From: Polaromonas sp. 39-63-25
Lineage (GTDB): Bacteria; Pseudomonadota; Gammaproteobacteria; Burkholderiales; Burkholderiaceae_C
Assembly (NCBI RefSeq): GCF_002278925.1
Contig: NZ_NCJH01000029.1
Location: forward strand, 1-34,654
Length of the DNA: 34,654 bases
Direction of reading: 5' to 3'
Below the pieces are notes generated by a model that did not search any database, was not told the origin of the DNA, and worked only from the letters and a program-made list of their open reading frames with translations. The translations under genes and the position numbers were made by a program. Positions 1 through 34,654 of the stretch are shown here, one piece after another. The first letter of the stretch is position 1; every line of letters begins with the position of its first letter.

Positions 1-153
1 AGGAAAGTCAATGAAATCAACGGTCTACCCAGACCACCCCCGCGCCAGTGCTAGCTTTGCGTACCGTCACTTATTGCACTGAAAACGAGGAGACCCCAAT
101 TCTTGCGTCAGCAGAAGTATCATTGACATGATGACAAACTTAAGCGTTAAGAA

Positions 154-576
154 TCAGTAGAACAACCCGACGCAGCCTGACTTTTCCGCAACGAATTTCA
201 GAAGTAGATTGCCGACTGGGTAGCCGGTTGCTTTCACTTCAATAACCACCTGACGCCATTTGTACTGGCCAGTAGAGTTGCCCGCCTCCGACACCGAGGA
301 GATCGCCACCAGCCGAGGGGACGAAAACTTGCCAAAAAACTTGCTTGAGGCAAGTCCCAAAACCTTCGCATCGTTCGTCGAACTCAAGCACCGTATTTCC
401 GACCACGTCTTGCTGTCATCCTGATTAAAGGCCTCGATCAGTCGGTATGAGTTGTTCAGGAGGACTTCAGTACCCGGTGGGACCTGGGTGCTGGTAGCAA
501 CTGGTGTGGATGCGCATCCGGCGCCCAGCACGGAGGCGAGTAAGACGGCTTAAGGGCGGCGATGACGCTGTTTCAT
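154..576 (-). pseudogene. Lipoprotein gene with a nonsense codon in the signal peptide
   Basis: Reading from an ATG at 576, the frame gives MKQRHRRP, then TAA (552-550), then AVLLASVLGAGCAST. Without the TAA this is a textbook lipoprotein signal peptide: a basic n-region, a hydrophobic core and a GAGC lipobox. The frame stays open for about 125 residues past the stop and ends at 154, so the rest of the gene has not decayed. The mature part resembles no family I recognise; it has two late Cys positions and a polar N-terminal half. An internal GTG at 531 could restart translation, but the product would lack a working export signal. I call it a recent single-codon pseudogene. A sequencing error or a regulated readthrough stop are the alternatives. 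Confidence 0.6.
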
Positions 577-813
577 AGATATTTCGGGCTGACCAGGCGT
601 TAGAAAAAATAGCATAAACACGATGTGTTGTACTAACTACTGTTAGGATAACGACTAAATTTGACATTTTCAAGCGCGGGCTGTCGAAAATCGTAGGTCA
701 AAATTTCGCCCGCCAATTGCCTAAGTGATTGATTTTTATAAATTTCTTGTCAAACAACTCTGAATTTTTCTCACTTAATGCTGAACTCCGACCAAGACGC
801 GCAGGAGCACTTG

Positions 814-1611
814 ATGAACGAAAACAACTCGGCCGACAGTGAGGGGCGGGTACACACGTTCACGGTCACAGCCGACCCAGACCCGATGGTGAGGCCGCTA
901 CCTATGACACTCGACCAGGCGCTAGACTACCTGCACCACGGCGTGCTTGTTGCGCCGTCTCCCGAGTTTCCGGACGCCGTCAACACCCGACTGGCCAGTG
1001 CGGCCCAGACCGCTGCGCGCCAGTGCGCCAAAGTGCCGGCAGCGGCCACCCAGCGCGTGCTGAACCTGCTCGATGTCGCCGTGAAAGCGCCCACGCAAGT
1101 CCAGAGGGTGGCCTGGCACCGGCGCGCAGCGGACGCCCTGTCCAGCGCTTTCGCGCCGCACGCGGCCTGCCGTGCCGGCTGCAGCCATTGCTGCCACATT
1201 CCGGTGAAGATCAGCGCAGTGGAGGCGCGCGCACTGGGCAAGGCCATCGGCCGCGCTCCGGTGCCGCTGGCTGAGCACCAGCCCGCGTCCGTGACAGGCT
1301 ATAACTCGCCCTGCCCTTTTCTGGCTGGCGGACGTTGCAGCATCTACGCCGAGCGCCCGGCTGTCTGCCGCAGCCACCTCAATATGGACGAAGACGCCCT
1401 GCTCTGTGAGCTTTTGCCCTCCGGCGCCGAGGTGCCGGTGCCCTACGTGGACACACGGCCGCTCATGGCGGTTGCGGTACTGATCGCCGGCGAGCCCAGG
1501 GCCGCCGCCGACCTGCGCCAGTGGTTCCCCGAACACCTGTTGGGCCAGCGCCCGCGTCGAGCAGTCCCCTGCCCTCCTCCATTCAAAATCCAGGATGAAA
1601 ACCATGCCTGA
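814..1611 (+). CDS. YkgJ-family cysteine cluster protein
   Basis: This 265-residue protein carries a CxxxCxxCC cluster (CRAGCSHCC) near the middle and a second group, CPFL...CSIYAERPAVCR, about 45 residues later. That spacing is typical of the YkgJ/UPF0153 zinc- or iron-binding family, whose biochemical role is poorly known. I chose the ATG at 814 because AGGAG lies six bases upstream (803-807); an in-frame ATG at 778 has no such site. The last bases overlap the start of the downstream recombinase, so the two are probably translated as a pair. The 237 bases upstream (577-813) are A+T-rich near 730-775 and probably hold the promoter; no other gene is seen there. Confidence 0.8.
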   Translation: MNENNSADSEGRVHTFTVTADPDPMVRPLPMTLDQALDYLHHGVLVAPSPEFPDAVNTRLASAAQTAARQCAKVPAAATQRVLNLLDVAVKAPTQVQRVAWHRRAADALSSAFAPHAACRAGCSHCCHIPVKISAVEARALGKAIGRAPVPLAEHQPASVTGYNSPCPFLAGGRCSIYAERPAVCRSHLNMDEDALLCELLPSGAEVPVPYVDTRPLMAVAVLIAGEPRAAADLRQWFPEHLLGQRPRRAVPCPPPFKIQDENHA

Positions 1612-3889
1612 AAGCTACGACCCTATCGATCCGAGCCAGGAGCCGGCCCGATCCGTCCATGTCGCCACCCAGCTGGAGACACCACCCCCATCTGCCAGCA
1701 ACCCTGCCCTGCCCGAAAAACCAAAGCGCGGCCGCCCACCAGGAGCCGCCAGCAAAACCATGCACGGCGAGTTCGCCGCTGGGCTGGATGCAGGCGTCAA
1801 GCATTTGACCGTTGAAGACTTTTCGTTTGTCCGTGGGGTCATCTCAGGGATGACGCCGGCTGAGTCGTACAAGCGCTTCTATGCCAACGTCCACTTCGAC
1901 GCAAAGGGCAACCCTGTTGTTCCGCACGGCCACACCATCAATGCGAAGTACGAGGACCTCAAGAACAGGATTCTGAAGGCCGCAGGACTCTCGCCGGATC
2001 CCAGTGCCAGGACGTTGAGTGCGGATGCCCTGACAGCGCCTACAGCGGCTGAATCGCAGGCTGAAGATGCAACCAGGGTGAAGGCGATCATCTCTTTCGA
2101 AGAGTGGTATGACACCATTGACCCAGACCTATACCGCCAAAAAGAGTTGGCCGAGCGGTATGAAGAACACCTCAAGGAGCTTGCTGATGGTTCTGAGCCG
2201 CTGCCCGCGGATACAGCAGTCATCCAAAAGTACGTCAGCGTTGGCGAAAAAGTCCGAGCCATCAACGCGCTCCAAAGCTTACTGGCTCGGGAGCCTGACG
2301 ATGGAGATCCAATCTCCGGCTGGCTTGGTGCAACGATTGCGGCAACGCTTCAGAGCCAAGGTCTCGTTACTCTCAGCCAGCTTAGCGCCCATATTTCCAA
2401 GCATGGTCGGTTTTGGCACAGAACCGTCAAAGGCCTTGGGCCAGGCCGAGCTGGGCGCATCGTCAGCTGGATCGAGTCTCATCCAACCCTGCGCACACCC
2501 ATCACACGGGCGGCATCTAACTGGCGCCCTACCCCACCGCTGCAAACAGGCATAAAAGCTCTTGAAAGAGCTTCCAAGGTACTCACCCTGGTGATGCAGC
2601 CTGATGGTGTATCCGCCCCGGACAAGGCGACCCTGACGCGTCAGGAAGGCTTCGCTCCGTTCGAACTCATCTCCGTTCCCAGCCAGTTCGACGGCCGGAA
2701 TGGCATTTTTAGGCCACACGTTCCAAATCTTTGGGGGGCCAAGGACGACCTTCACGCCGTCCAAATCTGGCTCAACACCTACCAGGTCGCCGGCAGGGAT
2801 CGGACCGTAGACGCCTACCGTCGTGAAGTTGAACGGTTCCTCGGGTGGCTTTACTACGAACGTAAAACCGCGTTGTCCTCTGTTTCACTTAGCGAGGCGC
2901 TGGCGTATCAGTCGTTTCTTGGATACATACCTGCGAAAAACATATCGACCAAACGCGTTGCTCGTGAAGATCCCCGCTGGGCGCCCTTTCGTGGCCAGCT
3001 CTCCAAGCGTTCGCAGAATTACGCACTGAAAGTCCTTAAGATCCTCTTTTCTTCGCTTATGAAGGCTTCCTACGTCACAGGAAACCCTTTCGCCGATGTC
3101 AAGCCAAGTCCCGACCCAGGTGGTGACAAGGCGTTTGATGCGACCCGTAGCCTCAATTCCAGCGACCTCATCATTGTTAGAGACGCCCTTGAGGAACTGC
3201 CCGGTCTAGAGTCAGACAATCTTGGGGAGCGGGCAAAGGCCAAACGTACACGCCTCATCCTTCACCTTCTACTGACGACAGGGATGAGGCGTGAAGAGCT
3301 TTCCACCACCACGATGAGCCAAGTGACCAATGCTTTGGTGAACGGGAGCAGCGATCAGATGATGTTCAAGCTGGTTGGCAAGGGTCAGAAAGAGCGCCGG
3401 GTTCCAGTGAGCAAGAAGTTGCTAAACATGATCAAAGATCACCACGATGACTGGAAGCTGCTGCATAGCGACCAGGCAGATAGGCTAGCGCGCTTTGAGG
3501 CAGATCCGCCCCTTGTCGCTGCACTCGAATCGCCGGTGCGCTCTGATACCCGCGAAATCACGAACGACACAGTTCTGAAAAATGACAACTCAGCCTTGAG
3601 TGCCGCAGGAATTTATCAAACCCTCAAGTCTTTCTTCCGAGCGCTCGCCAAAAAACAGCAGGATCCGATTGCCAGGGCCCGAATCAGTCGTGTCAGCACC
3701 CATTGGATGCGCCACACTTTTGCGCATGAAGTGCTGCGCACAGCCGATTCAAGATTTGCCCTCAAGCTGGCTCAGGAGCTGTTGGGGCACGCATCCATCA
3801 ACACCACGTCTGGGTACATCGACCAGGATGACTCGGCCAAGGTCAATGCTGTAAAACTGGTGGACCCACTCGCCTTCAACGAAGCTTAA
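1604..3889 (+). CDS. Long tyrosine recombinase (phage-type integrase) with extra N-terminal domain
   Basis: This 761-residue protein ends in a complete tyrosine-recombinase catalytic domain: Arg in TTGMRREEL (about residue 562), Lys in VGKGQKERRVPV, HWMRH (about 700-704), LLGH (about 729) and the nucleophile Tyr in SGYIDQ (about 738). A SAM-like core-binding segment (about 385-500) precedes it. The first 300 or more residues are extra compared with the usual 300-400-residue integrase; they include a basic KPKRGRPPG AT-hook-like patch and a helix-hairpin-helix-like stretch (VKGLGPGRAGRIVSWI). I recall such long forms as the DUF3701-containing phage integrases of Burkholderiales. The start at 1604 has an AGG nine bases upstream; ATG 1595 is too close to it. 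It could act in resolution, gene capture or integration. No attachment site was identified. Confidence 0.88.
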   Translation: MPESYDPIDPSQEPARSVHVATQLETPPPSASNPALPEKPKRGRPPGAASKTMHGEFAAGLDAGVKHLTVEDFSFVRGVISGMTPAESYKRFYANVHFDAKGNPVVPHGHTINAKYEDLKNRILKAAGLSPDPSARTLSADALTAPTAAESQAEDATRVKAIISFEEWYDTIDPDLYRQKELAERYEEHLKELADGSEPLPADTAVIQKYVSVGEKVRAINALQSLLAREPDDGDPISGWLGATIAATLQSQGLVTLSQLSAHISKHGRFWHRTVKGLGPGRAGRIVSWIESHPTLRTPITRAASNWRPTPPLQTGIKALERASKVLTLVMQPDGVSAPDKATLTRQEGFAPFELISVPSQFDGRNGIFRPHVPNLWGAKDDLHAVQIWLNTYQVAGRDRTVDAYRREVERFLGWLYYERKTALSSVSLSEALAYQSFLGYIPAKNISTKRVAREDPRWAPFRGQLSKRSQNYALKVLKILFSSLMKASYVTGNPFADVKPSPDPGGDKAFDATRSLNSSDLIIVRDALEELPGLESDNLGERAKAKRTRLILHLLLTTGMRREELSTTTMSQVTNALVNGSSDQMMFKLVGKGQKERRVPVSKKLLNMIKDHHDDWKLLHSDQADRLARFEADPPLVAALESPVRSDTREITNDTVLKNDNSALSAAGIYQTLKSFFRALAKKQQDPIARARISRVSTHWMRHTFAHEVLRTADSRFALKLAQELLGHASINTTSGYIDQDDSAKVNAVKLVDPLAFNEA

Positions 3890-4042
3890 ATCGGTTTAAG
3901 AATTCAGCCAACGACATCAAAATACCGGGCGCTGTGGGCGCCGAGCGTCGACAGGGACTTAGGTCTGTTTCTGCTGGGTTTCACATGACCCCTGCCGACC
4001 CTCGAGTTGGGCGCTCCGGCGCATCAACGGGCAGCGCACGAA

Positions 4043-4060
4043 AGTTTCAGCGCTGAAACT
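4043..4060. promoter_or_regulatory. Candidate parS site 1 (18-bp perfect palindrome)
   Basis: AGTTTCAGCGCTGAAACT is a perfect palindrome. The 16-bp core GTTTCAGCGCTGAAAC recurs at 4196 and 5112, all within 1.1 kb around parA and parB. Perfect palindromes repeated next to parAB are the usual form of the centromere bound by ParB. This copy lies about 180 bases before parA in an otherwise gene-free stretch (3890-4236). Confidence 0.7.
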
Positions 4061-4110
4061 CTCAAGCCAAAACCTTTAGTGTTGCCAAAAAGCCAATTTT
4101 GTTCTTGTTT

Positions 4111-4157
4111 TGCTATCGATTAGCATTTTTTGCTTGAATATTCATTTAATCTGAATA
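4111..4157. promoter_or_regulatory. Inverted repeats before parA (possible operator and promoter region)
   Basis: The A+T-rich stretch upstream of parA holds TGCTA-N5-TAGCA (4111-4125), the palindrome GAATATTC (4136-4143) and TATTCA-N7-TGAATA (4139-4157). ParA or ParB often represses its own operon by binding such repeats. The promoter hexamers are not clear enough to place. Confidence 0.4.
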
Positions 4158-4195
4158 AACTTCTTGTTGTAAACGCCACTCAAGGGCGTTTCAAG

Positions 4196-4211
4196 GTTTC
4201 AGCGCTGAAAC
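4196..4211. promoter_or_regulatory. Candidate parS site 2
   Basis: This is the perfect palindrome GTTTCAGCGCTGAAAC, 26 bases before the parA start codon and just upstream of its ribosome binding site. Because it lies in the parA leader, ParB bound here could also reduce parAB expression. Confidence 0.7.
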
Positions 4212-4236
4212 TCTGACCAACAAAGGAAGGATGCAT

Positions 4237-4926
4237 ATGACTGCAAAGGTAGTGACGGTATTCAACCAAAAAGGGGGTTGTGGCAAGACCACGCTCACCA
4301 TGAGCCTGGCCGGCGCCATGGGGCTTCGGGGCTTCAAGGTCCTCCTGGTGGACATGGACCCCCAGGGAACCGCCGTGCGCTGGGCTGCCGGCGCGACTGA
4401 TGAGAACCCGTTCCCAGCGTCCGTGATGAGCTTGTCCCCCATGGAAGGCAAGATGCACAAGGAAGTGCGGAACCACATGGATGCTTACGACGTCATCCTG
4501 ATCGACTGCCCGCCCTCAATGAATTCCGCCGCGCCGAGCTCTGCGATGCTGATTTCGGATCTGGCCCTCATCCCGGTGGTCCCCAGCCCGGCCGATGTCT
4601 GGGCGGCTCAATCTGCCAAAAAACTTACCGAAGCAGCTCAGGCGACCAATGAGACGCTGCAAGCCTTCGTGGTCGCGAACATGGTTCAAAGCAGGACATC
4701 GCTGGCAAATGACCTGCTGGCTGTCCTCGATGACGACAAGGAAATCCCCCTTTTGAAGAACATGTTGGCCACCAGGACAGCATTTCGTGAGGCCCAGATC
4801 CTGGGCACCACCGTGCACAGCGTCCCCCGGGCACAGGCTGCCATCGACGAGGTCGAAGCAATGACCGATAACATTTTGCAGCTGCTGATGCTGCCAGCCC
4901 GCAAGAAGAAAGGAGTTCCAGCATGA
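4237..4926 (+). CDS. parA: ParA-type plasmid partition ATPase
   Basis: This 229-residue ParA/MinD-type ATPase positions plasmid copies on the nucleoid with ParB and parS. The deviant Walker A motif NQKGGCGKTT lies at residues 9-18, followed by DMDPQGT (Walker A') and VILIDCPPS (Walker B). There is no N-terminal helix-turn-helix extension, as in small type Ib ParA proteins. I start at ATG 4237 because the AAGGAAGG ribosome site ends at 4230; the in-frame ATG at 4231 abuts it. The stop overlaps the parB start (ATGA), so the pair is translationally coupled. It forms the partition part of replicon A with the downstream Rep_3-like initiator. Confidence 0.93.
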   Translation: MTAKVVTVFNQKGGCGKTTLTMSLAGAMGLRGFKVLLVDMDPQGTAVRWAAGATDENPFPASVMSLSPMEGKMHKEVRNHMDAYDVILIDCPPSMNSAAPSSAMLISDLALIPVVPSPADVWAAQSAKKLTEAAQATNETLQAFVVANMVQSRTSLANDLLAVLDDDKEIPLLKNMLATRTAFREAQILGTTVHSVPRAQAAIDEVEAMTDNILQLLMLPARKKKGVPA

Positions 4927-5966
4927 GTGCAACCGCCACAAAGACCCCCAGCAAGACCCAAAAGGTCGATCGCCAGGCCTTGATGCGCAGATCACTGGCC
5001 GAGGAGCAGGCGGTCGTGAAGGACCGCTTTGCCAAGGCAGACGAAGTGCTGGACGATCGCCCAAAAGGCCTGGCTGAGCCGGCAACACCCGCAGCCGCTC
5101 CAGTTACGCGTAGTTTCAGCGCTGAAACTCCAGTATTGCCGGCCGCCACGCTGGGCGGCCGCGTGCTGATCAAGGTTGCGTTGAACCGAATCCACGAGAA
5201 CCCCTACAACGCCCGCTTCATTTATAGCCAGGAAAAGATCCGCGAACGTGCCGAATCTTTAAAGAAAAATGGCCAGATGGTGGCCGCCAAGGCCGTTCCG
5301 CACCCAACGATTCCCGGCGACTACATCGTCATCGACGGACTTTATCGGAAGAAGGGCGCGGTCGAGGCGAACATCACCGAGATGGAACTGGACGTTATCC
5401 CGCCGATGGCCAACGTCGAGATGTACATGATGAGCTGGCGCATCAACGAGGAGCGCGCAGGCCAGACCACCCTCGACAACGCCTTCGCCTGGAAGAAGCT
5501 GATTGACGACAAGGTGGTCGACAGCGAGGTCGAGATCGCGACCATGCTGGGCATGTCCAAGGCAACGATCAACAAGACCCTCGCCCTGATGGATCTGCCC
5601 AAATCCGTCGTTGAACGCATGAGCACGGCGCCGGACAAGTTCGGGGTGTCGACCGGGTATGAGATTGCCATGCTGAACAAGAAACTGCAGGAACCCGAGT
5701 TGCTGGCCTTGGTCGACAAGGTGATCAACGAAGACCTGACTTCACGGCAAGTGGCTGCGCTGCGCGAGCGCACGGAAGGGGCGGGCACGCCCCGCCGCAA
5801 GAAAGAAAACTCGCGTCAGTACAAGATCCGCTCCGGAGATGTGCAGATCGGCTCGCTCAAGGAGTGGGACAACGGTCGTGTCGCATTCGAGGTCAGCTTC
5901 ACGGATCCGAAGGAGCGCGCCGCCCTGGTGACCGAGCTGCGTACCCGCTTCGGCCTGAACGAGTAA
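4923..5966 (+). CDS. parB: ParB-type centromere-binding protein
   Basis: This 347-residue protein has the ParB layout. A basic N-terminus is followed by an N-terminal ParB domain (LNRIHENPYNARF, then a DGLYRKKGA motif in the place of the usual G-x-R-R box, about residues 139-147). Next come a helix-turn-helix region (IATMLGMSKATINKTLALM) and a C-terminal basic and dimerisation segment. AAAGGAG lies seven bases before the ATG, inside the end of parA. The gene itself contains a parS palindrome encoding SFSAET near residue 65. A convergent gene starts its 3' end only nine bases after the stop. Assignment to the ParB/KorB group is firm; the exact subfamily is not. Confidence 0.9.
   Translation: MSATATKTPSKTQKVDRQALMRRSLAEEQAVVKDRFAKADEVLDDRPKGLAEPATPAAAPVTRSFSAETPVLPAATLGGRVLIKVALNRIHENPYNARFIYSQEKIRERAESLKKNGQMVAAKAVPHPTIPGDYIVIDGLYRKKGAVEANITEMELDVIPPMANVEMYMMSWRINEERAGQTTLDNAFAWKKLIDDKVVDSEVEIATMLGMSKATINKTLALMDLPKSVVERMSTAPDKFGVSTGYEIAMLNKKLQEPELLALVDKVINEDLTSRQVAALRERTEGAGTPRRKKENSRQYKIRSGDVQIGSLKEWDNGRVAFEVSFTDPKERAALVTELRTRFGLNE
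5112..5129. promoter_or_regulatory. Candidate parS site 3, inside the parB coding sequence
   Basis: AGTTTCAGCGCTGAAACT is identical over 18 bp to site 1. It falls in the linker-coding part of parB before the conserved ParB domain, where the protein sequence is likely free to vary. This explains how the palindrome can be kept within a gene. Confidence 0.65.
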
Positions 5967-5974
5967 ACCTAAAT

Positions 5975-6472
5975 TCAGTGGCGGGGCTGTGCAGCCCCTG
6001 GGGCATCGTGCAATGCGAGGTGCCCCCTGAGACGCTCAACCGTCCAACCTGACCGATTTCCCTCATCCGGCGCCTGATTTGCATACTGCTCAGCCAGGCG
6101 CCGTGCTTCTTTGGCACCACCGCCGGCAGCCGCAACTTCCTCAAACAGTGCACTTGGGATGGTGACCGAGGTTCTGGCGCCGGCGACCACGACATAGACC
6201 CGCCGGGCAGCGCCGGCCTGGCGCCGCGGCTTGCCCAGACGGCCCTGGCTTTGCGCCTTTTCAATCCCCTGGGCGACCGCGGACTCGATCACGGCCTGCA
6301 GATCCACCGGAGCGACCGGTGCCGCTACCATGCCGAGGATTTGCGCAACCCGCTCACGGTGCTCGGCCGCGAAAGCGCCGATCGCCTGGTCATCAGCGCC
6401 GGACTGGACCAGCCCGCGCAGGGCAGAGCCGACCAGCGCATTGAGCTTAAACTGTGGAGAGTCGTCGTTCAC
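5975..6472 (-). CDS. Small unknown plasmid protein, convergent with parB
   Basis: Reading from a GTG at 6472, the product has 165 residues and a composition typical of a real gene. It contains an Ala/Gln-rich middle and a C-terminal stretch RRVYVVVAGARTSVTIPSAL followed by two helices. The strand-then-helices pattern resembles ribbon-helix-helix DNA-binding proteins, but I cannot name a family. The frame extends upstream to an ATG in poorer, Cys-rich sequence that I reject as coding. A TACACT box lies seven bases before the GTG, so the mRNA could be nearly leaderless. The gene lies between parB and rep of replicon A, which suggests a role in copy-number or partition control (inference). Confidence 0.55.
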   Translation of the reverse strand: MNDDSPQFKLNALVGSALRGLVQSGADDQAIGAFAAEHRERVAQILGMVAAPVAPVDLQAVIESAVAQGIEKAQSQGRLGKPRRQAGAARRVYVVVAGARTSVTIPSALFEEVAAAGGGAKEARRLAEQYANQAPDEGNRSGWTVERLRGHLALHDAPGAAQPRH

Positions 6473-6602
6473 GCAGACAGTGTACAGGCTGAGCAACGCG
6501 TGTGAAAAGCATACGCACATACTCTTTCCAGATATGCAGCAGCTCGTTTTGGGGCCTGATTCACTGTTTTCCCCTGGACTGCACACCGCATGCTGGCGTG
6601 AA

Positions 6603-6939
6603 AGTATGCAGAACTGACGGTTTTCAGCCTTGAAGGTGGGGGCCGGCTCTCGGTATTGGCTCCCGATCTCCATATTGAAGACAAAACCGACGGTTTGCGG
6701 CCCACATTGCAGCCAATTACTGCAGTTCCGGGCATTTTCGAGCAGCCCTGTTCCGTTGGTTTCAAGTCATTCCGTAAACATTCAAGAGTTTCACGGGCTT
6801 TTTGCTCAATAAAATCAAGGACTTATCGAACAAATCCGACCGAATTGCATACTTTGTGTGGCGTCGGCATGCAAAAGCTAACCAAAATGCATACTCACGA
6901 AGGCATCCCTGGTGGCTGAAGGCAGCAGTTCTGCATACT
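6603..6939 (+). repeat. TGCATACT iterons of replicon A (candidate origin)
   Basis: Direct copies of the 8-mer TGCATACT occur at 6846-6853, 6888-6895 and 6932-6939. They are spaced 42 and 44 bp apart, about four helical turns. An inverted copy (AGTATGCA) lies at 6603-6610, and a further direct copy at 6080-6087 in the neighbouring gene. The stretch 6473-6911 holds no convincing gene. Repeats just upstream of, and overlapping, the start of a Rep_3-like initiator are the usual origin and autoregulation sites. The copies are short, so some could be chance. Confidence 0.5.
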
Positions 6940-8558
6940 TTCACCAGGCCGGAAGTGATGATGGCAACACACTGCCGGCTATTGCCATCGGTTATTATTG
7001 CGATGTGAAAGATGACCCCGATCCTGCCACCATACCCGAACTGGACCCACCGGCAGAGGACGGCCGGCTTTTCGACATGCGGCACCACGAGGCTGATCAG
7101 CCCTCGCTTTTCCCGCCTGGCGACCTGCACATCCCCGAGACGCTCAACACCTTCCGCAAGCCGGTAGCCATCTTGCATGCGGTGCCTTCGCGCGCCGAGC
7201 ATGCCCAGAACCTGAACAGCCGGCGCCTGTTCGATGCCTGCATTCTGGTGGCCCAACTCGATTATCGCAAGCGCGATCGCTTGCAGCTTACCCAGATGCA
7301 GCAGGAGCGGAGCTCACCGTTGTTCGAGGTCAGCATCACTGACCTGGCCCGCCTGGCCAACATCCCAGGCAAGAACTACGAACGAATCTACAAGGATCTG
7401 GACAAGCTGTTCGAGATGGTTCTCAAGTGGAACGTGGTGGGGGAGGACAACACCACGACCTGGGAGTTCAAGAGCCATTTCCTGTCGTCTCTGGGTTATG
7501 GGCGCAACCACCGGCGTGGCCAGATCCGCTTTTCCATCGACCCGGCCATCCTGGAGATCGTGCTGGAACCGACCATCTGGGCCAGGTTGAGCCTGCAGGC
7601 AATGGAAAGCCTGAGCACGGCCGCCAGCTACGCGCTGTACCAGAACTGCTGGCGGTACATCGGCACCCAGGCCAAGGTGACGGCACCGCTGCCGACCCAC
7701 ACCTGGATAGAGCTGCTGGTCGGCCCGTCCCGGTTCGTCAAGGAGGAAAAGGACGGCAGCAAGCGAGCCACGGGCTATGGCGACTTCAAGCGGCGAATTC
7801 TCCTGGATGCCATCCGGCGGGTGAACGAGTCGCCGGCGCTGAACCACACCCTCAAACTGCTCGAGCTTTTCAACGGGAAACGCGTCACCAGGCTGCAGTT
7901 CAAGTTCATCCCCAAGTCCCAGGCCTCGCTGGGGCTGCCGCTCACCTGGTCAGAAGACCTGCTCAAGACACTCAAATCGCTGGGCTTTACCGACCAGGAG
8001 ATCGAGAACATGAGCCAGGCCCACTCATATGAAGTGGTGACCGAGTCGCTGAACCGGCTGAAATCGGCCGAGGACCGGCTCAAGGCGTCCGGCAAGCCGA
8101 TCACCAGCCACAAGGCCTACTTTGGGGGGATCCTCTCCAACATGGCGGGCGGCGCCGGCGCGGATGATTTGCTGGACGACAAGCTTGAGGAAGAGGCACG
8201 CGCAGCCGAGGCACAGCGCCTGGCCTTGGAACGCAGCGATCGCATGAAGACCGAATTTGCCCGGTTCCAGGCCGAAACCTTTGCCACCAGGCTGTTTTCC
8301 TTGCCCGAGCCGGCGCGCCAGGAGCTGCTAGATGCCATGGAAAATGGTGAGATGGGCGCCCGGGTGCGGCTGCTGCTGGATAAGGGCTGGACGCCAAAGA
8401 ACGTCGGCGCGCTGTCCTTGCTGAGAACCTGGCTTGGGCAGGAAAAGCCCGAAGGACTGGCCCATCTGCTCATTCATCCCGAGGAGCAGAGCTTTGAGGC
8501 CTGGATGATGTGGCGCCTGGAGGCGGCCCAATCGGCCGGCGGCGCTACTCCTGCTTGA
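6912..8558 (+). CDS. Rep_3-like plasmid replication initiator
   Basis: This 548-residue protein has the paired winged-helix pattern of theta-type plasmid initiators. Signature stretches are VSITDLARLANIPGKNYERIYKDL, FLSSLGYGRNHRRGQIRFSIDP and STAASYALYQNCWRYIG in the first domain, then GYGDFKRRILLDAIRRVNES in the second. The C-terminal 170 residues form a charged helical tail beyond the usual 300-400-residue length. The earliest start is GTG 6912; a GTG at 7005 would remove a stretch overlapping the last iteron and is equally plausible, as neither has a strong ribosome site. With parA and parB it makes replicon A. An IS21-family element begins 20 bases after its stop. Confidence 0.8.
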   Translation: MAEGSSSAYFHQAGSDDGNTLPAIAIGYYCDVKDDPDPATIPELDPPAEDGRLFDMRHHEADQPSLFPPGDLHIPETLNTFRKPVAILHAVPSRAEHAQNLNSRRLFDACILVAQLDYRKRDRLQLTQMQQERSSPLFEVSITDLARLANIPGKNYERIYKDLDKLFEMVLKWNVVGEDNTTTWEFKSHFLSSLGYGRNHRRGQIRFSIDPAILEIVLEPTIWARLSLQAMESLSTAASYALYQNCWRYIGTQAKVTAPLPTHTWIELLVGPSRFVKEEKDGSKRATGYGDFKRRILLDAIRRVNESPALNHTLKLLELFNGKRVTRLQFKFIPKSQASLGLPLTWSEDLLKTLKSLGFTDQEIENMSQAHSYEVVTESLNRLKSAEDRLKASGKPITSHKAYFGGILSNMAGGAGADDLLDDKLEEEARAAEAQRLALERSDRMKTEFARFQAETFATRLFSLPEPARQELLDAMENGEMGARVRLLLDKGWTPKNVGALSLLRTWLGQEKPEGLAHLLIHPEEQSFEAWMMWRLEAAQSAGGATPA

Positions 8559-8683
8559 TGTAGCCGGTGAAGTCCCAGTGTTGAATTCCACCCAGAATTG
8601 ACCCCTTACGGGCAGTTATTTTCATTGAAATTTGACCCCTGTTAGAAAGTCTGTGCATGCCAAGTTATGCACAGGAGACAGGA

Positions 8684-10237
8684 GTGATCAAAGTGGGAAC
8701 ATTAGCCAAGATAAGGCGTTTGTACTTTCGCGACAAACAGTCGATTAAAGAGATTTGCAGACAAACGGGTATGTCCCGCAACACCGTCAGGTCGTGGCTT
8801 CGCGACCCCGAGATGGTCGAGCCCAAATACCCGGCACGCGTGGTCGTGAGCAAACTGGACGCGTACACCGAGACTTTAAGTTTGTGGCTAAAGGCCGATA
8901 GCGGGCGCGGCAAGCGCGAGCGGCGCACCAAGGGGCAGATGTGGCAGGCGCTGTGTGAATTGGGCTACACCGGCAGCTACGGCCGCGTCTGCGCATTTGC
9001 CAGACTGTGGAAGATCCAGGAAGGACTGGCCGCTGCCAAGGGGGCTTTCATTCCGCTCAAGTTCAGGCAGGGCGAAGCCTTCCAGTTTGACTGGAGCACC
9101 GAGTACACCTTTATCGGCGGGATCAGGCGTCGCGTCGAGCTGGCACACACCAAGCTGTGCGCCAGCCGTGCATTCTGGCTGGTGGCCTACCCCGGGCAAG
9201 GCCACGAAATGCTGTTTGACGCGCACGCCAGAGCGTTCGAAGCTTTCGGCGGTGTACCGCAGCGCGGCATTTACGACAACATGAAAACCGCTGTCGATCA
9301 GGTGCTGGCAGGCAAAAAGCGAAAGATCAACGCCCGCTTTGAAGCCATGACGGGTCACTATCTGTTCGAGCCCGAGTTCTGTAATGTTGCCAGCGGCTGG
9401 GAGAAAGGCATCGTGGAGAAGAACGTGCGCGACCGGCGCACCAGCATCTGGCACCGCGCCAAAGACAAGCGATGGGCCGATTGGGCAGAACTCAACGCGT
9501 GGCTGGCAGAGCAAAGCAAGGCCGCATGGGCTGAGCTCAATCACCCAGAGTACCCCGCGATGAAAGTGGCCGACGTACTGCAAGACGAGCAAACCCAACT
9601 GATGCCTGTACCACGCCCCTTCGACGGCTATGTGGAATTGCTGGCGCGGGTCTCCAGCACCAGCTTGATTCATCTGGAGCGTAACCGCTACAGCGTTCCC
9701 ACTGAGCACGCCAACAGTGTCGTCAGCCTTCGCATCTACCATGACCATATTGCCGCCGTGGCCGATGGCGTGCGGGTGGCAGCGCACCAGCGCTGCTTTG
9801 ATCGCAGTCAAACCCTCTACGACTGGCAACACTACATCAGCCTGCTCGAACGCAAGCCCGGTGGGCTGCGCAACGGCGCACCGTTTGAGACCATGCCTGC
9901 GGCGTTCAAGCAACTGCAAGCGATTCTTATGCGCAAATCTGGCGGTGATGCGGTCATGGCGCAAGTCCTGGCTGCCGTACCGGTGCACGGACTTGATGCG
10001 GTACTCGTCGCTGCCGAGTTGGCGCTGGAATCTGGCAAGCCCAGTGGTGAGCATGTCTTGAACGTGTTGGCACGCCTTAAAAGCAATACGCCAGCAGCCA
10101 ACTTGGGCGAGGCCATGGCGCTTGAGCTGGCGCATCTGCCGTTAAAGCTGCACGTTGAGCCCACAGCCAATGTGGCCCGCTATGACGGCTTGCGCCAGTC
10201 AGTCGTCCCATCTGCGGCAAATGAGGTCCAACCATGA
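8684..10237 (+). CDS. istA: IS21-family transposase IstA
   Basis: This is a full-length IstA of 517 residues. It has an N-terminal helix-turn-helix (IKEICRQTGMSRNTVRSWL) and a DDE core with QFDWSTEYTFIGG (first Asp), GIYDNMKTAV (second Asp) and an E in GWEKGIVEKNVRDRR. A C-terminal domain carries the NRYSVP motif typical of IstA. I prefer GTG 8684 because AGGAG lies six bases before it; ATG 8657 is also in frame. Its stop overlaps the istB start (ATGA). IstA needs the IstB ATPase, which is truncated here. Confidence 0.9.
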   Translation: MIKVGTLAKIRRLYFRDKQSIKEICRQTGMSRNTVRSWLRDPEMVEPKYPARVVVSKLDAYTETLSLWLKADSGRGKRERRTKGQMWQALCELGYTGSYGRVCAFARLWKIQEGLAAAKGAFIPLKFRQGEAFQFDWSTEYTFIGGIRRRVELAHTKLCASRAFWLVAYPGQGHEMLFDAHARAFEAFGGVPQRGIYDNMKTAVDQVLAGKKRKINARFEAMTGHYLFEPEFCNVASGWEKGIVEKNVRDRRTSIWHRAKDKRWADWAELNAWLAEQSKAAWAELNHPEYPAMKVADVLQDEQTQLMPVPRPFDGYVELLARVSSTSLIHLERNRYSVPTEHANSVVSLRIYHDHIAAVADGVRVAAHQRCFDRSQTLYDWQHYISLLERKPGGLRNGAPFETMPAAFKQLQAILMRKSGGDAVMAQVLAAVPVHGLDAVLVAAELALESGKPSGEHVLNVLARLKSNTPAANLGEAMALELAHLPLKLHVEPTANVARYDGLRQSVVPSAANEVQP

Positions 10238-10263
10238 GCGCGCAAATCATCAGCAGTTTGAAG
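10234..10263 (+). pseudogene. istB: istB remnant (first ten codons)
   Basis: The ATG overlapping the istA stop opens a frame reading MSAQIISSLK and then enters the IS6-family terminal repeat. The position and the ATGA coupling match the istA-istB junction of IS21 elements. The rest of the ATPase gene is absent from this window. Confidence 0.7.
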
Positions 10264-11073
10264 GGTTCTGTTGCAGTAAACATAAACGACAATCCGAGCC
10301 ATGCTTGATTTCCGCAAGAGTTTGATCGACAGCTCCCTGAAGAAGGTCTTGAAACGACTTCACTACCCATTGGAAGTCATGCTCACGTGCGTGCGCTGGT
10401 ATGTTGCCTACCCGCTGAGTCTGCGCCACGTCGAGGAAATGATGCGGGAGCGCGGCGTATTTGTCGACCACACCACGGTGCATCGATGGGCAATCAAAAT
10501 GTTACCGGTGTTGGCCGCTGTTTTCCGGCGGCGCAAACGACCCGTTGGTCTGAGTTGGCGGATGGACGAGACCTATATCAAAGTAGCCGGTCAGAGGAAG
10601 TACCTCTACCGCGCGGTTGACCGCGCAGGCGATACGGTTGACTTTCTTCTCACGGCCAAGCGCGATTTGGCTGCTGCCCGACGGTTTCTGGAGCGCGCCA
10701 TCAACCTGCACGATGTGCCAGAGAAGATCACCATTGACAAGAGCGGCGCCAACACGGCGGCCATTGAGAGCGTCAAGGCCGACGGCTGCGTTGATATCCT
10801 GATGCGTCAAAACAAGTACCTCAACAACATCGTTGAACAAGACCCCCGTGCCATCAAAAGGGTTACGCGACCGATGCTCGGATTCAAGTCCTTTTGGAGC
10901 GCTCGAATCGTCATCGCCGGAATCGAGACCATGCACATGATTCGCAAGGGGCAGCTGAACTGTCCCGCCGGATCAACCGAGTCCGCAGCTGTCCAGTTCT
11001 ATGGACTGGCATTCTGATCAGATGAACGCCAACTGGCTTCTTCGCGACCGCCAGTCATTAATGCAACAAAACC
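10264..11073 (+). mobile_element. Complete IS6-family insertion sequence, no target duplication
   Basis: The left terminal repeat is GGTTCTGTTGCA (10264-10275). The right repeat is its near-perfect inverse, TGCAACAAAACC (11062-11073). The length of 810 bp suits the IS6/IS26 family. The eight bases on either side (GTTTGAAG and CTTTTATC) do not match, so there is no direct target duplication. The left side cuts istB and the right side cuts a parB gene. Confidence 0.88.
10301..11017 (+). CDS. IS6-family transposase
   Basis: This 238-residue single-domain transposase has the IS6-type DDE residues: WRMDETYIKV, then ITIDKSGAN, then GIETMHMIRKGQL. An N-terminal helix-turn-helix (LSLRHVEEMMRERGVFVDHTTVHRW) binds the ends. 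Its length is normal and the frame is unbroken, so it may be active. IS6-family enzymes move by replicative transposition and make cointegrates. That is relevant because this copy lies between two replicons. Confidence 0.92.
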   Translation: MLDFRKSLIDSSLKKVLKRLHYPLEVMLTCVRWYVAYPLSLRHVEEMMRERGVFVDHTTVHRWAIKMLPVLAAVFRRRKRPVGLSWRMDETYIKVAGQRKYLYRAVDRAGDTVDFLLTAKRDLAAARRFLERAINLHDVPEKITIDKSGANTAAIESVKADGCVDILMRQNKYLNNIVEQDPRAIKRVTRPMLGFKSFWSARIVIAGIETMHMIRKGQLNCPAGSTESAAVQFYGLAF

Positions 11074-11074
11074 C

Positions 11075-11866
11075 TTTTATCGAGCTGCAGACGTGGACCG
11101 TATTACGGAGTCGCTGCAAAAGAACGACCAGGACGATCCTGCAAACGGTTTCGTCAAAAACGGGCGCGTTGTCCTGATCAACGGCGGAACTCGCCTGCGT
11201 GGCGCCCGAAGTGGGGGGCGCCCCGAATTGATCGTCCGGATCGTCGCCGAGCCAGCGAGCAGGCGAGAGCTCTACAAGGAATCGGCCAGGCTCAATGATG
11301 AGCGAACTGACCACACCGCGCTCGACACCGCCTATCGCATCACCTGCCTGATAAACGAGGGGGTGTATGGCACACAGGAGGAGGCCGGCAAGGACTTGAC
11401 GCAGCGCGACGGTTCGCCGATGACCAAGTCCCAAGTGAATATGCTGTTTCGCATCGGAAAAATTCCTGAGCGCTTGATGCGGAAAATGGCTGACCATGAC
11501 CAAACAAGCGCCTTCACCATAGCCTATGAAATCAGCGCGATCTTCGTGCAACCAGACTTCGCCGAACGGGAAACGGAGTACGAGATCCTGGCCACTGAGA
11601 TCATTGACGAGGTCCAGGCAAAGGATATGAGCAAGACGCAAGTCCAGGCGCTCATCAAGTCCAAGCTGGAAGGCCCGAAAACTCGTCAGCGCGCGGAGTC
11701 GAGCAGCATCAGCTACGCCGGCGCCAAGGGAATCATCAAGGTCTTTCCCGCCAGGGGCCAGCTGGACCTGAGCATGAAAGGGCTCTCGCCTGCAAAGTGC
11801 GAAGAGCTCAAGAGTTTGATTGAAAAGGCCTGCTCAGGGCAGTATGAACTGGGCCCTGCGTCCTGA
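11075..11866 (+). pseudogene. parB: 5'-truncated parB of replicon B
   Basis: The frame is open from the edge of the IS6 right repeat and reads FYRAADVDRITESLQKNDQD, then a ParB-like LINGGTRLRGARSGGRPEL box and a helix-turn-helix region. It ends in a lysine-rich C-terminus with IIKVFPARGQLDLSMKGLSP. The upstream N-terminal part of a ParB protein is missing and replaced by the IS. A GTG at 11093 could still start a 257-residue protein keeping the DNA-binding part. It is clearly distinct from the intact ParB at 4923. No matching parA is present, so the partition system of replicon B was probably lost at this junction. Confidence 0.72.
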
Positions 11867-12423
11867 TCGACGGGTTGAATTCCCTAAAATCGGCGAATTT
11901 AGGAAAATTTCTCTCGCTGAAATGAGCGGCTTATCTGCTATTAGCGATTGAACACGGGAAACCTAATTCCAGTTAATCATCTCTAGCAATTACGCCACTT
12001 TCAAAGGTAGTGTGCGCTTACATTTAACAAAACGTGTTGATGCGCTAATAGTTAGGACCAAGGAAACACCCGTGGTTTCGTGTTGCTCCGCTAATAGTTT
12101 TCGGCCCAATCCCACCGGGAAAGGTCTACAACCGCAGGGAACAGCGTGTTGTACCACTATGCCAGCGCTCAGCACTGATCAAAGCTCGACCGCCGTGTTG
12201 TTCCGCTATGGGTTGGCGATGGTGGCACGGCGCCTGGCGTGTTGCTCCGCTAATAGTTGAAGCGGCAAACGCACCATTTCGCTGTCAAACCTCGGCCGCA
12301 CTGGTCAAGGTCCGTGTTGAAGCGCTAATAGTGAGGTCGATCTGGCAAACGTGTTGCTGCGCTAGTAACCTCTCTTGCAGCGAGTTGACCAGAAATCGTG
12401 TTGCTCCGCTAATACCTGCGGGC

Positions 12424-12432
12424 TGTGGATAA
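12424..12432 (-). promoter_or_regulatory. DnaA box in the origin
   Basis: TGTGGATAA is the exact reverse complement of the consensus DnaA box TTATCCACA. It lies between the spaced iterons and the 22-bp-phased iterons, where host DnaA would be expected to help open an iteron-type origin. Confidence 0.75.
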
Positions 12433-12450
12433 CTAGGTCGCAAGGCATAG

Positions 12451-12524
12451 CGGTGTGTCACACCGCTAATAGCGGAAGGACACACCGCTAATAGCGCAGC
12501 GCCATTCCGCTAATAGCGCTTGAA
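12451..12524 (+). repeat. Phased 22-bp iterons with palindrome
   Basis: CGGTGTGTCACACCG (12451-12465) is a 15-bp palindrome around a central T. It overlaps the first of three units with starts at 12459, 12481 and 12503. Units one and two share CACACCGCTAATAGCG exactly; unit three reads CATTCCGCTAATAGCG. The core CGCTAATAGCG is itself a palindrome around a central A. Exact 22-bp phasing puts the units on one face of the helix. Confidence 0.8.
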
Positions 12525-12772
12525 CAGAGAAAACCCTCTGCAACCCGCACCAGTGCTAGCTTTCAAGAGGCGCAAGTCTTCTGAAGTCTATCTTTAATCT
12601 TCTTTAAGTCCGAAGCGCTGTGCATAACCAACCGCCGCAGGCCAAACGAAAATCTATTTTTTGAAAACATGAATTCGGGAGCGGGTACCAAAACCGTGTT
12701 GCTCCGCTAATAGTTGGCCTTGACGCATATCCGCAATGACAATCTAATCGTCCAAACTTCCACAAGGTTGCT

Positions 12773-13759
12773 ATGTACAAAGCTACCCAGCCGATGCAAA
12801 AGCTTGATTTCACAGATCTTGAGATCCTTGGTAAGACCAAGAAGCTCCCAAGGGTAGTCAAGGCACCAGAACCACCATTGTCGGCGGGCGCACGGCAAAC
12901 CCGGATCACCAGCTCTCTTGAGAAGATTAAAGATCGCACAACCCAAGCGCTGATTCGCAAGGGAGCAGAAATTGAAGGACGGGTGCTTCAGGCAGTTCTG
13001 CCGATGTGGGACGATGAGAACCGGGGCGTTCCCAACCCCTTCATCCGCTCCGGCCTCTTCAGCGTTAAGAACACGGAAAACCGTGAGTTCATGCAGAAGA
13101 TGCCCATTGCATCACTCTCCAACTACCAAGTCACTTACACGGGGCAGGATCTCCAACAGGACGATCTAAGCGTTTGGATGAGCCTGATCAATCTCGCGCG
13201 GGACCAACCGATGTCCGACCAGATCCTGTTCTCAGGGTATCAGTTGGTGAAGGACCTGGGATGGCGAATGCACTCGGAGTCTTACAAAAGGGCCCAGGAG
13301 TCAATACAGCGCCTCAAGGTAACCGGTATCGAGATCAGCACCAACAATAAAGACAACGCCTACAGCGGTTCGTTAATTCGAGACTTTGCATGGCAGGCCA
13401 TCGATGCGAAAGGTAATGCGCGCTGGATGGTCCGGTTTGAGCCGAGGGTGTCTATCCTCTTTATGGAGGACACTACAACCCTGCTCGAATGGGAAACTCG
13501 GAAAAAAATCGGGACACGGGCAACAGTTGCCCAGTGGCTGCACTCTTTTTATTCGTCACACCGGGACCCGATCCCGCTCAAAGTCGAAAAACTCTACGAG
13601 TTGTGCAGATCCGGTGACTCATTGAGCAGTTTCAGGCGCAACATCAAAAATGCGCTGAACAAGTTGGTGGACGTCGAGTTCTTGACGCACTACACCATCG
13701 TCAACGACACGGTGAATGTCCAGAAGAAGCTCCGGCCGAAACTCGTACGCGCAAAATAG
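12773..13759 (+). CDS. trfA: TrfA-family replication initiator
   Basis: This 328-residue protein matches the TrfA pattern known from IncP plasmids. It contains NPFIRSGLFSVKN, then MPIASLSNYQVTYTGQDL, LVKDLGWRMHSESYKR, SLIRDFAWQ, LLEWETRKKIG and VAQWLHSFYSSHRDPIPLKVEKL. Two winged-helix domains cover most of the chain. AAGG stands five bases before the ATG. Iterons lie directly upstream and a strong terminator follows, so it is a one-gene unit that probably represses itself through the iteron at 12695. It is unrelated in sequence to the Rep_3-like protein at 6912, giving this DNA two initiators. Confidence 0.9.
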   Translation: MYKATQPMQKLDFTDLEILGKTKKLPRVVKAPEPPLSAGARQTRITSSLEKIKDRTTQALIRKGAEIEGRVLQAVLPMWDDENRGVPNPFIRSGLFSVKNTENREFMQKMPIASLSNYQVTYTGQDLQQDDLSVWMSLINLARDQPMSDQILFSGYQLVKDLGWRMHSESYKRAQESIQRLKVTGIEISTNNKDNAYSGSLIRDFAWQAIDAKGNARWMVRFEPRVSILFMEDTTTLLEWETRKKIGTRATVAQWLHSFYSSHRDPIPLKVEKLYELCRSGDSLSSFRRNIKNALNKLVDVEFLTHYTIVNDTVNVQKKLRPKLVRAK

Positions 13760-13800
13760 CTGGCGGTTAGCTCGCACCGAATAGGGCAGGGCATAAAGAA

Positions 13801-13835
13801 AAAAGGGGCCAGGTCATCAATGACCGGCCCCTTTT
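13801..13835 (+). terminator. Intrinsic terminator after trfA
   Basis: This is a near-perfect hairpin: AAAAGGGGCC, one unpaired A, GGTCAT, a two-base loop, ATGACC and GGCCCCTTTTT. It has a T-run on the plus strand and an A-run on the left, so it could work in both directions. Confidence 0.9.
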
Positions 13836-13838
13836 TCA

Positions 13839-14098
13839 TGTGCGCCCAGCATGGGCGCACTCCCGGAGGTGCAAGTCCTCCCGCGAGCTGGTCACAGTGA
13901 GCGAAGTGAAGCGCAACTGCATGAGGGCGACCGAGTGTGGGAAGGAAGCGTGGAACGTAAATCATGAGCCGATGGACAAGAACCAGATAGAAGGCGTTGC
14001 CGACCAAGGCGATAGTCCCGGGCGAACTGTACGCGCGCGGGACTTCCGGCAAAAGTATCTGGATGTGTTCAAGGATGTCGCGCCTTGAACCCGGTTGA
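13839..14098 (+). other. 5' fragment of a group II intron (class C-like)
   Basis: GTGCGCCCAGCATGGGCGCA begins three bases after the T-run of the trfA terminator. A GGAGGTGCAAGTCCTCC hairpin and blocks such as GAGCGAAGTGAAG and GCAACTGCATGAGGG follow. These resemble domain I of bacterial group II introns, and 5'-GUGCG is their usual first base run. Class C introns are known to insert directly after intrinsic terminators, as here. No reverse transcriptase gene or domain V is present; the next gene (minus strand) ends at 14106, so the intron is cut short. The right boundary is approximate. Confidence 0.65.
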
Positions 14099-14105
14099 CC
14101 TTGCT

Positions 14106-15050
14106 TTACGTCGGTACAGCGGCATTCGTGGCCAATGCAGCCTTCCAGTTATTCTTTGGTGAGAACGCCTGCCAGTGATCAATCTCCGCGACCAGATCGC
14201 CTCCAGAGTCAGGCCAGTACTCGGCTGCCATGCAACTCGAATAGACCGACAGAATCTCCTGGAACTTCTTGGCGCCATTGTTCATGAAGCTCTCGCCGCC
14301 GGTGATGACATGGATCGAATGCGGCTCATCACTTTCAGCAGCAATGAATTCGAACGGCTTTGCGCTAGCTGAACCCTCATAAAGGGAGCGCCCGAAGGTA
14401 TACATGAACGCCTGGAAGTCGTAGCCCATGTCGTTCGCATCGCGCAAGAACGCTGAGCTGGTGGCGTGCCGGGTGGTCTTCAAATCGAAGCTGATATCCG
14501 GGTGGTACAGATCGAACCGAACCTTGAGCATCAGTCCGGTGGTCGGCTCCTGAAAATAGATGCTCACCTCCGCCTGCCCCTCCGCGAGAAAATCACCAAA
14601 GAAGCGACCGCGAACACGGCGATATTTGATTTTCTCGGCAAGGAGGAGGCCCTTGCGAAACGTGGGTTCGTCAATTACCAGGCGTGCCGGATTCGCGGCC
14701 TCAAAGGCCTTGTAATCCTTGTTGCGTGCATCCGCCAGTCCAGGAAAGACAGCAATCTCGTTGCCCACCTGTTGAGGCTCCAGCACGAGCGCATGAACGA
14801 GGCTTCCGAAATCTTTCGCTTTGCTTGATGAATGCAAATTCAGAAGGCTGGCCTGGAAATGCGCCGGCGAAATCAGAAGTGGCTTGAGCATGCTGCAGCT
14901 CAGAACCTCGCGGTCCGCATGGTACGCATGAGAGGTCATGTCGGCGTACATGCGGCTGAAGGGGGTAGCTCCTGCCGTCACGTTGAGACTCAGCTCGTCT
15001 GTCGTGCCAAACAGTGCCGCGGATGAAGTGAGGTCGAATACTTTGTTCAT
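14106..15050 (-). CDS. PD-(D/E)XK nuclease-like protein (RecE/exonuclease VIII-like)
   Basis: This 314-residue protein shows the RecB/RecE nuclease motif series: FGSLVHALVL with His at about 86, VRFDLYHPDISFDLKTT with Asp at about 180 and the D-x-K pair at 189-191, then DFQAFMYTF giving QxxxY at 213-217. It corresponds to the putative exodeoxyribonuclease VIII PDDEXK-like family found in phages and plasmids. There it works as a 5'-3' exonuclease, often beside an annealing protein. I start at ATG 15050, with GGAG ten bases upstream; the frame runs further but into poor sequence. No recombinase partner such as RecT or Bet was recognised nearby. It is transcribed away from the 15242 gene. Confidence 0.75.
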   Translation of the reverse strand: MNKVFDLTSSAALFGTTDELSLNVTAGATPFSRMYADMTSHAYHADREVLSCSMLKPLLISPAHFQASLLNLHSSSKAKDFGSLVHALVLEPQQVGNEIAVFPGLADARNKDYKAFEAANPARLVIDEPTFRKGLLLAEKIKYRRVRGRFFGDFLAEGQAEVSIYFQEPTTGLMLKVRFDLYHPDISFDLKTTRHATSSAFLRDANDMGYDFQAFMYTFGRSLYEGSASAKPFEFIAAESDEPHSIHVITGGESFMNNGAKKFQEILSVYSSCMAAEYWPDSGGDLVAEIDHWQAFSPKNNWKAALATNAAVPT

Positions 15051-15176
15051 GTCTTGGTTGCTCCATTGATGGGCTTGATCTATGAAACCACGGACGCACC
15101 ATCTGTCAAGACGCTCGATGGGTGTGAAAGGCCTCAAATATCGGAACAAAGCGGAAAATTCGTGCGTTGAGCGGGG

Positions 15177-15204
15177 TTGACGGTGCCGCTTCGCGTGATA
15201 GCTT
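15177..15204 (+). promoter_or_regulatory. Possible promoter for the 15242 gene
   Basis: TTGACG (15177-15182) is followed 16 bases later by TAGCTT (15199-15204) in the divergent intergenic region, about 38 bases before the start codon. This is a visual match only. Confidence 0.4.
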
Positions 15205-15241
15205 TAACGTAAGGACAGCCGCTACTTTAAGAATCAAGAAA

Positions 15242-16255
15242 ATGACCCCAGAAAAATTGACTAACTCCGCTGAAATCGACTTCAATCCTGAGCTTTTGCC
15301 TGAGACGTGGAGGGCTGCGCTCCAGACTGCCATCAAGTGCACCGATGAGGCTGCGATCTGGAAAATCATGAATGCCCAGCAACTCAACGCGGAAGCGCAT
15401 GAGGAATTGGTCAACAGCATCAGCCGGCTGCACTACAGGCACAGGAACATCGATGTGTATTGCGAATTGTTCATGATGCCCGTTATCGTTCCCTCGGAGT
15501 GCGAACTCATCAACGAACCTCTCGTCTGGAAATCGGCGCGGGACACTATCAAGTCGGCCCTGAACAACTGGTTCGGGAAAAAGACCCGGATCGTCATCTT
15601 CGAGGGAGTCCTGCCGATGGACTGGATAACCACCTGGCGCCCTCGAGTGATTCGGCAACACCTCCAGAGGTTGGTTCCGGAGTCATCGAGGCAGGCGACT
15701 GAGTTCCCCGCAACGACCATTGAGCTGCCAGAACGGGCCCCTCGCCTCGGGTTCGTCCTTATCGCCTGCCAAAAGCAAGGGGAGTGGCCGGAGATACCGG
15801 AACTGAATTCATTGATGGACAAGCGTCTCAAGGACGTTGTCCGTTCATCTTTGTACTTAGCAGCCTCGCCGGCCGAGGCAATGGCTCCCTACGCTCCGCA
15901 CGGTGGCTCGCGAGACTTTGAGGGCGAGCCGTTAGTCCTGGCCCCTGAACGGGTCCAGTTCGCTATTACGGATGGCATCGTCCTTTGGCTGATGAAACTC
16001 CACGCAATGTTCCCGGTTCTCGGATGGACCGTCTCGCAATCCATCGCCGCGTCGGACGTGGTGAAGTTCACCCTCCACTTGGCTGACTCCGCTGTTCGGC
16101 TTACCCAGTTCACGGTTCGGATGCACCAGATTGGCATGCAGGGGTTGAACGACATCACCATTGGCCTGGCAGGAATTGCTCCAAACATGGAAACGCCAGC
16201 TGACATGAGCAAAGACCAGTACCTCGCCATGCAAACACCCTCAGCGGTTGCTTGA
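15242..16255 (+). CDS. Unknown plasmid protein
   Basis: This 337-residue soluble protein has no family I recognise. The middle carries a region rich in Trp, Arg and Pro (LPMDWITTWRPRVIRQHLQRLVP). The C-terminal third is strongly helical (FAITDGIVLWLMKLHAMFPV, then SDVVKFTLHLADSAVRLTQF). Two other starts exist upstream (TTG 15167) but would overlap the proposed promoter. Its stop overlaps a TTGACA hexamer (16252-16257) that may be the -35 of the next unit. Long overlapping frames on the opposite strand are shadows of this gene. Confidence 0.7.
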   Translation: MTPEKLTNSAEIDFNPELLPETWRAALQTAIKCTDEAAIWKIMNAQQLNAEAHEELVNSISRLHYRHRNIDVYCELFMMPVIVPSECELINEPLVWKSARDTIKSALNNWFGKKTRIVIFEGVLPMDWITTWRPRVIRQHLQRLVPESSRQATEFPATTIELPERAPRLGFVLIACQKQGEWPEIPELNSLMDKRLKDVVRSSLYLAASPAEAMAPYAPHGGSRDFEGEPLVLAPERVQFAITDGIVLWLMKLHAMFPVLGWTVSQSIAASDVVKFTLHLADSAVRLTQFTVRMHQIGMQGLNDITIGLAGIAPNMETPADMSKDQYLAMQTPSAVA

Positions 16256-16332
16256 CAACGACCCCTTTCATGTTGAGATAGTCCCAACTATTCGCAACGC
16301 GCGCTCTTGGCGCATTTTTCCTGGAGAGTCAA

Positions 16333-17361
16333 ATGGACATGAAATCACTAAGCATTGGCCCGTTCAACGAGGGGTTCATTCGCGTGGCTACGACCAGCGA
16401 TCCCGCCTCCACCGAAACGAAGTTCACGGGCGAGATCGAAATACTGGCGCGCCACCATACTCGCCTTCCTAGTGAAATCGACGGCGAGCGCATGCGCCTG
16501 GCCAGTCACCCCGCAGGCAAGATGTTGCTTGAACGCGAGGCTGCGAACAAGGCCGCAGGGAAGTTGGTTGAGGTGCCGATTCGGATGTTTTTCAACAAAA
16601 CAGCCAACGCATTGACTGTGAAGTATCAGGCGTTCGACGGGGAAGGTCGGCCGGTCTGTGTCGGTGATGGCTGCAATGCAAGGCGCACCTCACTTATCGA
16701 GGGTAATCAGCCTGTAACTGTGGACGCGCCATGCGCCGGCTCGGAGGATTGCGAGTTTGCTCAGTCCGGGGTTGTTTCTTGCAGACGCCAAGTCAAGATG
16801 CCGGTCCAGATCAAAGGGCAGGCGAACGCGCTCAGCGTCTTCGAGGTTCGAACCTCGTCGTTCAATGCCTACAAGACGCTCCGTGCCCAGCTGGAGCTCA
16901 TCGAAAGCCGTTTTGGAGGCCTCCGTCATGTGCCCATCAAGCTCTCGCTCTGGCAAGCCAGCAACGAGGCAAGCTCGTTCGAGCCATTCGATGTCTTCAA
17001 ACTCTCCTTGGATGGGAACTCGGAAGTCGAAGTGATGCGACAGGCGAAGAAGGAACGTGACGAAGAAAAAGAATGCGGCCTCGTTTCCGATCAAGACGCT
17101 ATTTACGAGAAGCTCCAAAACGGCGATGCCGACAGCAAGCTCTCGCTGGCATTCGACGACTTCAATGAAATTTCAGATTTTTACGCCCCCGTTGCCATCC
17201 CCAAGGCGGAGCGGCGGAAGGGGAGCCAGTCGGTCTCCTCGCCGCTGACTAAGAGGCACGCGCGCAGTTCTGCGCCCCACTTAGCCGCCGATTTGATCTC
17301 GGCCTCCCTTGCGCAGGCTGGACTCGCACCGGCAGCGGAACAATCAACACCTACTCAATAG
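16333..17361 (+). CDS. Four-cysteine metal-binding protein (recombination directionality factor-like)
   Basis: This 342-residue protein has a VKYQAFDGEGRPVCVGDGCNARR segment, a further pair in APCAGSEDCEF and a later CRRQVKMP, so a zinc-binding knuckle of four or five cysteines is likely. The surrounding sequence (VEVPIRMFFNKTANALTVKY; LSVFEVRTSSFNAYKTLRAQ) resembles plasmid and phage proteins annotated as hydrolase or metal-binding proteins, or as gp3-like recombination directionality factors. If so, it would control the direction of a site-specific recombinase, but the match is from memory and the only integrase seen is 13 kb away and of a different class. TGGAGAG lies six bases before the ATG. 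Confidence 0.6.
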   Translation: MDMKSLSIGPFNEGFIRVATTSDPASTETKFTGEIEILARHHTRLPSEIDGERMRLASHPAGKMLLEREAANKAAGKLVEVPIRMFFNKTANALTVKYQAFDGEGRPVCVGDGCNARRTSLIEGNQPVTVDAPCAGSEDCEFAQSGVVSCRRQVKMPVQIKGQANALSVFEVRTSSFNAYKTLRAQLELIESRFGGLRHVPIKLSLWQASNEASSFEPFDVFKLSLDGNSEVEVMRQAKKERDEEKECGLVSDQDAIYEKLQNGDADSKLSLAFDDFNEISDFYAPVAIPKAERRKGSQSVSSPLTKRHARSSAPHLAADLISASLAQAGLAPAAEQSTPTQ

Positions 17362-17364
17362 ACT

Positions 17365-18348
17365 ATGAGCGACCCAAACATCACGCGCCTAGTAGTGGGC
17401 CCGACAATGACACTCGCTATGGGTGTCCCAGTCGGCCAGGCGGTCACGCAAACCGACCTGTCTAAAACCCTACGCTGGAAGGACGGCCATTGGCAGAATT
17501 CCGCAAGCATTATAAAAAAGGCGCGCCAGTTCACCTTCCTGCCTGTGGATGTTCTCGAAATATCGGCGACCAGGCGAGCGAGTACCTTCCGGCACTTGCG
17601 CGCATACGCGCTGCCAGTTGCGGCGGTAGTCATCTTCTTGGGGACGGCGCTGGGCTTCGTCCTCCAGCAGCGCGATAGCGCGGAAGACATACCGGTAGCG
17701 ACTTCCATCGCGCCTGCAGAGACACCCGTGGCGGTCAGGTCCGTGGATGCGCCTTACCCCTTGCCAGGCGCCTCGCCATCGGCACCGCTTCCGGGTAATA
17801 GCCAGTTGGAGGAAGAAAGTAGCGCGCGTGAGCTTGCGCCACCAGTGCCCAGCGCAAAGGGACCGGTGCAGGTACCGTCTGCCCCGCTGCCCACTGTGAC
17901 TTCAGCCAAGGCCCCCGCATTGCCCGCCGTGCGACCGACCCAGCAAGCGGCACCAGTCGTCCCATCCCACAAGCAGGCGCCTGCCGTAGTGCCAAAGGAG
18001 GATGCCAAGGACGAAAAGGCCCGTCCTGCAGTGATCTTGGACGCGGATGTTCCATTCGCGAAGGCAAAGCTGCCCGAGGCGGTCTCGCAGCAAAAGGCCA
18101 CTGCTCCACCACCGGCCTTAGGGCAGCTACCAAAGCCGCAGGCTTCCACAAGCGGATCTAGCAGCGTAAGCAGCGGCCTTGTCGCCTTGACTCAGGACGG
18201 CAAGTTCGCTCTTTTTACGAATGTGAAGACCCGGCTGCCTGAGAAGTTTGCCGTGGGCGACAGGCTCCCCACGGGCGAAGTTCTGAAGGCAATCGACAGA
18301 GTCAATGGCAAGGTCCAAACGGACGCAAAAGAATACAGGCTGGAATGA
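17365..18348 (+). CDS. Single-pass inner-membrane protein with long Pro/Ala linker
   Basis: This 327-residue protein has a cytoplasmic head (residues 1-80), one membrane span (about 82-100, LPVAAVVIFLGTALGFVL), a low-complexity Pro/Ala/Val linker (about 105-265) and a compact C-terminal domain (ALTQDGKFALFTNVKTRLPE to KEYRLE). This shape fits a protein that spans the periplasm, as seen for pilus- or conjugation-assembly proteins. No specific family is recognised. It starts three bases after the previous stop and overlaps the next gene (ATGA), so it belongs to the same operon. Confidence 0.65.
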   Translation: MSDPNITRLVVGPTMTLAMGVPVGQAVTQTDLSKTLRWKDGHWQNSASIIKKARQFTFLPVDVLEISATRRASTFRHLRAYALPVAAVVIFLGTALGFVLQQRDSAEDIPVATSIAPAETPVAVRSVDAPYPLPGASPSAPLPGNSQLEEESSARELAPPVPSAKGPVQVPSAPLPTVTSAKAPALPAVRPTQQAAPVVPSHKQAPAVVPKEDAKDEKARPAVILDADVPFAKAKLPEAVSQQKATAPPPALGQLPKPQASTSGSSSVSSGLVALTQDGKFALFTNVKTRLPEKFAVGDRLPTGEVLKAIDRVNGKVQTDAKEYRLE

Positions 18349-18761
18349 ACATGACCGACGAAACCATAATTATCGATCCCGTTGGGATGAATATCATCAA
18401 CCGACTTGCACCCGGGAGCAAGTTCATCGGGCAACTGGAAAGCGAAGGCGGACTTCTCATCGAGGGAACTATTGTCGGCAATGTGCTGGTAAGTGGCGGG
18501 CCGCTCGTTCTCATGGAGCATGGAAGCATCACAGGTGATGTGACGTGCGAAGACGATGCCTACCTGTTCGGCAAAATCCATCCAGCCGAGGGCAAGGACC
18601 ACAGCGAACTGATCGCGGGTGGCGCTGTTTTCATGGCGCAAACATTGGAGGCTCGCGCGAACATCACCGCCGGCGCTATCAAAACCTATGACGGCGCTCA
18701 GGTCGACGGGCGCATCCGCACGGTCCGCCGCGCCAAAGCAAAGCTCCCGGACGCAGGTTGA
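18345..18761 (+). CDS. Bactofilin (polymer-forming cytoskeletal protein)
   Basis: This 138-residue protein contains a right-handed beta-helix repeat typical of bactofilins (DUF583): IINRLAPGSKFIGQLESEGG, LLIEGTIVGNVLVSGG, GSITGDVTCEDDAYLFGKI, then a last turn near GAQVDGRIRTV. Short polar tails flank the core. Bactofilins self-assemble without nucleotides into filaments that scaffold envelope proteins. Its ATG overlaps the stop of the membrane-anchored protein upstream, so a plasmid-encoded scaffold plus membrane partner is possible (inference). Confidence 0.83.
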   Translation: MNMTDETIIIDPVGMNIINRLAPGSKFIGQLESEGGLLIEGTIVGNVLVSGGPLVLMEHGSITGDVTCEDDAYLFGKIHPAEGKDHSELIAGGAVFMAQTLEARANITAGAIKTYDGAQVDGRIRTVRRAKAKLPDAG

Positions 18762-18766
18762 CGCGC

Positions 18767-19618
18767 ATGAAGAGTGTTGTGGTCAGCCATCGGTGGATTG
18801 CCCAGGTCCTGAAGCAACGCGGAATCCCTGTACCGGACTTGAAGGAATTGGAGGGCGCGGTTGCGCAGTGCACCGAGGAAATCCGCGCGCGGCTTCTAAA
18901 CGTCGTAACTCTTATCGAACGAGGGACAGAAGAGGCAGGTGACATCGAATGGGTACGAGTGGCCCTCAAGGCGCCGGGACAGAAGGCTCGTAAAGTTTCG
19001 CCTGATCTTGAGCAGACGCCTCTCGTGGTGAGTGCGGCGCCGGTTCCGTCCCATGCAACCGAGCCACGGCCTGACCGTCCCCAGTTTCTGGAAAACGGCC
19101 AGCTGGACGACGCTGGAAGCGGCACCGCGGTGCCGGCGAAGCGTGTAAAGCACCACATCTACGCATCAAAAGCCGCGTTGACCATCGAGCTCGACACGTT
19201 GAGACAACAGCCCGGCGAAGAGGATGTGGTGCGTACAGTTCTTATTGAAGCGGCGGTGGCCACCGCTGGTCGCGGGTATGACTGGGAGCGGAAGATCCCG
19301 TTTCAACTCATGCGCCGTGAGCTGCCGATGGTAGCGGGCGCTCTCCTTGGGCTTCTCGACCGACCCTTGGCTATTGAAAATCATGGGCCTGAGCGGAATA
19401 AATCGATTTGGATTGAGCAACAAGGCAGCAAGTACTTTGTGAAGATCTCTCAGGGGGCCCGCACGATTGCCCTTCCAGTCGATTGCTCGGACGCGTATGC
19501 CTGGAATGCCATCGTGCTCCAGGCGCTTCAGCACAATGCTCCCTCACTGTCAGGCAGCCTGCAGCTGCGCCTGATTCACCGTGTAGCCGAAATGATGAAC
19601 CACACCCCCACCAAATGA
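18767..19618 (+). CDS. Unknown protein with possible ssDNA-binding C-terminal domain
   Basis: This 283-residue protein has an N-terminal helical part (residues 1-65), a variable linker, and a C-terminal domain (about 130-270). That domain contains WERKIPFQLMRRELPMVAGA, LAIENHGPERNKSIWIEQQG, SKYFVKISQGARTIALPV and a final helix. The strand-strand-helix layout recalls Whirly/PC4-type single-stranded DNA-binding folds, but this is a visual guess and no signature is certain. An in-frame TTG at 18758 is the alternative start. The stop overlaps the traB-like start (ATGA). Confidence 0.6.
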   Translation: MKSVVVSHRWIAQVLKQRGIPVPDLKELEGAVAQCTEEIRARLLNVVTLIERGTEEAGDIEWVRVALKAPGQKARKVSPDLEQTPLVVSAAPVPSHATEPRPDRPQFLENGQLDDAGSGTAVPAKRVKHHIYASKAALTIELDTLRQQPGEEDVVRTVLIEAAVATAGRGYDWERKIPFQLMRRELPMVAGALLGLLDRPLAIENHGPERNKSIWIEQQGSKYFVKISQGARTIALPVDCSDAYAWNAIVLQALQHNAPSLSGSLQLRLIHRVAEMMNHTPTK

Positions 19619-20883
19619 AGAAAATCCAACTAGCTGAGCTGGCGCGGCGGTTCCAAGGCCCAGTGCTCGCTGCCGCTGCCGGGGCCGCGATTGGTTACCT
19701 CTCCTGGGGGGAGGGGAGAACGCCCATTCTCGCGGCCCTGCTTCCCGTGGCTGTTGGCATTTCCGGTTCAAGGGCCCGAGCGTTCGCGCTCTCGATGGGA
19801 TATGTGCTTGGAACTATGCGAGGACTGCCGGCGTTCGCCGCCGCATGGTTCGACAACAGTCTGATCATCGGATCGATGCTGTGGCTTCTGGTGGGACTGA
19901 TCGCGGGCGCCGCATGGTCGCTTGCCTGGACCGCTGCAGAGGTGCCTTGGAGAAAGGCGCTTGCCGTCGCAGTAGCGTGGGTTGTGACTCTGCTTCCGCC
20001 GGTGGCGGCGTCATCGCCTGGGCATGCTGTTGTCGCTTGGGGGTACATCACACCCGGATGGGGGTGGATTGGCGTTGCGCTGAGCGTCCTTGTCCCTGCG
20101 GCCGTCATGGCGGTGGTCACGGCGAAGAGGTGGTCAATGGCCTACGTACGTGGCGCGGCCGTGGGGCTGGCCGGCGTCCTAGCTGTTGTGTCGCATTTCC
20201 ACGATGAGATTGAAAACCGGTACGTCAATGACATGGTGGCCGTGAGCACCCGCTGGGGCGCGGCCTCAGATCCCTTCGAGATGCTCGATAGGGTAGAGCG
20301 GATGGGGAAAACGACACGGGCGCTGTCGGAAGAGAACGTCGCGTCAGTCGTCGTATTCCCGGAAAGTATCGTGCAGACCTATCACCCAACGCTCTATCCC
20401 ATTCTCAAGGAAATCATCCTCGACGATGCGGCAAGGGCCGGCCAGACGGTGGTTATTGGGGCGGATTTGCCGACCGCTGACGGCAATTTCCAGACTGCAG
20501 CACTGGCCTTCTACCCTGATGGGAGCAGCGTGACCGCCTTGACGCGCCAACCGGTCCCGATAGCGCTGTGGAAACCGTGGGATTCGACGGGTAGCTTCCT
20601 TACGAACTGGCGGAGCAGCAACATCCTGCCCTTTCGCAGCGGCATCAAGGCGCGAGTGATATTTTGCTTTGAGGAGTACATGCCGATTCTGAGCCTCCTA
20701 AATGAGGCCCTTGACGATCATCAGATGGTGATCGTGCTGGCCAATACTTGGGCGTCCAGCAGCGCTGAAACGGCGGCCATCCAGTCCCGACACAGCGAGG
20801 GCATGGCTGTCTTGTTCGGGAAGCGACTCATCAAGGCAGAAAATAGGCCGAAAGTCGCCAAGGGGGAGCCTGAGAGGCGGTAG
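19615..20883 (+). CDS. TraB-like conjugation protein (membrane nitrilase fold)
   Basis: This 422-residue protein has about six N-terminal membrane spans (roughly residues 12-200). A nitrilase-type domain follows, with VVVFPESIVQ (candidate catalytic Glu), a Lys in ALWKPWDS and VIFCFEEYMPIL (candidate catalytic Cys). The arrangement is like apolipoprotein N-acyltransferase and the TraB proteins of Agrobacterium and related conjugative plasmids, which help mating-pair formation or entry by an unclear reaction. It overlaps the gene before it by four bases. It is the only conjugation-type gene identified here; no relaxase or type IV secretion gene was seen. Confidence 0.78.
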   Translation: MKKIQLAELARRFQGPVLAAAAGAAIGYLSWGEGRTPILAALLPVAVGISGSRARAFALSMGYVLGTMRGLPAFAAAWFDNSLIIGSMLWLLVGLIAGAAWSLAWTAAEVPWRKALAVAVAWVVTLLPPVAASSPGHAVVAWGYITPGWGWIGVALSVLVPAAVMAVVTAKRWSMAYVRGAAVGLAGVLAVVSHFHDEIENRYVNDMVAVSTRWGAASDPFEMLDRVERMGKTTRALSEENVASVVVFPESIVQTYHPTLYPILKEIILDDAARAGQTVVIGADLPTADGNFQTAALAFYPDGSSVTALTRQPVPIALWKPWDSTGSFLTNWRSSNILPFRSGIKARVIFCFEEYMPILSLLNEALDDHQMVIVLANTWASSSAETAAIQSRHSEGMAVLFGKRLIKAENRPKVAKGEPERR

Positions 20884-20930
20884 AGTTGTGGCTGTAAAAA
20901 GGCTAGTTCAATTCGCGAACCCGAAACAAT

Positions 20931-22022
20931 GTGAGTGAGATCTTTGCAGGCGTCACGGTCAGCGGCGAGACGCGACTGATCGGCGAGGTGGCTCAAGGCG
21001 CTGCCTGTGGGTGCTTTTGTCGGGTTTGCGGCAGTCCTTTGGTGGCCAAGCAGGGGGAAGTACTCACGTGGCACTTTGCGCACGTTGCCAGACAGGAAAA
21101 TCCCGAGTGCTATGCCGGCGCGCTAAATTTGATCCGCAGGCTCGCCATTGAGGACATTCTTGGCAAGGCGGTTCTGAAACTGCCTGAATGCCACGTCACG
21201 ATTCGTCGCCCAAGCAGGCTGGGGCATTCTGATGCAAAGCTGGCCTGGCAGCCTGAATTCGAGCGATGGGTGGACTTCGCGATGGATGCACCGAAGGGGG
21301 CCACCGTTGCACGCATTCACCTGGTGGACGGGGAAATAGCTGAGCTTTCCGTAGAAGCCACTGAATCGCCGATTTCCGCGTTGCCGGTCGCGGTGGGCGA
21401 CGCGGGAATGATCGTTTGCCGGTTCCCGATTCCAGCTCCCAAGCACCTTCGGACGTTCGAAGCGGCGATGGCGCAAATTCGCGCAACGGCTGCCTGGCAA
21501 TGGATCCGCGTGCCGGCAGGCGCAGCACAGGTGAAGCGCGCAATTGAGCAACTTGATGCCCAAGATCGCCTTGAGGCGGCCAGGATCGACAAGCTAGCTC
21601 ATCAGAGGGCGATCGAGGCGGGCAGCCGGTGGGCGGGCATAGCTAGGCGAAACCGTGCTGGAGAGGCTTTCCTGCGGCCTCGTCCAGCGTTCGGCCCCCC
21701 TCCCACCGGGGGCGGGGCAGAGGATGCTCTGCCCGGCCGTTCGCCGGGTTGCACGCTGACGTTCTACAGGCTCCCCGATTCAAAGTTGTGGGTACGCTAC
21801 ATGCGCTCTGATCGAAGGTATGTGGTCATCCCGTTTCCGGGTTACCAGTGGAACGGTTGGGAAAACGACCTTCCGCCGGCAGTGGGACGATACGACCCGG
21901 AGCTCAAGGCTTTCGTTTTGGATGACGTGTTCCGTGGCATGGAAGCTTTGGCCGCGCTTTCATCGACCGTGAAGTCTGGCCGAAGCTTGGCGGAGTTCAC
22001 TTCAGACCCCTTTGAGAACTGA
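20931..22022 (+). CDS. CoiA-like protein
   Basis: This 363-residue protein starts at GTG 20931. The N-terminus has GCFCRVCGSPLVAKQGEVLT followed by WHFAHVARQENPECYAGALN. A CxxC knuckle and an HFAH motif are the hallmarks of CoiA-like proteins, which were first linked to competence and are thought to be nuclease-related. The middle has many small helices (KRAIEQLDAQDRLEAARIDK) and a Gly/Pro hinge. The C-terminal third (YRLPDSKLWVRYMRSDRRYV) is not recognised. It lies between the TraB-like gene and the PRTRC region. The 47-base gap upstream is short and no promoter is obvious. Confidence 0.6.
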   Translation: MSEIFAGVTVSGETRLIGEVAQGAACGCFCRVCGSPLVAKQGEVLTWHFAHVARQENPECYAGALNLIRRLAIEDILGKAVLKLPECHVTIRRPSRLGHSDAKLAWQPEFERWVDFAMDAPKGATVARIHLVDGEIAELSVEATESPISALPVAVGDAGMIVCRFPIPAPKHLRTFEAAMAQIRATAAWQWIRVPAGAAQVKRAIEQLDAQDRLEAARIDKLAHQRAIEAGSRWAGIARRNRAGEAFLRPRPAFGPPPTGGGAEDALPGRSPGCTLTFYRLPDSKLWVRYMRSDRRYVVIPFPGYQWNGWENDLPPAVGRYDPELKAFVLDDVFRGMEALAALSSTVKSGRSLAEFTSDPFEN

Positions 22023-22083
22023 GGTGGGCTTTCAGGACTGGCGCGACTCGCGGGCAAGCCACTTTCTGACTGGTCGAGATCTG

Positions 22084-22234
22084 TTGCAGCGCGGCAGATC
22101 GGCTGCTAATATGCCATTGCCTCCTCACTTTGAGGACTCGCGTGCGCAATGCACGCCGCATTTCAACCCATACGGGGATTCACATCCCCTTGGGATTCGT
22201 GGGTCCCCGTTTTTCTTTTCAGAAAGACAAACCC
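22084..22234 (+). promoter_or_regulatory. Promoter and structured leader L1 (of PRTRC parB)
   Basis: TTGCAG (22084-22089), 17 bases, then TAATAT (22107-22112) gives a leader of about 116 nt. It folds into a CCTC/GAGG hairpin, a GCGTGC/GCACGC hairpin and GGGGA-N6-TCCCC (22174-22189), which is enclosed by CCCA/TGGG. A last hairpin pairs GTGGGT (from 22199) with ACCCAT, which includes the start codon. Leaders L2-L4 at 25162, 27882 and 29361 share this order and spacing. No Rfam family is recognised. Confidence 0.7.
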
Positions 22235-24025
22235 ATGACAGAAGTACTGGAACGGCCAATCGGCCAGGAATCGCCCGTCGTTCACGATCAGGGCGAGGAC
22301 GTAAACATCGCTGTTGGCGAACTCATCTCCGGGTTCAACTACCGTCGCCGCCTCAACGCAGCGAAGGAAGCCTCGTTCGATGAGGACATCAAACGCAACG
22401 GGCAACTTCAGGGCCTGATCTTCAGGAAGCTCGAAACGGGGGGCCTTCAGATCCTTGCCGGGCATCGCCGTGCGATGTCGATCAGCCGCGTGTTTGGTCC
22501 GGAGTACCGGGTTTTTGGCAAGGCCAAGACGTACTCCAACGCCGAAGCCATCGCGGTGATGGTGAGCGAGAACTACAACCGCGAAGACCCCACCGCCATC
22601 GAAGACGCCGAAGCGGCGACCCGCCTCCTCGGTGAAATGAATGGCGACAAGGACGAAACCGCTCGCCGGCTCGGTTGGAAACGGCCGCTGCTCGATCGCC
22701 GACTGGCGATCATGAATGCGACGGACAGTGTGCGTGACGCCTTCATTGAAGAGAAGTTGCACCTTGGCCATGTCGAGATTCTTGCTGCCATGCCCCGCGA
22801 GGCGCAGGAAAAGGTACTCGTGAAGTTGCTGGCTGCGCCAGTGATGCCCACCGTAGAACAGCTGAAGGCCATGGCCGAACAGGTTCTGCTCGGGCTCGAG
22901 GCAGCGATCTTCGACAAGGCCGATTGCAATGGCTGCAAGTTCAATACTGGCAACCAGCAGGCCCTGTTCGACACGTCGTTTTCAGGTACCCGCTGCACAA
23001 ACGGTGCTTGCTACGGTGAGAAGACCGAGAAGGAACTCGAAACGCGCCGCATGGCGTTGACCGAGACCTACCAGGTCGTGCGGATTGTCCGCCCAGGGGA
23101 TAACTTGACGGTCAATCCCTTGCGCGCCGAAGGCAAGCTTGGCGTGGGTGCTGAACAGGCGCTCGCGTGTCGCACCTGTGCTGACTTTGGTGCCTGCATT
23201 TCAGGGGTACCGGACAAGCTGGGTATGAGCTTCAAGGATGTCTGCTTCAACAAGACGTGCCTTGACACCAAGGTCGGCATCCGTGCCGCGGCAGAGGAGG
23301 CCGCGCGGGAAGCTGCAGCTGCTTCGATCGAGAGCGCCGCAAGCGCTGCAATTGACGCAAGCGCCAAGACGGATCGCGCGCCGGGAAGCGCTGGTGAAGG
23401 CCAGGGTTCCAACGAGGATCGGAAGCAATCGCAGAAGACCAAAACGTCCACCGTGAAGGTCGCTGCTTCTTCTGAGCCGCGGAACGCAGTGAAGGAATTT
23501 CGCGAGAAGATCTGGCGCGGCGTATTCCATCGTGGAGCGTTGAAGTTGTCGGTGGAGAAAAGCCGAGCCTTGTTGCTCGCGCTGTGTCTCTACCGTCCGT
23601 CCACCCTCGACTCGCACGCAGCAGTGGAGGCGATTGAACGCGAAACGGGAATGGGAAGCGTTGGGAAACTTGATGCTTTCCAACTTACCAGCGAGATCCT
23701 GGCCATGGACGTTAAGGCCCTTGGCAGTGCGTTGTTTCAGATTCCAGCGGCGGTCACAACCAGCCTGGAGATCACGGCGGTTGTCGGATTTCTGAAGGCC
23801 TTGGGGATTCAGATCGAGAGCCACTGGAAGATCAACGCAGCGTTTTTTGATCTGCTGACCAAGACCGAAATCGACGCCGTGTGCATCGAACTCGGGATGG
23901 ACAAGGCGGTTGGCAAGGAATATGCAAAGCTGAAGAACGGCGGCAAGGCCGACTTCATCAAGGCCATCATGGCGATTGAAGGTTTCGAGTATGTAGGGAA
24001 AATTCCGGCGTTCATGCGCTGGTAA
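22235..24025 (+). CDS. PRTRC system ParB-family protein
   Basis: This 596-residue protein has a ParB N-terminal domain with ISGFNYRRRLN (about residues 31-41) and the ILAGHRRAM box (about 73-81). A helix-turn-helix region (ETARRLGWKRPLLDRRL) follows. Next comes a Cys-rich insert of two clusters, CNGCKF...CTNGACYG and CRTCADFGAC...VCFNKTCLD, likely to bind zinc. The second half has an Ala-rich linker and a helical C-terminal domain. This long, zinc-carrying form is what I know as the PRTRC ParB. It is the third ParB-like gene in the window. ATG 22235 lies at the 3' end of leader L1, where it can pair in the last hairpin. PRTRC function is not established. Confidence 0.88.
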   Translation: MTEVLERPIGQESPVVHDQGEDVNIAVGELISGFNYRRRLNAAKEASFDEDIKRNGQLQGLIFRKLETGGLQILAGHRRAMSISRVFGPEYRVFGKAKTYSNAEAIAVMVSENYNREDPTAIEDAEAATRLLGEMNGDKDETARRLGWKRPLLDRRLAIMNATDSVRDAFIEEKLHLGHVEILAAMPREAQEKVLVKLLAAPVMPTVEQLKAMAEQVLLGLEAAIFDKADCNGCKFNTGNQQALFDTSFSGTRCTNGACYGEKTEKELETRRMALTETYQVVRIVRPGDNLTVNPLRAEGKLGVGAEQALACRTCADFGACISGVPDKLGMSFKDVCFNKTCLDTKVGIRAAAEEAAREAAAASIESAASAAIDASAKTDRAPGSAGEGQGSNEDRKQSQKTKTSTVKVAASSEPRNAVKEFREKIWRGVFHRGALKLSVEKSRALLLALCLYRPSTLDSHAAVEAIERETGMGSVGKLDAFQLTSEILAMDVKALGSALFQIPAAVTTSLEITAVVGFLKALGIQIESHWKINAAFFDLLTKTEIDAVCIELGMDKAVGKEYAKLKNGGKADFIKAIMAIEGFEYVGKIPAFMRW

Positions 24026-24115
24026 CTGCCCTCGCTTCGTACCAATCACACAAACCTTCGCGGGTGTTCTGCCCGGAGGGGTAGTTCATCCGCAATTCTT
24101 TTCTTAGGATATGCA

Positions 24116-24640
24116 ATGAATCTTTTTCAACAATTGGCCCCTCTGGTTTCGAGCGGGATCGTGATGCGGATGACAGTTCGCATGCATGGCGACAAGCTGC
24201 AGCTGGACATCATCCCCGAGGTCGAGGCAGGCAAAACCGGCATTTCCGTGCCGGCGCAGGCCTTGATCGGGACCGCTGAAGAACTTGACGCTGGTGTGCC
24301 GGGCTTTCTTGCAGCCTACGCACAATCAGCGGCAGACCTCAATGAGCAGATCGCTGTTGCAAATGCCGTTATGGGCAAGGCGCAGGATGCTGCCAAAGAG
24401 GTGGTGAAAGCTGCGGCCTCCAAGGTCAAGCCGACGAGTGCAGCCGGTGCCAAGCCATCTGCAAAAACCAACGAAGTCAAAACCGACCGCACGGCGGCGG
24501 GCTTCCTGGACATGGACGACGACGAGAACGCAGAAGGCGGGGACGAAGCAGAGTCCCCGTCAGCTGCGGAGAAAAGCACCCCCGTCGCGCCTGATCTTCC
24601 GATCAGCGCAACCGGCGAGACTCCCAACATGTTCATGTGA
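24116..24640 (+). CDS. PRTRC system protein E
   Basis: This 174-residue protein has a conserved N-terminal half (LFQQLAPLVSSGIVMRMTVR, then LQLDIIPEVEAG and GTAEELDAGVPGFLAAYAQS). An Ala/Lys-rich coiled helix and an acidic, disordered tail (MDDDENAEGGDEAES) follow. The first half matches the PRTRC E pattern. AGGA lies six bases before the ATG. The 90-base gap before it holds a hairpin, CGGGTGTTCTGCCCG, enclosed by ACC/GGGGT pairing, which is loosely like the third hairpin of leaders L1-L4. The product is probably cytoplasmic. Protein C follows after seven bases, so E and C are cotranscribed. Confidence 0.82.
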   Translation: MNLFQQLAPLVSSGIVMRMTVRMHGDKLQLDIIPEVEAGKTGISVPAQALIGTAEELDAGVPGFLAAYAQSAADLNEQIAVANAVMGKAQDAAKEVVKAAASKVKPTSAAGAKPSAKTNEVKTDRTAAGFLDMDDDENAEGGDEAESPSAAEKSTPVAPDLPISATGETPNMFM

Positions 24641-24647
24641 GGCGATC

Positions 24648-25049
24648 ATGCAAGTACTCCAAATTGTCCGCAAGTTCAACTACAACGGGATTGCCTTGGT
24701 GGACCCGAATCCTGCGTTGAGCATTGATGCTGTGCGCGAGTTCTACGCCACCCAGTACCCGGAGCTCAACAATTCGGTCATCGAAGGCCCGGTTACCAAA
24801 GGGCAGGAAGCGACCTACAAGTTCCTCCGCGCTGTTGGCGACAAGGGTGCCAACAACCAGGGTGCAACCCTGCGTGGCAAGGTTCGCGATCTCGCCGCTG
24901 GCAAGGGTGGCGCGACCGTGAAAGTGATTGAGCCGGTTTTGACCGGCTCGTGCGCAGTGATTTACGCCGCGTGCTTTGGCGTGGTCACTTCGAAGCAAGT
25001 CGGCCGCCCGATCAAAATGCCCTCTCAGGCATTTGGGATCTGGGGCTAA
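24648..25049 (+). CDS. PRTRC system protein C with C-terminal extension (ubiquitin-like candidate)
   Basis: Residues 1-67 follow the PRTRC C pattern: VRKFNYNGIALVDPNPALS, EFYATQYPELNNSVIEGP, and ATYKFLRAVGDKG ending at about 67. This family has been proposed to have a ubiquitin-like beta-grasp fold, and as I remember it usually stops soon after the GTKG-like end. Here 66 more residues follow, containing GKVRDLAAGKGGATVKVIEP and a hydrophobic stretch (SCAVIYAACFGVV, about 101-113). If C is a protein modifier, this tail could be a precursor peptide removed after Gly67, a fusion, or a new domain. An intrinsic terminator follows 41 bases after the stop. Confidence 0.8.
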   Translation: MQVLQIVRKFNYNGIALVDPNPALSIDAVREFYATQYPELNNSVIEGPVTKGQEATYKFLRAVGDKGANNQGATLRGKVRDLAAGKGGATVKVIEPVLTGSCAVIYAACFGVVTSKQVGRPIKMPSQAFGIWG

Positions 25050-25090
25050 ACGGCGGGATCTGAAATCCGTCAGCATTTCTGAGAGCGAGA

Positions 25091-25132
25091 AGCCACTTGG
25101 CCCCATTTATGGGGTCAGGTGGCTTTTTTTTT
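25091..25132 (+). terminator. Intrinsic terminator after the E-C genes
   Basis: AGCCAC pairs with GTGGCT and CCCC with GGGG across an ATTTAT loop, followed by nine T residues. It separates the parB-E-C unit from the promoter of leader L2, 30 bases later. Confidence 0.9.
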
Positions 25133-25161
25133 GCCTGCTAATTTTCAATGGCTTCGATCGT

Positions 25162-25314
25162 TTGCCAGGCCGGTCAAACTTTAGTAAAGTCTTTTCGTCT
25201 TCGCATCATTGCGAGTCCGCGAGCAGGCCTCTAGCCTGTTTCGCATTACTTTTACCCACTGGGAATCCACACACCCAGCGGGTCCGTGGGTTTCCGCTTT
25301 CAATTGGAAAACCC
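25162..25314 (+). promoter_or_regulatory. Promoter and structured leader L2
   Basis: TTGCCA (25162-25167), 17 bases, then TAAAGT (25185-25190). The leader of about 118 nt folds into TCGCA-tcat-TGCGA, AGGC/GCCT, CTGGG-N10-CCCAG (25259-25278), and a last hairpin pairing GTGGGTTTCC (25286-25295) with GGAAAACCCAT (25306-25316). The last stem covers both the Shine-Dalgarno sequence and the first two bases of the start codon. It is the clearest of the four leaders. Confidence 0.75.
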
Positions 25315-25791
25315 ATGAAATCATCAACCCAAGATCTTGCTACTCGCGCTCAGCTGGCGCGCTCGTCTGTGCCGTTCGAAAAACGCACATTCCTGAAATT
25401 CACGGCGCCGGGCCTGAATGGCCAGGATGTGACTTTGGTCTTCGAGGCAAGTAGCTACAAATGCGGCGCTCCGCTGCATCTGCAGCTCTGGTCGAATGAC
25501 CACGAGGAACCTTGCTTCTGGTCGCCGTATGTGACTCTCACGAAAAGTGCGGAGCCCAGTGGTTGCCAGGACGGTGAGATCGTCGTCAAAACGAGCGACG
25601 AAAACGCCCATCTGCGAGACGTCCTCTTGACTCGCGGTTTCTTCGAAGACACCGGCCGTCGTCTGCGTGCGGGTTACAGCGTGCTGGAAATCTGGACCAT
25701 GACGGACCTGTTCACGGCCGCACTTGAAGAAGTGCTCGGTGCGCAGAAGCCTGCGAAGAAGACAAAAGCGAAAGCGGCTGCTTTGACTTGA
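25315..25791 (+). CDS. DUF4313-like plasmid protein
   Basis: This small 158-residue protein has alternating strands (TFLKFTAPGLNGQDVTLVFE, APLHLQLWSND, PYVTLTKSAEP) and a LRDVLLTRGFFEDTGRRLRAGY segment near the end. That order (beta-rich start, then loss of the N-terminal helix and a 'G-x-F-x-x-T-G-R' turn) resembles DUF4313 proteins of plasmids, whose function is unknown. The C-terminus is Lys/Ala-rich (QKPAKKTKAKAA). It stands alone between leader L2 and a strong hairpin at 25831. The start codon is fixed by the GGAAA site, which leader L2 can hide. Confidence 0.6.
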   Translation: MKSSTQDLATRAQLARSSVPFEKRTFLKFTAPGLNGQDVTLVFEASSYKCGAPLHLQLWSNDHEEPCFWSPYVTLTKSAEPSGCQDGEIVVKTSDENAHLRDVLLTRGFFEDTGRRLRAGYSVLEIWTMTDLFTAALEEVLGAQKPAKKTKAKAAALT

Positions 25792-25830
25792 CCTGACACG
25801 TCGAATCTTCACCCGCAACACAACCAATTG

Positions 25831-25865
25831 AGGGGCCGGACACACATTGTGTGCCGGCCCCTTTT
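25831..25865 (+). terminator. Terminator-like hairpin directly before the 25883 gene
   Basis: GGGGCCGG (25832-25839), an ACACAC/GTGTG extension with an ATT loop, CCGGCCCC and TTTT form a strong hairpin and short T-run. Only 17 bases separate it from the next start codon, which leaves no room for a promoter. It must therefore either end the previous unit with some readthrough or act as an attenuator in the leader of the 25883 gene. Confidence 0.8.
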
Positions 25866-25882
25866 CACTATGGAAATCAAAA

Positions 25883-27505
25883 ATGACTGATCAGTTTAGC
25901 TTTAACCTGGCTTTCGAACCGCAGGGGAACTACACCCTCCGTCTCGCAAGTGGAGCCACAGAGGCGTATCCGACCTTGGGCGACATGATGGTAGGACTCA
26001 ACCGCACGCGTCGGGATCCCGAGGCAAGAATCCTGGGTCTCACTGGCAGCACGAAAGCAACCCTGAAAACGGGTGAATGCTGTGAAATTGTCCAGGCCCA
26101 CAATCACCTTGGGATTCGTTTGCCATCCGAGGACGGGAATTGCCAGGCCTTGATTGACGCGTACCTCGATGAAGTTGAGCCATACGGGAAGGACACGAAT
26201 GGCCGCGTCAAGCATCCGTGGGAAATGACGCAGGGCGAGTGGGGCGCGTTGACCTCGTTCGGGAGTGTCCTCTATGGGGTCATTCCGTGGCTATCACCCA
26301 CCCAGAGGGCTCAGACCTGCGTGACAGCTGGAGCAGAGCGGTGTGGACCACTTGACTACGGACTCGACCTTTTCAGGCGGCGGATGGGCTTCGGGCACAA
26401 CGGCCCGACCTACGACGGCGAAAATACCAACTCGCGCCACGAGGTACACGTTGGGTACGCATTGGCGGCCGGCAAGCCAGTTCCGCAGGCAGTGATCGAC
26501 GAGTACCTGGACCAGGGAGAAGAGGTTCAGTATCGGGATCCGTGGTTCGAGGCACTGTTGGCGAAGCCTTTCCTGCGCGGAAGGGTAAGCCGTGATCGAC
26601 TTGCGCAGTTGGTCACATTGTTGGACTGGCGCGGCGATGGACTTGCAAACCTGACCGAGGAAGTGGCCAGTCATGCAATTGAGCAGATCGCAAGACTTCC
26701 GGCATCTGCAGGACCCATTGAGGTCGACAACGAGCTCTACCTTGCCGGGATCCTTAAGGTACGCACCTTGAACGATTCGTTGAGCGCGAGCGACATTGGC
26801 ACGCCTCACAACGAGTTCGCAGCGACCGTCCGAGACCTGCTTGTGGCCGAACATCGAATAGCTGGACACCTCCGCGTGCAGAAGGCTCTGGATGACGGGA
26901 ACATGACATTTCGCGAGGCTGCTTTTGCTCGCCTGCTGGCAGATTCCACTGAGCGAACGGCAACCTACTGCCACGCCAATCGGCTGGCGAAGGCGATCGA
27001 GGCCGGGGACATCGGATTCTTACTGGACACGCTCGATGGCACTGGGAACGACATCAGCAAGAAGGCTATCGAATCCTTCTTTCAAACGAAGTTGCGCAAT
27101 GTGAAGGCCGCAGAGCGGCGCAAGGCGATATTCGCACTTGCCGGGCACGTCACCGAGCAGCAGATGGCTGCGGCCGAGGCCGAACTTAAGGTCCGCCGGG
27201 AGGCAAGTCATGCGGCGAGGGAGGTCATTGCGGAGGCAAAGCGCAAAAAGAACGCGGATGACCATGCAAAATGGAAGGCCTCATCAACGAAATACAAGTT
27301 TGAGGGCAAGATCATGACGGGCGCAGAGTTCGTGGAGCTGATTGTCAGCCGGGGGTTCTTGCAGTTGCGGACCCGGAAGGTTGGGGCGGTAACTCACCAC
27401 TATCTCGGCAACACGGCGACCTCGGAAAGCTACCGGTTGCGTGTGAATGACGGGACCCTCGACTATGCGAAATTGGTACTTGATCGCCAGACCGAGACCG
27501 TCTAA
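25883..27505 (+). CDS. Unknown 540-residue protein of the PRTRC region
   Basis: No family is recognised. The N-terminal third is mixed strand and loop and contains HPWEMTQGEWGALTSFGSVL. The stretch from about 130 to 400 looks like helical repeats (LAQLVTLLDWRGDGLANLTE; ATVRDLLVAEHRIAGHLRVQ). The last 150 residues have a long charged helix (AAAEAELKVRREASHAAREV) and a small beta C-terminal domain with GAVTHHYLG. GGAAA lies before the ATG, in the same form as at genes led by L1-L4. A strong terminator follows, so this is a single-gene unit or depends on readthrough through the hairpin at 25831. No signal peptide or membrane span is seen. Confidence 0.72.
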   Translation: MTDQFSFNLAFEPQGNYTLRLASGATEAYPTLGDMMVGLNRTRRDPEARILGLTGSTKATLKTGECCEIVQAHNHLGIRLPSEDGNCQALIDAYLDEVEPYGKDTNGRVKHPWEMTQGEWGALTSFGSVLYGVIPWLSPTQRAQTCVTAGAERCGPLDYGLDLFRRRMGFGHNGPTYDGENTNSRHEVHVGYALAAGKPVPQAVIDEYLDQGEEVQYRDPWFEALLAKPFLRGRVSRDRLAQLVTLLDWRGDGLANLTEEVASHAIEQIARLPASAGPIEVDNELYLAGILKVRTLNDSLSASDIGTPHNEFAATVRDLLVAEHRIAGHLRVQKALDDGNMTFREAAFARLLADSTERTATYCHANRLAKAIEAGDIGFLLDTLDGTGNDISKKAIESFFQTKLRNVKAAERRKAIFALAGHVTEQQMAAAEAELKVRREASHAAREVIAEAKRKKNADDHAKWKASSTKYKFEGKIMTGAEFVELIVSRGFLQLRTRKVGAVTHHYLGNTATSESYRLRVNDGTLDYAKLVLDRQTETV

Positions 27506-27527
27506 CTGCTGCTGTAGCAGCACCAAA

Positions 27528-27561
27528 AACACCCAAGGCTCGCGCCCTGGGTGTTTTTTTT
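27528..27561 (+). terminator. Intrinsic terminator after the 25883 gene
   Basis: AACACCC and GGGTGTT form the stem of a hairpin (27528-27555) ending in eight T residues. Confidence 0.92.
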
Positions 27562-27686
27562 GCCTGCCTCGATGCTCCGTCTGGCGGTCGAGCGTTCATG
27601 CATTTAAAGAGTGGTCGCTACAGGTCTTGCCTGATTCGATTTGCAGGTGTGCGTCGGCCAGATGCCGGCAGAAAAAAAGGAAAGAA

Positions 27687-27752
27687 ATGAACGATTTCAG
27701 ATTTTGGCTTGTAGCACTGCTGTGTGTGTTTCTCTTGAAATACTGTTCCTGA
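27687..27752 (+). CDS. 21-residue membrane peptide
   Basis: AAAAAGGAAAG is placed ideally before ATG 27687. The product begins MNDFRFWLVALLCVFLLK and ends YCS, so nearly the whole peptide is one membrane span. It sits alone between the terminator at 27528 and leader L3. Small plasmid toxins (Hok, TisB, Ibs type) and short membrane regulators look like this, but it could also be an unimportant leader peptide. The rest of 27562-27881 holds G+C-rich sequence with a GCGCC/GGCGC inverted pair around 27836-27866 and no other gene. Confidence 0.45.
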   Translation: MNDFRFWLVALLCVFLLKYCS

Positions 27753-27881
27753 GCATCCCCCCGAGGGGCGTTCGTGGCGCCTCTCGTGGGTTTCACCCTG
27801 CCGGTCAGGTGCCCAGCCTCCACGTGGCCTCGGGCGCGCCCCCGCTCCTTTGGGCCCCGATGGCGCATAGACCACCATCAT

Positions 27882-28033
27882 TTGCGAATACGTTCACTCC
27901 GGGGCACAATTCAATCGTCATTGGCTCCATGCCAGTTTCGCCGGACTAGTTTCGGCCTTCAACATCAATCCACCGGGATCCTCATCCCGGTTGGGCTGAG
28001 GCTCTCGGTTTTCTTCTTATAGGAATCCCGAAA
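27882..28033 (+). promoter_or_regulatory. Promoter and structured leader L3
   Basis: TTGCGA (27882-27887), 17 bases, then CACAAT (27905-27910). The leader of about 117 nt shows TTGGC-tccat-GCCA, CCG/CGG, CCGGGAT-cctc-ATCCCGG (27973-27990) enclosed by TCCA/TGGG, and a last hairpin. In that hairpin TCGG and TTTC pair with GGAA and CCGA (28005-28031), covering the Shine-Dalgarno sequence AGGAA. Confidence 0.7.
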
Positions 28034-28888
28034 ATGAGTCTCAAACAACAAGCTGAAATCTGGCTGCGTACCGTCGTTTCGAAACATCTTGGCAGCAACA
28101 TCCGCCGTTACAAGTGGAGTTCGTATTTGGGCGAGGTCAGCCACAATTCCCTCGGCGGCATCTCGTTCCTGCCACCCTGCGAAGGCAAGGTTGCGGAAGT
28201 CAGTGACGAGTTCACCCTCGTGAAAACCGCCGCAAGCTGCTTCTGCGTCGTGTCGAACGCGTTGCTGGGTCAGCCGGTCGCTGAAGGCGACAAGATCGGC
28301 CTGACGTTCTACAAGCCCAAGCGCTTCGACGGGACCAAGGCCGACGGCTCGGATGATCCTTCCGAGGGCGGGGTCCGAACCGTCATGCTCACCGGTGCGG
28401 CCAGCCTGTTTCCCGTCAAATGGGAGGGCCGGTACCTGGGAATAAACGACCGTTTTGCTGACGCCTACACCGAGATACGCAATCCCTACCTGCGTGACTT
28501 GATAACCCAGCTCGAACGCATGCCAGTTTCGAACGGGCTGCGCGCAGTCGTGAACGTGCTGATTGACGCCAACGCCACGGGTCTGACCTTCAACGATCCG
28601 GCGGAAAGCGAAAGTGCGTCAAGTCCCCCGGCGATCCGGATGTCTGTGAGCACTGAAAAGCACAAGGGCCAGGTCGAAATTTCGTATGACCGGGCAATGG
28701 ACGTCTACGCAGTCAGGCTCACCCCCGACAGTGGCTCCGGTCCCCTGGTGCTCGAAAACGTGTACTTCAACCAGCTGGGCGAGGTGCTCATCGACGGCAT
28801 TGATGACGGCCGCTGGATGCTCGCCGCGGTCGCGATGATCAAGCCGGCGCCGAAAAAGCGGAAGCTGGCCCAGCCAGAAGAAGCCTGA
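28034..28888 (+). CDS. Unknown 284-residue protein of the PRTRC region
   Basis: The N-terminal half is beta-rich (GGISFLPPCEGKVAEVSDEF, TAASCFCVVSNALLGQPVAE, GDKIGLTFYKPKRFDG) and looks like a small barrel. A helical part (LRDLITQLERMPVSNGLRAV) and a second beta domain with VLIDGIDDGRWMLAAVAMIK follow. The tail is basic (KPAPKKRKLA). No known family comes to mind, and no membrane span or signal peptide is seen. The start is set by AGGAA seven bases upstream, in leader L3. A 12-bp hairpin without a T-run lies 20 bases after the stop. Confidence 0.7.
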   Translation: MSLKQQAEIWLRTVVSKHLGSNIRRYKWSSYLGEVSHNSLGGISFLPPCEGKVAEVSDEFTLVKTAASCFCVVSNALLGQPVAEGDKIGLTFYKPKRFDGTKADGSDDPSEGGVRTVMLTGAASLFPVKWEGRYLGINDRFADAYTEIRNPYLRDLITQLERMPVSNGLRAVVNVLIDANATGLTFNDPAESESASSPPAIRMSVSTEKHKGQVEISYDRAMDVYAVRLTPDSGSGPLVLENVYFNQLGEVLIDGIDDGRWMLAAVAMIKPAPKKRKLAQPEEA

Positions 28889-28908
28889 CCGGTTGATTTG
28901 CATAGGTC

Positions 28909-28939
28909 GTGGCTCTACCCTGAAAAGGGGTAGGGCCAC
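28909..28939 (+). terminator. Stable hairpin after the 28034 gene, no T-run
   Basis: GTGGCTCTACCC pairs with GGGTAGGGCCAC over 12 base pairs (one U-G) around a short A-rich loop. ACTGCC follows rather than T residues, so it may protect the mRNA end or belong to the next leader instead of ending transcription. Confidence 0.5.
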
Positions 28940-29026
28940 TGCCTGATGCGACAACTGGAGCTTCACGCAAATTCCCTTCACGAGCCCTGCTCCTTTAGGG
29001 CGCAGGGCCATCCTTCTGGAGTCGCC

Positions 29027-29269
29027 TTGTCATCTCGCTCAAACTATCACCTGCTCAGCAGGTCACGCCAGGCATTCTTTGGCCATCTCCGCGCCACAGG
29101 TGTGTTGCCGATCCACCACCTTGTCCGGATCATCCTGGACAAGGGCTACAGCGCACGCGTTCGCTCTGCTGCGCTTCGAAACTTGGTTGTCGCCGCTCCC
29201 GTTGAGGTCACCCTCGGGCAACCGTATGCCGTTCGCCGGCTGCTGGTTCGAAAGCACTACCAGGTCTGA
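29027..29269 (+). CDS. Small basic unknown protein
   Basis: From TTG 29027, with GGAG five bases upstream, the frame gives an 80-residue basic protein (SSRSNYHLLSRSRQAFFGHL, then HHLVRIILDKGYSARVRSAA) ending LLVRKHYQV. The spacing of helices and basic residues would fit nucleic-acid binding, but no family is recognised. The open frame continues upstream to ATG 28946 in sequence that looks like an untranslated leader. It has a strong hairpin (GCCCTGC/GCAGGGC, 28984-29008) and a CTCC that could pair with the GGAG site. That leader may be a degenerate fifth copy of the L1-L4 type. A terminator follows. Confidence 0.5.
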   Translation: MSSRSNYHLLSRSRQAFFGHLRATGVLPIHHLVRIILDKGYSARVRSAALRNLVVAAPVEVTLGQPYAVRRLLVRKHYQV

Positions 29270-29318
29270 AGCGTCCATGTGACTGTTCAGACCCTGAATT
29301 TCCCGAACAAACCCGCGA

Positions 29319-29348
29319 ATCCGCCTCTCTGAGAGGCGGATTTTTTTT
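29319..29348 (+). terminator. Intrinsic terminator after the 29027 gene
   Basis: AATCCGCCTC pairs with GAGGCGGATT and a run of eight T residues closes the signal, just before promoter L4. Confidence 0.92.
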
Positions 29349-29360
29349 GGCCGTCAACTT

Positions 29361-29501
29361 TTGCACTTCGTCTGGAAATCAGCTAGATTTGGGGTGTTTG
29401 GCTTCATGCCTTTCGCGCGCCTGCTCACTGCAGAGTGCGCATCTCATTCACCCTCGGGAACTCATCCCGCTGGGCATGGGTTCCTGTTCATAAGGAACTC
29501 C
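29361..29501 (+). promoter_or_regulatory. Promoter and structured leader L4 (of the F-B-A-thiF operon)
   Basis: TTGCAC (29361-29366), 17 bases, then TAGATT (29384-29389). The leader of about 106 nt has GGC-ttcat-GCC, CTGC/GCAG, CGGGA-actca-TCCCG (29455-29469) enclosed by CCC/GGG, and a last hairpin pairing GGGTTCC (29478-29484) with GGAACTCC (29494-29501). The last stem covers the Shine-Dalgarno sequence AAGGAA. It controls the four-gene operon that follows. Confidence 0.75.
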
Positions 29502-30617
29502 ATGAAAAACAGTCTTTTGGAGCGCCCACGGCTGACAAGCCCTGGAAGATTTGTGCTCCCCCAGATCGCTACGGATATTCCGGCGCGTCTGGGAAAGGAA
29601 TCCGTCAAGCACCAGGTACTGGCTAAGTTTGCACTTGCCGCCGAAGCGATCGGCCTACCGCTGCCTGGTGGCGATTTCGTTTCGATTGAAGAGGTAGTTC
29701 ACCAGCAATGGGGGAACTACTACAACGCGACGATGGCGCCGGAATCGAACCAGTTCCTCGCGGGCAACCTCGAAATCGTTGTATCGAACAAGCGGCTGGA
29801 GGCGCGAATTGCGTCGAGTCCCAATCTCGTCATTGTTCAGGCAAAGCCGGTCATTACCGCCTTGGAATCGAAAATGCCCGGCCTCGGCTGGTATGTGATG
29901 GATGTACTTGGACGGGCCGCGGGGCACGGCATGAACGTCTATGACTGCCACCTCGTTGGGTATCAGTCGCAGAGCTATCTTTTCGAAGCTGAAAGCGACG
30001 AGGAGTTTGCCAAGAACCTCTTCAATGAGGAACATGGCAGCGGCCCAAAGGCCGAAGATATTCCCATGCTCATTGAGGCCTACCGGGATGACTATGCGTA
30101 TCTCCCGTCCGACGTGCTGCGGCAGGTTGATGGGCACAAGCACCTGCTTGGCTGGACAGATAGCAGCGAGGCGGGCAGACGCAGGGCTTTCGTAAGCAAG
30201 CATGCAGAAGCGGCGCTTGCTGGAATCGCTCTTGATCCCGGATTTGCCAAATGCGTCCAGGCCGCTATCGCGCTGGACAAGTTGTTCAAAAAGGACAAGG
30301 CCCGGGCGTTCAGCTGGTCGGGCGAAGAGGTTGACCCTGAGGACGGAGAGGACTTTGGCGACTACCCCGAACAGGTCGGGGCGGTGTGCATCGTCGCCTG
30401 GGAAGAGACCGACATGCTGCTTGAGATGATTGAGCACTCGGAGAGGGGGGCCTATGAAAATGGGACAGCCTACGAGTACCAGGGAATGGCCTGGGTTCCT
30501 CTCGATGCCTCAAGCAAAGAAATCAAAAATTTGGCCCGTGATCTTCGGGCTTACTTAGAACGATGGAATGCGATGGCCTTGCTGGTCTCGTGTTTCCCGT
30601 TCGCAGAGGAACAATGA
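29502..30617 (+). CDS. PRTRC system protein F
   Basis: This 371-residue protein has a start (SLLERPRLTSPGRFVLPQIA, then DIPARLGKESVKHQVLAKFA) and an ALESKMPGLGWYVMDVLGRA segment that fit the PRTRC F family as I know it. The middle is mixed and acidic (DDYAYLPSDVLRQVDGHKHL; VDPEDGEDFGDYPEQV). The last 100 residues are helical. No enzyme motif or membrane span is visible and no function is known. The ATG lies directly after the hidden ribosome site of leader L4. Protein B starts two bases after its stop, so it is the first gene of the F-B-A-thiF operon. Confidence 0.83.
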   Translation: MKNSLLERPRLTSPGRFVLPQIATDIPARLGKESVKHQVLAKFALAAEAIGLPLPGGDFVSIEEVVHQQWGNYYNATMAPESNQFLAGNLEIVVSNKRLEARIASSPNLVIVQAKPVITALESKMPGLGWYVMDVLGRAAGHGMNVYDCHLVGYQSQSYLFEAESDEEFAKNLFNEEHGSGPKAEDIPMLIEAYRDDYAYLPSDVLRQVDGHKHLLGWTDSSEAGRRRAFVSKHAEAALAGIALDPGFAKCVQAAIALDKLFKKDKARAFSWSGEEVDPEDGEDFGDYPEQVGAVCIVAWEETDMLLEMIEHSERGAYENGTAYEYQGMAWVPLDASSKEIKNLARDLRAYLERWNAMALLVSCFPFAEEQ

Positions 30618-30618
30618 T

Positions 30619-31398
30619 ATGAAAACAAGTGTTTTGGTAACTGGAAGTCAGTTTGAAATCTCCGGGGCGATCCTGCTCTACCGACAGAACCTCGATTCGG
30701 TGTACGGACGCCAGTCGAACGCCTTTGCAACGATACACGCAGTCAGCACTGATCAGCAGCGGCCGCAAATCGAAGCAGGGCGCCCAATGACGGAAGAAGA
30801 CTTTGCGTCGCTCGTCGCTCAGCTTGCTCCGAAAAGCCGGCCGCAAGTTGAATGGCAGGATCACAGCGTGTTGGCCAAGGGCCTGGGACGCATGATCTGG
30901 TGGACGCCACCGATGAAGCGGGCCATGTTCTTTTCGGCATCAAAGCACAACACCAGGTCCTTCAAGGGTCAGGCGATGTGCCCAGTGCCGGGAATGGTGT
31001 GGCAGGCGACAGGCACCAGCCTGTACGTCTACGCGTTTGAGGGGGATGGTATGCCAACGCAGGAGACCCCCTTGTTTCAGGCGCCGCTGTTCAATGTTTG
31101 GGCGAGTGGGCAGGTTTGCCACGGCAATGCTGTGGCGCCTGTCGACGGGAAGAAGGGCGAAACCAGGGAGTGGGAGAAATTCCTGTTCGGCTCCCGGTTT
31201 ACCCACCCGAACTTCACTGAAAAGGACCGGTTGATTCTCGGTGAGGATCCAGCAGTGTTTTGGAACAAGATGATCGCCAGGCCTACGAAGTCGTTTCCCA
31301 CTAAGAAGCTGGTGAAGGTCGACCTCAAGGTAGGGGATCTGCTGGCGCCGGATTTCACCGCGCGGGTGTCCAAGATGACTGCGCAGGGAGAGTTTTGA
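30619..31398 (+). CDS. PRTRC system protein B (E2-like candidate)
   Basis: This 259-residue protein has an opening strand pair (FEISGAILLYRQ), a core (IWWTPPMKRAMFFSASK), VPGMVWQATGTSLYVYAFEG and PLFNVWASGQVCHGNAVAP with Cys at about 167, then a helical end. The G-x-V-C-x-G-N motif after the 'P-L-F-N-V' strand is the feature on which PRTRC B has been compared with E2 ubiquitin-conjugating enzymes. Cys167 would be the thioester-forming residue. The motif is visible; the activity is inference. It lies two bases after F and overlaps A by one base. It is probably cytoplasmic. Confidence 0.85.
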   Translation: MKTSVLVTGSQFEISGAILLYRQNLDSVYGRQSNAFATIHAVSTDQQRPQIEAGRPMTEEDFASLVAQLAPKSRPQVEWQDHSVLAKGLGRMIWWTPPMKRAMFFSASKHNTRSFKGQAMCPVPGMVWQATGTSLYVYAFEGDGMPTQETPLFQAPLFNVWASGQVCHGNAVAPVDGKKGETREWEKFLFGSRFTHPNFTEKDRLILGEDPAVFWNKMIARPTKSFPTKKLVKVDLKVGDLLAPDFTARVSKMTAQGEF

Positions 31399-32018
31399 TG
31401 GAGACGATGGATCAGGTGGTTCAGGCCGCATTTCCAGTTGTTTCCGCGCCGCGCTTCTCCAGCCTGGAGGCAGGGGCGAAGCCAGGATCGCGGCACATCG
31501 TAGCCAAGGATGGACTTTGGCGTGAGATCACGCTTCCCTGGATTCGCAGCATTCACCCGATTGCTGCGTGCGATGTGCCGCTGCCCTACGGGGCACTGCA
31601 TGCGGAGATTGAGCTGTTTTGCGGCCCGATCCCCAAGGATCTGCGCCAGAAGTTCGTTCGCGACGCCACCGCCGCCAGTCCCTACGAGATGGCAGCGGCA
31701 ATGATTTGGAATCAGGTCACCGGTGGCTGGCGATATGCGGTTCGCGAAAGCCTCTCAGCGGCGCACGCGTTCGTAAATTACAAGGAAGTCAGTTTGGAGG
31801 AAGGGGAATTTATGGTTCTTGACCTCCATAGCCATGGGCAATTTGACGCGCATTTTTCCGAACGGGATGATGCGGATGACGCAGGTTCAATGAAATTCAG
31901 TGGTGTGATCGGCAACCTGAACACGGGAACGCCGACGACAGTGATGCGTCTGAATCTGCTTGGAAAAACATGGGCGGCCACAATGGCCGCCGACGGAACT
32001 CTGGAGGTTTTGGAATGA
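31398..32018 (+). CDS. PRTRC system protein A, JAMM/MPN metalloprotease
   Basis: This 206-residue protein carries the full JAMM zinc-protease motif HSHGQFDAHFSERD, giving H-x-H-x7-S-x2-D at H144, H146, S154 and D157. Glu97 in SPYEMAAAMIW is the likely upstream catalytic Glu. All metal ligands and the acid are present, so the enzyme should be active. JAMM proteins cut isopeptide or peptide bonds next to ubiquitin-like modifiers. With ThiF and C in the same cassette, a role in maturing or removing protein C is the simplest idea (inference). GGGAG precedes the ATG, which overlaps the B stop. Confidence 0.88.
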   Translation: METMDQVVQAAFPVVSAPRFSSLEAGAKPGSRHIVAKDGLWREITLPWIRSIHPIAACDVPLPYGALHAEIELFCGPIPKDLRQKFVRDATAASPYEMAAAMIWNQVTGGWRYAVRESLSAAHAFVNYKEVSLEEGEFMVLDLHSHGQFDAHFSERDDADDAGSMKFSGVIGNLNTGTPTTVMRLNLLGKTWAATMAADGTLEVLE

Positions 32019-32767
32019 TGAAACACAGTCTGCAATCAGCCCTGCTGACGAAGCCCGTGAAGATCCTTTTGGTCGGCGCGGGCGGAACGGGAAGCAGGAT
32101 GCTGGAGAAGCTGGTGTGCCTGCACAAGGCGCTCAAGGCGAAAGGGCACCCACACGGCTTCGACGTTGTGGTGGTGGATCCTGACACAGTCTCGCCGGCC
32201 AACATTGGCCGACAGGCGTTCTATCCGGGCGACGTAGGCGCATACAAGGCCGACATCCTCGTGACAAGGGCAAACATGGCGCTGGAAGATGCGGTCTGGG
32301 CAAGTTGCGTTGCAAAGCTGGACACGCAGAGTAATCTGTCTGCCTACGACATCGTGATCGGCGCAGTCGATAACCGGGCAGCCCGGCTCGGAATCCTCCG
32401 GGGACTGGAGAACACCATGAGCGGACTCCGCTACTGGATGGACATGGGAAACAGGCGAGCAGACGGCCAGGTCGTCCTCGGACAAGTCAGCAGCCGCCGA
32501 AAGGTGGGTGAGGACAAGTTGAGGCTACCTCATGTAGGCGAGCTCTACCCGGAACTCATCGATCCTGCATTCGAGGATTCTGACGATACGCCATCCTGCT
32601 CATTGGCGGAAGCGCTGGAGAAGCAGAGCCTGTTTATCAATCCAACGCTGGCTGACTTTGCCGGCAACCTGTTGTGGAATCTCTTCACAAAGGGGGAAGT
32701 TGACAGTAATAGTCCGACGAAGGCCGTTCTTGTCGAAGCCGGCGTGACCGGGCAACATGTGAAGTGA
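32015..32767 (+). CDS. PRTRC system ThiF-family E1-like adenylating enzyme
   Basis: This 250-residue protein opens with a Rossmann ATP site, VKILLVGAGGTGSRML (GxGGxGS at 21-27). It continues with VVVVDPDTVSPANIGRQAF (Asp near 55-57, Arg66 and Gln67) and IGAVDNRAARLGI (Asp119), all expected of ThiF/MoeB/E1 enzymes that activate a modifier's C-terminus with ATP. Cys195 in DTPSCSLAEAL is a candidate catalytic cysteine. GGAGG sits eight bases before the ATGATG start, which overlaps the A stop. The last 20 residues (SNSPTKAVLVEAGVTGQHVK) do not look like the end of the family, and an IS66 element follows at once, so the C-terminus may have been replaced. Confidence 0.88.
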   Translation: MMKHSLQSALLTKPVKILLVGAGGTGSRMLEKLVCLHKALKAKGHPHGFDVVVVDPDTVSPANIGRQAFYPGDVGAYKADILVTRANMALEDAVWASCVAKLDTQSNLSAYDIVIGAVDNRAARLGILRGLENTMSGLRYWMDMGNRRADGQVVLGQVSSRRKVGEDKLRLPHVGELYPELIDPAFEDSDDTPSCSLAEALEKQSLFINPTLADFAGNLLWNLFTKGEVDSNSPTKAVLVEAGVTGQHVK

Positions 32768-33167
32768 AGAGTGCGAACCCGGATGGTGTGCACCTAAACG
32801 AAACTTCAAACGCAAACTTCTCAGGCTATGTGAGCAGCCTGGTGCTTCCGTAGCCGCTATCGCGCTGGAACACGGCGTCAATGCGAACTTGGTGTTCAAG
32901 TGGCGGCGAAACCGGCAGCGCTCGGGTGTGGGTGCCGCTGCTGCGAAGTCTGCGGTGCTGCTGCCGGTATGCCTTGAGCAAACCCCAGCGGGCAAGTCTG
33001 CCGAATCCGGGGCGCCGATGGTGGTCAGCGCCGCACCTGTTGCTGCCAGAGCGGAACGCGCAGGCACCATTGAACTGGAGGTTGCCGGCGCGCGGCTGTG
33101 CCTGCGCGGTGCAGTAGACGAAGCGAGCCTGTGCAGCATCCTGCGCGCGCTGCGCCAGACGGCATGA
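32763..33167 (+). pseudogene. tnpA: IS66 tnpA without a visible start codon
   Basis: The frame reads PKRNFKRKLLRLCEQPGAS, then AIALEHGVNANLVFKWRRNR, the helix-turn-helix typical of IS66 TnpA, and ends LCSILRALRQTA before the overlapping tnpB. Upstream of the PKRN segment the frame is closed by stops at 32745 and 32760, with no ATG, GTG or TTG before TTG 32889, which lies after the DNA-binding helix. It may use a non-standard start (for example CTG 32820-32822 is not in frame) or be damaged. The coding part is otherwise normal. Confidence 0.6.
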
Positions 33168-33511
33168 TCGGCCCACGCGCGGGCACGCGGGTGTGGCTGG
33201 CCGCTGGCGTGACGGACATGCGCTGCGGCTTCAATACCTTGGCGGTCAAGGTGCAAACGGCCCTGAGCGAAGACCCGTACTCCGGTCACATCTTCATCTT
33301 CCGCGGACGCCGCGGCGACCTGGTCAAACTACTGTGGAGCGACGGCGACGGCATGTGCCTGCTCGCCAAGCGCCTGGAGCGTGGCCGTTTCGTCTGGCCG
33401 CAGGCCGAGTCCGGCAGCGTGGCGCTTAGTGCTGCACAGCTGTCCATGCTACTGGAGGGCATCGACTGGCGTCGACCGGAACGCACCTGGCAGCCACGCG
33501 CGGCGGCGTAG
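33164..33511 (+). CDS. tnpB: IS66 TnpB accessory protein
   Basis: This 115-residue protein has the IS66 Orf2 hallmarks: GVTDMRCGFNTLAVKVQTAL, HIFIFRGRRGDLVKLLWSDG and CLLAKRLERGRFVWPQ. Its length is full. TnpB helps IS66 transposition by an unknown mechanism. Its ATG overlaps the tnpA stop, so it depends on tnpA translation. Confidence 0.93.
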   Translation: MIGPRAGTRVWLAAGVTDMRCGFNTLAVKVQTALSEDPYSGHIFIFRGRRGDLVKLLWSDGDGMCLLAKRLERGRFVWPQAESGSVALSAAQLSMLLEGIDWRRPERTWQPRAAA

Positions 33512-33563
33512 AAAAATCGAGCTGTATTCGTTGACAGGACATCTCCTATTGTGAGTGTGTGGC

Positions 33564-34654
33564 ATGACGTGCACAGTCATGGGCATGACCTTCGAGGAAC
33601 TTCTTGCCGGCAACGCTGCACTCAGCGGTGAAGTGCAGCGTTCGCAGGAGGCGCTGAAGATCGCGTTGCTGACTATCGACAAGCTCAAGGTCGAGGTGGC
33701 CTATTTGCGGCGCATGAAATATGGACGCTCCAGCGAGCAGCTAGAGCATGCACAGCTTGAACTGGTGGGTGGCCAGGTCGCGCAGCCGGCAGATGCGCCG
33801 ACGCTCAACACCGAGGCTGAAGGGCAAGACAAGTCCAACGTCACGTCCATCGAGGAAGGCCGCAAGAAGCGTCAGGCCAAACAGCGCCCGGGATTGCGCG
33901 AGTTGCCCGAGCACCTGCCGCGGCGCACCGTGGTGCACACGCCGCAGGGTGGCTGCACCTGCGAGGCCTGCGGCAGCGGCCTGCGCGAAATCGGCCAGGA
34001 CGTCTCGGAGGTGTTGGACTACGAGCCCGGCAGCTTCCACGTCGTGCGCCACGTTCGTCCGAAGCTGGCCTGTGCCGGTTGCAGCACGATCAAGCAGGCG
34101 CCGGCGGTCAGCCGCCCGATTGACCGAGGGATGGCCGGCGCCGGACTGCTCGCCCATGTGTTGGTGGGCAAGTACGCCGACCACACGCCTCTGTACCGGC
34201 AGTGCCAGATCTATGCACGCGAAGGTGTGGACCTGCAGCGATCGACCTTGACGGACTGGGTGGGCCAGGCGGCGCGTCTGCTGACGCCGCTGGCCGAAGC
34301 CATCGGACGCTACGTTCTGCGTGCGGACAAGATCCATGGCGATGACACGCCTATCCGGGTGCTCGGGGGTGCGGGCAGCAAGGCGCGCACAGGCCGGCTG
34401 TGGGTTTATGTGCGTGATGACCGGGCCAGTGCCGACACGGCCGCGCCGGCCGTGTGGTTCCAATACTCGGCCAACCGGCGAGGTGAGCACCCGGCGCGGC
34501 ATTTGAGAAACTTCTCGGGCATCCTGCAAGCCGATGCGTTCGCGGGCTATCACCCACTGTATGAAAGTGGCCGGATCGTGGAGGCTGCATGCTGGAGCCA
34601 CGCGCGACGAAAGGTGTGGGACATCCACGAACGCCAGCACAGGTTGACCGGGAC
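33564..34654 (+). CDS. tnpC: IS66 transposase TnpC, 3' truncated by the window
   Basis: This frame of at least 363 residues runs off the end. A coiled-coil start ([20 protein letters not shown]) with [10 protein letters not shown] is followed by a zinc knuckle (CTCEACG...CAGC). The catalytic core has [11 protein letters not shown] (first Asp) and [13 protein letters not shown] (second Asp); the final Glu would lie outside. It belongs to the DDE_Tnp_IS66 family. The start may be ATG 33564, 33579 or 33585; none has a strong ribosome site. The long opposite-strand frame here is a shadow. Confidence 0.92.

Follow-up and report, generated by a model that had tools for sequence, protein, structure and literature searches.

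A folded RNA covering the ribosome-binding site, shared by genes of large plasmids and genomic islands, points to common translational control

Leaders that sequester the ribosome-binding site (RBS), with the Shine-Dalgarno (SD) sequence and the AUG paired, include RNA thermometers and ribosomal-protein leaders. Among plasmids, the CUP elements of pKM101, repeats scattered over the plasmid, mark out a regulon; they are transcriptional and regulated by ArdK, and we know of no description of them as covarying RBS leaders. In the pLS20-family plasmids, a structured repeat named EGeRS1 precedes a number of establishment operons on a single conjugative plasmid; it measures 400-600 bp, belongs to Gram-positive plasmids, sits upstream of the RBS and has no established mechanism (PMC8708921). 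Frpo/ssi elements, which are repeated and folded ahead of mobile-element genes, are folded DNA promoters (PMC11541004), and STAXI (RF01728) is a repeated pseudoknot away from start codons (PMC2864571).

The leaders described here have the same SD/AUG-paired expression platform as the RBS-sequestering leaders, from which they differ in that one family serves many unrelated genes per element. They resemble the CUP elements in being dispersed repeats that may define a plasmid regulon, but they cover the RBS and the CUP elements are transcriptional. EGeRS1 is also a structured sequence repeated before genes of one element (PMC8708921), whereas the core of the leaders is about 70 nt long, often occurs once per gene and includes the SD and the AUG. 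STAXI and EFASI (RF02957) are structured RNAs that occur in similar gene neighbourhoods; the two were found upstream of one leader cluster (L172), with no overlap with the leader matches, which, unlike STAXI, mostly lie at start codons. A literature search, with subscription papers and preprints outside its scope, found no paper on these leaders.

The window (the whole stretch of 34,654 nucleotides analysed) carries four leaders, L1 to L4, and a possible fifth. Their features are as follows, R1 and R2 being the two covariance models presented below and H1 to H4 the hairpins in 5' to 3' order.

22084..22112, plus strand: L1 promoter, -35 TTGCAG (22084), 17-bp spacer, -10 TAATAT (22107); promoter score 7
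22122..22156, plus strand: L1 5' hairpins, H1 22122-22136 and H2 22140-22156
22160..22237, plus strand: L1 core, single-stranded linker, H3 22167-22194 and RBS-hiding H4 22199-22236; R1 30.6 bits, R2 44.2 bits
22235, plus strand: gene behind L1, PRTRC ParB (TIGR03734)
24047..24118, plus strand: possible fifth copy, weak, H3-H4; R1 18.8 bits, R2 18.9 bits
24116, plus strand: gene behind the possible fifth copy, PRTRC_E (TIGR03741)
25162..25190, plus strand: L2 promoter, TTGCCA (25162), 17-bp spacer, TAAAGT (25185)
about 25200-25244, plus strand: L2 H1-H2
25247..25317, plus strand: L2 core, H3-H4; R1 27.0 bits, R2 40.6 bits; fold z -6.49
25315, plus strand: gene behind L2, 158 aa, no family match
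27882..27910, plus strand: L3 promoter, TTGCGA (27882), 17-bp spacer, CACAAT (27905), weak -10
27962..28036, plus strand: L3 core, H3-H4; R1 20.9 bits, R2 38.1 bits; model match stops at 28030
28034, plus strand: gene behind L3, 284 aa, no family match
29361..29389, plus strand: L4 promoter, TTGCAC (29361), 17-bp spacer, TAGATT (29384)
29444..29504, plus strand: L4 core, H3-H4; R1 28.2 bits, R2 38.9 bits
29502, plus strand: gene behind L4, PRTRC F (TIGR03742)

The first-pass annotation had proposed four promoters of the form TTGC-N2 with a 17-bp spacer, each followed by a structured leader, and this is confirmed by the sequence and by the folds, with z-scores of -5.52 (L1), -6.49 (L2), -4.64 (L3) and -5.30 (L4) and, for each leader, none of 200 shuffles folding as well as the native sequence. 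In L3 the H4 arm stops short of the AUG, which in the minimum-energy fold is paired with bases lying farther upstream. The TCAT-like H1 loop also proposed is present in L2-L4 but does not hold across 29 promoter-borne leaders. The searches in which the proteins behind L2 and L3 had no match were of NCBIfam and Pfam.

Since MAFFT aligned the leaders poorly, the first covariance model, R1, was built from a seed of five leaders, all from plasmids outside the window. In a search space of 420 kb it recovered L1 (E = 3.7e-4), L2 (2.3e-3), L4 (1.3e-3) and, weakly, L3 (0.052), so that the four copies initially counted were all found by an outside-built model. R2, with 62 training rows that include L1-L4, gave E-values of 3.4e-8, 2.7e-7, 1.1e-6 and 6.9e-7 for L1 to L4. 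The count of four may need one correction, as a match precedes PRTRC_E (R1 E = 0.15; R2 E = 0.054, outside the R2 training rows); no promoter-like site was found upstream of it, and this fifth leader is weak and doubtful. Leaders were also detected in plasmids that contributed no training row (pRA1, pCAR1, pMOL28, P. graminis and pQBR103), and in one genome (G000) eight R1 matches at E<0.03 were confined to 4 of 54 contigs. At the per-genome cut-off of E<=0.01, with E-values that are rough, chance would account for about 3 of 299 and about 4 of 398 genomes. The impression that no known family was involved survived a scan against Rfam 15, in which no family overlapped a leader at the gathering threshold (window, L164, L166, L168, L170, L172, L173, L175, L204, L205, L036 and L207); permissive scans of 22040-22300 and 27880-29560 returned sub-threshold matches only, L2 and the possible fifth copy having been scanned at the gathering threshold only. 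L1-L4 are genuine structured leaders of one structured RNA family, and that this family is real we regard as practically certain.

Two hairpins that sit at the start codon make up the core. H3, in which CC/GG and GGG/CCC pairs are nearly invariant, follows a conserved single-stranded UUCAACCC-like lead-in, and H4 takes the SD, the spacer and some of the AUG into its stem, its pairing being maintained by compensatory change. The covariation first read from the four stems was borne out in alignments fitted to the covariance model: in A6 (62 rows) 90.6% of cells were paired and 109 showed a double change, against 30 in shuffled data, and in A7 (150 rows, 147 distinct, 146 from regions outside the R2 construction) 89.6% were paired, with 295 two-sided changes against 91. 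Both collapsed on sliding by 1-3 columns. By mutual information, model pairs made up 7 of the 9 top column pairs; of the others, pair 13-31 lengthens the H3 stem and is absent from the model, and pair 59-63 looks like a probable alignment shift. No competing helix within the core of about 70 nt appeared in this top list, which speaks against the earlier suggestion of a riboswitch in so far as it would switch by such a helix. A metabolite riboswitch with H3 as aptamer would account for a conserved hairpin adjoining an RBS platform, but the aptamer would be very small, and unrelated gene functions with up to 24 matches on one plasmid would be unusual; we give this reading very little credence. 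An antisequestor pairing of the ACCC lead-in with the H4 5' arm, which looked credible on inspection of L1 and L2 but not of L3, had no mutual-information support and was set aside.

The claim that the last stem covers the RBS was upheld by folding of -45..+3: positions -10 to -2 were unpaired at 0.22-0.29 in 226 leader genes, against 0.40-0.60 in 230 controls from the same elements, the gap being modest (0.379 vs 0.449) for -14..+3 in the longer -70..+30 context. The core MFE z averaged -3.9 and fell below -2 in 93 of 100 sampled. A hairpin sequestering the RBS might suggest an RNA thermosensor, as had been proposed, but an RNA thermometer has its SD paired cold and open hot, and here the predicted unpaired fraction of the SD (226 leaders, L3 excluded) moves from 0.24 at 10 C to 0.26 at 42 C, with the last 42 nt at a predicted -13.5 kcal/mol or so at 37 C. 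A separate conserved H3 would moreover be unnecessary, and a thermosensor appears highly improbable from these predictions. A structured start site can still be translated, which counts against reading H4 as a lock.

Copies are of two types: some, as in the window, follow a promoter-like site of their own and carry a further pair of hairpins at the 5' end, and others occupy the short spaces between the genes of an array. Promoter-like sites (score >=8 of 12) were concentrated 50-79 nt ahead of the point where the model begins (21, against 4 in shuffles, in a count without L3 and with the L1 site, at score 7, below the cut-off), with none at this score 0-49 nt upstream of the core. In leader-after-leader cases, the upstream stop lay -10 to +20 nt from the core in 25 of 60. 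At E<=1, 58 of 89 matches ended no more than 3 nt away from an annotated start, where 0.33% would be expected by chance, in a model that ends in AUG and so favours ATGs, and 31 lay away from annotated starts. The intercistronic position, together with the H1-H2 5' hairpins behind promoter-like sites, would suit an RNA processing or stability element in which H3/H4 are cleaved or protective, multigene transcripts become single units and cleavage frees the RBS. As an RNase III substrate, however, H4 would be short, promoter-borne copies need no processing and SD pairing is conserved, all of which make this reading rather improbable. The promoter positions bear on another possibility, that of a single-stranded DNA element of conjugation (a Frpo/ssi-like promoter or similar) instead of an RNA. 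Some leader genes resemble establishment or DNA-metabolism genes and STAXI matches lie upstream of one cluster; nevertheless, the leaders sit downstream of ordinary promoter-like sites, or have none nearby, the -35/-10 not being within the folded element, and the conserved stem holds the SD and AUG, which are relevant in mRNA. Such a DNA element is accordingly a very poor candidate.

The family extends to pMOL28, pCAR1 and chromosomal clusters, and pRA1, an IncA plasmid, has 17 leader starts, with a match at 17 of the 33 plus-strand CDS checked in its module; F, pWW0, R388 and EbN1 p1, searched with the leader model, gave no match. Leaders precede bet, exo, methylase, VWA, AAA ATPase and ArdC-like genes, and many without known function. 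A role in coordinating PRTRC genes, as first envisaged, fits 10 of 12 genomes bearing PRTRC ThiF, which carry the leader, but is too narrow: the family is not specific to PRTRC elements, and of 47 genomes or records with a leader 39 have no PRTRC ThiF. "Leading region" was not adopted as a general label, since the position of the transfer origin was not determined.

That unrelated genes in many hosts carry the leader, with no evident plasmid partner and with copies in short array gaps, is what would be expected if it were a self-folding initiation unit giving each shuffled gene a context-independent start, free of regulation. Ribosomal protein S1 has a role in opening start sites, and in this proposal it would dock on the single-stranded lead-in and on the U-rich H4 loop (-17 to -13, mostly unpaired at 0.66-0.77), opening H4 constitutively. 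The near-invariant H3 pairs exceed the needs of insulation, though, the SD itself stays paired and other genes on the same elements have no leader, as in the pRA1 module, so that we find an unregulated unit unlikely.

We believe that the leaders act in cis on the translation of genes of large mobile elements and combine an H4 lock with trans-acting control, a model-based reading to which we assign a probability of roughly 0.55. H4 would hold translation low by default, and H3 would be the identity tag for a shared factor acting in trans, either a protein or an RNA and encoded by the host or the element, that opens the lock or closes it further; the leader may be protein-binding, as one of the first proposals had it. 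Should a common factor read H3 and act on the H4 lock, the scattered genes of one element would form a post-transcriptional regulon. A wider version, which we advance tentatively and with less than even confidence, is a mobile-element-wide regulon spanning several Pseudomonadota families, on whose islands and conjugative plasmids, the IncA reference plasmid among them, recombination, methylation, partition and uncharacterised genes would be marked by a common RNA lock and a single trans-acting signal, for example new-host entry or an AcaB-linked program, would switch the whole set together at the level of translation. If true, a considerable number of genes, most of them uncharacterised, of environmental and IncA-type plasmids would be under one unrecognised translational control, RNA levels would misreport their expression, and the post-transfer timing of recombination, methylation and partition genes could be tested by simple reporters; R2 would provide a sequence handle for finding such genes.

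As for the partner, among 12 plasmids with leaders that were scanned, two (pCAR1 and pQBR103) encode CsrA and none has a ProQ/FinO domain, the F plasmid having ProQ/FinO and no leader match; on these 12, neither distribution fits a regulon run by an element-encoded CsrA or ProQ/FinO, and both were rejected as plasmid-borne partners, though a host CsrA may be involved. Six leader plasmids were then compared with four leader-free ones (blastp, E<=1e-3). Ten shared proteins scanned for families included no evident translational regulator, and relatives of the 216-aa AcaB protein, sought in viral contigs, were not found there. A MobH relaxase, a UvrD-like helicase and a toprim primase-like protein were present in all six leader plasmids and in none of the four leader-free ones, and an AcaB relative in five of the six and again in none of the four.

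The positions that the first-pass annotation had given for the four structured 5' leaders (L1 to L4) were confirmed in the sequence. All four have a promoter-like arrangement in which 17 bp separate a -35 element starting TTGC from the -10 box, weak in L3. Four hairpins (H1 to H4) come next, and the minimum free energies (MFE) of the leaders lie 4.6 to 6.5 SD below those of dinucleotide shuffles. They precede the following genes:

Gene 22235 (L1): PRTRC ParB
Gene 25315 (L2): without family match
Gene 28034 (L3): without family match
Gene 29502 (L4): PRTRC F

At the Rfam gathering threshold, the level at which L2 and a possible fifth copy were scanned, the sole match in the window was a group II intron piece (group-II-D1D4-3, 13921-14083, 39.1 bits), and permissive scans of 22040-22300 (L1) and 27880-29560 (L3 and L4) gave sub-threshold matches only. 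The intron piece, possibly a remnant, lies between ORFs 12773-13759 (+) and 14106-15149 (-). Inspection of the ORF list by eye also pointed to two ORFs resembling transposases, at 8657-10237 and at 10301-11017, downstream of the Rep gene.

Close relatives of the window locus occur in Polaromonas and in one Burkholderiales MAG, and the comparison set also took in more distant PRTRC plasmids. Related leaders were found by blastn in Polaromonas JS666 plasmid 1, and folding plus a hairpin descriptor put leaders of similar form upstream of PRTRC ParB, E and F, among other genes, both there and on two Hydrogenophaga plasmids and one Azonexus plasmid. A covariance model (R1) trained on five leaders, none of them from the window, recovered L1 (E 3.7e-4), L4 (1.3e-3), L2 (2.3e-3) and L3 (just 0.052) in 420 kb, together with a candidate fifth copy at PRTRC_E (0.15), the models being briefly calibrated and all their E-values rough. 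On the window's own 4.83-Mb genome, R1 gave 14 matches at E<=10, with eight at E<0.03 on four of 54 contigs, and a second model (R2) added one (E 3.9e-4) on a fifth contig.

The consensus runs through a UUCAACCC-like stretch, 1-3 nt, (c)GGG.., a short loop, ..CCC(g), 1-3 nt and GGG, after which H4 presents a 5' arm complementary to SD-spacer-AUG, a U-rich loop, GGAG and AUG. In H3, the CC/GG and GGG/CCC pairs are nearly invariant and the flanking pairs variable, while the sequence of H4 varies with compensation. The covariation claimed earlier from the four copies was borne out by an excess of double changes over shuffles in two alignments that were fitted to the model and hold some near-copies. 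In the first (A6; 62 R1 matches at E<=0.1, at least one a reverse-strand read of a hairpin), 90.6% of cells were paired and double-change cells numbered 109 vs 30.0 shuffled, with double changes in 12 of 15 pairs. The second (A7) comprised the best 150 of 165 matches of R2, itself built from A6, in the window and 20 regions not used for R2; 146 of its 150 rows were new, and the 147 distinct rows counted were 89.6% paired, with 295 vs 91.2 double-change cells and double changes in 13 of 15 pairs. In A6 and A7 alike, the covariation score of about 0.35 fell to at most 0.06 when the partner was slid by 1-3 columns.

Three results rest less on the model fit. Mutual information disclosed a pair absent from the model (13-31) that extends a stem, the core of H3 plus H4 (about 70 nt) had a mean MFE z of -3.9 in 100 sampled leaders, and positions -10 to -2 were unpaired at 0.22-0.29 in leaders vs 0.40-0.60 in 230 controls drawn from the same elements (-45 to +3 folded). 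The gap was smaller when -70 to +30 was folded: the mean unpaired value over -14 to +3 was 0.379 in leaders vs 0.449 in controls, and this mean was 0.480 once the upstream part of 150 leaders was shuffled.

H4 is predicted to keep the SD closed. Since predictions give -13.5 kcal/mol (37 C) for the last 42 nt and a closed SD from 10 to 42 C, the thermosensor proposed in the first-pass annotation is disfavoured, and so is its riboswitch, in the form of an internal antisequestor, because mutual information made no competing helix visible within the core. With both disfavoured, either a trans-acting factor would act on H3/H4, or ribosomes would open H4 with the help of S1, the leader being then a self-contained insulating unit. 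The near-invariant sequence of H3 argues against such an insulator, and we therefore prefer control by a trans-acting factor. As a plasmid-encoded partner, ProQ/FinO was found on none of 12 leader plasmids scanned and CsrA on two:

pCAR1 114125-114280: CsrA homologue
pQBR103 387402-387557: CsrA homologue

In ten loci with annotated CDS, of which L041 was used in part, the model AUG fell no more than 3 nt from an annotated start in 58 of 89 matches (E<=1), the chance for a random strand-specific position being 0.33%. Among the other 31 are these hairpins read on the reverse strand, possible cases of mis-annotated starts and perhaps false hits; L042 and L043, also part of this comparison, had no matches. 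The copies occur in two settings, analyzed in 226 leaders (the distinct cores of A7 and two further alignments, A8 and A9, whose model end coincides exactly with a start codon opening an ORF of at least 30 codons; all other rows, L3 included, are omitted). This set also underlies the accessibility, mutual-information and temperature results given above. Some stand, like L1-L4, behind promoter-like sites. Sites scoring >=8 of 12 cluster at 50-79 nt from the core on its upstream side, where 21 were counted against 4 in shuffles, and the stretch between holds hairpins (mean z -2.9 in 29 leaders and -1.4 in a sample of 80 others). Others lie inside gene arrays: for 60 of the 226 a preceding leader gene lies no more than 260 nt away, and in 25 of these 60 the upstream stop is -10 to +20 nt from the core. 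At one locus (L036, 10963-11028), inspection by eye showed a leader and after it an ORF of 21 codons, the stop of which overlaps the first codon of annotated gene 11025 (ATGA), which suggests translational coupling.

R2 was run at E<=0.01 on 16 whole-plasmid records, a few matches being reverse-strand reads. Plasmids with training rows gave 24 (JS666 p1), 17 (PBL-H3), 7 (BPS33), 5 (JS666 p2), 24 (Azonexus) and 14 (R. ferrireducens) matches; those without gave 8 (pMOL28), 8 (P. graminis), 10 (pRA1), 4 (pCAR1), 2 (pQBR103) and 1 (pPNAP01), and EbN1 p1, F, pWW0 and R388 none. All 32 matches of a second scan (E<=0.1) fell on pRA1 (15), pMOL28 (10) and pCAR1 (7), with none on F, pWW0, R388 or EbN1 pieces (EbN1 minus its last 7.4 kb). 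On pRA1 (144 kb) the 15 are confined to 74-100 kb, a module in which 17 of 33 plus-strand CDS checked had a match at E<=1, and the leader genes of this plasmid include AAA ATPase, bet, exo, DUF3150, VWA, DUF3085, cytosine methylase, 5'-deoxynucleotidase and unknowns. At E<=0.01, R2 was positive in 46 of 299 family genomes and 18 of 398 phylum genomes (the window's genome in both counts); taking the rough E-values at face value, chance would account for about 3 and 4. Many positive genomes had several matches within 5-20 kb, on contigs or chromosomes. pMOL28 also carries an sbcD RNA (RF01757, 8688-8842), and at another locus (L172) two STAXI RNAs (1911-2068 and 4179-4333) and one EFASI RNA (2540-2687) lie upstream of a leader gene array beginning at 4374.

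The association with PRTRC genes held in one direction, leaders being present in 10 of the 12 other genomes in which PRTRC ThiF scored above the cut-off, but the family is not PRTRC-specific, as PRTRC ThiF was found in just 8 of the 47 genomes or records with leaders that were tested. The PRTRC-carrying EbN1 p1 and pPNAP01 gave 0 and 1 leader matches, respectively, and a family scan of ten proteins after leaders on other elements matched, among others, ArdC/methylase, RecT, YqaJ exonuclease, VWA/CobT, cytosine methylase, DUF6094 and SNF2 helicase. pPNAP01 bears a different recurrent leader (about 13870-13950, 14574-14666 and 20937-21018), with a long GGCTTGCCGTTA..TAACGGCAAGCC-type hairpin and then a hairpin near the RBS, which may represent an analogous second family.

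In a small, hand-picked comparison of six leader and four leader-free plasmids (raw counts), MobH relaxase was found in 6/6 and 0/4, and an AcaB relative in 5/6 and 0/4, respectively. The pRA1 protein matches PDB 6n8a/6n8b, and all five plasmids bearing the gene have a leader in divergent orientation no more than 1.4 kb away from it:

pRA1 72850-73500 (-): AcaB relative; leaders about 73725 (E 0.07) and 74138 (+)
pCAR1 152591-153277 (-): AcaB relative; leader 153621 (+)
JS666 p1 190173-191060 (-): AcaB relative; leader 191525 (+)
PBL-H3 28354-29217 (-): AcaB relative; leaders about 29854 (E 0.04) and 30252 (+)
Azonexus 125403-126095 (+): AcaB relative; leader 123975-124042 (-)

Since AcaB is described as a transcriptional activator (PMC11493245, PMC9927553), this nearness may reflect synteny or a transcriptional layer over the same genes.
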